A stretch of 55,186 nt of DNA from a virus, in IMG/VR virus record IMGVR_UViG_3300030104_000268, positions 1-55,186 of that record. One strand, 5' to 3'. This document shows positions 1 through 55,186 of this stretch, one piece after another. The notes beneath the pieces are model-generated. The model was not told where the DNA came from and did not search any database. It saw nothing but the letters and a program-made list of their open reading frames with translations. The position numbers and the translations under genes were made by a program. Numbering within the stretch: the first letter of the stretch is position 1; each line of letters starts with the position of its first letter.

Positions 1-77
1 CTACTTGTGCTAGTTCAGGCATATTATTTTCTCCTTATGTTGGGGCCAGCTATTACACTGGGTAGCCTTATTATTTT
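1..77. repeat. Left copy of contig-end repeat, outer segment
   Basis: These 77 bases are identical to 54816-54892. They cover the stop of the 1246-residue virion protein, the short gap and the ribosome-binding site and start of the scaffold gene (the scaffold's start codon lies at 54837 in the other copy). The match implies that base 1 equals base 54816 and that the genome closes as a 54,815-bp circle or circularly permuted molecule. It is too short and too imperfect over its wider span to be an ordinary T7-type direct terminal repeat. Confidence 0.9.
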
Positions 78-3000
78 CTTTGCATTAAACCGCCTTTGTT
101 ACGTCCTCCAGAAGGCCCTGTATATCCACCAAAATTACTGGTATCTTCTATACCACCTGTTTTTTCTTTTTGTTTTTCTCTGGCTCCTTCTTGAGCAGCT
201 TTTACTTCTGGACTTTGTGATCTTAATGTCTCTGTTTTTCTTCTCTCATCTTGCATTTGTTGTAGCATTTTTTGTGATTCAGATGGTCCATCATCACCAC
301 TATCTTTAGTAGTAGTGGCTTTAGTAGCTGTGGCATCACTATTCATCCAAGCATTTAATTCTTTCCTAGTTGTTGTGCCATCATCATCAATATCAGCAAC
401 ACCTCTAGCACCCCTAGTTCTAAGTGTCCCTGATGCTAAGGTAGATACTAATTTAGGGTCAAGATTATTATCTTCTGCATATTTATCAACTCTACCCTTT
501 AATTTATTATAAGTATCATCATCTATCTTACCAGCAGCTTTTGCTAACTCAATAGACGAAAATGCTTTAGAAACATTACCTAGTTTGTCTATACCCTCTA
601 CAAGACTTATAACTGGAGTTTTTAAGCCAAATATACCTGAAGATTTTGGTTCTGTTAATATACTATCTACATAACCAGACACGTTATTAAAGTCTACTTC
701 TTTATACCAAGGATCTTTTGGTTCAGGTGTAAATCCACTACCACTATCACTACCACCACCTCCACTTGTAGGTTGTTGTATTGGTTTTGGTGCTGTTGTT
801 TTATAACCTTGAGATATTAATTGATCATATCTTTCTTGATCTTGTGGTAATATTAAATTTACAACTTCACCATTAGGTCCATAAAGTGTTGTTGGTTTTT
901 GGGGTTGTGGTGTTATAGACCCTGGACCTGTAGCTTCCCAACTAAATCCTGTACCTATATTAGGCATAAAAGGACTACCACCTAAAGACATACCCTGTGG
1001 TTGTTGATACATAGACTTTTGTTGTTGATAGGGATCTGCCATTTGAACCACACCACCGTTAGCCATCCTTTGTAACTCTTGCATTTCTTCACCACTAAGA
1101 GGTCCACCCATAGCCATTTGTTTTGGTGCTGGTGGCATTGGAGCCTGAGTCATAGGTGGTTGTCCAGCCTTGGGTCCACCTACAGGTACAGGTTCTCCAC
1201 CTATACGTCCATCACGTTCCATCTGACCAAGACCACCCTTAGCTTTGTTACGTAAATCCTCAAAGTGTTTTACTCCATAGTATTGTACTACATCAGCAGG
1301 AACTACATACTCACCCTCTGATAACTGTGCAGGTATATCATCTCTTACTTCTTTAGCCATAGAACCAGGTGGTATTTGATTACCTGACACAGGGTCTACC
1401 TTCATACCATCATCCTTCAGACCACCCTGTTGCATGAAAGCCATTTGCATTTGTCTGTTCATTGTTACCCCACCCTCGTTAAATATTCTTAGTTTACCAT
1501 CTTTTGTTCTTACTGCCATTTCTTTTAAATCAGAAATAGTAGCAGTTTTAACATTTTTTGCTAAAACAAGAGGACCAACTTGTATCATCTCATCAGCATC
1601 AAATACAATTTTTCCTGTTTTCTTACCATAGAATTGACTTCCTCTGTAGGGATTCATTCCTACTTGTGTCCATTCTTTTGAACCAGACTCTATAATAGAT
1701 GCAGCCATTTCCTGTAGTTCGTAAGGATCTTCTGGGACGTACTCACCAACAGCACGAGCTATTGTAGATTTACCAAAAGGTTTTTCTTCACCAGTTTTTT
1801 TAACTAGTATTTTACCTCTAGCAATATCTAAAGCTTCTTTTGATTGAGATCCAAACCTAACATTCTTTAGTCTTATTGCTTGTCCATACCCTAAAACAGA
1901 CCCTTTTAAATTTATTTTTTCTTTAGTGCCACCATCGTGTATAGACACAACCCACTTATCATACTTGTTATAGGCAGGAATATCTAAACGTGTTCCTAAT
2001 AATTGACCTTTTTTTAAATCAAAACCTTTTACACCAAGTATACCATAGTCTTTTGCTTTTTTACCCATTGACCCTGTTACATCAGTTACAGTAGGCATCA
2101 TGTTTCGTACTTCATCAGCAGTATATTCTTTTGGTGGAGGTATAGCATCACCAACACGTTTACGAGCTTCCTTAGATGTTATATCACCTCTGTATAAAGC
2201 TTCTGCTGCTGCTTCAGAATCTGTAGGATTTTCTTGTCTTTTACCTTTTCCACCCTCTTTTTTTTGCCAAGCCTTTAATGCGTCAGGATCATCAATAAGT
2301 CTTTCTGCTTCTTTTACATCTGCAGCTCTATTAAATAATTTTGTATCTGTAGGAGTTTTTTTAAAAGGTTCATCTACAATACCAGAAGCAGTGGATTTTA
2401 ATCTAATATTACCACCCATCATACCTACAGCATTAGGATCAACTTCAACACGTTTGGCTGTATCAAGTGCTTTTCTTGAACCAGCCATAAATGCATCTGC
2501 TGCATCATCAAGTTGGGTTAGACTTCTAGCACCTGCCATACCAGCAAAAGCCTCTGGTATAGAATATAAATCCCTAGCCATACGTTTTTCTAATTGTTCT
2601 GTGGGCATAGCTTGTGATACAGCACCCACAGCATATTTAAAAGCAGTGTCAGCTAAACTTAAACCAGAAAGGCCCATATCTTTAAGGTAGTCTATAGAGC
2701 GTTTATAGGCAGTAAATAAAGCAGGGTCTTCGGGATCTACATCAATCTTACCTGCATCCATAAACCTTTCTTTTGTTTCTTCCCAAGAGTCAGAAGCAAA
2801 GTCTCTAGCAGTAAAATTTTTAGGTTTATTAGTAGTATAGTCATTATCTGCAGAGGGTAACATTAAGGATTGCATCTGTTTTGTTAAACCACCTTTTTGC
2901 ATACCGTAACCTGGTGTGCCTTTTTTCTCATAAAAAAATAAAGGGTTTTCGTCTTTTACGCCTTCCCAAGGTTTACTGTCTCTGGTTATTCTTCTTACTG

Positions 3001-3811
3001 AAAGAACATTTTCTAAATCAAAATTTTTAATAGAGACTGCACCTTCTGTAAACTCACCCTCTGATGAGCGTTCAATAGTAGCACCCATACCACCTTGATT
3101 ACCACCAAGCATTTTAATTTCATCCTTACGACTAGGAAAACCACCTGCCCTGTCACCAGGATAAAAACCTACATGATCTCCTATCCCATGACCAGGTGTT
3201 CCAGGTGGATCAAAATCAAGAACAATTAAATCACCCTCTTTAATATCACTAAGTTCTATTGCTTCTCCATAGTTTACATATTCTCTAGCTCTTACTCTTG
3301 CGTAAGATTCTTCAGAACCTAATTTAACACCTGGATTTAATCTATCAGCACCAATTTTAGTTAGTGTAGCATCTACAAACGCAGCACACCAAGCTATATC
3401 TCTAGGATCATAATCTTCTCTACCTACTGCATTTTTAAAAAAACCTATTATAGCATCTCTATGCTCTTTAATATTTTCATCTAAATTTAACCCTGGTATT
3501 TGTATACCAGTGTTCCCAATCATTTTACCTCTAGTAAGCATATTAGCGTAAAGAACTGCTTGAATAGGATTTTCTGTTTGATTTACGTCCTCAATATAAT
3601 CTTCTGCTTTTTGTAAAAGAAGATCTGTTGGTGTAGCTATATCTCTACGTATTTGAGGAGACATAATTGGTTGACCATCATCAGTCTTATCCCTACCAGT
3701 AACCATAGCTGCCATTTGATCAGAAAGTTTAGCAACGGGTTTACCAATAGGAACTACATCATCAGGTTTAATCTTTGGCCTTAAACTTTCATCTACTGCT
3801 GTTTTAACCAT
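71..3811 (-). CDS. Large virion-associated protein with N-terminal NlpC/P60-like peptidase domain
   Basis: This 1246-residue protein follows portal and precedes scaffold on the joined late strand, so it is probably a structural or ejected protein. Residues about 85-250 look like a TIGR02594/NlpC-P60-type peptidoglycan hydrolase: WCAAFV with candidate nucleophile Cys142, then GDHVGFY with candidate His213 and a following GGNQ. A segment near two thirds of the length (DDIPAQLSEGEYVVPADVV) recurs in marine podovirus virion proteins. The C-terminal third is Pro/Gln/Gly-rich with repeated K/N-GG-hydrophobic motifs and an EF-hand-like loop (DIDDDGTTTRKE) just before a C-terminus that exists in two versions in this window. 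The ATG at 3811 overlaps the upstream stop by 8 bases. The peptidase assignment is from motifs; the remainder has no recognised function. Confidence 0.8.
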   Translation of the reverse strand: MVKTAVDESLRPKIKPDDVVPIGKPVAKLSDQMAAMVTGRDKTDDGQPIMSPQIRRDIATPTDLLLQKAEDYIEDVNQTENPIQAVLYANMLTRGKMIGNTGIQIPGLNLDENIKEHRDAIIGFFKNAVGREDYDPRDIAWCAAFVDATLTKIGADRLNPGVKLGSEESYARVRAREYVNYGEAIELSDIKEGDLIVLDFDPPGTPGHGIGDHVGFYPGDRAGGFPSRKDEIKMLGGNQGGMGATIERSSEGEFTEGAVSIKNFDLENVLSVRRITRDSKPWEGVKDENPLFFYEKKGTPGYGMQKGGLTKQMQSLMLPSADNDYTTNKPKNFTARDFASDSWEETKERFMDAGKIDVDPEDPALFTAYKRSIDYLKDMGLSGLSLADTAFKYAVGAVSQAMPTEQLEKRMARDLYSIPEAFAGMAGARSLTQLDDAADAFMAGSRKALDTAKRVEVDPNAVGMMGGNIRLKSTASGIVDEPFKKTPTDTKLFNRAADVKEAERLIDDPDALKAWQKKEGGKGKRQENPTDSEAAAEALYRGDITSKEARKRVGDAIPPPKEYTADEVRNMMPTVTDVTGSMGKKAKDYGILGVKGFDLKKGQLLGTRLDIPAYNKYDKWVVSIHDGGTKEKINLKGSVLGYGQAIRLKNVRFGSQSKEALDIARGKILVKKTGEEKPFGKSTIARAVGEYVPEDPYELQEMAASIIESGSKEWTQVGMNPYRGSQFYGKKTGKIVFDADEMIQVGPLVLAKNVKTATISDLKEMAVRTKDGKLRIFNEGGVTMNRQMQMAFMQQGGLKDDGMKVDPVSGNQIPPGSMAKEVRDDIPAQLSEGEYVVPADVVQYYGVKHFEDLRNKAKGGLGQMERDGRIGGEPVPVGGPKAGQPPMTQAPMPPAPKQMAMGGPLSGEEMQELQRMANGGVVQMADPYQQQKSMYQQPQGMSLGGSPFMPNIGTGFSWEATGPGSITPQPQKPTTLYGPNGEVVNLILPQDQERYDQLISQGYKTTAPKPIQQPTSGGGGSDSGSGFTPEPKDPWYKEVDFNNVSGYVDSILTEPKSSGIFGLKTPVISLVEGIDKLGNVSKAFSSIELAKAAGKIDDDTYNKLKGRVDKYAEDNNLDPKLVSTLASGTLRTRGARGVADIDDDGTTTRKELNAWMNSDATATKATTTKDSGDDGPSESQKMLQQMQDERRKTETLRSQSPEVKAAQEGAREKQKEKTGGIEDTSNFGGYTGPSGGRNKGGLMQRK
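308..364. repeat. Left copy of contig-end repeat, inner segment
   Basis: This 57-base stretch matches 55129-55185. It encodes, on the minus strand, the segment NAWMNSDATATKATTT just after an EF-hand-like loop in the large virion protein. Between this and the outer repeat (78-307 versus 54893-55128) the two copies share little sequence although both encode hydrophilic Lys/Glu/Gln-rich tails ending in GGLMQRK. That pattern is expected of two alleles, not of a simple terminal redundancy. Confidence 0.85.
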
Positions 3812-4010
3812 TTACTTTGTCTCTTAATCTTACTAAAGAACGTAAGGCACGTATCTCACCCTGTAGTCTAAACATCTCATCTGGTTCTCTAGACTGTTCC
3901 AGTGCAATCTGTGACATTATTATACGTTCACCTATCTCTTCTAGAAACGGATTGTATAACTCTGGATTATTTACAAAAGGTTTAAGTGTATTATTCACGA
4001 CTAGTTTCAT
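3804..4010 (-). CDS. Small hypothetical protein between portal and large virion protein
   Basis: A 68-residue protein whose ATG at 4010 shares one base with the portal stop (TGATG), so it is probably translationally coupled to portal. The C-terminal half is charged and helical (EQSREPDEMFRLQGEIRALR), suggesting a short coiled coil. It also overlaps the next gene by 8 bases. A head-assembly or portal-associated role is possible from position only. A GTG three bases upstream is a less likely start. Confidence 0.7.
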   Translation of the reverse strand: MKLVVNNTLKPFVNNPELYNPFLEEIGERIIMSQIALEQSREPDEMFRLQGEIRALRSLVRLRDKVNG

Positions 4011-6112
4011 CACTGTATTGGTTGCTCATTGCCTGAGAAGCCCTGTTCTCCTGGCTGAGGGGCTGTTCCTGTTCCTATAGTACCTCCCCCACTACCTTGC
4101 GTATCCTGCACTCCTGCGCCAGCAGGTGGCTTCTGTGGAGATGGTGGCTGGTTTACACCCTGTTGGGGTGATGGTGGATCAGGGTTTGCTTCCTTAAACT
4201 TCTTGAGTATCTCTGCCTGTATTGCAGCCTCAGTCATATTATTACCCACTTTGTCAGGATCAAGGTCCATAGACTTAGCAATCTCACGAACTACATAATC
4301 CATTCTAAAAAATGGTGCTAGTGTTGGATTCTGTCCTATTTGCAAGAATTGCATCAGGCGTTGGCTACGTACTTCATTAGCCATTAGACTTTCTGTACCA
4401 CGGGCCTTAATCTCTAAGTCACCCTTAATCTCTTGGTCAAAGTCAAACTGCATGTTAAAATTAAAAAATGCTTTACCCAGTGGTGCTAGTAGGTAGTCAT
4501 CTATATTTTTTACAACATTGCGGATAGAACCATTAGCAGCAGACATAAGCATAGAGATACCAGAAGCAGTACGCCCCACACCACTGACGCCAGTTTGACC
4601 ATGTGCAAAACTTGGAAATCCCGTACTTTCATCTGCTAACACCCTTGCCTTATCAAACATCTGCATGTTTTCACTACTTACATTAGGAAACTTTGTACCA
4701 AAAATGGCTTGACCTGGAGCACCACCCTGTCTCCTAAATATCTTACCAGGATATACGGATAAGTCTTGTCCAGGGACTAGGTTAGTTTCATCTACCTCAA
4801 TTAACAAGTTGCCTGACAGTGCAGCATTATCCACTGCCATACGCATAAACCCATTCATCAAAGTCTGTGTGTCATCCATGTTTTCAGCAATACCCACACC
4901 AAAGATACTGTAAGGATTCATCTCATAAGGGGCGGCAAAATAAGGAATGTAAGCAGGAGTAAAAGGATTCATTACCAAACGTAGCACCTGACCATTACAT
5001 GTCCAGACATTTACACTTAGTTGCTCTGTATCCCGTAACTCTTTTGGTATTTCTATGTCTTGTTCTTCCAGTATCTCAGTATCAACAAAACCCCAAAACT
5101 CCAATACCTCAAACCGTTCTGATTTAGATTCCTGTGCATCATCCTCCATAGCTTGTTCCCACCACTCTTTTGTGTAGGACTCGCCTAAAGACAAGGCATT
5201 ATCTATTGTATTTTTTCTAAAGTATGGTCTGTTTTTTAATGCACGTAGTTGAGAACGAGACATTTTGTGGCGTTCCACAATATACTCTGCCTCTTCCATT
5301 GTAGCTGCATCAGGGTCAGGGTAGAAGTTCCAAATAGAAACGCTAGTAGTTTGTGGTATTGTTTTAAATACTGGAGAGTAATTACCCTCCTCATCCCAGT
5401 TAGGATACTCTTTATCCACGGCAAACGGACCCTTCATAATCCCAGTGCCAAACAAGGCTGACTCAAATGCTGCAGCCCTCATGTGTTTCTTTGCATGGGA
5501 CTCTTCTAACTGATCATGTATCTTTTTCTCCATCTTCTTTGCTGCAACTTCTGCAGGATAGAACTGTGGAGATGTTGGTGTTTTAGCATAGCCAGGTTCT
5601 AACTTATCCATTACAGGTTCTAAGTTATCTCTTAGAGCACCAAGACGTTCCTGAAACTCTGGGTATGTTTCGCCAGGAAGTAACTCAGGCATACCCTCTT
5701 TTGCTTTTGTTTGTTCTGGATTAGTTTCAAAGTTTACAACTTCCTCCACACCTTCAGGAAGTCTGGTTGGATCAATGCTAATAGGAAACTTATTACCACC
5801 AAAAAGTACATCCGCTATCTGACCATAAGCAGCAAGAACTTTTGTTTTAGTTATCTTAACAAATACCTGAGACTTTTCTGTAGAAGTAAACTGTACATCT
5901 GGTCCGTATATACCACGATAGTTTCTATAGGCTTGTATCCAACGGTGTTCCTCTGTCTCTCTTGCATTTTCTGCTTTTTCAAATCTTTCTTTTACAAAAC
6001 CTACGATTTGACCAGCTTTAGGGTCAGAATATTCTTCTTCTTTAACATCCTCTATAGAAGAAGTTTCCTCCATATCCATAAGCATATCTTCTGTGTCAAA
6101 TTCTTCTGCCAT
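4010..6112 (-). CDS. Portal protein
   Basis: A 700-residue protein, of the size of P22-like portals, encoded directly after the large terminase. The N-terminal third carries a segment typical of marine podovirus portals (KSQVFVKITKTKVLAAYGQI followed by DVLFGGNKFPI). It forms the dodecameric DNA channel at the capsid vertex and docks terminase and tail. I chose the ATG at 6112: it overlaps the upstream zinc-ribbon stop as TAATG and has a GGAAGG ribosome-binding site. A start 15 bases upstream is possible but lacks this. The acidic N-terminus and the Pro/Gly/Gln-rich C-terminal 70 residues are probably disordered. Confidence 0.9.
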   Translation of the reverse strand: MAEEFDTEDMLMDMEETSSIEDVKEEEYSDPKAGQIVGFVKERFEKAENARETEEHRWIQAYRNYRGIYGPDVQFTSTEKSQVFVKITKTKVLAAYGQIADVLFGGNKFPISIDPTRLPEGVEEVVNFETNPEQTKAKEGMPELLPGETYPEFQERLGALRDNLEPVMDKLEPGYAKTPTSPQFYPAEVAAKKMEKKIHDQLEESHAKKHMRAAAFESALFGTGIMKGPFAVDKEYPNWDEEGNYSPVFKTIPQTTSVSIWNFYPDPDAATMEEAEYIVERHKMSRSQLRALKNRPYFRKNTIDNALSLGESYTKEWWEQAMEDDAQESKSERFEVLEFWGFVDTEILEEQDIEIPKELRDTEQLSVNVWTCNGQVLRLVMNPFTPAYIPYFAAPYEMNPYSIFGVGIAENMDDTQTLMNGFMRMAVDNAALSGNLLIEVDETNLVPGQDLSVYPGKIFRRQGGAPGQAIFGTKFPNVSSENMQMFDKARVLADESTGFPSFAHGQTGVSGVGRTASGISMLMSAANGSIRNVVKNIDDYLLAPLGKAFFNFNMQFDFDQEIKGDLEIKARGTESLMANEVRSQRLMQFLQIGQNPTLAPFFRMDYVVREIAKSMDLDPDKVGNNMTEAAIQAEILKKFKEANPDPPSPQQGVNQPPSPQKPPAGAGVQDTQGSGGGTIGTGTAPQPGEQGFSGNEQPIQ

Positions 6113-6246
6113 TAGTTTTCCTTCCAAGGCTCATTATTAAAGTCATTTTCTTGTTGACATCTAGGACAAAACTGATATTTTTCCGTGTTATAACTTGTTT
6201 CACATTTAAAACAAGTTTTTTGTATTTTAGTAACCAAATCTTGCAT
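6112..6246 (-). CDS. Zinc-ribbon microprotein between terminase and portal
   Basis: A 44-residue reading frame on the minus strand with two CxxC pairs (CFKC and CPRC, 12 residues apart), a classic zinc-ribbon pattern. Its start overlaps the end of the large terminase gene by 20 bases and its stop overlaps the portal ATG (TAATG), which argues for translation in the late operon. The ribosome-binding site is weak. Function is unknown; a nucleic-acid or protein-docking role is inferred only from the metal-binding motif. Confidence 0.65.
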   Translation of the reverse strand: MQDLVTKIQKTCFKCETSYNTEKYQFCPRCQQENDFNNEPWKEN

Positions 6247-7774
6247 CTGACACTTGAAACCCTGACTTAGTTACAGCAGGATCAAAATCAAATATGTTAC
6301 TTCTTGGTCTAGTCATTACACCATAACGTAAAGCATCATATAAGTGATCCTCTGCATTTGTATTTACATCCTCTGGATTATTTTTATCAAGAGGTAAGGA
6401 AGGTAACTGAGAAATGGTATTAATACAATTATTAAAAAATACCAGTCTTGGTTCCTCAGTAAACTCATCAATCTGTAAACGTCTGTGTATTTCGTTTTTA
6501 CCTGCAACCCTTGACCCCCTTGATCTATCTGATGGCCTCCACCTACAACCTTTCATAATCATTTGTTCAGCAAGGCTAGGGCCAGTATCACCACGATTAT
6601 GCCACAGAGAAGAGTCCAAAACTCCATAACGCATCTTCTCCCCTTCTTCTACCTCTAGTATCATATCAGCTAGATCAGTAGCTATAACTTTAGATACATA
6701 CATTTCCCTATAAACTACAAGTTGTTCTGAGGGAGATACTGCAAACCAGAGAACTCCTGTGTGTGATCCATAACCATAGTCACAGGCTCTAAACTTAACC
6801 CAACTATTAGGTATGTCATATGGATCAACTACATGTTCTTTCCTATTAAACTCAGGAAATGCTGCTCCTTCTTGTATATCCCAGTCACCTTCTAGTAACT
6901 GTCTTCTTTGATGTTCTGGTAAAGATAAAAGGTTTGCCTCATACATACCATCGTCTGCCAGATACGGATTATCAAAGAGGGTGGCTGGTATAAATTTTCT
7001 TTTAAACAGAGGCTCACCCTCTTTAGTATGACCTTTAGGCCATGTAATTATATTTCCTGTGTCTATATCTGTTGCCCAAAAAGTTTCATTATGTGGAGCA
7101 GGATCAATAAAAGTTTTCTTAACCCACTGATGTCCTGGCCCACCTGGGTTAGTAGTTGCCCTCATGTATAAAGGTAATCCACTATCCTTTGATGACCTTA
7201 GCCTTGATCTCATATAGTTCCAAGGATAGGGTGTAGGCCACTGTGTAAGTTCATCAAACCCAATCCAGTTAAATGCCTGACCTTGGTAACGCATAACATC
7301 ATCATCACGGTCTAGGTAGGACATCCAGAGAGTTGCTCCACTTGGTGCTACCCAAGTCTTGTCTCTCTCCATAAACTTAATCCCAGGAACTGCTTTGGGG
7401 TACAGGTCTTTTGATATGGAAATAAGTTCTCTTAGTTCTTCTGTGCTTCTACGCACAAGCAACATACTAGCCTGTGAGTTACCAAAGTATCTAATAGGAT
7501 CAACAACTAGACTATAACTTTTACCACCACCTGCTGATCCTCCATAGAGCACCTCTTGTTCTGTTGCTGCAAGAAAAGAAGTCTGTGGCCCAGGATTAGG
7601 TTGAAAAAGTATTTTCTGTTTTGGTTTCTCAACCTCCTCAATAGATACCTTTGTCACTGGAGCCTTGGATTCTTTTAATGGTTTCTTCAATTTTCTGCGC
7701 TTTGGAACTCGCCTCTTTGTACCGTTGGGCATAGTAGCGTTGGTTTGCAAGATCTCTCTTAAATCTCGACTCAC
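6227..7774 (-). CDS. terL: Terminase large subunit (packaging ATPase/nuclease)
   Basis: A 515-residue motor protein that translocates and cuts genome DNA at the portal. Visible motifs are Walker A GGSAGGGKS (residues 78-86), Walker B ending in FNWIGFDELTQ, and the C-terminal RNase H-like nuclease acidic residues in FRACDYGYG, YGVLDSSLW and EDHLYDALRYG. The N-terminal 55 residues are very basic and low-complexity. The listed start is GTG at 7774 with a GGG-containing ribosome-binding site; this overlaps the upstream gene by 137 bases. ATG at 7732 is an alternative but has no clear Shine-Dalgarno. Next to small terminase and portal, as expected. Confidence 0.93.
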   Translation of the reverse strand: MSRDLREILQTNATMPNGTKRRVPKRRKLKKPLKESKAPVTKVSIEEVEKPKQKILFQPNPGPQTSFLAATEQEVLYGGSAGGGKSYSLVVDPIRYFGNSQASMLLVRRSTEELRELISISKDLYPKAVPGIKFMERDKTWVAPSGATLWMSYLDRDDDVMRYQGQAFNWIGFDELTQWPTPYPWNYMRSRLRSSKDSGLPLYMRATTNPGGPGHQWVKKTFIDPAPHNETFWATDIDTGNIITWPKGHTKEGEPLFKRKFIPATLFDNPYLADDGMYEANLLSLPEHQRRQLLEGDWDIQEGAAFPEFNRKEHVVDPYDIPNSWVKFRACDYGYGSHTGVLWFAVSPSEQLVVYREMYVSKVIATDLADMILEVEEGEKMRYGVLDSSLWHNRGDTGPSLAEQMIMKGCRWRPSDRSRGSRVAGKNEIHRRLQIDEFTEEPRLVFFNNCINTISQLPSLPLDKNNPEDVNTNAEDHLYDALRYGVMTRPRSNIFDFDPAVTKSGFQVSDARFGY

Positions 7775-8054
7775 GGTTTACCCTTTCATTCAAAGCTACG
7801 TAACTAATATCTCTCCCCGACTGTGTAGTTAACCAGTTTGCAACATCCCTGTAGCTATATTTTTTTAGGTGTTGTTTGGCTTGTTCATATAACTCTAACT
7901 CAGATGGTATTGGTAGTAGTATATCCTCATCTTTAGGATCTTGCTTATAACCAAACGGTACAACTCTACCAACTCTAACGACAGGATACCAGGTTCTTTT
8001 TCCTTCTATAAAGTCTGGTCTAGGTAGTCTCCAAGTTTTCTGTACCTTACTCAT
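7638..8054 (-). CDS. Hypothetical protein with HTH-like segment between small and large terminase
   Basis: A 138-residue protein whose start overlaps the small terminase stop by 8 bases and whose last 45 codons overlap the large terminase reading frame. A central stretch (KKYSYRDVANWLTTQSGRDI followed by YVALNERV) reads like a helix-turn-helix as found in recombinase or terminase DNA-binding domains, followed by a basic, helical tail. It may assist site recognition in packaging. No family assignment is secure. The long overlap with terL is unusual and could mean one of the two boundaries is wrong. Confidence 0.7.
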   Translation of the reverse strand: MSKVQKTWRLPRPDFIEGKRTWYPVVRVGRVVPFGYKQDPKDEDILLPIPSELELYEQAKQHLKKYSYRDVANWLTTQSGRDISYVALNERVNRESRFKRDLANQRYYAQRYKEASSKAQKIEETIKRIQGSSDKGIY

Positions 8055-8412
8055 CTTCTTTCTCTGGTAAGATAAATAAAGGATTTGTTGCCTTAACTTC
8101 TACCTTATCAGTCTTAACAAATCCTGCCCTGTCTAATAAATCTTTTGCAGCAACAATCTTTTCTTTGTTACCTAAGTCTGTAGGATTATGCATTACCTCA
8201 GACATTGCCCATGCTGCCTTTGATCCACTGGATGCAATAAACTTTTTAGTAAGTTCTGAAATTTCTTCCTGCAGAGGCCCAGTTATTTGTGTAGAAGATG
8301 TATTAGGAGCATATCCAGCAGCCTTCATAGCAGCTACTGGATTGCCCTTGCACTCTTCCGTAAACAAAACATCTAAAAACTTTTGTTGTTTTTCTGTAAG
8401 ATTATGTGCCAT
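8047..8412 (-). CDS. terS: Terminase small subunit
   Basis: A 121-residue protein with the N-terminal pattern of Terminase_2 family small subunits: LTEKQQKFLDVLF, then NPVAAMKAAGYAP, a helix-turn-helix that recognises the packaging site. The remaining helical part would oligomerise, and the C-terminal tail would contact the large subunit. It lies two genes upstream of terL. Its ATG at 8412 lies within the end of the DUF1127 microgene (11-base overlap). Confidence 0.82.
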   Translation of the reverse strand: MAHNLTEKQQKFLDVLFTEECKGNPVAAMKAAGYAPNTSSTQITGPLQEEISELTKKFIASSGSKAAWAMSEVMHNPTDLGNKEKIVAAKDLLDRAGFVKTDKVEVKATNPLFILPEKEDE

Positions 8413-8545
8413 ATACTCTTTGCCATATCTCTGAACGAGATACTCCTATATCTTTTAATTGTTGATCTGACATATGTTCTAATTGCCAGTAAGCTACTTT
8501 TTTTTCTTGTGATTTTTTAATAAAATTATACATCCGTTTAAACAT
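8402..8545 (-). CDS. DUF1127-like arginine/lysine-rich microprotein
   Basis: A 47-residue frame with the hallmark of DUF1127 (YjiS-type): an aromatic helix, then MSDQQLKDIGVSRSEIW near the C-terminus. A strong AAGGAG lies six bases before the ATG at 8545 and the stop overlaps terS by 11 bases. Small DUF1127 proteins are abundant in Alphaproteobacteria, where studied members bind RNA and affect phosphate/carbon metabolism and RNA processing. That function is family knowledge; the role here is unknown. It points to an alphaproteobacterial host. Confidence 0.8.
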   Translation of the reverse strand: MFKRMYNFIKKSQEKKVAYWQLEHMSDQQLKDIGVSRSEIWQRVYGT

Positions 8546-8606
8546 TTCTATCTCCTTGTTATGGGGATAGTTTTACATATTTGATAGGTAAGTACAACTT
8601 ATATTT

Positions 8607-8634
8607 ATGCAACCCCGTTATGTTGGGATTGCAT
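8607..8634 (-). terminator. Hairpin between structural gene and DUF1127 gene
   Basis: On the leftward transcript ATGCAATCCC pairs with GGGGTTGCAT (10 bp including one G-U) around an 8-base loop. The G-U only pairs on the minus-strand RNA, which suggests selection on the leftward message. No T-run follows in that direction, so it may be a weak terminator, an RNA-processing site or an mRNA-stabilising structure instead of a canonical intrinsic terminator. Bases 8546-8606 around it hold nothing else I recognise apart from the ribosome-binding site of the DUF1127 gene. Confidence 0.45.
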
Positions 8635-8638
8635 ATTT

Positions 8639-8941
8639 TTATGATAAAACTACACGCACTGTTGTAGATGTACTACTTGCACGTCTGTAGTTTAGTATTG
8701 TAGCATTGCCCACTGCCTTTGGTACAATGAAACTGTGTAGCCCTGCAGCTAACTCAATATCATTATCATCACAATCAGCTTCCGCAGCATCAAAATTAAT
8801 ATCAATTGCATGACTACAATGAATATATACTGTGCTTGCATTAGTGCAGACTACATGTGTTGTGTTGGTATTACTTAGGGTAACTGCAGTTTCTACAGAC
8901 CACCCTAAGTCTTCACCAATCAAACCAACTTGATCAGCCAT
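8639..8941 (-). CDS. Hypothetical beta-rich structural protein (100 aa)
   Basis: A 100-residue, Thr/Ser/Val-rich protein with alternating hydrophobic residues (ETAVTLSNTNTTHVVCTN, then TVYIHC), typical of small beta-sandwich decoration or head-fibre proteins. It follows a similar 171-residue beta-rich gene with a 14-base gap. Four cysteines are present. A virion-surface role is inferred from composition and location; no family was recognised. Confidence 0.7.
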   Translation of the reverse strand: MADQVGLIGEDLGWSVETAVTLSNTNTTHVVCTNASTVYIHCSHAIDINFDAAEADCDDNDIELAAGLHSFIVPKAVGNATILNYRRASSTSTTVRVVLS

Positions 8942-8955
8942 GATTATCTCCTAAC

Positions 8956-9471
8956 TTACGTAAAGTTATGAGTTACAGTACCGTCACCAAATAGGTGTCC
9001 TGTTACCATCCAAAGGGCATCCGTAATAGCTACACAACTTATATAGCCACCAAGAAAACGTCCATCTGCATCTGCATTAAGAACTAGCTGATGGTCATCT
9101 GCAGCAGGTACGTTAAAACCGTTTGTGTCTACGTTTTCATTAAGAGCAACTGCTGTACCTACATCATCTTTGTCCATTTGTAGAATTACACCCTGCATAA
9201 CATCTGCATCACTTGCAGCAGAAATAGTATAGCTGTTTGATGTGCCTGTTGTTCCAATATGGAAGTCATAGTATAATCCTGCAGAAGCAGCAGGTAGTGT
9301 TACTACAACACCAGCAGCACGATTAAGAGTAAAGATAGTTCCTGACTCTGCTGCTGTTACTGTTTTAGTTGCGTCAGTAAGACTTGTTACTGTTCGTGTC
9401 ATTGTTGTGAAGGAGATATTTGGATTTTGATATACCTCAATTCCTTCTTCTCTTGTTACTGATAGTGACAT
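8956..9471 (-). CDS. Putative minor structural/head-fibre-like protein (171 aa)
   Basis: A 171-residue protein rich in Thr, Ala, Asp and Gly with beta-strand periodicity, for example ESGTIFTLNRAAGVVVTLP, a motif common in phage head-fibre and decoration proteins. Downstream lies the related-looking 100-residue beta-rich gene; upstream is the basic-protein cluster. It probably decorates the capsid or tail, from composition and neighbourhood alone. Confidence 0.7.
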   Translation of the reverse strand: MSLSVTREEGIEVYQNPNISFTTMTRTVTSLTDATKTVTAAESGTIFTLNRAAGVVVTLPAASAGLYYDFHIGTTGTSNSYTISAASDADVMQGVILQMDKDDVGTAVALNENVDTNGFNVPAADDHQLVLNADADGRFLGGYISCVAITDALWMVTGHLFGDGTVTHNFT

Positions 9472-9512
9472 TGTTTATCCTCTCATTTAAATGTTACTAG
9501 TTATTATGTAAT

Positions 9513-10073
9513 TTAAAAACCTTTACCATCTTTAAAGTTCATATTTCTTAATTTTCCAGCCATTGCTGCTACTTTAGTAGCTGGTAAACCTAAAGCCCTT
9601 CTTTCTGATTTAGACATATTTGCCCATTGACTACGAGTTATTTTTTTCATAACTGCCGCACCCCTCAGTCTGGAAGGAGACTTAGGATCAGTTTGTCGTT
9701 GAAGAAGTTCTTTTGCCCCATCTCCACGACCACCTGATTTCTTTTTAATAGTCTCCTTAAGTGTTTTATCAGAACCAGGTAGTAACTTTTCTACAGTAAT
9801 TTTTGGTTGGTTTAAATCTCCAGGTTTAGCAACATCTGATTTTTTCTTTGGTCTTGCTTTAGGACGAATAGATTTACTAGGGGCTAAAGACTTTTTAAGA
9901 TCTTCTGCAAAAACAGCAGCCATAACTTTACCATTCTTGTCAGTGTAGTAAAGTGATCCTGCTTTCTTAGCAGCAGAAATACTTTTGTATTTACCAGCGT
10001 TCTTTTTTGCTTGTTTTACAGTCATGCCCTTTGCTTTTAATTTAGCATTAAGATATTCACGTAGTGTAGCCAT
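9513..10073 (-). CDS. Basic hypothetical protein (186 aa)
   Basis: A 186-residue Lys/Arg/Ala-rich protein. The N-terminus (MATLREYLNAKLKAKGM, then GSLYYTDKNGKVMAAVFAED) resembles proteins I associate with marine podoviruses, function unknown. The middle (KARPKKKSDVAKPG) is low-complexity and basic, and the C-terminal part has a short helical segment (SQWANMSKSERRALGLPATK). Its start abuts the stop of the KGGM-repeat gene. Its charge is compatible with DNA binding or packaging inside the head, which is inference. Confidence 0.7.
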   Translation of the reverse strand: MATLREYLNAKLKAKGMTVKQAKKNAGKYKSISAAKKAGSLYYTDKNGKVMAAVFAEDLKKSLAPSKSIRPKARPKKKSDVAKPGDLNQPKITVEKLLPGSDKTLKETIKKKSGGRGDGAKELLQRQTDPKSPSRLRGAAVMKKITRSQWANMSKSERRALGLPATKVAAMAGKLRNMNFKDGKGF

Positions 10074-10438
10074 TACTTCATTCCTTTCTTCATACCACCC
10101 ATAGCACCACCCTTAGCCATACCTTTTGACTTACCTGTGGCTTTTTTAATGCCAGTGTTCATTGTACCTTGTGATTTAACCATGCCACCTACATTGTAGG
10201 TCATAACCTTACCACCCTTGGCGTATGCTTTCTTCTTCATGCCACCCTTAGCCATGCCTTTAGACATTCCACCTTTTGCCATACCTTTAGCCATACCGCC
10301 TTTGTTCATTTTACCTTTACCATCAGCAGCATAGAATGGAACTTTCTTTCCATCCTTCTCAACCATTTTAAGACCACCAGCAGCATATCCTTTTTTCATA
10401 CCGCCTTTAGCCATTCCTTTATTCTTCATTTTTTTCAT
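10073..10438 (-). CDS. KGG[MA]-repeat low-complexity basic protein
   Basis: A 121-residue protein made almost entirely of Lys, Gly, Met and Ala, with repeated KGGM, KGMAKGG and AAGGLK units and the insert VPFYAADGKGKMNKG. The start at 10438 overlaps the upstream stop as ATGA, with GAGG before it. No globular domain is visible. The same K/N-x-GG-hydrophobic unit appears in several other late proteins of this phage. It could be a nucleic-acid-condensing or condensate-forming virion protein; no function is known to me. Confidence 0.7.
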   Translation of the reverse strand: MKKMKNKGMAKGGMKKGYAAGGLKMVEKDGKKVPFYAADGKGKMNKGGMAKGMAKGGMSKGMAKGGMKKKAYAKGGKVMTYNVGGMVKSQGTMNTGIKKATGKSKGMAKGGAMGGMKKGMK

Positions 10439-11118
10439 TGTTCATCCTCACTATATAAATTGTTAAACACTCGTTGCGTATCCCACACATAGTCTACGTT
10501 TTCTTTAGAGTTATAAATATGTTGGTTAGGTCTAAAGTCTGGAGCGCCTTCTCCCGTTTCAAACCATGCAGGGTGAGTTACTCTCACTCTATTATTGGGT
10601 AACGCAACTATGTTACCAGTATAAGGTCCAGCATCCAGTAGTTCCAACACATGAGACTGTTTGTGTTGTGCTGGATCATCTGCTACCTCACTGTCAGTGT
10701 AATCAACTGTGAAGTAATACTTAGCTGGATAGAACTCTCCATCTACTTTAGCAATCCACGGGGCAGGTGTAGCTCTTTCCAACTTATACACACTGTGGTA
10801 ATGCGACATACAATCCCAAGGTTGAGCAAGGTATGGGGGTAACTCTTCAGGCCATTGCTCGTATGGTGTGTCTGCTACCAAAGCTGTTAGGGGCATCCTA
10901 GCCCACATAGCTCCCCCGTGAACGTTGAGGTCTTCTTCTGATCCTGACGGTACGCATCCTGTAAATATTACTTGAAAGCTGAGAGTCCTGTTTGGCATTG
11001 TTGTTACCGCCACCACCATGCAATGAAGAAACTCTCCGTGATATTCCTCTAAGTTCTTTGTATATTCTCTTCTTACCCATGCTTTAAAATATGGTATGTT
11101 ACTTTGTAGATACGCCAT
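10435..11118 (-). CDS. Hypothetical protein, beta-rich (227 aa)
   Basis: A 227-residue globular protein with a composition unlike its basic neighbours: Trp/Tyr/Pro-rich, acidic, with HYHSVYKLERATPAPWIAKV and NNRVRVTHPAWF. It is of a type I associate with marine podovirus genomes but without known function. It overlaps the upstream gene by 20 bases and the downstream gene by 4 (ATGA), indicating coupled translation. Enzyme motifs were not found. Confidence 0.75.
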   Translation of the reverse strand: MAYLQSNIPYFKAWVRREYTKNLEEYHGEFLHCMVVAVTTMPNRTLSFQVIFTGCVPSGSEEDLNVHGGAMWARMPLTALVADTPYEQWPEELPPYLAQPWDCMSHYHSVYKLERATPAPWIAKVDGEFYPAKYYFTVDYTDSEVADDPAQHKQSHVLELLDAGPYTGNIVALPNNRVRVTHPAWFETGEGAPDFRPNQHIYNSKENVDYVWDTQRVFNNLYSEDEQ

Positions 11119-11404
11119 CCTTTTTATTTTTCCTCCGCAAGTCTGCCTTAGCTTGTTTAAAAAGACTAGCTACTGCTGTCTTTCCCATTACTTTAGCACG
11201 TTGTTCAGCCACTGTCAAGATCTGAATCTTCCTTGCGTAAGGTTTTTTTATCTTTTTTACTCTTGCTATTGTAGCTTTAGAGTCAGCTATGGTAGCAAAT
11301 TTAATTGGCACTGTATCCTTTGGGTTCTCATCCGTATACAGTCTACGTCCAGACCCTTTAGGTTTCTTACCTGTTCCTACTTTTGGGTCTTTTTGCTTTG
11401 CCAT
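11099..11404 (-). CDS. Basic hypothetical protein (101 aa)
   Basis: A Lys/Arg/Thr-rich 101-residue protein (starts MAKQKDPKVGTGKKPKGSGR). I chose the ATG at 11404; a TTG six bases upstream is also open. It has no recognised domain. It overlaps the small basic gene upstream by 38 bases and the 227-residue gene downstream by 20. It belongs to the run of basic small proteins between 9.5 and 13.5 kb. Confidence 0.65.
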   Translation of the reverse strand: MAKQKDPKVGTGKKPKGSGRRLYTDENPKDTVPIKFATIADSKATIARVKKIKKPYARKIQILTVAEQRAKVMGKTAVASLFKQAKADLRRKNKKDGVSTK

Positions 11405-11516
11405 TACCAACCATACCTTTTAATGTTTTAGCTTGACCTTGGTGTGTTTTTACAGCTTTATTCAAACCTTTTATCACACCTTTTACTTTCTTTTGATTTC
11501 CTTTTGTTAAGGGCAT
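11367..11516 (-). CDS. Small basic protein (49 aa)
   Basis: A 49-residue frame with 15 Lys/Arg, beginning MPLTKGNQKKVKGVIKGLNK and ending RPKSRNR. The ATG at 11516 has an ACGGAG ribosome-binding site six bases upstream. It overlaps the next gene. The start MPLTKG recurs in small phage proteins of unknown function. Coding is supported by the ribosome-binding site and position; function unknown. Confidence 0.6.
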   Translation of the reverse strand: MPLTKGNQKKVKGVIKGLNKAVKTHQGQAKTLKGMVGNGKAKRPKSRNR

Positions 11517-11527
11517 TTTTTTCTCCG

Positions 11528-11719
11528 TTAAGTTACTATAAAGTCTACACGCTTAGACTGAGGATGGTGTTGGTACTCAGTATCATATCTATACTTGTCT
11601 GCCTTTCTATCCACTGCCTTTGAACTTTCCTCAACACGTTGTGCTTTCTTTTGAGGCCAGTCTGGTATTACCTTATCCTGTGGTATTGGTATTGGGACTG
11701 CTATTGGATTTATGTTCAT
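11528..11719 (-). CDS. Hypothetical protein (63 aa) with internal Pro/Ile repeats
   Basis: Starts MNINPIAVPIPIPQDKVIP and ends HHPQSKRVDFIVT, with Arg/Lys/Asp-rich middle. I place the start at 11719 because this ATG overlaps the stop of the upstream membrane peptide as ATGA; a GTG at 11770 would extend it by 17 residues that duplicate the membrane peptide's DNA in another frame. No recognised domain. Confidence 0.55.
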   Translation of the reverse strand: MNINPIAVPIPIPQDKVIPDWPQKKAQRVEESSKAVDRKADKYRYDTEYQHHPQSKRVDFIVT

Positions 11720-11796
11720 GGTAACATCCAAATTACAAAACAAGTTAGACATGCCCACATTACAATCCACATAAAATAATCTTTAACCCATTTCAT
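11716..11796 (-). CDS. Single-span membrane microprotein (26 aa)
   Basis: MKWVKDYFMWIVMWACLTCF and six more residues form one hydrophobic helix preceded by a short basic N-terminus. Both ends overlap neighbours as ATGA, and an AAAGG ribosome-binding site precedes the start. The tight coupling suggests a genuine small gene. It could assist lysis or sit in the inner membrane during assembly; unproven. Confidence 0.5.
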   Translation of the reverse strand: MKWVKDYFMWIVMWACLTCFVIWMLP

Positions 11797-12068
11797 TTCT
11801 TTTTACCTTTTGCTAAACCGCCTCTGGAGGATCTAAAGGGTTTGGTTTTCTTTGCAACACCTTTAGGCTGAGGTACATGCTGCTTACCTGCCTTCGTGCC
11901 TTTTCGTTTAGCTCTGGTTGTAGCGGCATACTCACTGCTGCTAAGAGACTTAATAGCCTTATCAGGTAGATAACGCTCACCAGTCTTAGCACTAGGTTTC
12001 CCACTCTTAGTCCTCCATTTTTGTTTACTCCAATCCTTTAGACTCTTCTGTGATTTCTTTAGTGCCAT
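11793..12068 (-). CDS. Basic DUF-type phage protein (91 aa)
   Basis: A 91-residue Lys-rich protein with the conserved-looking core KWRTKSGKPSAKTGERYLP, followed by KAIKSLSSSEYAATT and GKQHVPQPK, a pattern I recognise from many marine phage genomes without a function. It ends in RGGLAKGKKK, another instance of the GG-hydrophobic motif. Its stop overlaps the membrane microprotein start. Confidence 0.75.
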   Translation of the reverse strand: MALKKSQKSLKDWSKQKWRTKSGKPSAKTGERYLPDKAIKSLSSSEYAATTRAKRKGTKAGKQHVPQPKGVAKKTKPFRSSRGGLAKGKKK

Positions 12069-12143
12069 CTAGCAACAATCACACTCTGGATGACATTTAC
12101 GATTTAATAAAGCACACCATAATCTTTTTAAGTACCTTCTCAT
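12069..12143 (-). CDS. Cys-rich microprotein (24 aa)
   Basis: MRRYLKRLWCALLNRKCHPE followed by CDCC: a basic amphipathic helix and five cysteines in 24 residues. It has one of the strongest ribosome-binding sites of the region (GGGGAGG, six bases from the ATG) and its start overlaps the previous stop (ATGA). The cysteines could bind zinc or form disulfides. It is far below usual gene-calling length. Confidence 0.55.
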   Translation of the reverse strand: MRRYLKRLWCALLNRKCHPECDCC

Positions 12144-12313
12144 TTGTATCCTCCCCCTGCTTTTTTATATCTAGCTGCTAGTAGTTGAGCTTTTCTTGCT
12201 GACCACTGCCCAGGTTTACCACCCTTTGATCCAGCCTTAATTGCAGAAAATTGTCTTTTACGCATAGCTGGTTTAGTATAGTTTCCTGCTTGATTTACTT
12301 TTGATTTTGCCAT
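12140..12313 (-). CDS. DUF5872-like small basic protein (57 aa)
   Basis: A 57-residue protein with the segment KGGKPGQWSARKAQLLAARY then KKAGGGYK, which I associate with DUF5872. The ATG at 12313 overlaps the previous stop (TAATG); the frame continues eight residues upstream but that start is less likely. Function of the family is unknown; the sequence is strongly basic and could bind nucleic acid. Confidence 0.75.
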   Translation of the reverse strand: MAKSKVNQAGNYTKPAMRKRQFSAIKAGSKGGKPGQWSARKAQLLAARYKKAGGGYK

Positions 12314-12606
12314 TACCACTTCACCTTGTGTGACCAATACCTAGCTGATAATTTACTGGGCTTGGAATCTTGAGCATCATGCCTTGCATAATAACTTTTC
12401 TTACGTGCCTTATCCTTTGCAGTCTTAGGGTTCTTTCCAGCACCACTTACACCCTGCTGACCAAAACGAATAAACTTATACGTGTCACCCTCTTTAGCCA
12501 TAACGCAATGAGACTTAGTAGGATGTTTAGGAGTTTTCTTAGGTTTGTTAACACCCTTGAGTCCCTCCTTTTTCATTTTAGTTTTAACTCGTTCAGGTAT
12601 TGACAT
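12313..12606 (-). CDS. DUF6321-like basic protein (97 aa)
   Basis: A 97-residue protein with the pattern HPTKSHCVMAKEGDTYKFIR, FGQQGVSGAG, then KSYYARHDAQ and a C-terminus SARYWSHKVKW, which I associate with DUF6321 from marine phages and cyanophages. I chose ATG 12606 with an AGGA ribosome-binding site; a longer frame to 12657 would begin inside the promoter leader. It is probably the first gene of the transcript from the promoter at 12670-12698. Confidence 0.75.
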   Translation of the reverse strand: MSIPERVKTKMKKEGLKGVNKPKKTPKHPTKSHCVMAKEGDTYKFIRFGQQGVSGAGKNPKTAKDKARKKSYYARHDAQDSKPSKLSARYWSHKVKW

Positions 12607-12669
12607 ACTAATCCTAATCTGTGAGGGGAACAAGGACGGTTCTTTGTTTACCCACACTACTTAATATTA

Positions 12670-12698
12670 ATTGTATCACAAAAAACTTTTACCGTCAA
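12670..12698 (-). promoter_or_regulatory. Sigma70-like promoter, leftward
   Basis: On the minus strand TTGACG (12698-12693), 17-base spacer, TACAAT (12675-12670): each hexamer matches consensus in five of six positions. It overlaps the stop region of the endolysin gene and would start RNA near 12663, about 57 bases before the DUF6321-like start. It would boost expression of the basic-protein, terminase and portal segment relative to the lysis genes. Confidence 0.6.
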
Positions 12699-13147
12699 AT
12701 CAATTCAAAGTGTGGTGCATCAATAAATGGTCTACGTCCCTGTGACCTACGAAGGTCTATGTATGCGTTCATAGCATCCTCTGCAGTACCCTGATACATC
12801 CTAATATCCCCTTCACTCCAGGCTGCTCCCCATTTAATAGCCACAGAATTTCTTCTAGCAGCCTCCGCAAAGGCATCACAAATATCATCATAAATATTTA
12901 ACTCCCACGAAATATCAGAACCAAAGTATGCTACAACGTCTACGGCTCTACCATCAAGATGTTTAGATTTCATAGTCTGTGATCTGCCAGCTTCGTACAA
13001 CTCTTTCTGCTGTTCTAAGGTACGTAGTCCATACGTAACTCCAAAGTCCACCGTAGTCAGTTTGATAGCTTCTGAAACTACATTAACCAGACCTTCATCC
13101 ACACCCTCTAGTTTCTTTAGGCTTCTTGAGCTTAATTTAAATGCCAT
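12695..13147 (-). CDS. M15-family peptidase endolysin
   Basis: A 150-residue L-alanyl-D-glutamate or D-Ala-D-Ala-type zinc peptidase of the Peptidase_M15 group. The zinc ligands are visible: SKHLDGRAVDV (His63, Asp70) and DAPHFELI at the C-terminus (His146); GVTYGLRTLEQQKELYEAG matches the family's substrate-cleft strand. No signal peptide, so it needs the holin encoded two genes upstream to reach the cell wall. Likely the main late endolysin. Its ATG overlaps the previous stop. Confidence 0.88.
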   Translation of the reverse strand: MAFKLSSRSLKKLEGVDEGLVNVVSEAIKLTTVDFGVTYGLRTLEQQKELYEAGRSQTMKSKHLDGRAVDVVAYFGSDISWELNIYDDICDAFAEAARRNSVAIKWGAAWSEGDIRMYQGTAEDAMNAYIDLRRSQGRRPFIDAPHFELI

Positions 13148-13479
13148 TACTTCTTTTTCCTTTTTGCAGGTTTCTTTTTAGGCATGGCCTTTACAGGTAC
13201 AGCCCCAACAGATATAACTATTGCCATACCCTTCTTACCTCTTTTAGGTGCAGGTTTTTTCTTTTTTCTTTTAACAACTCCACCATTATTAAAGTCACTT
13301 CTTACTCTTCCACTTGGCATAGCAACCTCCAAATCATTAGATGCCATTTTTGAAGTTATTCTAGAGTTTAAAACTTCTGCTCCTAAAGATTTAATACCAG
13401 ACCTAAGCTGTGTATTTGTAAGTTTACCTCTACTCCACATATCAATTATATCATCTATTTGCATTATTAAACTTGGCAT
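13147..13479 (-). CDS. Basic hypothetical protein between holin and endolysin (110 aa)
   Basis: The N-terminal half is helical and ordinary (MPSLIMQIDDIIDMWSRGKL), the C-terminal half is Lys/Arg-rich with NNGGVVKRKKKK and ends AKRKKK. It lies between a holin-like and an endolysin gene with overlapping or abutting ends. Function unknown; the GG-hydrophobic motif links it to other late proteins here. Confidence 0.7.
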   Translation of the reverse strand: MPSLIMQIDDIIDMWSRGKLTNTQLRSGIKSLGAEVLNSRITSKMASNDLEVAMPSGRVRSDFNNGGVVKRKKKKPAPKRGKKGMAIVISVGAVPVKAMPKKKPAKRKKK

Positions 13480-13866
13480 TTATTTTTTTCCAAAAAACTT
13501 AGTAGCTGACCTGACACCAAAGCTGGCAGCTACAATCACCCCAAGTGTATACTGATACCACTCAGGCATTGTCTCCAAAGCAACAAATCCACTAGACACT
13601 ATTCCTCTACCCCAGTCTCCAGCAAAAACTAAAATTAACGGGATTGAAAATAAAATAGTCAGCCACTCATCCTTCCACGAGTTCTGACTTCCTTGAGCCA
13701 TTAGTTTTTCCCAATCGGCCTCTGAGGTAGCTGCAGACTTCATAATAGTGGCTTTTGCTTCTGCCTCTACAAGTTTTAGATTGGATGCTGCAGCCTGTGC
13801 ATCAGCCTTACCTTTAAGCCAACCACCAGCTAAATTTGCTATTGGTCCTATCAATGCTTGGATCAT
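13480..13866 (-). CDS. 3TM-type holin
   Basis: A 128-residue protein with an N-terminal amphipathic region rich in Ala and Lys, then hydrophobic segments WLTILFSIPLILVFAGDW and YQYTLGVIVAASFGV and a basic C-terminus. This matches the holin-of-3TMs architecture of alphaproteobacterial phages and gene transfer agents. It would form inner-membrane lesions that release the M15 endolysin encoded just downstream. Confidence 0.8.
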   Translation of the reverse strand: MIQALIGPIANLAGGWLKGKADAQAAASNLKLVEAEAKATIMKSAATSEADWEKLMAQGSQNSWKDEWLTILFSIPLILVFAGDWGRGIVSSGFVALETMPEWYQYTLGVIVAASFGVRSATKFFGKK

Positions 13867-14066
13867 AGTGACACCTTTGGTTTATCTAGTTCTAAACCTA
13901 CACACTTAGAAAATATTTGTGCAGTCTTATTTGGTTTAGTTTCTTCTAGGCTACCTACTAATAGAATCCTATCTATTTCACACATCTCCATACTAGGATA
14001 CAATATTTGATTGGATACTATTTTATGCTGCCCCATATTTATCATCATCATTACTATTACGTACAT
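13863..14066 (-). CDS. Small membrane-anchored protein, possible lysis accessory (67 aa)
   Basis: Starts MYVIVMMMINMGQHK, a short hydrophobic N-terminus that could be an anchor or signal, followed by a hydrophilic part with two cysteines. The ATG at 14066 begins one base after the stop of the beta-barrel gene; its stop overlaps the holin start by 4 bases. Position in the lysis cassette suggests a spanin-like or regulatory role, but no lipobox is evident. Confidence 0.6.
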   Translation of the reverse strand: MYVIVMMMINMGQHKIVSNQILYPSMEMCEIDRILLVGSLEETKPNKTAQIFSKCVGLELDKPKVSL

Positions 14067-14067
14067 A

Positions 14068-14424
14068 CTAGAATGACATCTTTGCACCAATAGTAAAGTC
14101 ACCAAACTCAAAGTCTGAGTCTGAGGATACTTCAGTGTAGGCTGTTAGCCCTGCACTAAGTAAGTTATATTCAGCTTTAACGTCTACTCCCTTAAATATA
14201 TCATCTTCACCCAAGTCTAGAGCATTAAATGTTGTATCAACACTAAAGTTTAATCCATAAACTGCAAGTCCTACAGAGGGAGTGATGTCAGCCTTCCAGG
14301 TTTCAATACCAGTGGTATAGTTTACATCCGTTTCTATACCTACAGAAAGGCCATTCCCTAGTTCTGCTGATGTGACAGTAGTTGCTGCTAAAGCTACAGC
14401 AGATGCTAAAAGTATATTCTTCAT
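14068..14424 (-). CDS. Predicted outer-membrane beta-barrel protein
   Basis: A 118-residue protein with a classic signal peptide (MKNILLASAVALAATTVTSA, cleavage after TSA) and then alternating polar/hydrophobic strands ending in FGDFTIGAKMSF, a C-terminal Phe as in outer-membrane barrels recognised by BAM. Such a small barrel (about six strands) is unusual in a phage. The ATG at 14424 was chosen because the signal peptide starts there; the frame extends upstream by four codons. Roles could include superinfection exclusion or outer-membrane disruption. Function is inferred from topology only. Confidence 0.75.
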   Translation of the reverse strand: MKNILLASAVALAATTVTSAELGNGLSVGIETDVNYTTGIETWKADITPSVGLAVYGLNFSVDTTFNALDLGEDDIFKGVDVKAEYNLLSAGLTAYTEVSSDSDFEFGDFTIGAKMSF

Positions 14425-14426
14425 TA

Positions 14427-14642
14427 TTAGTCCCAAAACTCCGTTTCCTTGTTGACCATTACAGGTAAGCAGTAAGCATCTATTCTTTCTGTCCTGTATA
14501 AGTAGGAACCAGATCTTATTAGGTTCCCTATTTCTATTTGCTCTGCAAAAAAGTTACAACGGGTTATGTCCCTGAAGTACATATCTTGCGTATTATGTGT
14601 TTGACCTCCAACCGTAACAAGTAATATAAACGCCATGAGCAT
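14427..14642 (-). CDS. Small exported or membrane protein with two cysteines (71 aa)
   Basis: MLMAFILLVTVGGQ at the N-terminus looks like a short signal sequence or anchor; the rest is hydrophilic with DITRCNFFAEQIE and DAYCLPVMV, two Cys that could form a periplasmic disulfide. I chose ATG 14642; GTG 14657 is also open. Stop and next start are close (TAATAATG). It may be a periplasmic partner of the neighbouring barrel protein. Confidence 0.6.
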   Translation of the reverse strand: MLMAFILLVTVGGQTHNTQDMYFRDITRCNFFAEQIEIGNLIRSGSYLYRTERIDAYCLPVMVNKETEFWD

Positions 14643-14646
14643 GTCA

Positions 14647-14862
14647 TTACTTAGCACCTCGGTCAGTCTTTGCTTCCTTGTTCATCCAGATGCCAAAACA
14701 TCCTGTCAAGGCTCCCATACACACTGATACTAGTCCAGCCTGTCCATTAGTAGGATCAGGTAGAGACATATACCAGTGGACAGACTGATATGTTAGTACT
14801 GTTACCACCAACATCATTAGTCTTGGAAAGATCTTATAGTCATCTATGATTGTACTAGCCAT
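14647..14862 (-). CDS. Small two-span membrane protein, holin-like (71 aa)
   Basis: Two hydrophobic segments (FPRLMMLVVTVLTYQSVHWY and AGLVSVCMGALTGCFGIWM) with a charged C-terminal tail NKEAKTDRGAK. Size and topology fit small class II-like holins or pinholins, and it lies upstream of the barrel, holin and endolysin genes. It overlaps the upstream gene by 8 bases. Confidence 0.65.
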   Translation of the reverse strand: MASTIIDDYKIFPRLMMLVVTVLTYQSVHWYMSLPDPTNGQAGLVSVCMGALTGCFGIWMNKEAKTDRGAK

Positions 14863-15106
14863 ATTCTCTTTTCCTCTTGGGATCTAGAACGTCTTTAGCT
14901 TCCAACATACCTTCAAGATACATTGCACGTTCCACTCTGTCTAAAGAATATCTGACTCCTGTATCCTGGTGTATCTTTTCTCTAACATAAAATACATCTG
15001 ATCTAGGGATGTGTACTCTTTTTAGTCTTCCTTCGTCTTCACTTACCAGTGCTTCATAAAATTCTTCTATAACTTTGTCTGAAGAATACATTTTTGGTTT
15101 AGACAT
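14855..15106 (-). CDS. First late leftward gene, hypothetical protein (83 aa)
   Basis: An 83-residue charged protein (KVIEEFYEALVSEDEGRLKR, then a Lys/Arg-rich C-terminus) with no recognised domain; the central segment could form a small helical DNA-binding fold. Its ATG at 15106 lies only six bases downstream of a -10 element (15117-15112) and no Shine-Dalgarno is present, so the message from that promoter would be leaderless or nearly so. A longer leader would come from the promoter at 15362-15389. Confidence 0.7.
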   Translation of the reverse strand: MSKPKMYSSDKVIEEFYEALVSEDEGRLKRVHIPRSDVFYVREKIHQDTGVRYSLDRVERAMYLEGMLEAKDVLDPKRKREYG

Positions 15107-15111
15107 GCCTA

Positions 15112-15140
15112 GTTATACCTCATATCATTCTGAATGTCAA
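15112..15140 (-). promoter_or_regulatory. Sigma70-like promoter, leftward, leaderless
   Basis: Minus strand: TTGACA (15140-15135, six of six), 17-base spacer, TATAAC (15117-15112, five of six). The expected start of RNA, 6-7 bases after the -10, falls on or beside the ATG at 15106. This would give a leaderless message for the first late gene. Confidence 0.7.
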
Positions 15141-15248
15141 TACCTTTATCAGTATATTTAGATCTTTTTCACTCCGTTCAAAAGATGGACGACAGATAAA
15201 GATATTCTAAAAGCGTCCTCCTATAAATAAAGAGTAATCTTTAGGGAT

Positions 15249-15280
15249 ACTATTAGTTATAACTAATAGTTATACTATAG
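15249..15280. repeat. 22-bp perfect palindrome and flank, copy 1 of tandem operator-like repeat
   Basis: 15249-15270 reads ACTATTAGTTA then its reverse complement TAACTAATAGT: a perfect 22-bp palindrome. With the following TATACTATAG it is repeated imperfectly at 15318-15349, 69 bp away. Arrangement between two leftward promoters suggests a binding site for a dimeric regulator or an iteron-like origin element. A stem in the leader RNA is another possibility. Confidence 0.65.
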
Positions 15281-15317
15281 CTTCTACTAAAACTATATAA
15301 ACTTAGTAATACTAAAT

Positions 15318-15349
15318 ACTTTTAGTTACAATTAATAGCTATACTATAT
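15318..15349. repeat. Copy 2 of tandem operator-like repeat
   Basis: Aligns with 15249-15280 with about five differences (ACTTTTAGTTACAATTAATA then GCTATACTATAT). The palindrome is degenerate here, as expected for a weaker second site. It abuts a separate 16-bp perfect palindrome, TATACTATATAGTATA (15340-15355), which sits at the predicted start of RNA from the 15362-15389 promoter. Confidence 0.6.
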
Positions 15350-15361
15350 AGTATACTATAT

Positions 15362-15389
15362 ATTATATCATGTTTAGCAGTATTGTCAA
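15362..15389 (-). promoter_or_regulatory. Consensus sigma70-like promoter, leftward, main late promoter candidate
   Basis: Minus strand: TTGACA (15389-15384), 16-base spacer, TATAAT (15367-15362), both hexamers perfect. RNA would start near 15355, inside the 16-bp palindrome, and carry a structured leader of about 250 bases before the first late gene. This is the strongest promoter seen in the window, so host RNA polymerase probably transcribes the late genes; no phage RNA polymerase gene was found. Confidence 0.72.
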
Positions 15390-15646
15390 GTCTTTTTTTA
15401 CCCTTTTTATTCTCAAGGCGTTTTATTTTTATTAATTTAGTCCCTTACATATTAAAAATTATTAAATATCACATTTTGTTACAGAATGTTACAAAGTTAA
15501 AATGCCCATCTCTGTCATTGAGTGTACATACGTAACGTACTAACGGGGGGTGGCCCATGCAGGGTATAGATAGGGGGTCTATTGTCTGCCAGTTTTTAGG
15601 ATTGCTAGACTTTTTTAGTACAAGTCTCTGTTATTACTGACAGTTA

Positions 15647-15674
15647 TAGACAATATTTTGTTATTTATTTTAAT
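15647..15674 (+). promoter_or_regulatory. Possible rightward early promoter
   Basis: TAGACA (15647-15652), 16-base spacer, TTTAAT (15669-15674), each five of six to consensus, in AT-rich DNA. It would start RNA near 15681, about 200 bases before the first early gene. AT-richness makes chance matches likely, so this is tentative. Confidence 0.4.
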
Positions 15675-15794
15675 AGGTAAGGAAAAACGGCAAGTATTTT
15701 GGAGGCAAGCAAAGTATTTTAAATTTATGCATCCCCCTCTTTCTTTCGTCTACTCCAGAATACTACCCCTTATTTTTTATGGTCATCACTATTT

Positions 15795-15811
15795 GTGACG
15801 TAACGTAACAA
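15795..15811. repeat. GTGACGTAACGTAACAA motif, copy 1
   Basis: An exact 17-bp match to 17920-17936. Both copies lie 60-70 bases before the first gene of a rightward group. The core ACGTAACGTA also occurs at 15530-15539. It may be a binding site for an early regulator. Confidence 0.65.
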
Positions 15812-15880
15812 AAAAGTTTTCTTGTGTTTGTTTATTGGTTGAATTAACAGAGTAGCAGATCAAACAAAAGGACAAATAAA

Positions 15881-15985
15881 ATGAAACTATCAAATAATGC
15901 ATATCATGACCAGATAGAAAAAGAGTTGGTTGACTACATTCTCAAACTGTGGAACGACTACAAAACAAACAAAAAGGACCAATAA
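15881..15985 (+). CDS. First early gene, microprotein (34 aa)
   Basis: MKLSNNAYHDQIEKELVDYI followed by 14 residues, a hydrophilic helix ending NKKDQ. A purine-rich AAAGGAC lies about seven bases before the ATG. The stop lies one base before the start of the HhH-GPD gene. No homology is evident. Small first early genes are often host-takeover factors, which is only a general expectation. Confidence 0.55.
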   Translation: MKLSNNAYHDQIEKELVDYILKLWNDYKTNKKDQ

Positions 15986-15986
15986 A

Positions 15987-16622
15987 ATGTATAAAAGAGA
16001 CTGTATAGAAATTGCAAACTTAGCAAAGTATCAAAACAGCGTAGCACCAATAATTGGTTTTACACTTTCCACAATTCAATCTGGACTACAAACTTGCACA
16101 GGACAGGCTGAAAAAGTAATTAAGGACAAGTACAAAGCCAATTGCTTGTGGGGATTGAAGGCTGAAGGTCTAGAATATGCAATAAAAAACGATGCTTGGC
16201 TATATGGAAAAGCAATGCATATTGCTGATAAGTATGGATATAATAGCATTGAGGGTATTACTGAAGCCATTCTGTTATTTATGAATGTTCCAAACTTAGG
16301 CATGGTCAAAGCTTCATTCGTTTGTCAAATGCTTGGTTTTAATATTGCTTGTTTAGATAGTCACAATTTAAAGAGACTTGGCATGAGTGCAAACTTTACA
16401 AAAATTCCTGCTACAATGTCAGACAATGGCAAGCGTAAGAAGATCGCTACTTACATTGAATTATGCCAACAAGAGGGTAGTGAATACTGGTGGAATAGTT
16501 GGTGCGATTACGTTGCTGGTAATCAAGCTAATAGGTCGCTTGCTACTGGTGACGTTGTATCCAGGTTTCATGTTGAGTGCATAAACATTTGGACACTTGC
16601 GGTTGACGCTTGTAAAAAATGA
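15987..16622 (+). CDS. HhH-GPD-fold protein, DNA glycosylase-like
   Basis: A 211-residue protein. Residues 101-133 (VPNLGMVKASFVCQMLG, then FNIACLDSHNLKRLG) align by eye with the helix-hairpin-helix and catalytic-Asp segment of endonuclease III (LPGVGRKTA, then VDTHIFR). Asp124 matches the catalytic Asp; the Lys used by bifunctional glycosylases is shifted or absent, and I see no FeS cysteine cluster. The start at 15987 has AAGGAC upstream; the frame is open 19 codons further into the previous gene. It may excise modified bases, or be a DNA-binding relative without activity. Confidence 0.65.
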   Translation: MYKRDCIEIANLAKYQNSVAPIIGFTLSTIQSGLQTCTGQAEKVIKDKYKANCLWGLKAEGLEYAIKNDAWLYGKAMHIADKYGYNSIEGITEAILLFMNVPNLGMVKASFVCQMLGFNIACLDSHNLKRLGMSANFTKIPATMSDNGKRKKIATYIELCQQEGSEYWWNSWCDYVAGNQANRSLATGDVVSRFHVECINIWTLAVDACKK

Positions 16623-16631
16623 TTGCTTTCT

Positions 16632-16661
16632 AATTAGCATTAGTTTAAACTGGTGCTAATT
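16632..16661 (+). terminator. Hairpin after the HhH-GPD gene
   Basis: AATTAGCATTAG pairs with CTGGTGCTAATT, 12 bp with two G-U pairs, around a 6-base loop. No T-run follows, so it may stabilise or process the message instead of ending it. It lies in the 70-bp gap before the next early gene. Confidence 0.5.
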
Positions 16662-16692
16662 GCTAATCAATCTTTAATAGGAGTAAAACAAA

Positions 16693-16935
16693 ATGCAAAC
16701 TTTTAACATATACAAGGGATATGATAGAGACTTAACAGCAAAGCTAGGTGTGGCCTATTCTATGGCAGAAGCTAAAAGAAAAGCTAGAAACTTTGCTTTT
16801 AATGCTAATCTTTTAGCAATACCATCAGATCAATACCAAGCTTCTGTGATTACAGTTCGTGATGTTCTAGGCGGTTTACGGTTTGAAGTAAATTTAAAAG
16901 TACCAGAACAACATCAAGAGAGAGAAACAAAATGA
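16693..16935 (+). CDS. Hypothetical early protein (80 aa)
   Basis: An 80-residue protein beginning MQTFNIYKGYDRDLTAKLGV, with an Ala/Lys/Arg-rich helix (SMAEAKRKARNFAFNANLLA) and a beta-rich C-terminal half. Good ribosome-binding site (AGGAG). Its stop overlaps the next start by 4 bases. No family recognised. Confidence 0.7.
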   Translation: MQTFNIYKGYDRDLTAKLGVAYSMAEAKRKARNFAFNANLLAIPSDQYQASVITVRDVLGGLRFEVNLKVPEQHQERETK

Positions 16936-17186
16936 TTAATCAAGAGATAAAAAACCGTATCAAGATTTCTGTTGCAGCATATGCTTACGAATACCTTGAC
17001 GCACCTATTATGTCTGACGGTGACTTTGACGCATTGTCACAACTGATAGATACCAAAAAGAAAACGGGTAATGAAAAGCTAGACAAGTTTTTTGAGAAGC
17101 ATTTTGTTGCTGACAGTGGGATGTGGATACACAAGCATCCAGAAAAAGAGAAACTAAAATATCTATATGAGGAGTTTTATACATGA
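16932..17186 (+). CDS. Hypothetical early protein (84 aa)
   Basis: An 84-residue, charged helical protein with AAYAYEYLDAPIMSDGDFDA near the N-terminus. The pattern YxYYx-D-P-ISDxxYDxL resembles the N-terminal adenylation-domain helix of NAD-dependent DNA ligases in a very short form, but no ligase domain follows, so I do not assign it. Overlaps both neighbours by 4 bases. Confidence 0.7.
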   Translation: MINQEIKNRIKISVAAYAYEYLDAPIMSDGDFDALSQLIDTKKKTGNEKLDKFFEKHFVADSGMWIHKHPEKEKLKYLYEEFYT

Positions 17187-17386
17187 CATATGAAAGCAAA
17201 GATAGACAATGGTTTGCCCTGAGTTGTTTAGGTAATCTATTTGCACTAGGCGACTGCGGGGACTTTGATGCCGCAACGGAAATTGCTGACGATTTAGGTT
17301 TGGACGCAATATGGATTGCAGATGTAGATACAGTCACGCAATGGATCAAAACAATACAAAGTAAACTTACTGAGATAGAGGTGTAA
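17183..17386 (+). CDS. Hypothetical early protein (67 aa)
   Basis: A 67-residue acidic protein (ALGDCGDFDAATEIADDLGL, then IWIADVDTVTQWIK). Overlaps the previous gene by 4 bases and is one base from the next. No recognised domain; composition is compatible with a DNA-mimic or protein-inhibitor role, speculative. Confidence 0.65.
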   Translation: MTYESKDRQWFALSCLGNLFALGDCGDFDAATEIADDLGLDAIWIADVDTVTQWIKTIQSKLTEIEV

Positions 17387-17387
17387 A

Positions 17388-17588
17388 ATGAGTTTATATA
17401 CCATGATTGAAAATGATGCTGGTGGTTTAGGTGCAAGTGATATTGGTTTTATTCGTATTATTTGGAAAGATTACCTTACCATTGATGCTAAAACTAGGAA
17501 GCATAGGAAGGATAGGCATAAAGTTATTAGGGATATTTTAGAAGATAAACGAAAAGCAGAAAACCTATATGCAGATTGGGGGTTTTAA
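17388..17588 (+). CDS. Hypothetical early protein (66 aa)
   Basis: A 66-residue protein with GLGASDIGFIRIIWKDY followed by a strongly basic stretch KTRKHRKDRHKVIRDILEDK. It could be a small helical nucleic-acid-binding protein. The ribosome-binding site GAGGTG is good. No family recognised. Confidence 0.65.
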   Translation: MSLYTMIENDAGGLGASDIGFIRIIWKDYLTIDAKTRKHRKDRHKVIRDILEDKRKAENLYADWGF

Positions 17589-17589
17589 A

Positions 17590-17676
17590 ATGAGTTTACT
17601 AGGTTCAATGTTGATTGGTGCCGTTATTACTTTGGTGGTGGTGGTGTTCTGTTATCTGCTAGTGATAAATTGGTGA
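17590..17676 (+). CDS. Single-span membrane microprotein (28 aa)
   Basis: MSLLGSMLIGAVITLVVVVF and eight more residues form a single transmembrane helix. Start lies one base after the previous stop. Too short for usual gene calling; coding is plausible from spacing and hydrophobic pattern only. Confidence 0.45.
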   Translation: MSLLGSMLIGAVITLVVVVFCYLLVINW

Positions 17677-17693
17677 GGTGTAAGAGGATGAAG

Positions 17694-17909
17694 ATGATAG
17701 CAGAAGTATATAAAGAAAAAGGTAAAGAGCCTTGGAAGTATACCAGACAGGTGCTTGCTTCTGACGGTAAAATAGAAAGGCACACAACACGGTATAGTTC
17801 ATACAACTATGCATACCAGTTTGCCTATGATGATTTCAAGGCAGGAAAGATAAACATTCTTTATCTATACCATCCTTGGGGTACATTGAAGGATACTTTG
17901 TATGAATGA
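17694..17909 (+). CDS. Hypothetical early protein (71 aa)
   Basis: A 71-residue protein beginning MIAEVYKEKGKEPWKYTRQV, Tyr-rich and basic. I chose the ATG at 17694 with AGAGG upstream; ATG 17688 and a TTG at 17670 are in frame too. Last gene before the second GTGACGTAACGTAACAA motif. No family recognised. Confidence 0.6.
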   Translation: MIAEVYKEKGKEPWKYTRQVLASDGKIERHTTRYSSYNYAYQFAYDDFKAGKINILYLYHPWGTLKDTLYE

Positions 17910-17919
17910 AGTGGAAGTA

Positions 17920-17936
17920 GTGACGTAACGTAACAA
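17920..17936. repeat. GTGACGTAACGTAACAA motif, copy 2
   Basis: Exact match to 15795-15811. It lies immediately upstream of the -35 element of a candidate promoter (17937-17965), the usual place for an activator site. Confidence 0.65.
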
Positions 17937-17965
17937 TTGCAATACTAGGAAACATGAAATATACT
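17937..17965 (+). promoter_or_regulatory. Candidate early promoter downstream of the repeat motif
   Basis: TTGCAA (17937-17942, four of six), 17-base spacer, TATACT (17960-17965, five of six), followed by AGAGGAG and the ATG at 17998. The weak -35 and the adjoining repeat suggest activator dependence. Confidence 0.5.
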
Positions 17966-17997
17966 TAGGATAGAACACAAACAAAGAGGAGAAAAAG

Positions 17998-18225
17998 ATG
18001 TTTGTAATTTTTGCTACTAAGCCACTTAATGATGGAACAAAGGGTTTTCGTTTTAACTTTGTAGGTAACAAGGGATTGTACCGCAAGCGTAAGAACGTGA
18101 AGCGTAACTTTAAGATTGACCGTAACGGTTGCATGACTGCTATTCACTTGGGCAAGCGTAGCCTATATATGGAACACAAAACCAACCGTAAAACTGAACG
18201 TAAACTCTGCCACTTTGCAGGGTAA
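17998..18225 (+). CDS. Basic hypothetical protein (75 aa)
   Basis: A 75-residue protein with many Lys/Arg (LYRKRKNVKRNFKIDRNG, then TNRKTERKL) and beta-strand periodicity at the N-terminus (MFVIFATKPLNDGTKGFRFN). Strong AGAGGAG ribosome-binding site. First gene after the candidate promoter at 17937-17965. Nucleic-acid binding is plausible from charge. No family recognised. Confidence 0.65.
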   Translation: MFVIFATKPLNDGTKGFRFNFVGNKGLYRKRKNVKRNFKIDRNGCMTAIHLGKRSLYMEHKTNRKTERKLCHFAG

Positions 18226-18236
18226 GGAGAAAGAAA

Positions 18237-18431
18237 ATGCTTACAATAAATCAAATTGCACAGATGGAAAGTTGCACCCACAATTCAAATATGCCCAGGG
18301 ATATCAGGGAATTGTTAAACTCAACATACTACAGTGAAAGTAAGAAGGATAACATGCCCATTGGTGAACTTTCACTACCACAATTCATAAGAGTTTTAAG
18401 AAAGTACAACATAGGAAAAGACAATGCTTAA
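18237..18431 (+). CDS. Hypothetical early protein (64 aa)
   Basis: A 64-residue protein beginning MLTINQIAQMESCTHNSNMP with a helical C-terminal half. AAGGAGA ribosome-binding site. Overlaps the next start by 8 bases. No recognised domain. Confidence 0.6.
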   Translation: MLTINQIAQMESCTHNSNMPRDIRELLNSTYYSESKKDNMPIGELSLPQFIRVLRKYNIGKDNA

Positions 18432-18783
18432 TAATATTTTACCAATTACAATTAATACTGGCGCATTTCCTGATGTGCCAGAAGAACACCTCAAAGAAAT
18501 GTTGGGTATACTCCCCTACTGGGTGGCCGACTATGATGTGTATGGACTAGAGACAGAAACACTAAAGGACTTCATGGAAAAAATGTATGGTCTTGGTAGT
18601 CTGTTTGAGATTGAAGGGGAAGTATTGGCTACTGGAAACTACAAGTCTAAGTATGAGGATGATCCTCTAATGCACTGGGTTGCAAGTATGAATTGTGCTT
18701 GGGGTACTGTGTACTTTTATGAGTGTGCAATACTTGCCTTGCCTATGCCTGATGGTGTACACTTTATAACAAGGATGGACTGA
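18424..18783 (+). CDS. Hypothetical early protein (119 aa)
   Basis: A 119-residue acidic protein (FPDVPEEHLKEMLGILPYWV, then MHWVASMNCAWGTVYFYECA). Probably globular alpha/beta. Followed immediately by TGATGATG where the next gene begins. No family recognised; the aromatic, acidic character is compatible with an inhibitor of a host protein, speculative. Confidence 0.65.
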   Translation: MLNNILPITINTGAFPDVPEEHLKEMLGILPYWVADYDVYGLETETLKDFMEKMYGLGSLFEIEGEVLATGNYKSKYEDDPLMHWVASMNCAWGTVYFYECAILALPMPDGVHFITRMD

Positions 18784-18785
18784 TG
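18766..18785 (+). repeat. 20-bp direct repeat carrying a ribosome-binding site, copy 1
   Basis: ATAACAAGGATGGACTGATG recurs exactly at 18948-18967, and a shorter version (CAAGGATG-A-ACTGATGCA) at 19433-19450. Each carries an AAGGA and an ATG at its 3' end, so it works as a translation start cassette. Confidence 0.7.
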
Positions 18786-18947
18786 ATGAATAGGTATTAT
18801 GTTGAAATAAAAAGAGGCTTACAGCCTACATTAGATTCTGAGTTCTATGATGTAATTGGTTTTTACATCTATGCATATAGCAAAAGTCAAATCGTTGATA
18901 TGTTGGGAGATGAATATTTTCTAGTCACTGTGGATCAGACGGACTAA
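18783..18947 (+). CDS. Hypothetical early protein (54 aa)
   Basis: MMNRYYVEIKRGLQPTLDSE and 34 further residues ending DEYFLVTVDQTD. The start lies in the 20-bp repeat cassette and overlaps the previous stop. Small alpha/beta protein of unknown function. Confidence 0.55.
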   Translation: MMNRYYVEIKRGLQPTLDSEFYDVIGFYIYAYSKSQIVDMLGDEYFLVTVDQTD

Positions 18948-18967
18948 ATAACAAGGATGGACTGATG
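18948..18967 (+). repeat. 20-bp direct repeat carrying a ribosome-binding site, copy 2
   Basis: Identical to 18766-18785, 182 bp downstream. The intervening unit is one small gene, which suggests a tandem duplication or recombination at the start cassette. Confidence 0.7.
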
Positions 18968-19135
18968 CAAGAAGAATTGAATTTAAACCATGAACCTAGC
19001 CTTGATCATTGGGCTAGGGCTTTGGCAGATAATGACGTAGAAACTGGTGAAATTTTAAATTGGGATCATGCATATGAAAGTGCTTGGATGTATTTATTAG
19101 AATTAAAGAAATGGCAAGGATGGGAGGCTGCGTAA
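18965..19135 (+). CDS. Hypothetical early protein (56 aa)
   Basis: MQEELNLNHEPSLDHWARAL and 36 more residues, Trp-rich (five Trp) and acidic. Starts at the end of repeat copy 2, with AAGGA upstream. Stop and next start overlap (TAATG). No family recognised. Confidence 0.55.
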   Translation: MQEELNLNHEPSLDHWARALADNDVETGEILNWDHAYESAWMYLLELKKWQGWEAA

Positions 19136-19260
19136 TGAATAGGAAAGAATTTTTTGAGTGGTTGGAGACTTGCCCGACCCACAAGTGGGACATTACTGCT
19201 GACGAGTATGGTTATGTTGTGGTGTCCTTTCCCAACAATGAAGAACAGGAGATTGCTTAA
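19135..19260 (+). CDS. Hypothetical early microprotein (41 aa)
   Basis: MNRKEFFEWLETCPTHKWDI and 21 more residues ending NNEEQEIA; a compact acidic peptide with alpha then beta propensity. Both ends overlap neighbours by one base (TAATG), supporting translation by coupling. The repeated WL-Tx-C-P-Tx-K-W-x-I pattern is known to me from phage microproteins, without function. Confidence 0.55.
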   Translation: MNRKEFFEWLETCPTHKWDITADEYGYVVVSFPNNEEQEIA

Positions 19261-19385
19261 TGTTTAAGATGTATTACGAATGTCCATGTGGTGAAGAATG
19301 GGAAATGGAATGGGAGTGCTGTTGTAATGATCGTTGCCCATCATGCAACAGAGAAAATGAAGCAGTAGATAGTGAGGATATATAG
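19260..19385 (+). CDS. Zinc-ribbon microprotein (41 aa)
   Basis: A 41-residue peptide with MYYECPCGEEW near the start and CCCNDRCPSC in the middle: Cys8, Cys10, Cys20-22, Cys26 and Cys29, enough for one zinc ribbon. ATG overlaps the previous stop (TAATG). Function unknown; likely a zinc-binding adaptor. Confidence 0.55.
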   Translation: MFKMYYECPCGEEWEMEWECCCNDRCPSCNRENEAVDSEDI

Positions 19386-19445
19386 TATATGCCAAAACCA
19401 GCCCTAAGTATTTCTTGGCTTTATGTGGATGGCAAGGATGAACTG

Positions 19446-19874
19446 ATGCAAACTTGCCCGTGTTGTCACGCAGAAGTGAGCACATTGCACAGACATCACA
19501 TACTACCCAAAGTATTGGGTGGTGTGGATGATGAGAGTAACATAGTAAACTGTTGTGAGGAGTGTCATGGTAAGATACATGGTAGAGACATGCTACATCA
19601 CAGTGCTCTAACACGTGAAGGATTACGTAAGGCTAAAGCACGTGGTGTGTTGTTAGGTGGTGCAAGACCTAACAGCCAAGCACGGCACGATGCAGTTAAG
19701 GCATTGGCAGATGCAAAAGCAAAGGAGGTCAAACCAACAATTGAACAATTTAGAAACGATGGTTTAACTTATAGTGAGATTGCAGACAAATTAAACGAGG
19801 CAAATGTGCCTACTGCACGGGGAGGCAAATGGTATGACGGCACTGTGCAGAGATATAACAAGAGAGAAGTGTAA
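19446..19874 (+). CDS. HNH endonuclease with recombinase-like C-terminal helix
   Basis: A 142-residue protein. The N-terminal 55 residues form an HNH core: CPCCH, then HRHHILPKVLGGVDDESN and CCEECHGKIHG with zinc-binding CxxC pairs. The C-terminal 60 residues (GLTYSEIADKLNEANVPTA, then GGKWYDGTVQRY) resemble the helix-turn-helix of serine recombinases. I chose ATG 19446 because AAGGATGAACTG precedes it in the same arrangement as two upstream genes; the frame is open 19 codons further. Probably a homing-type or DNA-cleaving protein. Confidence 0.75.
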   Translation: MQTCPCCHAEVSTLHRHHILPKVLGGVDDESNIVNCCEECHGKIHGRDMLHHSALTREGLRKAKARGVLLGGARPNSQARHDAVKALADAKAKEVKPTIEQFRNDGLTYSEIADKLNEANVPTARGGKWYDGTVQRYNKREV

Positions 19875-19885
19875 AGGTAAAGACG

Positions 19886-20038
19886 ATGCGAATAATACTT
19901 GACGATTTCACAAACCGAGAGTTTGATTTCTTAGCAGAAATGATCGATGAAAAGTTAATTGATATGGGGCATGAAACGGATGGCAACTTTGCCTTTACGT
20001 TGTCTGTTGAATTTGTGGAGAGTGACAATGAGAGTTGA
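19886..20038 (+). CDS. Hypothetical microprotein (50 aa)
   Basis: MRIILDDFTNREFDFLAEMI and 30 more residues, acidic, ending VEFVESDNES. Start has AAAGGTAAAG upstream. No recognised domain. Confidence 0.5.
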   Translation: MRIILDDFTNREFDFLAEMIDEKLIDMGHETDGNFAFTLSVEFVESDNES

Positions 20039-20125
20039 AGTCTACTTTAATCTACACAAACACTTGTTCTCTGTTCGTTAAAGCTGTAGCAATACAGTAT
20101 GCGAGAAGAATAACTGTTGCACAAA

Positions 20126-20160
20126 AACCCCTATGGTTTACAAAGGAAGTTGTAGGGGTT
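20126..20160. promoter_or_regulatory. Inverted repeat upstream of integrase, operator candidate
   Basis: AACCCCTA (20126-20133) and TAGGGGTT (20153-20160) form a perfect 8-bp inverted repeat with a 19-base spacer; the right arm touches the integrase -35 element. A dimeric regulator bound here would block the integrase promoter. The 20039-20216 gap contains no tRNA fragment that I recognise as an attachment site. Confidence 0.5.
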
Positions 20161-20186
20161 GACTATAAAAACTACTTGTGTATAAT
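20159..20186 (+). promoter_or_regulatory. Sigma70-like promoter for integrase
   Basis: TTGACT (20159-20164, five of six), 16-base spacer, TATAAT (20181-20186, perfect). RNA would start near 20193, about 24 bases before the integrase ATG. This gives integrase its own promoter inside the early block. Confidence 0.68.
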
Positions 20187-20216
20187 TAACTGTAAGTTAA
20201 AACGAAAGGTAAAGCT

Positions 20217-21104
20217 ATGAGGTTTAGTAAGTCTGTATGTAAGTATTTAGATAGTAGAACTTATAACTCTTTAAGTTATAGTACAAAAAAGACTTACAAA
20301 TATAATCTAAACCGTATCAGTAATACTAAAGTATATGGTACACCTATGGCTACAAAGATGCTAAAAAGGATAGACTTTGATATATGCAATGAGTTGTACG
20401 ACACTTGGGAGTTTGAGGATAGCACTTCAAATGCTAATCACTTGGCTAGGGTATTCTCTGTACTAATGAACTACTATGTTGATAGGGAAGTAATACTAAG
20501 AAATCCAATGAGGAGAGTTAAAAAGAGGACTAGTGAACCAAGGTCAGTCATATGGAAACATGAACAGGTTATGTTGTTTCTGGATGTGGCCTTCACAAAC
20601 TTTGACTGGAGAAACATTGGACTAATAGTGCTGATGTGTTATGAGTGGAGCCAAAGACCAGTGGACATACGCAACTTAACATTTAATAACATTAACTGGA
20701 AGGATAGATTTGTAACTATAAAACAGACTAAACGTGGTGCCACAGTAGAACTACCCATAACAGATGAACTCTACCCTATGCTTGAACAGCAGTTTCAGGA
20801 CTGGGGGTTTCAGGACTATGTAGTACCACACCACAGGGCTTCTGATGGGGCTTACAGGCCGCTAACAGTTTTACAGATGACCACCCTACTGAAAGAAGTT
20901 AAGGCTACTGCTGGACTTCCTGATGACCTACAGGTGGGTGATCTACGTAAGACTGGTATAGTCCAGATGATTGAGGGGCAGGTGGATCACTTGGCTATTC
21001 AGTCTGTAACAGGACACAAGAATGTTAGTAGTCTTAACCCGTACAATAAGTTTAACTTGGAAACAGCAAAATCTGCATTAGATAGGAGAGTTAAATGCCA
21101 CTAG
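20217..21104 (+). CDS. int: Tyrosine integrase/recombinase
   Basis: A 295-residue tyrosine recombinase. The N-terminal part has a SAM-like core-binding domain (LSYSTKKTYKYNLNRI, then ILRNPMRRVKKR). Catalytic residues: Arg147 in SQRPVDIRNL, candidate Lys172 in the beta-hairpin, Arg244 in GDLRKTG, His267 in VTGHKNV and Tyr276 in LNPYNKF, with the usual nine-residue His-Tyr spacing. The His normally three residues before the second Arg is Gly241. It would mediate site-specific integration or act in genome resolution. The ATG at 20217 has AAAGGTAAAGCT upstream. Confidence 0.88.
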   Translation: MRFSKSVCKYLDSRTYNSLSYSTKKTYKYNLNRISNTKVYGTPMATKMLKRIDFDICNELYDTWEFEDSTSNANHLARVFSVLMNYYVDREVILRNPMRRVKKRTSEPRSVIWKHEQVMLFLDVAFTNFDWRNIGLIVLMCYEWSQRPVDIRNLTFNNINWKDRFVTIKQTKRGATVELPITDELYPMLEQQFQDWGFQDYVVPHHRASDGAYRPLTVLQMTTLLKEVKATAGLPDDLQVGDLRKTGIVQMIEGQVDHLAIQSVTGHKNVSSLNPYNKFNLETAKSALDRRVKCH

Positions 21105-21340
21105 TAGAGAATGACTATGATGAAGAAGATATAGCTTTTGAGGATGGACTTGAAGAAGCCGTAAAAAAGTTTGCTGAAAGTTTAGATATAGATGGACTAA
21201 GAGAGTATGTCAGGCATGATTTATATGAGTATTACTCAGAGGATGCAGACTATGATGAGGCTTGGAATTTTATAGACTGGATAACATATAAAGAAAGAAA
21301 GAAAAGGCAAGAAGCTGATGATCAAAAACCCAATGGCTAA
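21095..21340 (+). CDS. Acidic hypothetical protein after integrase (81 aa)
   Basis: A very acidic 81-residue helical protein (NDYDEEDIAFEDGLEEAVKK, then YYSEDADYDEAWNFIDW). Overlaps the integrase end by 10 bases, so coupled to it; may modulate the integrase as an acidic partner. No excisionase (basic winged helix) signature. Confidence 0.65.
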   Translation: MPLVENDYDEEDIAFEDGLEEAVKKFAESLDIDGLREYVRHDLYEYYSEDADYDEAWNFIDWITYKERKKRQEADDQKPNG

Positions 21341-21443
21341 AGACTTGCGGCAACCAAAGTACAAGTCCCAGTCTATACCAGACAAGAAGAAACCTAAGCC
21401 AGTTCGTAAAACAAAACATAAAAAAGATAAGTTTGAGGAGTGA
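21333..21443 (+). CDS. Basic microprotein (36 aa)
   Basis: MAKDLRQPKYKSQSIPDKKK followed by PKPVRKTKHKKDKFEE; disordered, half Lys/Arg. Overlaps the acidic neighbour by 8 bases. The acidic-basic pairing suggests possible interaction, speculative. Confidence 0.5.
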   Translation: MAKDLRQPKYKSQSIPDKKKPKPVRKTKHKKDKFEE

Positions 21444-21446
21444 GAT

Positions 21447-21839
21447 ATGCTTAATACAATTCTAATGTGCCTTGCACTTAACGTGTACCATGAAACTAGG
21501 GGTGAACCTATGAGTGAGGGCTACGCAGTATCACATGTTGTATTAAACCGTGTTAAGCATGACCGTTGGCCTGATGATGTTTGCTCTGTCGTAAAGCAGG
21601 GGTACAAAAAGGGTAGTGAAAAGTGTCAGTTTAGTTGGTACTGTGATGGTAAACCAGACACACCCTATGAGAAAAAGGCTTGGGCATTATCTCAGTTGAT
21701 AGCACATGATGTGCTTGATGGAACTGTGCCTGACAATACAAACGGTGCTACCCACTACCATGCACACTATGTCAACCCTTGGTGGGCAAAAGAGTTAACC
21801 AAAACTGTGTCACTAAAGACACACATATATTACAAATAA
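21447..21839 (+). CDS. SleB-type cell-wall hydrolase (Hydrolase_2)
   Basis: A 130-residue protein with the family pattern NVYHETRGEPMSEGYAVSHV, then VVLNRV, DVCSVVKQ, CQFSWYCDG and THYHAHYVNPWW near the end. The glutamate in HETRGE is the likely catalytic residue. The short N-terminal MLNTILMCLALN may act as a weak signal sequence. Lying in the early block and not in the lysis cassette, it may act on the wall at integration or entry, or provide a second lysin. Confidence 0.85.
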   Translation: MLNTILMCLALNVYHETRGEPMSEGYAVSHVVLNRVKHDRWPDDVCSVVKQGYKKGSEKCQFSWYCDGKPDTPYEKKAWALSQLIAHDVLDGTVPDNTNGATHYHAHYVNPWWAKELTKTVSLKTHIYYK

Positions 21840-21854
21840 TTAAAGGAGATAGGC

Positions 21855-22082
21855 ATGAAAATCGTAAGGACTAGTATGTTGACAGACAACACAAACAGTT
21901 GGGAGATTGATGTGACAGAGGATCAACTAGCCGACTGGCAGTCTGGAACTTTAATACATAACGCAATGCCACACTTATCACCAGAGGAGAGGGAGTTTAT
22001 TATGACTGGTGTTATGCCTGATGAATGGCCTAACTGTCCTGATGATGTGTGCATAATAGATCAGGAGTGGGATGAGTTATGA
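21855..22082 (+). CDS. Hypothetical protein (75 aa)
   Basis: A 75-residue acidic protein with ITEDQLADWQSGT-like N-terminal strand/helix and LSPEEREFIMTGVMPDEW in the middle. The motif E-R-E-F-x-M-T-G-x-x-P-x-E-W recurs in marine phages without known function. The stop overlaps the next start (ATGA). Confidence 0.7.
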   Translation: MKIVRTSMLTDNTNSWEIDVTEDQLADWQSGTLIHNAMPHLSPEEREFIMTGVMPDEWPNCPDDVCIIDQEWDEL

Positions 22083-22237
22083 GAAGAACTAGCATGGTTG
22101 AATGTCCTTGGTGCAAGGATTTATTTAATTGGAGAGAAGACAGAGAGTGTCCACACTGCAAAGACAAGTATCAGTGTGTTAGTTGTGGAGCACCTACCAA
22201 GAATACATGGTGTGGTTTTTGTTTGGAGGAAGAATGA
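22079..22237 (+). CDS. Double zinc-ribbon microprotein (52 aa)
   Basis: A 52-residue peptide with four CxxC pairs: CPWC (9-12), CPHC (24-27), CVSC (33-36) and CGFC (45-48), enough for two zinc ribbons. Both ends overlap neighbours as ATGA, arguing that it is translated. Function unknown; such ribbons often mediate protein or nucleic-acid contacts. Confidence 0.65.
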   Translation: MRRTSMVECPWCKDLFNWREDRECPHCKDKYQCVSCGAPTKNTWCGFCLEEE

Positions 22238-22506
22238 TGAAATGGTTTGTAATGATATTCTTTTTAACGTACCATCAAGACGGTACAAGGGATACGTTTG
22301 TGTTTACCAATCCTACCTTTGATGACAGAGCTACTTGCATGGCTACATTAAACAACAAGGATGAGATAGCAAAGTATGTTATGGGATTAGTAGATGCCTA
22401 CAATGGTATGATACCTGGCCCTATTGAGTTGGTTAACTGTATAAACCAAGAACAGTTTGATGAACTTGAAAGGTTAAGAAGGGAGGAGGGTAAACTTGAC
22501 ACCTAG
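22234..22506 (+). CDS. Hypothetical exported protein (90 aa)
   Basis: The N-terminus MMKWFVMIFFLTYHQDG looks like a short signal or anchor; the remainder is soluble with TCMATLNNKDEIAKYVMGLV and two cysteines. I chose ATG 22234, which overlaps the previous stop (ATGA); the frame is open 17 codons further upstream. Possibly periplasmic. Confidence 0.62.
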   Translation: MMKWFVMIFFLTYHQDGTRDTFVFTNPTFDDRATCMATLNNKDEIAKYVMGLVDAYNGMIPGPIELVNCINQEQFDELERLRREEGKLDT

Positions 22507-22681
22507 AGAAGAAGCACAGATAGAAGCAGAAAAAACTTATGCTTTGTTTATTGATAAGAGTAAGAAGGTTATGATAGTGTGTATTATAACATTAATATTT
22601 ATAGCTTGGTTTAGTGACTGGGATACCCCCACTAATTATAATGGCGAAGTATATGCACCAATGAACGTGGGAGATTATTGA
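22496..22681 (+). CDS. Small membrane protein (61 aa), TTG start
   Basis: A charged N-terminal helix, then KVMIVCIITLIFIAWF, one transmembrane span, and a hydrophilic tail. The start is TTG 22496, preceded by GGGAGGAGGG at good spacing, overlapping the previous gene by 11 bases. Its stop overlaps thyX (TGATG). Confidence 0.6.
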   Translation: MTPREEAQIEAEKTYALFIDKSKKVMIVCIITLIFIAWFSDWDTPTNYNGEVYAPMNVGDY

Positions 22682-23436
22682 TGATAAAAGTAACATACAT
22701 AGACCACATGGGTAGTGATGTATCTGTAGTCAACGCAGCCAGAGTTAGCTTTGGTAAGAAGACTACGCTAGATCAGACGTTACCAGAGGATGACAGACTA
22801 ATACGATATCTAGCTGAACATGAACATATGTCACCCTTTGGTCACTGCTTTGCCAGCTTTCACATTAAGGCTCCTGTGTTTGTAGCTAGGCAGTTGGTTA
22901 AGCATAAGTTTCTACGTTGGAATGAGATCAGCCGTAGGTATGTAGATCAATTACCCTCTTATTACACACCTAAGTTTAGACACGCAGCCAGGAACAAGAA
23001 GCAAGGATCAGGTGACGAAATGGCTATAAGTCACCAGCAAGACGCAGTGCTTGAACAAGTGTATATTAAAGCACATGAGTCCTACAAGTATTTAATTAAG
23101 ACAGGGGTATGTCCAGAGCAAGCACGTATAGTGTTACCTCAAGGTGTTATGACTGAGTGGTACTGGTCAGGTAGTCTTGATGCCTTTGCTGACATGTGCA
23201 ACCTAAGACTAGCACTAGACACACAATACGAAACACGGCTGGTTGCTACACAAATTAGTGACGGGATGCAAAAATTATTTCCTGTGTCATGGGCAGCACT
23301 GGTAAAAAACTCACTACCTAAACCAGTAAACAAAAAGATTAGACCCATGACTGATGAGGAAAGAGGTAGAGCAACAGAGAGAAAAGAAATAAATCAGGTA
23401 TGGTATAATGGTGATGGTTCAGAGTTGTTTGATTAA
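22681..23436 (+). CDS. thyX: Flavin-dependent thymidylate synthase ThyX
   Basis: A 251-residue enzyme converting dUMP to dTMP with methylenetetrahydrofolate, FAD and NADPH. The signature RHRx7S appears as KHKFLRWNEISRRY (residues 74-87), so both flanking Arg are Lys; NE and SRRY are kept. The HEHMSPFGH motif (47-55) is typical of ThyX. I chose ATG 22681; a TTG three bases earlier is in frame. Works with the class II ribonucleotide reductase encoded at 29.4-31.4 kb to make DNA precursors. Confidence 0.92.
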   Translation: MIKVTYIDHMGSDVSVVNAARVSFGKKTTLDQTLPEDDRLIRYLAEHEHMSPFGHCFASFHIKAPVFVARQLVKHKFLRWNEISRRYVDQLPSYYTPKFRHAARNKKQGSGDEMAISHQQDAVLEQVYIKAHESYKYLIKTGVCPEQARIVLPQGVMTEWYWSGSLDAFADMCNLRLALDTQYETRLVATQISDGMQKLFPVSWAALVKNSLPKPVNKKIRPMTDEERGRATERKEINQVWYNGDGSELFD

Positions 23437-23441
23437 GTGCA

Positions 23442-23630
23442 ATGATGCAACTAATAAACATAATAGTATCTTCATACGTATTGACTTTGTTTGTTGTGGG
23501 GTTTATGGTGACAGTGGGTGTTGATGTTAAAAGTATTAATAGTCAAGACACATATGTAATAGTATTACAGACTATTTTAATACTGATGGTGTTGATAAAG
23601 ATAAGGAGATTTATTTATGGCAGAGGGTGA
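23442..23630 (+). CDS. Two-span membrane protein (62 aa)
   Basis: Two hydrophobic segments (IIVSSYVLTLFVVGFMVTVG and VIVLQTILILMVLI) and a basic tail KIRRFIYGRG. The last 14 bases overlap the primase-helicase start. Ribosome-binding site weak. Function unknown; possible membrane attachment of replication or holin-like. Confidence 0.6.
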   Translation: MMQLINIIVSSYVLTLFVVGFMVTVGVDVKSINSQDTYVIVLQTILILMVLIKIRRFIYGRG

Positions 23631-25221
23631 CACACCACACTTAGCCTGTCCATTTGAGGACTGTGGTTCTAGTGATGCTTTCAACTGGAATGATGAGGGT
23701 TATGGCTACTGTCATTCCTGTGGTAACTCATACCCAAGTAAGGAACCCACATTTGATTGGGCAAAAGAAGAATACCCAGTAAAAGAGAGGAGAAATATTA
23801 TGGATGTACCCATCAAGAGTATGACCTTTGAAGGTATACGGGGCATCAAACCAGAGGTCTGTCAGGTGTATCAGATACAGCTACAGTTGGGTGAAGGTGG
23901 TAAACCTATCAGGTATGCCTTCAAGTACCCACACACCACCAAGTACAGATCCTATGATGACAAAAAGAAAACCTGGCAGAAGGATGTGGGGGCTGGTATG
24001 GCCTACCTCTTTGGCCCTGAGTTTAATGCTGGTACTAGTGAACGTCTATACCTCACTGAGGGTGAATTTGATGCGGCTAGTCTGTATGAAATACTAGGTG
24101 AAAAGTTTCCTGTAAAGTCTCTACCCAGTGCATCAATTAGTAATAAGTTTCTACAACAGAACTTAAACTACTTGAAGTCTTTCAAGATGGTGGTGTATGC
24201 AGGAGAACTTGATGCAGCAGGTAGGGCAGCAGCAGACAAACTGTATGCTGTAATACCAGACAGGTTCTTCTATGCCCCAATGTCAAAGCACAAGGATGCT
24301 AATGACTTCCTTACTGCTGGTGATGGAAAGGACTTGATGTGGGCTGCTATGAAGCCACAGAAGTATTCACCTGACAACTTCTTTATTAGTGATGAGGATG
24401 TGGATACGGCTATACGAACAGAAAACCCATACTCATATACACCCACAGGACACAGTGGTATTGATGAGAAGATAAGAGGACTGGTCAAGGGTGGTCTGAC
24501 ATTCATCAAAGCACCAAGGGGTACTGGTAAGACTGAGGTGATACGTTACTTTGAGAATGGGCTGCTACGCACACCAGATACACGCATAGCCCTGCTACAC
24601 ATGGAAGAAATGAAGTCCACCACCTACAGGGCAATGGCTACCTACCACTTAGGCTGCAATGTGCGTACCAATGATGATGCGGAAGCCAACGGTGTTAGCA
24701 CTGATGATGTAGTTAAGGCTGCACAGATTGCTGCTGATACTGAAAACAACAGAACAATAATCTTTGAGATGAGGAGCCATGATGACCCGCTTAAACTTCT
24801 TGACCACACTAGGACTGCTGCTACTGTGTTTGGTGCTGACTATATATTCGTAGATCATGCCCAACGCCTTGCATACTTATCCAGCAGTGGGGTTGATGGC
24901 GCTACCAGTACACTAACTACACTATCCTCACGCATGGCACAACTGGCTAAAGAACTGAATATTGGTGTGATATTTATATCACAGGTTAATGATGATGGTA
25001 GGACTAAGTATGCATCTTCTCTTGAAGAAGAGGCAATAATATGCTTAAAGATAGACAGAGATGTTGAGTCGGAGGATGAGATAGTGCAGAACACTACCAA
25101 CTTTATAGTGGATAAGAACAGACCCTTTGCCAAGTTAGGTATGGCAGGGTCACTATACTACAATCCACAGACAACTATCCTGACTGAGGACGCACCATAT
25201 AACGTGAAGGATGCTGCATGA
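23617..25221 (+). CDS. T7-type bifunctional primase-helicase
   Basis: A 534-residue protein combining a zinc-binding domain (Cys11, Cys16, Cys32, Cys35), a TOPRIM primase domain (LTEGEFDA around Glu148; VVYAGELDAAG around residue 197; KHKDANDFLTAG) and a RecA-like hexameric helicase (Walker A APRGTGKTEV, residues 299-308; Walker B YIFVDHAQRL; FISQVND later). It would unwind DNA and prime lagging-strand synthesis with the polymerase encoded next, whose start overlaps its stop by 4 bases. The usual DxD of TOPRIM reads ELD and the first zinc pair is CX4C, mild departures from T7 gp4. Confidence 0.92.
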   Translation: MAEGDTPHLACPFEDCGSSDAFNWNDEGYGYCHSCGNSYPSKEPTFDWAKEEYPVKERRNIMDVPIKSMTFEGIRGIKPEVCQVYQIQLQLGEGGKPIRYAFKYPHTTKYRSYDDKKKTWQKDVGAGMAYLFGPEFNAGTSERLYLTEGEFDAASLYEILGEKFPVKSLPSASISNKFLQQNLNYLKSFKMVVYAGELDAAGRAAADKLYAVIPDRFFYAPMSKHKDANDFLTAGDGKDLMWAAMKPQKYSPDNFFISDEDVDTAIRTENPYSYTPTGHSGIDEKIRGLVKGGLTFIKAPRGTGKTEVIRYFENGLLRTPDTRIALLHMEEMKSTTYRAMATYHLGCNVRTNDDAEANGVSTDDVVKAAQIAADTENNRTIIFEMRSHDDPLKLLDHTRTAATVFGADYIFVDHAQRLAYLSSSGVDGATSTLTTLSSRMAQLAKELNIGVIFISQVNDDGRTKYASSLEEEAIICLKIDRDVESEDEIVQNTTNFIVDKNRPFAKLGMAGSLYYNPQTTILTEDAPYNVKDAA

Positions 25222-27050
25222 TACTGTTTGATATTGAGACTGATGGTTTACTAGAGGATGTGACGAAGATACACTGCCTTTCATATACTCGTAATGGATC
25301 AGAGGTTAGGACTACTGATGACTATGACTACATGCGTAGGATACTACGCAGGGAGAAGGGTTTAATTGGTCACAATATTATACGCTATGACATTCCTGTG
25401 CTTGAGAAGATACTTGGTATAAAGATTAAGGCTCAACTGTTTGACACCCTGCCTATGTCATGGGTAGTAAACTTTGACAGGTCACGCCATGGTCTTGAGT
25501 ATTATGGTGATGACTACGGTATACCCAAGCCAGAGATTAATGACTGGAGAAACCTGACACTTGAGGAGTATACACATCGTTGTGAACAGGATGTAAAGAT
25601 AAACTGGATACTGTGGCAAGACCTACTAAAGAAGTTTATGTTCCTGTACAAGGATAACAAGTCAGAATTAAACAGGTTCTTTCTTTATCTGTCGTTTAAG
25701 ATGGACTGTGCTAGGGAAGCAGAGATGCAGGGGTGGAGACTGGATGTACGTAAAGCAAACAGTTGTATCTCACAACTGAGAGTATTACAGGAACAAAAGG
25801 TAAAAGAATTAATATCCGTTATGCCCATGCGTAAGGTTATGACTGAGAAATCTAAACCTAAAGTGATGACAAAGAAGGATGGTTCCTTATCAGCTAATGG
25901 TAAGAAGTGGTATGACCTTTTAGATGCCAATGACTTACCCCATGACTATGATAAGAAGGTAACTGTGGTTAAGGGTGTTGAACCAGCTAATCCAAACTCA
26001 TCAGACCAGGTTAAGGATTGGTTAACTTCTCTTGGTTGGCAACCATGCTACCACAAGTTTGATGGTGACAGGGCTATACCACAAGTTAGGAAGAATGGAG
26101 AGCTTACACCATCTGTAATAAGACTGGCACAAAAAGAACCAGTAGTTAATGTTCTTGAGGGATTGACCGTAATACAACATAGACTTGGTATACTAGAGGG
26201 TTTTGTATCCTGTGAACGTGATGGATATGTTAAGGCAGAGATTAGTGGACTAACTAATACTCTACGCTTTAAACACAACAAGCCCCTAGTTAATTTACCT
26301 AGTGTGGATAAGCCTTGGGGTAAAGAGGTACGTGGATGTCTGATTGCACCAGAGGGTAGTGTTCTGTGTGGGGCTGACATGACCTCACTAGAGGATACCT
26401 GCAAGCGTCACTACATGCATGACTATGACCCTGACTATGTGGCAGAAATGTCACAATCTGGATTTGATCCACATTTAGACTTGGCAAGACACGCAGGATA
26501 TGTTACACAGGGTGATATAGACAGATACAATAGGGGTGACATGCCACAACTAAAAGACTTACGTAAGAACTTCAAGGTAGTAAACTACTCTGCTACTTAT
26601 GGTATTGGTTCTGCTAAACTATCAAGAGAAACAGGTATGTCTCAGAAGGATGCACAGGTATTACTTGATGCATACTGGGACCGTAACTGGTCAGTAAAAG
26701 ATTTTGTTGAGGATCAAGAGATACGTAGCATTGGTAATGATATGTGGGTACAGAATCCAGTGAGTAAGTTCTGGCATAGCCTACGGTATAAGAAGGATGC
26801 CTTCTCTACCATCAACCAGAGTACAGGTGCATACTGCTTTGACAAGTGGGTTGCATACTACCGTGGTACTAGACCAAACATTGTAGGTCAGTTCCATGAT
26901 GAATCAATTAACGTAGTAAGAAAAGGAGAGGAGAACATGCATACAAATTATCTTCAAGAGGCTATTGAAAAGTTGAATGAAGATCTTAAATTAAATGTTA
27001 CACTGGGTATTGACATACAATACGGTAACAACTATTCTGAAATACATTAG
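25218..27050 (+). CDS. polA: Family A DNA polymerase with 3'-5' exonuclease
   Basis: A 610-residue T7-like replicative polymerase. Exonuclease motifs: DIETDG (Asp5, Glu7), GHNIIRYDIPVLE, and HRCEQDV. Polymerase motifs: A, GADMTSLED (Asp387); B, RKNFKVVNYSATYG (449-462); C, QFHDES (His560-Glu562). The residue equivalent to E. coli Pol I Phe762 is Tyr457, as in T7, which relaxes dideoxy discrimination and is associated with virulent phages. No DnaJ-type Cys cluster is present, unlike HMO-2011 as I recall it. The ATG overlaps the primase-helicase stop by 4 bases. Confidence 0.93.
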   Translation: MILFDIETDGLLEDVTKIHCLSYTRNGSEVRTTDDYDYMRRILRREKGLIGHNIIRYDIPVLEKILGIKIKAQLFDTLPMSWVVNFDRSRHGLEYYGDDYGIPKPEINDWRNLTLEEYTHRCEQDVKINWILWQDLLKKFMFLYKDNKSELNRFFLYLSFKMDCAREAEMQGWRLDVRKANSCISQLRVLQEQKVKELISVMPMRKVMTEKSKPKVMTKKDGSLSANGKKWYDLLDANDLPHDYDKKVTVVKGVEPANPNSSDQVKDWLTSLGWQPCYHKFDGDRAIPQVRKNGELTPSVIRLAQKEPVVNVLEGLTVIQHRLGILEGFVSCERDGYVKAEISGLTNTLRFKHNKPLVNLPSVDKPWGKEVRGCLIAPEGSVLCGADMTSLEDTCKRHYMHDYDPDYVAEMSQSGFDPHLDLARHAGYVTQGDIDRYNRGDMPQLKDLRKNFKVVNYSATYGIGSAKLSRETGMSQKDAQVLLDAYWDRNWSVKDFVEDQEIRSIGNDMWVQNPVSKFWHSLRYKKDAFSTINQSTGAYCFDKWVAYYRGTRPNIVGQFHDESINVVRKGEENMHTNYLQEAIEKLNEDLKLNVTLGIDIQYGNNYSEIH

Positions 27051-27064
27051 AAAAGGAGAATAAC

Positions 27065-27580
27065 ATGGTAGCGAGATTAGTGACAGTGAAGGGTATTGCA
27101 GAGTGGGCTAAAGTCTTCCCTGAAAACCGTGATATGGAGGGGTACGATGGTGCTTTCAGAGAGTTTGATGGTGCTTGTACTATTGACCTCATTATGCAGG
27201 ATGAAGATATAGACCGCCTAGTTGCAGCAGGTTGTGGGAGAAACCCTAAGCCAGACCCACAGGGTAGGGGTAAAAAGATTAGGTTTGAACGCAGGTTTAA
27301 AACAGCCCACGATTTTAATAGTGGCCCACCCATTGTTACAAAGGCAGACGGAACGCCTTGGGTCTTACAAGAGGATGGAATTATAGGTAATGGATCTATC
27401 GTGGAGGCAGACATTACTTTCTTTGATACAAAAAGAAAACATGCTGGCTCACGATTAGACAGGGTGAAGGTGTTAGACCACGTTGAATACAACACACAAC
27501 CCCAACAGGCAAGTAGTGGTACTCCTCCCTCTACAAATAAGCCTGAACCAGCATCATCAGGAGAACAAATACTCTTCTAG
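27065..27580 (+). CDS. Single-stranded DNA-binding protein, T7 gp2.5-like
   Basis: A 171-residue protein with OB-fold-like strands (ARLVTVKGIAEWAKVFPENR, FDGACTIDLIM, SIVEADITFFD) and a flexible, acidic-poor C-terminus ending SSGEQILF, with a terminal aromatic Phe as in T7 gp2.5. Position directly after the polymerase fits. It would coat single-stranded DNA and contact polymerase and helicase. A possible promoter lies at 27010-27038 (TTGACA, 17 bases, TATTCT), inside the end of the polymerase gene. Confidence 0.75.
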   Translation: MVARLVTVKGIAEWAKVFPENRDMEGYDGAFREFDGACTIDLIMQDEDIDRLVAAGCGRNPKPDPQGRGKKIRFERRFKTAHDFNSGPPIVTKADGTPWVLQEDGIIGNGSIVEADITFFDTKRKHAGSRLDRVKVLDHVEYNTQPQQASSGTPPSTNKPEPASSGEQILF

Positions 27581-27590
27581 GTGCAAACTA

Positions 27591-27618
27591 GGGGGTGGGT
27601 TTCGTATCACTCACCCCC
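27591..27618 (+). terminator. GC-rich hairpin between SSB and exonuclease genes
   Basis: GGGGGTGGGT pairs with ACTCACCCCC, 10 bp with one G-U pair, around an 8-base loop, followed by a weak T-rich ACTTTAAT. Probably a partial terminator or mRNA end-protecting structure that makes the SSB message abundant relative to genes downstream. Confidence 0.6.
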
Positions 27619-27636
27619 ACTTTAATAGGATAAAAT

Positions 27637-28410
27637 ATGGAAAACAAATATACAAAAACAATGTCCAACAAAGAGTACCACTTAGCACCTGGTATATCTT
27701 CCAGTGCAGTCAAGTCCGTATACAAGAAGTCTGTTGCCCACTGGAAGGGGGAGAAGCGTAACCCTGACAATCCAGCATTTGCTATGGGTAATGCAGTACA
27801 CGCTAACCTATTGGAGAAGGAACGTAACCTAGTAATCAAAGGACCAAAGACTAAGAACAGTATAACCTTTAAGGATATGAAAGAAAAACTAACTGAGGAT
27901 CAGGTACTATTAACTGAGGTTGAGTTTAATGTAGCCAACTGCATAACAAATGGTGTATTAAACAATCCACTCTGTAATAGTATCCTGAGTGATCCAGATG
28001 GCTTAAATGAGATTAGTATATTTGTAGAAGATCCTATCTCAAAACTACTACTTAAGACAAGACCAGACCGTTTACTAGGGGATACCGTGTTTGATGTAAA
28101 GACTACACAGGATGCCAGTCCATCTGGTTTTCTAAAGGATTGTGTAAAGTACGGATACTTTTTACAGGGTGCTCACTACGTCTACACTTGTCAGTTGGCT
28201 GGCTACGATGTAACAGAATTTAACTTTATAGCCTGTGAGAAGTCAGCCCCTTACATATCTCATGTACACGTAATGGGGCCAGAAATAATGGAGTGGGCTA
28301 CAGTTAAGTTACACGAGACACTAGCCGTTATTGCAAGGGCAGAGGATGCAGTAGACTATAGCACAGGGTGGGGTGACTACACTATCATTGAAAAACCCAA
28401 GTGGTTATGA
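27637..28410 (+). CDS. RecE/PD-(D/E)XK-type exonuclease
   Basis: A 257-residue nuclease. GISSSAVKSVYKKSVAHWK and AFAMGNAVHANLLE are typical of the exodeoxyribonuclease VIII/PDDEXK_1 group; the active site is KTRPDRLLGDTVFDVKTT (Asp, then Asp-x-Lys) with QGAHYVYTCQLA supplying the downstream Gln/Tyr. It would degrade DNA 5' to 3' for recombination or host DNA breakdown, analogous to T7 gp6. A stop/ATG overlap couples it to the resolvase-like gene. Confidence 0.83.
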   Translation: MENKYTKTMSNKEYHLAPGISSSAVKSVYKKSVAHWKGEKRNPDNPAFAMGNAVHANLLEKERNLVIKGPKTKNSITFKDMKEKLTEDQVLLTEVEFNVANCITNGVLNNPLCNSILSDPDGLNEISIFVEDPISKLLLKTRPDRLLGDTVFDVKTTQDASPSGFLKDCVKYGYFLQGAHYVYTCQLAGYDVTEFNFIACEKSAPYISHVHVMGPEIMEWATVKLHETLAVIARAEDAVDYSTGWGDYTIIEKPKWL

Positions 28411-28805
28411 GCAAGTTAGCAAAACAGAAGGGTAGACTTGGGCAGAATGAGATTAGGGATAAATTACTGGAAACTTTTCCTGAGTTGGAACCTGATGATA
28501 TTAAGGGATGTGTAATGGGTGATACTGGAGAAGATATACAGTTCTCACCAGCAGCTAGAAAGATGTTACCGTTATCAATAGAAGTAAAGAGGAGAAAGAC
28601 AGGACTACAAACAGCATACAATTACATGGAACAAGCGTCCTCCCATAGTAAAGGGGAACCAGTTGTATGCTACAGATCAGATCGTAAACCTTGGCTGGTG
28701 ATGGTAGGACTAGATCACTACGCCCAACTATTAAGGAGTTGGAATGACAATAAAAGTGTGGGGAATACTAGAAGGACCAGTAAACATAAACGAAATAGAC
28801 GGTGA
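28407..28805 (+). CDS. Resolvase-like nuclease of PD-(D/E)XK type
   Basis: A 132-residue protein (start ATG 28407 overlapping the previous stop by 4 bases). GDTGEDIQFSP, then LPLSIEVKRRK and GEPVVCYRSDRKPWLVM, match the Asp/Glu-x-Lys core of small phage Holliday-junction resolvase or endonuclease proteins; Glu-Val-Lys is the catalytic pair. The C-terminus is basic and overlaps the next gene by 62 bases. It would resolve branched DNA before packaging, in the place of T7 gp3. Confidence 0.72.
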   Translation: MSKLAKQKGRLGQNEIRDKLLETFPELEPDDIKGCVMGDTGEDIQFSPAARKMLPLSIEVKRRKTGLQTAYNYMEQASSHSKGEPVVCYRSDRKPWLVMVGLDHYAQLLRSWNDNKSVGNTRRTSKHKRNRR

Positions 28806-28989
28806 TGAAGAGGATATACCAGAAGATGCAGGTTGGTTTATGGTCTGTAAGACGGAGATTGATGGTCAGATAGAACCAGCTAATTTTTGGTTTGAAAAAA
28901 TAGATCATGCCTATGAATGGCAGAAACACTTTGCTAAATCTATAGAACCTCTGGTGGTGGATGATAAGTACAAGGAGTATATGACTTGA
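28744..28989 (+). CDS. Acidic hypothetical protein (81 aa)
   Basis: An acidic 81-residue protein (INEIDGDEEDIPEDAGWFMV, then WFEKIDHAYEWQKHF). Its first 62 bases overlap the resolvase-like gene; AAGGAG lies upstream of the ATG. No recognised domain. Confidence 0.65.
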   Translation: MTIKVWGILEGPVNINEIDGDEEDIPEDAGWFMVCKTEIDGQIEPANFWFEKIDHAYEWQKHFAKSIEPLVVDDKYKEYMT

Positions 28990-29011
28990 AGTTAGAATAA
29001 AGGATTGACTA

Positions 29012-29200
29012 ATGCACAAAAAAGAGTATAACTTGGGTTTTCCATATGAGGTATCTATTAACATACAAGTAGACGAAGACGCAAACTTTCTAGAAGTTTC
29101 TGGAGATAATTGTAATGTAATAAAAGACTTGATTAGGTCTGCATTATATGATATAGATGATGTAACTATAACAAAATGTGAGGTAATAAAACATGACTAA
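29012..29200 (+). CDS. Hypothetical protein (62 aa)
   Basis: A 62-residue protein with beta strands then a helix (YEVSINIQVDEDANFLEV, then NVIKDLIRSALYDIDDV). AAAGGA precedes the ATG. Overlaps the next gene by 8 bases. No family recognised. Confidence 0.62.
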   Translation: MHKKEYNLGFPYEVSINIQVDEDANFLEVSGDNCNVIKDLIRSALYDIDDVTITKCEVIKHD

Positions 29201-29399
29201 AGTAACTATTGATGATGTGGAGTATGATACTTCTGACTTTTCGGATGACCAAAACAAATGGGTAATGGAGTTACAGTACAACACCAACGTCCAACAACAA
29301 CTTAACTATCAACTTAGTTCAGTAAAGACTAGGGGTGAGATAATTGTTAATCGTCTTAAAGGATCTCTTGCCAAGGAGGAAGATGGTGCTACCTCTTGA
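29193..29399 (+). CDS. Small helical hypothetical protein (68 aa)
   Basis: A 68-residue Gln/Asn-rich protein, DDVEYDTSDFSDDQNKWVME, then LQYNTNVQQQLNYQLSSV, probably a helical hairpin similar to small phage proteins that bind peptides. Overlaps the reductase gene if its start is at 29383. Confidence 0.62.
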   Translation: MTKVTIDDVEYDTSDFSDDQNKWVMELQYNTNVQQQLNYQLSSVKTRGEIIVNRLKGSLAKEEDGATS

Positions 29400-31365
29400 G
29401 AAAATAGAGAATTGGGATAAAGTGGATTTACAAATGATAGATAGTAGAACGGGGAGAACAATGAATAACTACTTACCCACAGAGTATCAAGCCTTTATAC
29501 ATAAGTCACGGTATGCACGTTGGCTTGATAAAGGGAAGCGTAGAGAAGAATGGTCTGAGACAGTTGAGAGGTATATGGATAATGTCGTCAGACCAGTAAT
29601 AGGTGATGATAGTTACGTCAATAAAATACGTGACGCTATACTTGACTTGGAAGTAATGCCCTCCATGAGGGCTATGATGACTGCAGGACCAGCCTTAAAC
29701 CGTGATAACACTGCTGGTTACAACTGCAGCTACTTACCTGTTGATGACCCTAAAAGTTTTGATGAGGCTATGTTTATTCTTTTGTGTGGTACTGGTGTGG
29801 GGTTCTCCGTTGAGAGACAGTTCATCAGCAAGCTCCCCGACATACCAGACCTCTTCAATAGTGAAACCACCATTGTCGTTAAGGATAGTAAAGAAGGTTG
29901 GGCAAAAGCGTTCAGACAATTGATAGCACTCCTTTATAGTGGGGAGATACCTCAGTGGGATGTCTCCCAAGTTCGTCCTGCTGGTGCAAGACTAAAGACC
30001 TTTGGCGGTAGAGCCTCTGGCCCTGGTCCACTGGTGGATCTATTTAACTTTACTATACACACATTCAAAGAAGCACAGGGTTACAAGTTATCCAGTATGC
30101 AGTGCCATGACATCATGTGTAAGATTGGTGAAGTAATTGTCATGGGTGGTGTACGTAGGTCAGCAATGATTAGCTTGTCTAACCTGTCTGATGACCGTAT
30201 GCGTCATGCTAAGTCTGGTGCTTGGTGGTCATCTGATCCACACAGAGCACTAGCTAATAACTCTGTAGCTTATACAGAGAAGCCAGATGCAGTATCTTTT
30301 ATGCGTGAGTGGACTGCTCTAGTAGAGTCAGGGAGTGGGGAACGTGGTATATTCAACCGTGAAGCAGCTAAGAAACAGGCTGGCAAGTATAACAGGCGTG
30401 ATGCTGACTGGGACTTTGGAACTAATCCTTGCAGTGAGATTATACTTAGGCCATATCAGTTCTGCAATCTTACGGAAGTTGTGGTACGTGCCACTGATAC
30501 GATTGAGGATTTGGAGCGCAAGGTCAGATGTGCCACAATACTTGGGACAATCCAAAGCACTTACACAAAGTTCCCATACCTGCGGAAAGTGTGGCAGCGT
30601 AATACAGAAGAGGAGCGTTTGCTTGGTGTGTCACTCACAGGGATAATGGACAATAGGTTATTAACTAGTAAGAACAAAGGTTTAGATAAGACTCTTGAAC
30701 ATTTACGTGAAGTTGCTGTTAATGTTAATGCTATGTGGGCTGATAGATTGGGTATTCCCCACTCAACCTCTATTACCTGTGTTAAACCAAGTGGTACAGT
30801 CTCACAACTTGTTGACAGTGCCAGTGGGATACACCCACGTTATTCACCTTATTACATTAGAACCGTTAGAGGAGATAACAAAGATCCACTTACCACCTTT
30901 ATGAAGGATCAGGGTATACCCAATGAGCCTGACATAATGAAACCTGATAATACAACTGTGTTTAGTTTTCCAATCAAAGCACCTGATGGTGCAATAGTTA
31001 CAGAGGATCTTACGGCTATTGAACAGTTGGAGACTTGGTTAACCTATCAAAGAAACTGGTGTGAACACAAACCAAGTATTACTGTCAATGTAAAACCTGA
31101 TGAGTGGTTTGAGGTTGGTGCATTTGTACACAAACATTTTGATGAAATGTCTGGTGTATCATTCCTGCCGTACAATGAGCATACTTACCAACAGGCTCCC
31201 TATCAGAACATTTCTGCAACAGAGTACAAAAAACTTTCTAAGTGTATGCCAAAGTCTATTGACTGGAGTGAGCTTTCAGAGTATGAAGAAGAGGACACCA
31301 CCAAGTCTAGTCAGACCCTAGCTTGTACTGGTGATATTTGTGAAGTAGTGGATATAGGAGCCTAG
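29383..31365 (+). CDS. nrdJ: Class II (adenosylcobalamin-dependent) ribonucleoside-triphosphate reductase
   Basis: A 660-residue monomeric RTPR-type reductase making dNTPs from NTPs with B12. Visible: NCSYLPVDDP with the first active-site Cys, FILLCGTGVGFSVER, the radical-site motif NPCSEIILRPYQFCNL (Cys and Glu), PSGTVSQL, and a C-terminal CTGDICEV. A B12-dependent enzyme needs host or environmental cobalamin. The start is uncertain: ATG 29383 has AGGAGG but only three bases away; ATG 29461 (NNYLPTEY, GGGGAG at good spacing) would fit the family's usual N-terminus. Pairs functionally with thyX. Confidence 0.9.
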   Translation: MVLPLEKIENWDKVDLQMIDSRTGRTMNNYLPTEYQAFIHKSRYARWLDKGKRREEWSETVERYMDNVVRPVIGDDSYVNKIRDAILDLEVMPSMRAMMTAGPALNRDNTAGYNCSYLPVDDPKSFDEAMFILLCGTGVGFSVERQFISKLPDIPDLFNSETTIVVKDSKEGWAKAFRQLIALLYSGEIPQWDVSQVRPAGARLKTFGGRASGPGPLVDLFNFTIHTFKEAQGYKLSSMQCHDIMCKIGEVIVMGGVRRSAMISLSNLSDDRMRHAKSGAWWSSDPHRALANNSVAYTEKPDAVSFMREWTALVESGSGERGIFNREAAKKQAGKYNRRDADWDFGTNPCSEIILRPYQFCNLTEVVVRATDTIEDLERKVRCATILGTIQSTYTKFPYLRKVWQRNTEEERLLGVSLTGIMDNRLLTSKNKGLDKTLEHLREVAVNVNAMWADRLGIPHSTSITCVKPSGTVSQLVDSASGIHPRYSPYYIRTVRGDNKDPLTTFMKDQGIPNEPDIMKPDNTTVFSFPIKAPDGAIVTEDLTAIEQLETWLTYQRNWCEHKPSITVNVKPDEWFEVGAFVHKHFDEMSGVSFLPYNEHTYQQAPYQNISATEYKKLSKCMPKSIDWSELSEYEEEDTTKSSQTLACTGDICEVVDIGA

Positions 31366-31368
31366 TAA

Positions 31369-31857
31369 ATGAAACCTTACGTTAGACCGTTTCAAAAAGA
31401 TGTGTACGATGAAGTTGATACACCATCTAAAAAAGCCTTAATAAAGGTATTGACATCAGAGGGGCATGATATTATTTCATCACATGAAAACTATTATGCT
31501 GATATTGTATCTCAAAAAGATGGGGCTACATACTATCATGAAGTAGAACGAAAAGCACAGTGGGGTAAGGACTACCTAAAGAAAAAGAAATACAAAGTCA
31601 CACCTGAAAGTGGTTGGCCTTTTTCTTGGAAAGAACTTAGAATACCAGGTAGAAAGAAAAGACTTATAGAAAAGTATAAAGACGAGATAGAAAATCTTTC
31701 CTTCTATGTTTTTAACTTTGAGTATGACAAGGCATGGAAAGTTAAAGCTACACAGATGACAGATGACACTATGCGTAGACCAGACTTTGCTAGGGTACAT
31801 AAGTCTGAAACTTTCTATCACATACCCTACACTGAAGCAGAATTATTAGAGGTATAA
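31369..31857 (+). CDS. Putative PD-(D/E)XK-like nuclease (162 aa)
   Basis: A 162-residue protein. NYYADIVSQKDGATYYHEVE, then RK, resembles an Asp...Glu-x-Lys-like nuclease core (Asp56-region and Glu-Val-Glu-Arg-Lys); the rest is Lys-rich and ends with a mixed alpha/beta segment. The assignment is tentative. It starts three bases after the reductase stop. Confidence 0.6.
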   Translation: MKPYVRPFQKDVYDEVDTPSKKALIKVLTSEGHDIISSHENYYADIVSQKDGATYYHEVERKAQWGKDYLKKKKYKVTPESGWPFSWKELRIPGRKKRLIEKYKDEIENLSFYVFNFEYDKAWKVKATQMTDDTMRRPDFARVHKSETFYHIPYTEAELLEV

Positions 31858-31858
31858 T

Positions 31859-32137
31859 ATGTCACGTAAAACAGCAAGAGAAGTTTTTGAGGAGAAGACA
31901 AACAAGAAGTTTGATACTGTTAATAGTCCACCTCATTACACTCTAAAAGAGGGGGTGGAGTGTATAGACTACATCAAGCAAGTGTTAACAAAGGAAGAGT
32001 TCAAGGGTTACTGTCATGGCAATGTAATAAAGTATCAACACAGGCATGAGTATAAAGGCAACCCAATAGAGGATATGGAGAAAGCAAAATGGTATCTAGA
32101 AAAAATGATAGAAACAATGAAGGAACTAAGAAAGTAA
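31859..32137 (+). CDS. DUF3310 protein (92 aa)
   Basis: A 92-residue protein with the DUF3310 (SaV-like) pattern: NSPPHYTLKEGVECIDYIKQ, then GYCHGNVIKYQHRHEYKGN and DMEKAKWYLEKMI. Family members are widespread in phages; a role in nucleotide metabolism has been proposed because they accompany thymidylate or RNR genes, not shown here. Overlaps the next gene's start. Confidence 0.82.
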   Translation: MSRKTAREVFEEKTNKKFDTVNSPPHYTLKEGVECIDYIKQVLTKEEFKGYCHGNVIKYQHRHEYKGNPIEDMEKAKWYLEKMIETMKELRK

Positions 32138-32316
32138 CTCCATACGATCAGGGTAAGAAGGACTTTAGTGGTGGTAGGTTAAACAATCCCTACCATCACC
32201 ACTACAACTTTAGAAGACACAGGGACTGGCAGTTTGGTTTTAACCAGGCTTACTTTGATAATTTAAAAAAGGTGAAGCAACGTGAAAAAGTTGACGAAAT
32301 TAGAGGCAGAAGCTAA
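32089..32316 (+). CDS. Ribosome modulation factor-like protein (75 aa)
   Basis: A 75-residue basic protein. Residues about 19-58 (YDQGKKDFSGGR, NNPYHHHYNFRRHRDWQFGF, NQAY) follow the RMF pattern G..A..G....NPY.......W..G...A. RMF drives 70S dimerisation and hibernation. The only in-frame ATG, 32089, overlaps the DUF3310 gene by 49 bases and has GGAG upstream. Whether it binds ribosomes is unknown; similarity is by eye. Confidence 0.6.
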   Translation: MVSRKNDRNNEGTKKVTPYDQGKKDFSGGRLNNPYHHHYNFRRHRDWQFGFNQAYFDNLKKVKQREKVDEIRGRS

Positions 32317-32494
32317 GGCTTATCAGGAATTAAATAATAAAAAACCAACGAGACAAGCTAACAATCTTAGTGTTCGTAGGTACTTTGCAGGACAGGCTAT
32401 GGTTGCACTAATTATTAAGTCTCATGGTGGAGTACGTAAGGCTGACATAAAGAGGGAAGCATACGAGTGGGCTGACTACATGTTAGAGGATTAG
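32282..32494 (+). CDS. Last early gene, small protein with GTG start (70 aa)
   Basis: A 70-residue basic protein (TKLEAEAKAYQELNNKKPTR, then a hydrophobic helix GQAMVALII and a C-terminal amphipathic helix). GTG start at 32282, with AAAGGTGAAGCAAC upstream. Its TAG overlaps the stop of the converging late gene by three bases, leaving no room for terminators. No family recognised. Confidence 0.62.
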   Translation: MKKLTKLEAEAKAYQELNNKKPTRQANNLSVRRYFAGQAMVALIIKSHGGVRKADIKREAYEWADYMLED

Positions 32495-35400
32495 TCTAGT
32501 CCTATAGATTTTTCAAATAATTTCTTTCTAAATGGTTCATCTTTTATAAAAGATAATATTAATTCTAACTGTGGGGTATCTAGTTCCCACAGATTATCTT
32601 CTGATGTACCAAAGGCTTCATAGTAATCTCTTAACTTTTCTTTTTCTACACCACTATTTGTTATATCAAAAACAACTCCTGCTTTTCTAGGTTCGTCCTT
32701 ATCACTGTATTTTAATACTTCTTTTACATCTTTTTTAGCTTCTCTAACAATAATATTTAAATTTCTTTCTTTGTCTTTTAAAGATAATTCATCCCACCTG
32801 TTAGCAACAGTAGCATCTGCGTAAAGTTCTAAGTATGGAAAAATATAATCATTAATTATGTTAACGGCTTCAGGTTCTGAATATATATTAGTTTTCCAAT
32901 TTGATCTTCCAACATCATTAAATAGTTTTTCTATTGTAGATGGTGCTTCAACTGCTCTAAATCCCACGACCCTACCTATTGGAGCAGAGGGAGAATCCTC
33001 TTGTGTAGCAAACTTTTTTTCTTCTTGAGAAACACCTGCAAGTTCCCCAAAGATTTGATCTACATATCTTAGTGAATCATTCCAAGCCTTGCTGCCTTGT
33101 TTTTTATCCGCATAAACATAATCCTCACCTTTGTAAAGGCCAACAGCTTGATTAACAGGGTCAGCAAATCTAGTAAAACCAGAACCATACATTGAAAAAG
33201 CACTACCCAACAGTTTACCAAATCCTTTTGCCGCTTCAGTACCATCAAGTTCTACCATGTTACCCACTAAGTCACTAAGTATACGTCCTTGATCTCCAAG
33301 ATTACGAATGAAACCTTCAATACCAACCTGTTGTGCAAATACAGCCTTTAAATCATTAGGTATCTCACCATCCCTAATCATGTGAGCACCTATTCTAGCA
33401 GCTATTTTAAAATGACTATATGGGAAGTCATACTGCCTACTGACTATTTGTCCGTCAGATTGTCTCTCTTCATGCCAAGCAAGATTTTTCTCTAAGTTGT
33501 CCATCTCCCTGTAGGTTATGGCCCCTAGCGCCATATACCCTGCTGCTGCTCTTGATATACCCTCAAATACATCCTGTTCTTTACCTATAGCTGCTCTGTA
33601 CAACATGGTTGTTCCAGTGTGTCTAGCAGTAAATGCAAGAGTATTATTAAAAAACTGTCCAAAAGGAGCAACTGCACCTACAATGGGTATTAATCTCATA
33701 GATTCTACTGCACCTGCAAAGATTGCTACTGGATCTCCTTTTCTAGCTCTTTTAGGATCAGTAAAAGATCTTGAGAAAGAATTATCTAATGCATCTGTAA
33801 CAGCCGTGGTTTCTATTTTTAAAAACTTTTTATATGAGTCAGACTTGGCATCAGATAAATATTCCCAAACATTGTCTTGAGCCATAAAATCATTCAAGGA
33901 CATATCATATTCTAGTCTAACTTGTTTATCCAAAGAGTACATAAATTCTTGTGTTTTAGATAAAAAGTCTTGTACTTTAACACCATATAAAGTCTGTAAA
34001 CTATTAGTTAGTGTTTCAAATTTAGTTTTAGAAAGTTTTTCGCCAGGATTTAATTCTAATTCTTTTAGCACATCATTAACTTCAACACCACCGTATATGT
34101 ACCTAAATAATTCTTTACGTGCTTCTGGCCTAAAAGTTAAATAGTCCATTGCTGATTCATATGTTGAATAAGGATCAACTATATTTTTAAATTTTTGAAA
34201 TTGTAATTTAACAAGTTGTTTAGATTTGTTTCTGTAAACATTAGCAGTAGTTTTACTACCAACCACATCAGATATAAAAGCACCACCACCATATAAAGTA
34301 GCTTGTATCATATCAGAAAATGATTGCATGGTTGATGCTTGCACCCAACCTTTTATGTTTAATGCTGTAGTTCCAGGGTGCATAACGAGGTATTTAATAA
34401 AATTCTTTTGAAAATTATCTGTAAATTCTTTTGTGTTTTTCCACACACCTTTTTTACTAGGATCAAGAATAATATCTACGGCCTGTTTACTAGTAAGTTC
34501 TGGTAAAGTCTTACCTTTTAAACCTGCCTTTGCCGATTCATCAAGACCTGCATTAAGTTGCCTAGATAATGATAAAGTTCTACCAGCACCCTTTGCCTCC
34601 TCAGACATTCTTTTTAAGAAATCTTCTACGGATAAATTTTTAAACTCAGAGTCTATAGCATTTTTAAATATATTATCATAAGATTCTTGTATAGAATCTT
34701 TTGTTGATTTATCTAATTTTTCATATATATCTCCAAGGTATAAATTAAATCTATCATCTTTTCCACGAGAAGTCCATTGCTTTACTCCAGCTTGATATAA
34801 AATATCTTTTAATCCACCTACTTCACTACCATCTCCTTGATAAAAATAACGTATTAAATTATAGTCATATGCTGCATCATAAATATCTTCATCCATTTCT
34901 TTGTTAGCTATTTTTAAATTAAGTCCCTCTGCAGTCCTTTCTGCCCACTGTTCAGCAAAAGATGAAAGTTTAGTAGCGCCATCTTGAACAACTTTTACAT
35001 CTACTGCCTCTACTATTTTTGCAGCATCAAAAACTCTGGCAGCTTCATCCATCTCTGCTTGTCTAGTGGTCAAAACAATCTGTTCTGATCTGTCTACTAG
35101 CTGAGAATATAAGGGAAGTTTAGATACCCCCCTTGTTTTATTCAAAGCAAAAGCTAGACCACCGCCAGTTAAACCACCAGCAGCACTAAGAAACATTGCC
35201 AAAGGATCATACTCTTTTAAAGTATCTGCCTTCATACGAGCCTTTTGGTTCATGGCTTCTAAACCGACACCAGCAGCAGCATCAAATCCAGCAGAATAAA
35301 TTATCTCTTTTCGTAATGCCTTATTTGCAGCAGTCTTATAACTAGAATCCTTTAATATTTTTTCTGTATAGGCTTTACGTGCCTGTCTTGCAATCTCTTC

Positions 35401-35946
35401 TTGTCCCTTTTTAGATGCAGCCTTTACACCAAGAGACTTACTAGCAGCCTCTGCAGCCCTTATTGCACCTGCCTTTGCAATCTGTGTTGCAGCCTTTGTA
35501 GCACCAGATGCAAACAATTTTCCAACACCAAGACTTAAAATGTTTACTGGATCTACAATTAAAGCACGAGCATAATCACCAACGGCATCTACTTTTTCAC
35601 CAAGAGTTCTATCTTTACTAAACGCACCATCTAAACTATCAAATACATTGTAAGCATCTCCTGCTATCTTACGTCTTTTTGCAAGAGATGGACCATCTCC
35701 TTTATTTAAATAAGATAATTCAGTGGCTGTAACAAGAGACTGACCAAAGTTAAACTTACGCATATTGTTTACAAAAGAATCTATTATTTCATCTTTCTCA
35801 TATTCGTCTTCAGTCATACTGAAACGGTCTTCCATGTACACTTGAATTTTTTTATAACTGTCTTGTTTCCCTAACTGATCTCTTAAGGAACCAGAAGTGG
35901 GAGCACCAAATAATTCATCATATTCTGCTTGAGATATTTTGCCCAT
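32491..35946 (-). CDS. Large internal virion/ejection protein (1151 aa)
   Basis: A 1151-residue Ala/Lys/Asp-rich helical protein at the distal end of the late operon, the position of large internal core proteins in T7-like phages (compare gp16). It contains long amphipathic regions and possible membrane-active segments (VGKLFASGATKAATQIAKAG; FDAAAGVGLEAMNQ). No catalytic motif was identified. It probably is ejected with the genome. The stop lies three bases from the converging early gene's stop. Confidence 0.78.
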   Translation of the reverse strand: MGKISQAEYDELFGAPTSGSLRDQLGKQDSYKKIQVYMEDRFSMTEDEYEKDEIIDSFVNNMRKFNFGQSLVTATELSYLNKGDGPSLAKRRKIAGDAYNVFDSLDGAFSKDRTLGEKVDAVGDYARALIVDPVNILSLGVGKLFASGATKAATQIAKAGAIRAAEAASKSLGVKAASKKGQEEIARQARKAYTEKILKDSSYKTAANKALRKEIIYSAGFDAAAGVGLEAMNQKARMKADTLKEYDPLAMFLSAAGGLTGGGLAFALNKTRGVSKLPLYSQLVDRSEQIVLTTRQAEMDEAARVFDAAKIVEAVDVKVVQDGATKLSSFAEQWAERTAEGLNLKIANKEMDEDIYDAAYDYNLIRYFYQGDGSEVGGLKDILYQAGVKQWTSRGKDDRFNLYLGDIYEKLDKSTKDSIQESYDNIFKNAIDSEFKNLSVEDFLKRMSEEAKGAGRTLSLSRQLNAGLDESAKAGLKGKTLPELTSKQAVDIILDPSKKGVWKNTKEFTDNFQKNFIKYLVMHPGTTALNIKGWVQASTMQSFSDMIQATLYGGGAFISDVVGSKTTANVYRNKSKQLVKLQFQKFKNIVDPYSTYESAMDYLTFRPEARKELFRYIYGGVEVNDVLKELELNPGEKLSKTKFETLTNSLQTLYGVKVQDFLSKTQEFMYSLDKQVRLEYDMSLNDFMAQDNVWEYLSDAKSDSYKKFLKIETTAVTDALDNSFSRSFTDPKRARKGDPVAIFAGAVESMRLIPIVGAVAPFGQFFNNTLAFTARHTGTTMLYRAAIGKEQDVFEGISRAAAGYMALGAITYREMDNLEKNLAWHEERQSDGQIVSRQYDFPYSHFKIAARIGAHMIRDGEIPNDLKAVFAQQVGIEGFIRNLGDQGRILSDLVGNMVELDGTEAAKGFGKLLGSAFSMYGSGFTRFADPVNQAVGLYKGEDYVYADKKQGSKAWNDSLRYVDQIFGELAGVSQEEKKFATQEDSPSAPIGRVVGFRAVEAPSTIEKLFNDVGRSNWKTNIYSEPEAVNIINDYIFPYLELYADATVANRWDELSLKDKERNLNIIVREAKKDVKEVLKYSDKDEPRKAGVVFDITNSGVEKEKLRDYYEAFGTSEDNLWELDTPQLELILSFIKDEPFRKKLFEKSIGLD

Positions 35947-35956
35947 TATTTTACCT

Positions 35957-37138
35957 TTATGGTTTTTCTTTTACTATACCATCTTTTTTAATGAATGTTT
36001 TTGTAGACCCATCAGGCATAATTACATCAAGAATAGTTTCACCCTTATTACGTCTGCGCCTAAAAAATTGTTCAGCCTTTTTTAATGGATCTTGTCCTTG
36101 TGTTATTTTAATATCTGGATATTCTACTACATTGTCATCATCAAGGGGTAAGGTTTCAGGGAGAGGTTCAGAAGACGTTGTAGTAAAATCATATTCTTCT
36201 TCACCAGAAACAAAAGGTAAAAGATTTTGATTTATAAATATAGGTTGATCTCTAAAAATTTCTGGGTACTGATCAAAGTATTGCTGTGCAGTATTAAAAC
36301 CAACACTTTGTTCAACTAACATCTTATTAAATCTTTCTTTTGAACTATCAATATCCTGTATTGCTTCTAATCTATCTACCTCTTTTTGTAAACGAGTTAC
36401 CTCTGCAGTATTTTGATCTACTTGTGCTTTTGCTGCCTTTGTTTTAAGTCTTGTTATACTATTTAGTAAAAGTGTATCATATTCATCAACAAGTTCTCTT
36501 TGAACTTGTAAAATATCTGATCCTTCTAGCTGTTGAAACTTACTTAAATCTGTTGTAACTGTGTCTCCCACCCTTCTCTTTAATATAGGAGCACTAATGC
36601 TTGCTTGTATGTCTGCACCTTTTCTGCCCATAATATCTGAAGAGTAAACATCATACATTATTTCTTCTGTATCAGTTGCCCCAAATATTTTTTGCAACAT
36701 ATTCTTTTGTACTTGCTCTGGTTTTCTTAATTCACCAGCCTCTACAAATTCTACTGTAGCAGATTTAATTAATTCAGATGGGGTCATGCCAGATTCTTCA
36801 TAGTCTGCAGAAAGATCAACGGAACTATCTAACATATCTCCAGTCACAGGCCCAGTTTCTTCTGCAGTCATTGCAGTACGAGTTAATCTTAACAGTTCTC
36901 TAGGATCATTTTCAAGTAAAGCATTTATTTTATTTTTATTCATACCCTTTGAATCTAAATAATCAACTGCTGTTGTTAAAGTATTTCGTTCTTTTTTTAC
37001 TTCTTGTTGTCTGTCAAGTCCAGCCTTCCACAGGTATTCCTGCATAGCATCAGACTTCTGCCTGACGTACTCCCTGTTCTCTTTCATGTTCTCTGCTAGA
37101 CCACCCAGAAAACCTCCTGCTAAAACTGCACCTAACAT
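35957..37138 (-). CDS. Internal virion protein (393 aa)
   Basis: A 393-residue mostly helical, acidic protein. MLGAVLAGGFLGGLAENMKE at the N-terminus is hydrophobic and Gly-rich, as in ejection proteins that insert into membranes; a central coiled coil (TRLKTKAAKAQVDQNTAEV) follows. Ten bases upstream of the 1151-residue gene. Likely part of the core or ejection complex. Confidence 0.75.
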   Translation of the reverse strand: MLGAVLAGGFLGGLAENMKENREYVRQKSDAMQEYLWKAGLDRQQEVKKERNTLTTAVDYLDSKGMNKNKINALLENDPRELLRLTRTAMTAEETGPVTGDMLDSSVDLSADYEESGMTPSELIKSATVEFVEAGELRKPEQVQKNMLQKIFGATDTEEIMYDVYSSDIMGRKGADIQASISAPILKRRVGDTVTTDLSKFQQLEGSDILQVQRELVDEYDTLLLNSITRLKTKAAKAQVDQNTAEVTRLQKEVDRLEAIQDIDSSKERFNKMLVEQSVGFNTAQQYFDQYPEIFRDQPIFINQNLLPFVSGEEEYDFTTTSSEPLPETLPLDDDNVVEYPDIKITQGQDPLKKAEQFFRRRRNKGETILDVIMPDGSTKTFIKKDGIVKEKP

Positions 37139-37139
37139 C

Positions 37140-37676
37140 TTATACCCTCGCCATTAAACCTTGCTTTGGTGGAGCCATTTCTTCAGTTTGCTCCCCTGTT
37201 TGCTCCTGTGGTTCTGCCTCTTGTTGAGTAGCCTCACCTGCTTCTTTTAGTAAGTCATAACCTGCGTCCTGTTCCTCCTTTGGAGTAGCTCTGGCTGCAC
37301 TAACAAGTATTGCTGCCCTCTGCATTGGACTTGTATCATCATCAGGTTCAAACTCTTCTTTGTAATCTACACCAGCAGTATCAGCAGCCTTGCTAATAAA
37401 CTTTCTTACAATAGGTGCAGCAATCATACTAACATCAATACTGTGTATGCCCTGTGATACTGCCCCTGTCATCAAAGAGTCAGTCAAGTTTTTTACTGGC
37501 ACACCAAACTCTAATGCAAAAAATATGTTATCTATTACATCCTCTTGAGATACCCTATCAATGTGATAACGTATAGCCTCATCAGGATCAACAATCTCAG
37601 GTGGCCTCTCCCAAGGAAAGTTTCTAGGTTCATCCGTTAAAGACTGACCAGGAATTGCTGCTTGTAGTGCTTTCAT
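37140..37676 (-). CDS. Putative internal virion protein (178 aa)
   Basis: A 178-residue acidic helical protein with EEDVIDNIFFALEFG-like helices and a Gln/Glu-rich, disordered C-terminus (EAEPQEQTGEQTEEMAPPKQ). One base from the next gene; shares a base with the lysozyme stop. Likely a core protein by position. Confidence 0.7.
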   Translation of the reverse strand: MKALQAAIPGQSLTDEPRNFPWERPPEIVDPDEAIRYHIDRVSQEDVIDNIFFALEFGVPVKNLTDSLMTGAVSQGIHSIDVSMIAAPIVRKFISKAADTAGVDYKEEFEPDDDTSPMQRAAILVSAARATPKEEQDAGYDLLKEAGEATQQEAEPQEQTGEQTEEMAPPKQGLMARV

Positions 37677-38404
37677 TATGTCTCATCCTTATTAAAACCG
37701 TAGTTAAATAAATCGTATTCTTTCTGCCGCCTTTTAACTAAACCAGGTAGTTTCTTTTTATCAGCATACACATACTCAAGAAGCATGTCACCCATTTCCT
37801 CCACACCCCTAGTTCCGTTTTGTGATAACTGATTTAAATTTCCTTGTCCTACATTGTATGTAAAACTAATCAGTGCATTTTTTTGACCTTCAGTAAATGG
37901 TTCATCATAACCCTCTTCTAGTTTATTAACAGCTTTTCTAGCAACTTGTAGTTCTTCATTAAGACGATTAAGGGCTTCTTCTTTTGTTATAACTTCTGTT
38001 TTACTTTTAGCTTTAGTTCCATAACCAACAGTGTACTGTTTAACATCCCAGTAAGCCTTCTCTTTAAAACCTTCTAAACCTATAACAAAATCTACAAGAT
38101 TATTACTGGGTATTTTATTACTAGTGCCTGTAGGACTGGATAACTCTTTTTTCTTTTGGGTTAACTGTGGATTTTCATTATTAAAACCATCATCTATTGA
38201 AGTTTCCCAGTTGTTCTCCCACTCAGCTAACTGCCTTCTTTGAGTGTTTCTTGTGGACCTACGACTTTCTTGAGCAGATCTTTTTACTTTACTCATCTGA
38301 CTTTCCATCATAGACCCTACGTCTAATGGTTTTGGTTTTGTACCCAAACCCCCAGTTTTTCTACCTGGCTCTGCAATATCCAATGCATCACTTAATCTTG
38401 CCAT
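37676..38404 (-). CDS. GH24 lysozyme domain, virion-associated
   Basis: A 242-residue protein: residues 1-100 are basic and disordered, residues 101-240 match T4-type (GH24) lysozymes: VIGLEGFKEKAYWDVKQYTV then GYG, with catalytic Glu111, Asp120 and Thr125, and FTEGQKNALISFTYNVGQG. Placed between virion protein genes, it probably cuts peptidoglycan during DNA entry, not at lysis. Confidence 0.87.
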   Translation of the reverse strand: MARLSDALDIAEPGRKTGGLGTKPKPLDVGSMMESQMSKVKRSAQESRRSTRNTQRRQLAEWENNWETSIDDGFNNENPQLTQKKKELSSPTGTSNKIPSNNLVDFVIGLEGFKEKAYWDVKQYTVGYGTKAKSKTEVITKEEALNRLNEELQVARKAVNKLEEGYDEPFTEGQKNALISFTYNVGQGNLNQLSQNGTRGVEEMGDMLLEYVYADKKKLPGLVKRRQKEYDLFNYGFNKDET

Positions 38405-38415
38405 AGTTTACCTCT

Positions 38416-41400
38416 TTACAAGTCTATAATTTTTAAGAACACTTCAGACAAAAAGTTACCAGTGCTTTGTGTTGCCTCTATTTTGGCCTGAAGTTCTGCT
38501 GCTGTTAGTGTTGCCTCTGCAGCCATTTGCTGTAATATAATTGATGTTGCATTATCCGCATTACTCTCAGCAGTTTGAAAGGCTAACGACATAATGTCTC
38601 TTTCTCTTTGCCATACAGCATCTATATTTTTAGATGTCATTGCGTTCATTGTCTTAGCAAAATCTCTGTTACTTTCATTCTGTGTAGCAGTATTAATAGT
38701 AGAAAGGTTTTGTCTCCACTGTGCATTAGCCTGTGCTACTACCAAACCATTGTTAGCATTAAACTGATCCCTCTGATTTTGTAGATTAGAATTAAACTGA
38801 CGAACAGAGTTTACTGCATTAACATTAGCTTGATTAACAGCGTTTGTTTGTGTTGCATTAAACTGTGAAGTCTGTGATGCCAGTGATGCAAAGAACTGAT
38901 TAGTTTGATTCTCACTGGTAGCATTAAACTGTGATGCAGCATTAGTAGCAGCCTGATCAGTAAAGAGTGCTTGTACATTTTGTTGTGCTTTAAATAGTGC
39001 AGTTTGCTGCTCATTACCTAAGTTAGCCATGTCCATCTGCAGGAACGCTTGTGCATTTTGCACTGCAGCCTGTTGCCTGTTATTTAAATTAGCCATATCA
39101 AGGTTAGCTATTGCTGCAACTTCTGCCATTACCATAGCCTGTTTATTTGTTAGGTTAGCCATGTTCATAGTATTTACTGCACGAGAGTTTTCCATTGCTA
39201 TATTTTGCTCTGCAGTAAAGTTCATATTAGCAACATCACCAATACGTGCAGAGTTTTGTACTCTGGATTGAAACTCTTGGTCAAACTCTTGTCCCATAAA
39301 CTGAGCACGTTGTTGTGCAGCAAGCATAGCACGTTGTTGACGATTTGACAAGTTTTGTGATTCAAATTGTGCAACAGTTTGTGCGTCAGCCTGTGCAATA
39401 GGTAGTGCAGACTCCATTGCTGCTTGCACCATAGCTTGACCAGCCATACTACTTGCACCTAATCCCCTTGCAGCCATTGCAGCACTTACTGCCCTCATTG
39501 CACCAGAAGCCCAAGGGGGAGTATTGCCCCCCTCAAAGTCCTGCATCAGCCCTTCTAGCTGACCCTGTACGGTAGCCATCTTAGTTGGAGTAGCCTCTGC
39601 AGCCTGTACTTGTTCCGTAAACTTAGCGGCCTTCTCTGCATCAGCAGCACCACTAATAAGTTCACCCTCTTGTATCTCACGTTGTACAGGGTTTTCCATA
39701 ATATTAGCAGCACCTTGGGCAGACTGCATACCAGACACAGAGGATTCAGTCTGTTGTGCTGCACCTACTTGTGCTTCATCACTAACTTTACCTGTAGCTG
39801 CTGTTGTTCCCTCTACTGCCTTTCCCACTGCTTTAGCAGCAGATGTTGCACCATAAGTAGCTGTATCTGCTACACCAGGAGTTGTTGCTGTTTCTACTGT
39901 TCCTACAGTTGCTGCATCTGCATATGGAGCTGTGCCACTAACCTGACCAGCACCAGAACCTATGTCTTGATCTGCAGTGGGTGATATATAAGATACTGGT
40001 GCTTGTATAGGTTGCATGGTTTGTTTTACCACATCCTGAAACATTGGCACTATTTCTTCTTGATATTTTATACCACTTGGATCATCAGTGGTTTCTCCTC
40101 CCTCTTGATAACCAGTAACCATACCACCTCTATTCATACTACCTTTTCTAGGAAAAGGTCCAGCCTTTAGTTTTTTTATATCAAAAGGAACAGAGTAATC
40201 AAAAGAACCCGTAGTTTCATTACCCATTGGATCATACTTTAATCCAACTTCAAAATTATTACCATATATTGGATCTTTACCTTTTATAAAAAATTTACCT
40301 TGATAAAGACCAAACTTTGTATTCTTAGATTCTTCAACTATTTTATTAGGTACAATAATTTTACTTCCTACCTGATCATAAGATAAATTTTGACTATCTA
40401 ACTCTGTCTTAAAAGCATCTACCCAAGGATTATTCACATCAAAGATAGACTTTTGACTATCCCCTTCACCAAGAACAGAGCCTTTGTCATCAGTGTAAGT
40501 ATACTCTATACCTTTTTCTTTCATACGGTTAGAAGTACGTTGCCTTTCTGTTCTGTTACTAGGTGTGTCAGAGTATTGTAAGGGTTTAGTTTGAGTAGTT
40601 GGAGTAGACTTTGCAAATGCCTGTTGCGTTTGTTGTGATTGAGATGACCTATCATCTCTATTTCTTGGTGTAGCTACAGGAGTACCCATGGAGAGTTGAG
40701 TAGTAGCCTGTGGTGGAGGGGTAGAAACACTAGGTTGTTGTGTTCTACCTCTCTCTACACCTGCTGCAGGTTGTGATCTAGGGGCAGGACTAGCTGCAGG
40801 TGCTCCCCTACCTGTTTCAGCAGGTCCACCAGTATAACCACCATAGGCCATACCAGTCATGGCCTTTTCATACTGACCCATACGAGAAGCAGCACCAGAG
40901 TTTGACTGGTAGAAGTTATCCAAGGCAGTTCTAGACTTCTCGCCAGTATACCCAAGAAACTTCTTAGCTAAATCATTCTCTGCATCTAGTGATATAAACC
41001 CACCTGCAGACATGGATCTAACATAACCTGGTGGTACATAGGTAATAGGTTGACCATTTTTAAGAGTAACAGGCATCTGTTGTCCTCTTTCATTACGGTA
41101 TGTTACAGTCTGAACACCACTATCTCCAACACCTAACTCAGGTGGTTGAAAAGTAGAACCTGGTTGATACCCACCACCAAATGTAGGCACAGAACCTAGA
41201 CCAACTGTGGATACGGGTTTAGCAACTGTAGCACTAACTGGTGTATAGTCTGTAACTGGTGGAGGTGCAGCAGCAGTAGCAAGTCCCGTATCAGTTGTAG
41301 TAGGTGCAGTTGTGGTAACTGGTGCTGTTTCTACTGGTGTGGTAGTAGTTGGTGTTGGATCATAACCAGTTGTAACTGGTTGACTAAATGCCTCTTCTGT

Positions 41401-42471
41401 TTGAGTCTGAGTTGCTTCTGGTACTGTAACCTCTGGAGCAGGTGTAGTGTCAGCATAGGTAACTACTTCTTCTTGTGTAGGTTGTTGACTATCTATATAA
41501 TCTTGCACTGCTTGCCTATCAGGAGATCTAAAAACAGCACTCTTTGGAACTGCCATAGGAGAAGATGCTCTTTGTATTTGATTACCACCACGCATTACGT
41601 AAAAAGTTTCTACTTGTGGAACTAAAAATGTAGGATCATCAGGTTTACCTGCATCTGGTTGCTGTTCTTGTTCACCACCAAGGTTTAACTGTGTATCCCT
41701 GTAGTCAAATACAGCCTGTTGATCAAAGCCAGAGTTTACTGCACTCTCATTTAAGAAAGAACTAGAGAAACCAGTCTGTTCATAAGAGGAGTCTAGTGTA
41801 GGATTGTCAACTGTAAATGTTCTACCATCATCCAGTAGGAATGTTTTTGGGTCAGACCTGTAACCTGCCTCTTCCATTTGAGCAGACTTAGCATTTACTA
41901 AATTATATGCATCTTCAAGTCTTTGTCCACCTAAAGCACTAGCACCCATAGCCAAGTTTATATTTGATATATCATTAAGTTTTATTTGACCATCATTATC
42001 CAAGTCATACAGTGCTAAATCTTCAGCAGACATATTTGCTGTTTTTCCACTATCAAGTTGATTTGGTATTAAGTTACCATCCGTATCTCGTTGACCATAC
42101 TTTTCAAAAAAATCATTGCCCCAATTAGCTAGGTTAAAACTAGCATCACCACCAAGATTAGTATCAGTTCTGTCAGGCAAGGGTATACTTGGACCATCAT
42201 CTACTGGTGGTTCTTCTGCTGGTGGTGGTGCTTCTTCAGCAGGTGGTCCATAAGCTGCACCAGGTTCAAATAATCCTAATTCCCTAGCTTTATTTTGGGC
42301 AGTAGCCATTTGATTTTTCATATCTCTCTGAGTTTCTTTGTCAAAGTTGTACTTTTCAAACACAGTACCATCAATCAAAGACTTCTCAAATGCAAGTTGA
42401 TTTCTAAAATCTGTTAAATCTTTCTTGTCAATATTAAAAGATTTACCGTATGCGTCAGTTACTTGTGGCAT
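38416..42471 (-). CDS. Giant repeat-rich virion protein (1351 aa)
   Basis: A 1351-residue protein. N-terminal part has an EF-hand/dockerin-like loop DLDNDGQIKLND; a long Thr/Pro/Val-rich linker follows (TTTTPVETAPVTTTAPTTTD); GG-hydrophobic motifs recur (SAGGFISL, AYGGYTGG, NRGGMVTGYQEGG); the last 400 residues are Asn/Gln/Ala-rich helical repeats (MANLNNRQQAAVQNAQ, MANLGNEQQTALFKAQ). It is probably an internal or tail-associated structural protein. No enzyme motif. An 11-base gap separates it from the lysozyme gene. Confidence 0.78.
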   Translation of the reverse strand: MPQVTDAYGKSFNIDKKDLTDFRNQLAFEKSLIDGTVFEKYNFDKETQRDMKNQMATAQNKARELGLFEPGAAYGPPAEEAPPPAEEPPVDDGPSIPLPDRTDTNLGGDASFNLANWGNDFFEKYGQRDTDGNLIPNQLDSGKTANMSAEDLALYDLDNDGQIKLNDISNINLAMGASALGGQRLEDAYNLVNAKSAQMEEAGYRSDPKTFLLDDGRTFTVDNPTLDSSYEQTGFSSSFLNESAVNSGFDQQAVFDYRDTQLNLGGEQEQQPDAGKPDDPTFLVPQVETFYVMRGGNQIQRASSPMAVPKSAVFRSPDRQAVQDYIDSQQPTQEEVVTYADTTPAPEVTVPEATQTQTEEAFSQPVTTGYDPTPTTTTPVETAPVTTTAPTTTDTGLATAAAPPPVTDYTPVSATVAKPVSTVGLGSVPTFGGGYQPGSTFQPPELGVGDSGVQTVTYRNERGQQMPVTLKNGQPITYVPPGYVRSMSAGGFISLDAENDLAKKFLGYTGEKSRTALDNFYQSNSGAASRMGQYEKAMTGMAYGGYTGGPAETGRGAPAASPAPRSQPAAGVERGRTQQPSVSTPPPQATTQLSMGTPVATPRNRDDRSSQSQQTQQAFAKSTPTTQTKPLQYSDTPSNRTERQRTSNRMKEKGIEYTYTDDKGSVLGEGDSQKSIFDVNNPWVDAFKTELDSQNLSYDQVGSKIIVPNKIVEESKNTKFGLYQGKFFIKGKDPIYGNNFEVGLKYDPMGNETTGSFDYSVPFDIKKLKAGPFPRKGSMNRGGMVTGYQEGGETTDDPSGIKYQEEIVPMFQDVVKQTMQPIQAPVSYISPTADQDIGSGAGQVSGTAPYADAATVGTVETATTPGVADTATYGATSAAKAVGKAVEGTTAATGKVSDEAQVGAAQQTESSVSGMQSAQGAANIMENPVQREIQEGELISGAADAEKAAKFTEQVQAAEATPTKMATVQGQLEGLMQDFEGGNTPPWASGAMRAVSAAMAARGLGASSMAGQAMVQAAMESALPIAQADAQTVAQFESQNLSNRQQRAMLAAQQRAQFMGQEFDQEFQSRVQNSARIGDVANMNFTAEQNIAMENSRAVNTMNMANLTNKQAMVMAEVAAIANLDMANLNNRQQAAVQNAQAFLQMDMANLGNEQQTALFKAQQNVQALFTDQAATNAASQFNATSENQTNQFFASLASQTSQFNATQTNAVNQANVNAVNSVRQFNSNLQNQRDQFNANNGLVVAQANAQWRQNLSTINTATQNESNRDFAKTMNAMTSKNIDAVWQRERDIMSLAFQTAESNADNATSIILQQMAAEATLTAAELQAKIEATQSTGNFLSEVFLKIIDL

Positions 42472-42932
42472 TATCTAGTTCCTATCCATACAAAACCAAA
42501 GAGAGCACCCAAAAGAACAAGGAAGAGTGCAATACCTGCAGTCCATTCAATAATCGTTTGTTTGATTTCCATTTGTCTGTGTTCATGTTCTCTCTTCTGC
42601 TTTCTTAAATCTGCTTCTATTTCTAGTATCTCTTGCCACTTAGAGGGACCATACATTACTGAAATATAATCTTTCAGTTCTTTACGCATGGACTCAGCTT
42701 TTTGTTTAGCTGCAAATATCTCCATTGCCTGAGATTCAATACCACCACCTAGTGCTTTGTACCATGGTGGCTTTTGATTTTGTCTGTCTGCAAAGTCTAG
42801 ATCGGCTACTGCACCAGCCCACTTAGCCATAGTGCCACCCATGTCTTGCAGGTCTTTGCCAACCTGTATGCCTTTCTTTAATGCATTAAAGGCAGCAGTA
42901 GCACCTGCAATAGCCGTTATGGGATCTATCAT
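42471..42932 (-). CDS. Membrane-anchored virion-region protein (153 aa)
   Basis: A 153-residue protein: Ala/Gly-rich N-terminus (MIDPITAIAGATAAFNALKK), a charged coiled coil (EADLRKQKREHEHRQMEI) and a C-terminal transmembrane helix (IALFLVLLGALFGFVWIG). Overlaps the next gene by one base and the previous by four. Possible tail-lysis or ejection factor. Confidence 0.7.
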   Translation of the reverse strand: MIDPITAIAGATAAFNALKKGIQVGKDLQDMGGTMAKWAGAVADLDFADRQNQKPPWYKALGGGIESQAMEIFAAKQKAESMRKELKDYISVMYGPSKWQEILEIEADLRKQKREHEHRQMEIKQTIIEWTAGIALFLVLLGALFGFVWIGTR

Positions 42933-43165
42933 CTTCTCTCTATGATTCTATCTAGCTTTGCGTCTAGAGCCTCCAACCTGTCTATTATTCTATTCATATC
43001 ACTGTTAGCTTCTGCTCTAGTCATATAATCACGAGCCATTTCTTCTCGTGTCTTGTTTAGTAAAACCTGCATACGTTGTGTTTCTGTGTGTTGGCTACGG
43101 ATAATCCAACCTACTATACCAAGTAGGCCAGTTAGTCCTGCACTCCATAGCAACTCCATTTCCAT
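42929..43165 (-). CDS. Small membrane/coiled-coil protein (78 aa)
   Basis: A 78-residue protein with an N-terminal transmembrane helix (LWSAGLTGLLGIVGWII) and a charged coiled coil (NRIIDRLEALDAKLDRIIER), the topology of an i-spanin or of a small ejection protein. Overlaps the next gene by 4 bases. Its distance from the holin and endolysin argues against a classical spanin. Confidence 0.68.
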   Translation of the reverse strand: MEMELLWSAGLTGLLGIVGWIIRSQHTETQRMQVLLNKTREEMARDYMTRAEANSDMNRIIDRLEALDAKLDRIIERR

Positions 43166-43170
43166 GAGGG

Positions 43171-43443
43171 TTAGCCTGTAAAACTATCAGCAGCAGTTAT
43201 AGCTGCATTGATTGCTGTAAAGTCCTTGCTACCCCAATCTGAGTATGTATCCTTCTGGTGCTTGAGGTATCCTACACTACGACTTACACGAGCCTTCTTT
43301 TCGTCATGTGTCATGTCGTATGCAAAGTCTGCTGATGTAGCAGAGTTACCTTTGTTATGTGTTGCAATTACAGAATTAACTGTATCTGCCCCATTAAGAC
43401 AAGCCTTATATGCCTGTTCTATTACTTCTGTTTCTCTAGCCAT
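43171..43443 (-). CDS. Hypothetical tail-region protein (90 aa)
   Basis: A 90-residue helical protein (EVIEQAYKACLNGADTVNSV, then YLKHQKDTYSDWGSKDFTAI). No recognised domain. Overlaps the oxygenase-like gene by 8 bases. A role in tail or fibre assembly is inferred from place only. Confidence 0.65.
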   Translation of the reverse strand: MARETEVIEQAYKACLNGADTVNSVIATHNKGNSATSADFAYDMTHDEKKARVSRSVGYLKHQKDTYSDWGSKDFTAINAAITAADSFTG

Positions 43444-44080
43444 TGTTCATTTCTCCTATATTAATGTTACCAGATATTGATATTCTTTCACCATCATCAT
43501 TATAAAAGGGAAAGACCTGATGAAGTAAGCATGAAGGAAACATTACCATATATCCTTCTGCTTGTTTCTCCATATTATATGCAAAGGTTGACACCCTGCC
43601 TAACGTATTTGTGTAACTAAATGCAAAGTTACTTATGTGATTGTCTGCATTTGACTCTGCACAGATAGGTAGCTTGCGTTGTTCTTCATAGGACGTAGGT
43701 ATCTGCATCCATATTACAAAGCTGTAAACACCTGCATGATCATGTGGTGGATTAAACTCGTTCTGCTTTTGGAAGTTTACCCATAGGCTTTCTAAGTTAA
43801 ACCCTTCATCTTCTTTCATGCCTAAACGATAGGGTGTTCCATAATCTTCTAAGTGCTTCCTCATATAGGCTGGTATTACCTCACCTACAAAGTCTTCTAT
43901 TAAATCTGACTTACTATCTAGTCTAATAGAAGAACTGATGTTACCTGCTAGTTCAGGCTTCATATCTTCTGGTTTTTCTCTTGCTTCGTTTATTAATGTC
44001 CACAAGTCATCAACTATTTCTTCTGATAGTTTTCCTTCCACTACCCCAATGTTAGGGAAGTTTCTTGCTAGTAGTTCCAT
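43436..44080 (-). CDS. 2OG-Fe(II) oxygenase-like protein
   Basis: A 214-residue protein of the TIGR02466/2OG-Fe(II) type: iron ligands in NPPHDHAGVYSFVIW and in the C-terminal HQVFPFYNDDGERISISGN (His, then the Arg that binds 2-oxoglutarate). Placed directly after the fibre gene, it might hydroxylate the fibre or a host surface or DNA substrate; this is common in marine phage tail regions, substrate unknown. Confidence 0.78.
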   Translation of the reverse strand: MELLARNFPNIGVVEGKLSEEIVDDLWTLINEAREKPEDMKPELAGNISSSIRLDSKSDLIEDFVGEVIPAYMRKHLEDYGTPYRLGMKEDEGFNLESLWVNFQKQNEFNPPHDHAGVYSFVIWMQIPTSYEEQRKLPICAESNADNHISNFAFSYTNTLGRVSTFAYNMEKQAEGYMVMFPSCLLHQVFPFYNDDGERISISGNINIGEMNNG

Positions 44081-44083
44081 TGT

Positions 44084-47000
44084 TTATCCTTCTAGTGTTG
44101 CTATTCGTGCTTCTAGGGCATCGTTCTTTGCTGATAGTTCTTGTAGTGCTTTGACTAGGATTGGTACAAACTTGCTGTACTGCATACCGTACTGTTTACC
44201 GTCATCAGATAAAGATGTTACTAAATTAGTTTTATCTGCAATCTTATAGCCAGCAGCTTTTTCTAACACCTCAACTTCTTGAGCTTTAAATCCTACGTCT
44301 AACCAATCTTCTTTATGTGTTCCATCAGGTGTTTGGGCATCAAGATCATAATCGTCAGCAGTTCTGTCACCATATCTAGCTCGTTTATCCCACTTATAAG
44401 TTACAGGATTAAGTGCTTTTACAAAATCAAGTCCAACATCTAATGCAGTAAAATCTGTCTTATCTCGTTGGTCAGAAGCTACCGTCCAATCAGCTTGAAT
44501 ATGACAAGCACCAATAGTTTCATTTCCTAAAGCTATTGTATTGTTACCTGTGGTAATATTGCCACCAGGACTACCTGTTCGCCCTGCATTATGACCTAAC
44601 ACCAAATTGTTGATACCACTTGAAATAGCAGCCCCTGCTGCTGTACCTAAGCCTGTGTTATCAGTGCCTGTGCAAACTTCTAGTGCAGAAACCCCAACTG
44701 CTACGTTACCGTCACCACAATTACCACTCAATGCCTGATAACCCACTGCTACATTTTCTTGACCATCATCAGTACCATCACCTGCTTCAGCACCTATAAA
44801 GGTGTTAAAAAATCCTGTTATATTAGTTGTACCTGCTTCATAACCAACTGCGGTGTTGTACATATTATTTGCAGTTGCACCAGCAGAATTTTGTGATCTT
44901 AAAGAACGGTAGCCAATAGCTACACAACGACTACCTACATCATCAGTCTCTAATGCTTCACGGCCTATAGCCACGTTATAAGAACCAACCGTTAATGCAC
45001 GGGCAGCTTGATAACCCATAATTGCGTTAGCCTCGCCACTAGTACAAGAAAACAAGCTTTCAACACCTACAGTAGTATTAGCTCCACCCGTCATAGCTCC
45101 ACCACCAGATGAAGCACCGACAAAAGTATTGGCTGTTCCTGTAGTAAGACCTGAACCTGCGTTATATCCTACTGCGGTATTATTAGTATTTGTAGCTGTA
45201 GTGAGATTTTGTGTAAATAGAGCTTGGTATCCTACAGCCGTTGATTGAGAACCAAGTGTGTCACTACTCAAAGCAGTATAGCCTACAGTAGTGTTTTTAT
45301 CTGCATCAGTAAGAGCATCGCCAGCTTCACTACCTATTAAGGTATTTAATCGACCTGTTGTGACTGCTACACCTGCTTGAAAACCTACAGCAGTATTGTA
45401 GGTCTCCGTAGCTGTAGTAAAATTTTGATTACTCAATGCAGTATAACCAATTGCAGTAGACCTGCTGCCTAATGTATCAGCATCTAATGCAAGAGCACCT
45501 ACTGCGGTATTAAGAGCACCTGTTGTAATAGCATTACCTGCATCAAAACCTACTGCTGTATTATAAACACTAGTTGCAGTGCTATTGCTTTGATTTGCAA
45601 GACTAGAATTACCTATAGCTACACTAAAAGAACCTGCTACTTCAGAAGTTAATGCGTTCATCCCTACTGCTGTATTATGACCGCCAGTAGTTATAGCATC
45701 TCCAGAACTACCTCCTACAAGGGTATTTAATGTACCTGTAGTGACTGCATTACCTGCACCACTTCCAACAGCTACATTAAACATATTTGTAGCTGTAGTA
45801 GGATTTTGTGTTGCTAAAGTATCATTACCAATAGCTGTAGAATAACTGCCTAGTTGATTTGCAGTTAATGCCCTTGTACCAACCGCAGTATTAAAGTCTG
45901 CATCTGTTATTGCGTCACCTGCTAGTCCACCTATAATAGTGTTGTCTACACCTGTTGTGACTGATAGCCCTGCATTATGACCTATGGCTACGTTGTAATT
46001 ATCTGTGGCTGTTGTAAAATTTTGATTAAGTAAAGCACCATGCCCAATAGCAACTGCTCTGCTACCTTTTGTGTCAGAGCTTAATGCAGCAACCCCTAAA
46101 ACTTGATTAAACGATCCAATAGTAAGTGCATCACCTGCAAGTCCACCAATAAGGTTGTTAGACTCGCCTGTTGTAACTGATAATCCTGCATCTGTGCCTA
46201 CGGCAGTATTGTACATATCCGTAGCTGTTGTTGGATTTTGAACTAGCAACGCCTGATTGCCAATAGCTACTGACCTGTTTCCAAGAACATTAGCACTTAA
46301 TGTCTGATAACCTACTGCTGTATTTAAGTCTGCATCAGTCATTGCGTCACCAGCTAATGCACCTACAAGTGTGTTGCGTATGCCTGTTGTAACTGCTGCT
46401 CCTGTTTGATATCCAACAGCAACATTATAACCATCCGTTGCTGTAGCATAGTTTTGGGCTGATAGTGCATCTGCACCCACTGCTGTTGACTTACTTCCTA
46501 CATCATCACTAGTTAGTGCAGCATGACCTATAGCTGTATTATCACTTCCTGTAGTTAAAGCATCGCCAGTAAATGCACCTATAAGATTATTTCTTAAACC
46601 TGTTGAAACTACATTACCAGCAGAAAAACCAACAGCTACATTATACGTATCTGTAGCTGTAGTTGGATTTTGTTCGTTTAAGGCAGTATCACCAATCGCA
46701 ACAGCCCTACTACCAAGAACATTTGAACTTAATGCACTGTGTCCTATTGCCACATTAAAGTCTGCATCTGTTATTGCGTCCCCTGCTAAAGCACCGACAA
46801 GAATGTTGCGTATACCTGTTGTGATATCATTACCTGCATCATGTCCTACTGCTACGTTGAAAGCATCTGTAGCTGTAGTGAAGTTTTGAGTAGCTAATGC
46901 TTGATTCCCAACAGCCGTTGTTTTACTGCCTAAAGTATCACCAGTTAAAGCTCCTCTTCCTATCGCTGTATTAGCACCTCCTGTTGTAAGAGCATCACCT

Positions 47001-48688
47001 GCTCTACCTCCAACAAGTACATTATCTACACCTGTAGTCAAAGATAATCCTGCAAGGTACCCAATTGCTACATTTTCAGCGTCTGCACCAGCATTAAGAG
47101 TTTTTAACGCTTGATAACCCATTGCGGTATTTCTGCTATTTGCATCTTCCGTTTTAAGTGCCTCAAATCCTACAGCTACATTAAAATCACCAGTAGTAAT
47201 TGCAGTACCAGCTTCATCACCTATAAGCACATTATAGTTACCGCCAGATAAAATGCTGTTACCTGCATTACCACCTAGCTTAACGTTTGATGTACCTAGT
47301 GTTGTAGTAGAGATAGAGTCAGATGCCGTTAGTATTATATTAGCCTCACCAGCTATGGTCATCGTTCCATCAGTATTTTGATGTATAAAAGTTGCAGCAT
47401 CACCAAATGTTAATTTGTTAGTGCTATTTAGAGTTAATCCTGTTCCATCAGTATGTGTAAGGGTAGTGTCATCATCGTCACCAAAAGAAAGTATTGCACC
47501 ATCATGCTGTAGTTCTAAATCTTGAGTAAGTGTAACATCACCATCAGCACCTATAGCAATAGCATCAGGATCACTGGCAGAACCAATAGTACCAGCATCT
47601 TTAATAATAAAGTCATCTGCAATAGTAAGCAAACCTGCAGAGCTTAGTGTCATTTTAGCAGTGGCACTAGCAGCAGCAGTTTCAGATGCACCAGTAGTAA
47701 ATACTAATTTAGTAGAGTTAACACTAGAGGTAAACTCTGCCTCTGCTATAGCATGGATACCTGCAGCTACAGTAGCAGCATCTGTACCACTATCATCTCC
47801 TGCAGCAAACTCAATAGAACCAATAACTTCATTTGCAGTTATTTCATTTTCCTCAGATTTAAGTTGTACTACTATTGGTTTATTATCACCTGTATTGGTG
47901 TTGGTAACTGTCAAACCTGTATCTGCTACATGAGTAACAGTTATTTCATTGTCAACACCAAAACCTAGCACAGCAGCATCACTGTCTAGTTTTAAGTCAT
48001 TGCTAACTAAGACTGCAGTAGAAGCGTTAATGTCAACTGTAGCCTCGCCATCTATACGTAGTACACCATCAGATGATTGCTGTACAAATGACGCAGCGTC
48101 ACCAAAGGTCAGCTTGTTTGTACTATTTAATGTAAGACCTGTGCCATCTGTGTGTGTAATTGTAGTGTCGTTGTCTGCGCCAAAACCTAGTACGGCAGAG
48201 TCACTGTCTAATTTTAAGTCATTACTTACTAGCACTGCAGTAGATGCATTTATATCAACCGTAGGTGCTGTTATTTCTAGTTCTGTATCAGCATCTATAT
48301 CTAGCTGACCATCTGTACTTGAGTTTATAAATATTGCAGTGTCACGAAACTGTACTTTTTTATCCGTAGCAACAAGCATGTCCCTACCAAAACCATCAAT
48401 GTAAGCTACACCATCCAGATATAAATCTTTAAACTCTAAGGCATCTGTACCCAAGTCTATTGCATTATTTGATTTAGGTGAAACAATTGTAGCACTAATG
48501 GTAATATCCTGTGCAGGACCAACAACAGATACTGGCCCACCCTCAGCAGATGTACCATCATGTGTGTGACCACTTGTAGAAAATGCAGTTACAATGGCAT
48601 CAAACTCTCCATCAAAGTCTGCAGCATTAATAACATTACCGTCAGCAATATTATTGTCCGTATCGTTTCTTGTATAACCTGTTCCCAT
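44084..48688 (-). CDS. Tail fibre with YadA-like repeats and S74 chaperone domain
   Basis: A 1534-residue fibre. The N-terminus (about 1-110) attaches to the tail. A segment (VDINASTAVLVSNDLKLDSD, then AVLGFG) is repeated twice in residues 140-250. From about 480 to 1390 the chain is a series of NTAVG/STAIG beta-roll repeats like trimeric autotransporter heads, organised as about nine 72-residue units. The C-terminus holds the intramolecular chaperone of endosialidase type (peptidase S74): ASDQRDKTDF is the cleavage-site Ser, then VGFKAQEVEVLEKAAG. Expect trimerisation and self-cleavage before SDQR. Confidence 0.88.
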   Translation of the reverse strand: MGTGYTRNDTDNNIADGNVINAADFDGEFDAIVTAFSTSGHTHDGTSAEGGPVSVVGPAQDITISATIVSPKSNNAIDLGTDALEFKDLYLDGVAYIDGFGRDMLVATDKKVQFRDTAIFINSSTDGQLDIDADTELEITAPTVDINASTAVLVSNDLKLDSDSAVLGFGADNDTTITHTDGTGLTLNSTNKLTFGDAASFVQQSSDGVLRIDGEATVDINASTAVLVSNDLKLDSDAAVLGFGVDNEITVTHVADTGLTVTNTNTGDNKPIVVQLKSEENEITANEVIGSIEFAAGDDSGTDAATVAAGIHAIAEAEFTSSVNSTKLVFTTGASETAAASATAKMTLSSAGLLTIADDFIIKDAGTIGSASDPDAIAIGADGDVTLTQDLELQHDGAILSFGDDDDTTLTHTDGTGLTLNSTNKLTFGDAATFIHQNTDGTMTIAGEANIILTASDSISTTTLGTSNVKLGGNAGNSILSGGNYNVLIGDEAGTAITTGDFNVAVGFEALKTEDANSRNTAMGYQALKTLNAGADAENVAIGYLAGLSLTTGVDNVLVGGRAGDALTTGGANTAIGRGALTGDTLGSKTTAVGNQALATQNFTTATDAFNVAVGHDAGNDITTGIRNILVGALAGDAITDADFNVAIGHSALSSNVLGSRAVAIGDTALNEQNPTTATDTYNVAVGFSAGNVVSTGLRNNLIGAFTGDALTTGSDNTAIGHAALTSDDVGSKSTAVGADALSAQNYATATDGYNVAVGYQTGAAVTTGIRNTLVGALAGDAMTDADLNTAVGYQTLSANVLGNRSVAIGNQALLVQNPTTATDMYNTAVGTDAGLSVTTGESNNLIGGLAGDALTIGSFNQVLGVAALSSDTKGSRAVAIGHGALLNQNFTTATDNYNVAIGHNAGLSVTTGVDNTIIGGLAGDAITDADFNTAVGTRALTANQLGSYSTAIGNDTLATQNPTTATNMFNVAVGSGAGNAVTTGTLNTLVGGSSGDAITTGGHNTAVGMNALTSEVAGSFSVAIGNSSLANQSNSTATSVYNTAVGFDAGNAITTGALNTAVGALALDADTLGSRSTAIGYTALSNQNFTTATETYNTAVGFQAGVAVTTGRLNTLIGSEAGDALTDADKNTTVGYTALSSDTLGSQSTAVGYQALFTQNLTTATNTNNTAVGYNAGSGLTTGTANTFVGASSGGGAMTGGANTTVGVESLFSCTSGEANAIMGYQAARALTVGSYNVAIGREALETDDVGSRCVAIGYRSLRSQNSAGATANNMYNTAVGYEAGTTNITGFFNTFIGAEAGDGTDDGQENVAVGYQALSGNCGDGNVAVGVSALEVCTGTDNTGLGTAAGAAISSGINNLVLGHNAGRTGSPGGNITTGNNTIALGNETIGACHIQADWTVASDQRDKTDFTALDVGLDFVKALNPVTYKWDKRARYGDRTADDYDLDAQTPDGTHKEDWLDVGFKAQEVEVLEKAAGYKIADKTNLVTSLSDDGKQYGMQYSKFVPILVKALQELSAKNDALEARIATLEG
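44530..47250 (-). repeat. Fibre repeat region, about nine 72-residue (216-bp) units
   Basis: Each unit reads roughly N-x-A-V-G-x-x-A-G, x-x-x-T-T-G-x-x-N-x-L-V-G, A-G-D-A-x-T, then N-T-A-V-G, L-S-x-x-x-L-G-S-R-S-x-A-I-G, and ends Q-N-x-T-T-A-T. One unit near the C-terminal side is shortened. At DNA level the units are diverged, so the array is old or diversifying. Confidence 0.8.
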
Positions 48689-48692
48689 AATC

Positions 48693-51089
48693 TTACCTTC
48701 TTGTGTTTGTTCCGTACTCTAGTGTCACCGTGTCAAGTGAAAAAGGTGGGTCTGTACTATCACTTCTAAATTGAACTGCTGTTGTAAATCCTGTACCAAC
48801 TGTTTGTGTTTTAAATAAGTTTTGAACCTTACCGCCAAATACAACTGCGGCATTTGTAATTCTAACATTACTTATTGTAGATGTCAATGCATTACTTATA
48901 GTAATTGCAGTGCTTTTAAATGTTAAGTCTACATTATCTGTTAGACTATTTGCTTTTGATAAAACAATATTATTTTGATCTGTTACTGTAGTTACAAATG
49001 TATCAGTCTTAACTCCTGTCCCTGATACACCCATACCCACCGCAATTGTTCCACTGTTATTATCCAATACTAAACTTGTAGTATTAGCCGTAACACCATT
49101 TACTTTAGCTGTAGCTGTTGTAGTTGTTCCTATATCTGATGTTCCTGTTGAGGTAATAGTAGTATCACTAGGTATACCAGTACCAGCTATTGTATCTCCA
49201 AAAACCATATTGGTATTATCTGCTACTGTTATTGTAGTTCCTCCACTAGAACCAGAACCCGTTGTAGCAAACTTAGCAAAAGTATTTACACCAAAAAATG
49301 CAATCTGTGCAGTTTCGTTAGAAAAAGTTATTCCTGCAGGTTGCACAGAGTTTAGTTCGTCAAAGTCAAACTTTAAATTGAATGTAAAGTTAACTGCACC
49401 CTGTGGATCTGTAAATAGATTTGCTTTATAAACTGTCTTACGTATTCTTGGGTCGTTAATAGGCATAAATGGTGATAGATATTCTGCAGATATATTAGAC
49501 CCATCAAAACTATTACCATCCTCCATCTGATAAAGAAAACCATTATCGCCAGAAAATAATACTTTTTCGTTTGCACCCACCATTTTACTTGATGCAGAGA
49601 ATACTTCCATACCTCTTATCTCTGCAAAAGAAAAGTCTGCACCACCTTGAGGAGAGAACTGTGTGGCTATAATACCCTTTGCTGCAGCACCTACTTGATC
49701 AGGATTAAAAGCAAACAATCTGTACTGTGACTTAGCCCTAATAACTAAACTGGTAAACAAACTAGCAGACTGTATAAAGTTACCTAGAGTAGCCTGTATT
49801 GACTTAGATATAATACCCAAACCAAAGTCACCAATACGATCAGTAGCACCTAGTAGTCTTAAACCATCAGCAGTGAGAAACATAACATCCCCACCTATTT
49901 CTTGAATGGTATCTCCATCAATACATCCAATGTCTTCACTAATAGGTGCTAACGCAAAGTTAGCCAAGGATGTACCTGATATTTGTTGGATAGTCCTATC
50001 CGTAAATATTATAAGTGATTCTCTAAAAGGTATTAAACCAGTAACGGAACCACCAACTCTAAAACTACCACCACCATTACCAGAAGTAAAATCACTATCT
50101 AATAGTGGACCAGTAAAAGTAACCACATCTCCTTTACCATAAAACAGATGCTTCTTAAAAGGAGATACGTGTGTTGCAGATATTACATCTGATGGTGCTC
50201 CTGTAAGCTCTACAAAGCTAGTACCATCATATAGTGCAGGTGGGTTAGCTCCATCAACTATTGCAACCTTACGTGTTCCTGTAAAGTTATACTCAGCAAA
50301 CCTAGTTCTACCTGCGCCCTCTCTGTTTAAACTTATAAATGTTACAACTGCATTATCAGCAGGAGTGGATGCTAGATTAGGACTTATTGCTAGTGTCTGT
50401 CCACCTGTACCACCAGCATCAGAGGTTACTGTATATACCTTGTCAACACTAGCTATGGTAAACATATCTCCTATCTGAGGAGCAACAGTTAATCCATCTA
50501 CTGCTAATGTACCACCTGAGTTAGACCCACCATTAACCAATACAGTACCATACGCAGGTACATTTACTTTTGTAAACCCACTACCAGATGTTTTATACAA
50601 GTCTGAGTTTAGTGCTACAATAACATCATCACCAAAAACTTCTACACCCTGTGTTCTATAAGGAGTAGAGTAACTTGTAAATGTTAATGCTGCTCCGTTT
50701 GCAGGACTAGAATCTAAACTAGTGGATAGTGTTAGTGTTGTTCTGTTATTAGTAGCATCAAAAGATACACCCGTTATGGTATATGTACCATCTACCCCTG
50801 CTATTGTAAATGTATCCGTTGCTACAGGTGTAGTGTGTGTTCTAGCTACAGTTAGTGTAGTTCCTGTTTGACTTGCACCATCTACAACTGCTAGTCCATA
50901 TGGTGGTATCTTGTTAGCATCAAACTTACTAAACCCAAGTATTCTTCTATACCCACCAACAATAGATGGTTCAAAGTTTTTTAAAGTTATTGCAGATCCA
51001 GGCATGTTAATACCCTGCTGCAATGGACTTATGTTTGTTACAAGTCCTCCCCTAAACTCTACGGGAAAAGTTTCTCTAGTTGTGGGCAT
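48693..51089 (-). CDS. Tail tubular protein B-like, with duplicated inserted domains
   Basis: A 798-residue protein after tail tube A, in the T7 gp12 position. Residues about 64-140 and 182-252 are related insertions with the same strand order (GTTLTVARTHTTPVATDTFT, then TLTLSTSLDSSPANGAALTF against TLAVDGLTVAPQIGDMFTIA, then LAISPNLASTPADNAVVTF). Between 600 and 720 a second pair of Thr/Val-rich repeats follows. The core (residues 255-600) includes KHLFYGKGDVVTFTGPLLD. It would close the tail nozzle. Only four bases separate it from the fibre gene. Confidence 0.8.
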   Translation of the reverse strand: MPTTRETFPVEFRGGLVTNISPLQQGINMPGSAITLKNFEPSIVGGYRRILGFSKFDANKIPPYGLAVVDGASQTGTTLTVARTHTTPVATDTFTIAGVDGTYTITGVSFDATNNRTTLTLSTSLDSSPANGAALTFTSYSTPYRTQGVEVFGDDVIVALNSDLYKTSGSGFTKVNVPAYGTVLVNGGSNSGGTLAVDGLTVAPQIGDMFTIASVDKVYTVTSDAGGTGGQTLAISPNLASTPADNAVVTFISLNREGAGRTRFAEYNFTGTRKVAIVDGANPPALYDGTSFVELTGAPSDVISATHVSPFKKHLFYGKGDVVTFTGPLLDSDFTSGNGGGSFRVGGSVTGLIPFRESLIIFTDRTIQQISGTSLANFALAPISEDIGCIDGDTIQEIGGDVMFLTADGLRLLGATDRIGDFGLGIISKSIQATLGNFIQSASLFTSLVIRAKSQYRLFAFNPDQVGAAAKGIIATQFSPQGGADFSFAEIRGMEVFSASSKMVGANEKVLFSGDNGFLYQMEDGNSFDGSNISAEYLSPFMPINDPRIRKTVYKANLFTDPQGAVNFTFNLKFDFDELNSVQPAGITFSNETAQIAFFGVNTFAKFATTGSGSSGGTTITVADNTNMVFGDTIAGTGIPSDTTITSTGTSDIGTTTTATAKVNGVTANTTSLVLDNNSGTIAVGMGVSGTGVKTDTFVTTVTDQNNIVLSKANSLTDNVDLTFKSTAITISNALTSTISNVRITNAAVVFGGKVQNLFKTQTVGTGFTTAVQFRSDSTDPPFSLDTVTLEYGTNTRR

Positions 51090-51092
51090 AGT

Positions 51093-52037
51093 TTAAAAAA
51101 CCCTGCTAGGTAAAATTTTAGTATTCATTGTCCCAGTATTAACAACATTTGATCTAATGTAGTCATACTTATTTATATAAAGAGTACGCATATGTTTTAT
51201 GCCATCATCAAAAGCACTCTTCATAATTACTGACTCTTGTGTTTCCCCTCTAAACATATAACTTATGTGCATAGCTCCGTCTACAATTACATACCTAAAC
51301 TGCACTGGCAAACTAGGTACATCTGTTGCAGATGATAAATCAGTAGGTAGTTTAAAAAAATCAAACTCTAACACATATTGTTTGTTTGGGTATGGGTATA
51401 ATAAATAATTATTGTCAGGGGTTCTTACAATAAATCTAGGTATTTCTCCCTCAGAAAACTGTGTTACTACTGTGCTATTATCTATAGCTGCTGCTGTTGT
51501 ACTATTAGCTCCTCTGGTACATCCAGTAAAATCATTACCTGTTATACCCGTGTAAGTTATCTGTTCTCCACCTATAAACAAAGTACCTGTTGTACTAAAA
51601 CCTGTGCTTGATGCTACGGATATTGTTGTAACAGAATCAGATAAACCACTACTAGCATTAATAGTTGTAGACTGTATATCATCCTCTTGGTTTGCATACT
51701 CTCTAGATATATACTCTTTATAATCTAAAAGGTTTAAATTATTACCAAAAGAACCTAAGTCAGTATCTTTTTTAATCCTAGCTGTAGAATAGTCTACGTG
51801 TTTAGCTGTTGTAGGTATTGAATATCTTACTACACCTGGAGTTAGTGTTTTTGTTTCCGTATCATGGTTAAACGGAAAACCATACTCATGTTGATTAATA
51901 TATCTTATTGATGCATTTACAGCATCCTTTACCATAGCATACTCACCTATAGCAGATCCAAAATTACTAGATGTAAGTTCTACCTCATTTAGTCTTCTGT
52001 TAACATCATTGACTAAACCTAAATAATCATATGCCAT
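51093..52037 (-). CDS. Tail tubular protein A-like
   Basis: A 314-residue protein with the T7 gp11-like start (MAYDYLGLVNDVNRRLNEVE) and C-terminus (YINKYDYIRSNVV). A small insertion near residues 130-195 (ITTISVASSTGFSTTGTLFI-type, GGEQITYTG) matches a domain added to many phage virion proteins. It sits between portal-vertex and nozzle. ATG has ribosome-binding site AAGGAA. A 53-base gap with a hairpin precedes it. Confidence 0.82.
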   Translation of the reverse strand: MAYDYLGLVNDVNRRLNEVELTSSNFGSAIGEYAMVKDAVNASIRYINQHEYGFPFNHDTETKTLTPGVVRYSIPTTAKHVDYSTARIKKDTDLGSFGNNLNLLDYKEYISREYANQEDDIQSTTINASSGLSDSVTTISVASSTGFSTTGTLFIGGEQITYTGITGNDFTGCTRGANSTTAAAIDNSTVVTQFSEGEIPRFIVRTPDNNYLLYPYPNKQYVLEFDFFKLPTDLSSATDVPSLPVQFRYVIVDGAMHISYMFRGETQESVIMKSAFDDGIKHMRTLYINKYDYIRSNVVNTGTMNTKILPSRVF

Positions 52038-52060
52038 TATTATTCCTTAGTGTAAGCTAA

Positions 52061-52084
52061 GGGGGTTAACCTAAGCTAACCCCC
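52061..52084 (-). terminator. Terminator-like hairpin after coat and decoration genes
   Basis: On the leftward transcript GGGGGTTA pairs with TAACCCCC around an 8-base loop, the most GC-rich structure of the late operon. Few T residues follow. Located 24-30 bases downstream of the 178-residue gene, it would end part of the coat transcript, giving high coat and decoration expression and lower tail expression, as usual in phages. Confidence 0.68.
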
Positions 52085-52090
52085 AAAGTC

Positions 52091-52627
52091 TTATGCTAGT
52101 AGATCACGATCCACTTCTTGAGCAGAACTAGACTGTGAGACATCATCCATCATTACGCATACTGCGTAAACACGAATAGTGCCACCAGTGATGGTTCCAC
52201 TTGATGCATGTATTTCTACATCAATAGTATCTGCTGATGCAGTAAATGCTGGTAGATTAGAACATACACCTGAAGATGTAACTGCAGGAGTGTGATCTCC
52301 TACAGATGCAGCATCTAGGTCAAATGATGCAGCAAAGATATCTACATCTGTTCCAGTAATACCAATATGCAAAGCAGAGTCACTTGTAGTGCCTGTCATT
52401 GCAGCAGTAACTTCAAAACCTGAGTGCAGGATTAAAGTGTTTGCAGGAACAGCAATAGCTTCAATGATATCATTAGCTGCTAGTGCAGTTCCACCGTTTT
52501 GTAAGATAGCATCTGCAAGATCAATATCATTCTGCAGAGTTACCAAACTTCCACGAATCTGCTTGTTGCCTGTACCGCCATTGTTGGAAGTAGAGGCTGA
52601 GTTTGTGCTCATTGAGATAGTAGCCAT
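52091..52627 (-). CDS. Putative capsid decoration/head-associated protein (178 aa)
   Basis: A 178-residue protein immediately after the coat gene (14-base gap), Thr/Ala/Ser-rich with beta periodicity (LHIGITGTDVDIFAASFDLD; TITGGTIRVYAVCVMMDD). Place and composition fit an outer capsid decoration or head-closure protein. No family recognised. Confidence 0.68.
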   Translation of the reverse strand: MATISMSTNSASTSNNGGTGNKQIRGSLVTLQNDIDLADAILQNGGTALAANDIIEAIAVPANTLILHSGFEVTAAMTGTTSDSALHIGITGTDVDIFAASFDLDAASVGDHTPAVTSSGVCSNLPAFTASADTIDVEIHASSGTITGGTIRVYAVCVMMDDVSQSSSAQEVDRDLLA

Positions 52628-52641
52628 AATTCAATCCTCCC

Positions 52642-53715
52642 TTACGCTGAGTTATATTTAGCAGTACAGATAGCTTCAGGACGAAGTATCTTCCTACCGT
52701 ATAGATGCATACCACGAACAATGTCAGCAAAGCTGTCAGGGTCACGATATGTTTCTGTCTTATTGATCTGCTCTGCAGTTGCAACAGCAGAATCATGTCC
52801 AGCAACAATTACACCAAAAGCTGTATTTTGGTTTGCAGTGCCTGATGTACCTGGTCCAGTACCTACTGCTGGTAGGTTAGAGGATACATATAGACGGAAG
52901 CCGTGAAAGTTATTAATCACGAGTCCGTTACGTAGGCCACCTGACTCACCGTAATCTCCATTCATGAAGCGACTGTCCTCATCGGAAAGTATCTCCATAA
53001 ATACAGGGTCGATTACCAGCCAACGCCCTTGGGTGTCAACTTGTTGTTGATCAAGCAAACGCTTCATACGTGCAATAATCATTGCAGGTGAAACAGTTGC
53101 AGTTGGAAGTGAAGTAGCACCTGGCATACGAGCAGTTACTGGGATTGAGTGATCACCAGCAGATGTCGTAGTAATATTACCAAATGAACTTTTAATCAGT
53201 TTCATGCTTGAAAGCAATTCGTCTGAACCTGCAGAGAGAACAGCTTTTTCACCACTTGCAGTAGTGTTAGCTGTATCTGCTTTTGCATGTAGAGCCGATT
53301 GTTTGAAGCCTGATAAATAACCTAGAACCTCTTGGTCATACTGATCAGCTAGACGGTAAGCTGCACGATCTGTTGCCAGATCCATGAAGTTTACGTGACT
53401 GTGTGCTTCCTCAATGTCATCCATTTTGAAAGCAAAGTAGTTTGATTTGTCAACTACTAGTGTGAAATCTTCATCGTCTAGGTCTTGTGCTGTGACAGTT
53501 GTGCCACGAGTATAAGCCTGGACTGAGATTTCAGGTTCTTTAATGATACGTACTGTATCACCTTGGGCAGCAATCTCTCCGAAATAGTCAGAGTTTGTAA
53601 TGTCACCCACGGTAGCAGCTTTACGGAACGCAAGCTGTACCTTTTTGGAATAGATTATGGGACTAAAATTACCATTAGGTAAATTCCCATAACCTGACGC
53701 ACTTGAAAAAGCCAT
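52642..53715 (-). CDS. Major capsid protein, P22/HK97-fold
   Basis: A 357-residue coat protein. The start MAFSSASGYGNLPNGNFSP is at 53715, with AGGAGG eight bases upstream; a longer frame to 53787 lacks this. IIYSKKVQLAFRKAATVGDI, then VRIIKEPEISVQAYTRGT and YRLADQYDQEVLGYLSGF, look like P22-type coat proteins of marine podoviruses. It would assemble with the scaffold encoded just upstream. Confidence 0.88.
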   Translation of the reverse strand: MAFSSASGYGNLPNGNFSPIIYSKKVQLAFRKAATVGDITNSDYFGEIAAQGDTVRIIKEPEISVQAYTRGTTVTAQDLDDEDFTLVVDKSNYFAFKMDDIEEAHSHVNFMDLATDRAAYRLADQYDQEVLGYLSGFKQSALHAKADTANTTASGEKAVLSAGSDELLSSMKLIKSSFGNITTTSAGDHSIPVTARMPGATSLPTATVSPAMIIARMKRLLDQQQVDTQGRWLVIDPVFMEILSDEDSRFMNGDYGESGGLRNGLVINNFHGFRLYVSSNLPAVGTGPGTSGTANQNTAFGVIVAGHDSAVATAEQINKTETYRDPDSFADIVRGMHLYGRKILRPEAICTAKYNSA

Positions 53716-53937
53716 GGTATCATCCTCCTGTAGTTTGGCTTTAGAAGCTAAACACATTGAAGAGGCTGTTATTTTTCTAGGGTGCAAGCATACTGATCAG
53801 GTTAGCTTGGGCCTATACTTGAACAGGTAGTTCTTATTAGTTTAGACTTTATTGAAATGAACATAAACAAAAGGTAGTCAAAAGAGGCTTTTGTTATATA
53901 TCCCTAGTTATACTATTAACTTTCTATTTGTCAATAG
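53716..53937 (-). promoter_or_regulatory. Coat gene leader region
   Basis: This 222-bp gap between scaffold and coat holds the promoter at 53907-53934, a loose inverted repeat AACAAAAG/CTTTTGTT (53866-53895, 14-base loop) in the leader of about 185 bases, and the coat ribosome-binding site. A long leader with a hairpin suggests message stabilisation for coat synthesis. No further gene is seen. Confidence 0.65.
53907..53934 (-). promoter_or_regulatory. Sigma70-like promoter for coat gene, leftward
   Basis: Minus strand: TTGACA (53934-53929, perfect), 16-base spacer, TATAAC (53912-53907, five of six). Start of RNA near 53900. The -10 and its flank (TATAACTAG) repeat that of the 15112-15140 promoter, suggesting a common late promoter type. 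Confidence 0.72.
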
Positions 53938-54837
53938 TTATCTTGCAGATCCTGATATATCATACACAAATTTTCCACTACGTAGTGCAGCATTTATGTT
54001 ATCAGAATTTTCTGCAAATTCTCTGTCAGACATTTTAGCAACGTCTGATTCTTTAATCATGTTGTTAGCATCAGCAAGATCTACTTCTGTCTTACTTTTT
54101 CTGGCTACAGTCTTAGCAGCGTTCTTAGTATTTTTCTTTCTGTCAGAAACAGTAAGACCATTATCCATTTTATATAAATCAATAACTCTAATTACTGAGT
54201 CAGGGTCATCTGAGTTTTCATAGAGAGCATCCTTAACCCACTTAGGTTGTTCTTCTGCCCAGTTGTGAAACTCATCTGCTGCTCTAAGATCATCAAAGTC
54301 AGAGTGAGCTTTACGTATTAAGTTTTCTGCACTGTCACGCTTTAGCTCCATACGTTCCTCATCAATCTCTTTAATACGTATGTTAGCCTTTTCAAACATT
54401 TCTTGTGCTTGTTTAGCTGCAATTTTTTCTACTATGCCAGCTACATCAGGATACTGCTTTGCCCACTCTTCTATATCCTCATCAGACTTAGGTGGGGTTA
54501 TTCCTTCTTGAGTAGCTACTTTTTCTAAGCGGCTAAACTTTTCTTCCCACTCTTTTTCTTTTTCTTGGACATGTCTCCGTAGATCACCATATCTTTTTTT
54601 AAAAGTTCTTTCTTCTGCAGATAGCGTTTTTTCTTCAACTTCTGTATTGGCCTCTTCCTCTTGGGAAGTTTCTTCTTTTGGCTCTGCATCTACTGGGTTT
54701 TCCCCTCTTGCTTCAGCTTCAAGTTTTTTAATCTCCTCTTCTTCAGCTTCCATTTTCTTTTGTTTCTTTTCGTAGTTGTAACCACGGTCAACAAATCCTG
54801 CAGTCTTCTTTGTTTCTACTTGTGCTAGTTCAGGCAT
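53938..54837 (-). CDS. Scaffold protein
   Basis: A 299-residue, Glu/Lys-rich helical protein directly upstream of the coat gene: KKMEAEEEEIKKLEAEARGE and long charged helices, the composition of P22/T7-type scaffolds; basic C-terminal part (DRKKNTKNAAKTVARKSKT) fits coat binding. Starts MPELAQVETKK at 54837 with AAGGAG eight bases before. It guides procapsid assembly and then leaves or is degraded. Confidence 0.82.
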   Translation of the reverse strand: MPELAQVETKKTAGFVDRGYNYEKKQKKMEAEEEEIKKLEAEARGENPVDAEPKEETSQEEEANTEVEEKTLSAEERTFKKRYGDLRRHVQEKEKEWEEKFSRLEKVATQEGITPPKSDEDIEEWAKQYPDVAGIVEKIAAKQAQEMFEKANIRIKEIDEERMELKRDSAENLIRKAHSDFDDLRAADEFHNWAEEQPKWVKDALYENSDDPDSVIRVIDLYKMDNGLTVSDRKKNTKNAAKTVARKSKTEVDLADANNMIKESDVAKMSDREFAENSDNINAALRSGKFVYDISGSAR

Positions 54838-54892
54838 ATTATTTTCTCCTTATGTTGGGGCCAGCTATTACACTGGGTAGCCTTATTATTTT
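54816..54892. repeat. Right copy of contig-end repeat, outer segment
   Basis: Identical to 1-77; see that entry. It contains the scaffold start and the stop region of the alternative C-terminus. Confidence 0.9.
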
Positions 54893-55186
54893 TTGTTTAC
54901 CTTTTTTCTTTGCATTAAACCACCTTTGTTAAATCCACCACCTCTTTTTATTTTTTGTTCTATACTTTCTGTTCTACCTGCAGCTTGTTGTTCTTTTTCG
55001 GCTTTTGCTGCTGCAGTATATGCTTCTTTATATTGCTTTTCTTTTTTTTCTCTTTGCATTTTCTGTGCTGCTGATTCACCACCACTTTTATCAGTACTAC
55101 TACCACCTTGTTGTTGTGGTTCTGGAGTAGTAGTAGTGGCTTTAGTAGCTGTGGCATCACTATTCATCCAAGCATTTAATTCTTTT
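54886..55186 (-). CDS. Alternative C-terminus of the large virion protein, open at the window edge
   Basis: In frame from the window end, encoding KELNAWMNSDATATKATTT as in the left copy, then a different tail (EPQQQGGSSTDKSGGESAAQ, then Lys/Glu/Gln-rich) and the shared end GGFNKGGLMQRK plus KVNKK. The left copy has KDSGDDGPSESQKMLQ and ends GGLMQRK. This is a second allele or cassette of the same C-terminus, not an independent gene. Confidence 0.8.
   Translation of the reverse strand, partial: KELNAWMNSDATATKATTTTPEPQQQGGSSTDKSGGESAAQKMQREKKEKQYKEAYTAAAKAEKEQQAAGRTESIEQKIKRGGGFNKGGLMQRKKVNKK
55129..55185. repeat. Right copy of contig-end repeat, inner segment
   Basis: Matches 308-364, with a difference at the last base of the window. 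Encodes the constant segment preceding the divergent C-terminus. Confidence 0.85.

Follow-up and report, generated by a model that had tools for sequence, protein, structure and literature searches.

The two ends of a 55,186-nt stretch of DNA (IMG/VR record IMGVR_UViG_3300030104_000268, positions 1 to 55,186; hereafter the window) carry two different 3′-ends of one gene, which encodes a large modular protein. The evidence strongly supports, at the level of sequence, that these two tails (A and B) are alleles of that gene, one per genome, which belong to two strains living side by side and were brought together during assembly. Comparison with related phages shows that the whole gene behaves as a mosaic island, which appears to be reshuffled among them between two fixed boundaries. 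Overall, the best explanation, and very probably the correct one, combines strain alleles, a mosaic gene presumably exchanged by recombination, and a protein that would be ejected from the virion. The features discussed below are collected in Table 1.

Table 1. Coordinates of features in the window (position 1 is its first base)
Feature	Position	Strand	Remarks
Constant block 1	1..77; second copy 54816..54892		Fork point; spans the large gene's last codons, the intergenic hairpin and the beginning of the next gene
Conserved intergenic hairpin	54857..54884; copy at 42-69	-	Separates large gene and putative scaffold gene; forms the island's 3′ junction
Large modular gene, allele A	71..3811	-	1246 aa; product putatively an internal/ejected virion protein; located between the genes for portal and capsid assembly
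Variable tail A	78..306	-	Last 84 nt of the ORF at 88% in L005
Constant block 2	307..364; second copy 55128..55185		Codes for KELNAWMNSDATATKATTT; the contig ends one base beyond the second copy, at a mismatch
EF-hand-like loop DIDDDGTTTRKE	359..394	-	Pattern only
Invariant core	1052..1483	-	Residues 777-920; ...GGLKDDGMK.DPVSGN..P.GS.A.EVRDDIPAQLSEGEYVVPADVV...; 47 invariant positions in 26 sequences; one copy per genome
TIGR02594 / NlpC-P60-like peptidoglycan hydrolase-like domain	3071..3469	-	Residues 115-247; weak (E 4e-5), below the curated cut-off
Conserved 69-aa gene	3804..4013	-	Overlap of its stop with the large gene's start marks the exact 5′ junction of the island
Portal protein	4010..6127	-	PF23899 SU10_portal; phrog_332/1216
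Terminase large subunit	6227..7774	-	TerL 82% identical to CRP-9
DNA polymerase	25218-27050		Best match roseophage CRP-6 (56%)
Major capsid protein	52642..53787	-	phrog_267
Putative scaffolding protein gene	53938..54837	-	By position; phrog_13678 (unknown function)
Large gene 3′-end, second strain, allele B	54886..55185	-	99 aa; open at the contig end
Variable tail B	54893..55127	-	Last 45 nt of the ORF at 100% in L004; 132 nt at 82% in L097

The first 77 bases of the window recur exactly, over 77 nt, at 54816-54892, as a preliminary description of this DNA had stated, and the two copies diverge from base 78/54893 onwards. The second repeat, which that description placed at 308-364 and 55129-55185, is also exact and starts one base earlier, at 307 and 55128 (58 nt). 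It is followed by a mismatch at the final base of the contig (365 C vs. 55186 T), which within the constant block is the third base of a codon for Arg, AGG in strain A; this fits a silent strain difference, although a single end base may also be an error. The only other repeated 25-mers in the window are two 27-nt copies within a repetitive tail protein, so the end repeats are not due to chance. Read on the minus strand, both contig ends form the 3′-end of one gene (71-3811), and the gene order is terminase, portal, 69-aa gene, large gene and, across the contig ends, putative scaffold and capsid. In phage CRP-9 and other isolates with the same gene order the large gene is internal and not at the genome ends, so the ends of the window are not phage termini. 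The window is, with near certainty, one circular-mapping marine phage genome, the ends of which overlap within the 3′-end of the large gene.

Seventy-seven is a usual k of SPAdes and we infer, with regard to the assembler, that at a variable site a de Bruijn graph with k = 77 would be expected to yield just such a 77-nt overlap with a fork at its end. Where metaSPAdes breaks an assembly, the contigs have end sequences of exactly maxK in common, and de Bruijn assemblers stop a contig wherever several paths exist (PMC10914622). Six out of 80 contigs start at most 108 nt upstream of the start of the scaffold gene, where about one is expected (p = 6e-4, an optimistic value because the 108-nt cut-off was chosen after the data had been seen). 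This cluster fits assembly breaks at the constant/variable boundary; apart from it, contig ends are not enriched over the whole large gene relative to the downstream genes.

Between the repeats lie approximately 230 nt that had been reported to differ and to encode unrelated-looking tails. This holds: the similarity of the middle parts of tails A and B is not above that of shuffled sequences (protein p ~0.10; DNA codon-shuffle p ~0.49), and the two are alike only in the 37 nt adjoining the end. Tail A ends in ...GGRNKGGLMQRK and tail B in ...GGGFNKGGLMQRKKVNKK; the terminal GGLMQRK that had been assigned to both is the end of tail A, whereas tail B carries a further KVNKK. A protein search for relatives of tail A confirmed none. 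The contigs of two relatives, L004 and L005, run unbroken from the large gene into the scaffold gene (that of L004 being 93% identical in nucleotides to the one in the window) and possess one tail each. Since the end of tail B occurs in L004 and that of tail A in L005, both types of end are found elsewhere as single tails. The core of the gene is present as a single copy in 12 of the 13 records checked, including seven isolates. The thirteenth (L018 in genome G004; 86,433 bases) contains two differing passes through the same region, about 58 kb apart and 84-90% identical in several of their best-conserved stretches, and is itself a two-strain chimeric contig, longer than one genome. In relatives with a scaffold gene and sufficient upstream sequence, one large gene directly precedes it, mostly at a distance of 41-83 nt.

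Of the two origins considered in the preliminary description, an assembly that mixed two strains is therefore strongly supported by the single tails of L004 and L005 and by the one core in each non-chimeric record. The contig very probably opened at an assembly-graph fork within the large gene, close to its 3′-end, beginning with the tail of strain A and ending, one full turn later, with that of strain B. The other origin supposes that a single genome contains the two tails as cassettes, tandem or silent, between which recombination switches in a shufflon-like or duplicative manner. It would account for their presence on one contig, and a tyrosine recombinase is indeed encoded at 20217-21104. 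In related phages, however, integrases of this type are linked with lysogeny (PMC9038755), and no serine recombinase was found in the genome. A third copy of the flank is absent from the window, and there is neither an extra segment nor a pair of flanking repeats of the kind that marks an invertible cassette or shufflon: repeats of at least 30 nt are lacking across the island in L004, L005 and CRP-9, as are repeats at the island junctions in L015. The short gap between the large ORF and the scaffold start in most relatives leaves no space for a spare tail, and we regard cassettes as very unlikely. A diversity-generating retroelement that mutates the tail would likewise produce a constant-variable-constant layout at the C-terminus. 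Such elements consist of a reverse transcriptase with a pair of template and variable repeats; the genome contains no reverse transcriptase and no template repeat, and the variants are whole unrelated blocks of differing lengths, not substitutions within an aligned repeat, so that this explanation merits practically no credence. Strain alleles remain the reading adopted here.

Counting the variants of the C-terminus in relatives, as had been proposed, gave a strongly positive result. Clustering at a 50% threshold divides the last 90 residues of 74 large proteins into 31 groups, and places the adjacent scaffold proteins in a single group; the constant-variable-constant design is accordingly real and more than an artefact. 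Five different tails are found among the six closest sequences (window A, window B, L004, L005, L006 and L007). The diversity is larger than was reported, and the N-terminal half of the protein is swapped as well. Relatives with portal-side and capsid-side DNA that is approximately 85-93% identical nevertheless differ in the N-terminal half, the tail, or both. The window and L004 are 93% identical on the portal side as far as the beginning of the large gene, nearly without nucleotide similarity for the following 1.4 kb or so, 84% identical over the DNA encoding residues 486-1159, different in the tail, and 90% identical thereafter. The N-terminal half has been replaced in both L004, where it includes an LPD23 domain above cut-off, and L005.

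The change-over points seen in these comparisons are sharp: the ATG at the 5′ side, the last codons together with the intergenic hairpin at the 3′ side, and inside them an almost invariant core. In L004, L005, L007, L008 and L011 homology stops within bases of the same ATG. The distance from the core to the stop codon is 419 +/- 29 aa, and the total length of the protein varies by +/- 212. A search for the core in cellular genomes returned just two short, weak matches in 84,980 species.

The hairpin at the 3′ junction (AAGGCUAC-YCRGC-loop-GCUGR-CCCCAACAUAAGGAG) is 100% paired across 25 distinct sequences. One pair, the sole covarying one, is altered on both sides (U-A to C-G), and the hairpin is ahead of both shuffled and slid controls in cells paired and in covariation score. 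It occurs once per locus throughout the phage group, isolates included, with UACG, UUCG and other loops, and has no credible match in Rfam. Control of scaffold translation and mRNA processing are the obvious candidates for its role.

We suggest that phages infecting the same cell would exchange these parts by ordinary homologous recombination, with the conserved flanks and the core as anchors, and that the tail may vary under few sequence constraints, host-driven selection, or both. The tail could instead be a disordered linker evolving neutrally, with free drift and recombination and a diversity of no adaptive value; this concerns the meaning of the variation and not its origin. Low contents of order-promoting residues, low pLDDT values, and a core-to-end length that stays fairly constant while the sequences are unrelated are all in keeping with such a linker. 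On the other hand, the N-terminal modules are functional domains, and distant phages have blocks in common at identities far above background, which points to transfer of intact modules. Tail B, for example, is partly common to L097 (132 nt, 82%) and L098 (63 nt, 89%), the scaffold genes of which are only 59-61% identical; and L009 and L016 have 346 nt in common at 93%, against 74%. We consider a neutral linker a real possibility, at somewhat below even chances.

Gene position and domains suggest that the large protein travels in the head and leaves it together with the DNA on ejection, akin to polyvalent or internal virion proteins. The term "virion protein" had been applied to it before and is based on the same two lines of evidence; proteomic evidence for a location in the virion was sought and none was found. 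The peptidase domain that had been mentioned corresponds to a weak TIGR02594/NlpC-P60-like match, which falls below the cut-off and lies near the N-terminus, some 900 residues from the tail. The same weak match is seen in CRP-9, while CRP-2 possesses a Hydrolase_2 domain and L004 and L022 an LPD23 domain. Other members carry modules of the NlpC/P60 or endolysin types, the hydrolase types seen including CHAP and tail lysozyme, and several isolates encode short forms (e.g., CRP-603, 438 aa). The EF-hand-like loop DIDDDGTTTRKE is present as a pattern; it recurs clearly only in L004 and is not a general feature of the family.

The tail looks disordered and basic. Order-promoting residues make up 13-14% of it vs. 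29%, the last 12 residues have a mean net charge of +5.3, and 71 of 76 sequences terminate in a GG(L/M/I) motif with a basic end. AlphaFold assigns a pLDDT below 40 to the last 58 residues, which is weak evidence for disorder as the model is poor throughout (mean pLDDT 49). Searches of the PDB, by profile and by fold gave nothing significant. In HMO-2011, CRP-13, CRP-1 and HTVC033P (L088, L089, L092 and L094), a Cys-containing C-terminal region replaces the GG(L/M)..KKK end of the large protein or of its positional counterpart. This region may be a "CFI-box" domain; it has no match in NCBIfam and only sub-threshold matches in PHROGs and Pfam. A small protein of repeated Lys-Gly-Met motifs (KGMAKGGM...), encoded at 10073-10438 on the minus strand, contains a motif that resembles the one closing the large protein, GG(L/M)..K.

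The layout of constant and variable parts had been likened to a diversifying host-contact tip, that is, a receptor-contact or tail-tip protein with a tail that varies to follow host surfaces. Host-recognition genes are often located in hypervariable islands of marine phages (PMC3909814, PMC6487183), and the large protein shows a weak tape-measure-like match to phrog_3547. Internal virion proteins are, however, also known from such islands (PMC3909814, PMC6487183), and the gene lies between the portal and scaffold genes, the tail and fibre genes being located elsewhere, downstream of the capsid gene. The tail is of low complexity and basic, and closes in a conserved GG(L/M)..KKK motif instead of a folded tip. 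Since the exchangeable N-terminal modules are peptidoglycan hydrolases or LPD23, an ejected internal virion protein fits better, and we find a host-contact tip improbable. After ejection the N-terminal module would cut peptidoglycan or act in the cell, and the disordered lysine-rich C-terminus would serve in assembly or targeting.

The terminase, portal and capsid proteins, and the gene order of the packaging and head module, are homologous to those of HMO-2011-type phages. The DNA polymerase of that group contains a partial DnaJ domain, and its two CXXCXGXG motifs are reported for all members (PMC9038755). No such motif is found in any frame of the window, and we have not filed the phage as an HMO-2011-type member. 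Its own DNA polymerase is common to the uncultured relatives G003, G004 and G006, and no counterpart was found in HMO-2011. The phage is a mosaic genome with an HMO-2011-type structural module. Given the tyrosine integrase at 20217-21104 it may be temperate, the integrase of related phages being thought to serve in lysogeny (PMC9038755). Positions 44084-48688 (minus strand) encode a protein of 1534 aa, probably a tail fibre, in which diverged repeats of 216 bases (72 aa) follow one another. The late region includes 2OG-Fe(II) oxygenase-like and ferredoxin-like (PHROG) genes at 43436-44080 and 10435-11118 (minus strand). An imperfect palindrome is located at 15236-15283, in the gap between two divergent gene blocks, and the GC skew changes sign there.

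Three known systems invite comparison. In the metaviromic or hypervariable islands of marine phages (PMC3909814; PMC6487183; PMC10504331), as here, a gene of the structural region is variable in the population while its neighbours are conserved, short-read assembly is disturbed, and internal virion proteins are involved in some cases. The locus in the window has the sequence differences between close strains and the conserved flanks of that class, to which it is assigned from comparative evidence, the class being defined also by under-recruitment of metagenome reads (with the rest near 100%). It differs from those islands in that it comprises one gene, its junctions are sharp, and the modules on the two sides of an invariant core differ. 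Polyvalent proteins, which are predicted to be packaged and injected (PMC5512222), resemble it as large modular proteins encoded beside the portal and terminase genes, with LPD and cell-wall-attacking domains (Iyer et al. 2017). Polyvalent proteins combine domains of disparate activities in one polypeptide, whereas in the protein of the window a weak hydrolase domain was the only one found; members of its family as a rule possess one recognizable domain type per protein, with LPD23 in some relatives. The HMO-2011-type phages (PMC9038755), of which CRP-9 is the nearest isolate, have in common with the window the order of the packaging and head module, the position of the large gene, the core and the hairpin, and differ from it in the type of DNA polymerase. 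The kind of locus is thus known, as a marine phage hypervariable island, and no description of this instance was found; what is of interest in it is how sharp the junctions are and that modules are swapped on either side of an invariant core.

With low confidence, and as a rather unlikely reading, the locus might be a dedicated exchange slot for ejected phage proteins. Its start junction and its 3′ junction, the latter with an RNA hairpin, would be fixed, the invariant core would serve in sorting by loading the protein into the head, and across the phage group different effector or hydrolase modules would be swapped in at the N-terminus and different tails at the C-terminus. The odd ends of the contig indicate a strain-level effect, not a switch between two cassettes, and point to a highly mosaic gene in a marine phage group. 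If its product is ejected, comparison of the swappable ends around the core would separate the part that targets the protein to the head from the part that varies with the host.
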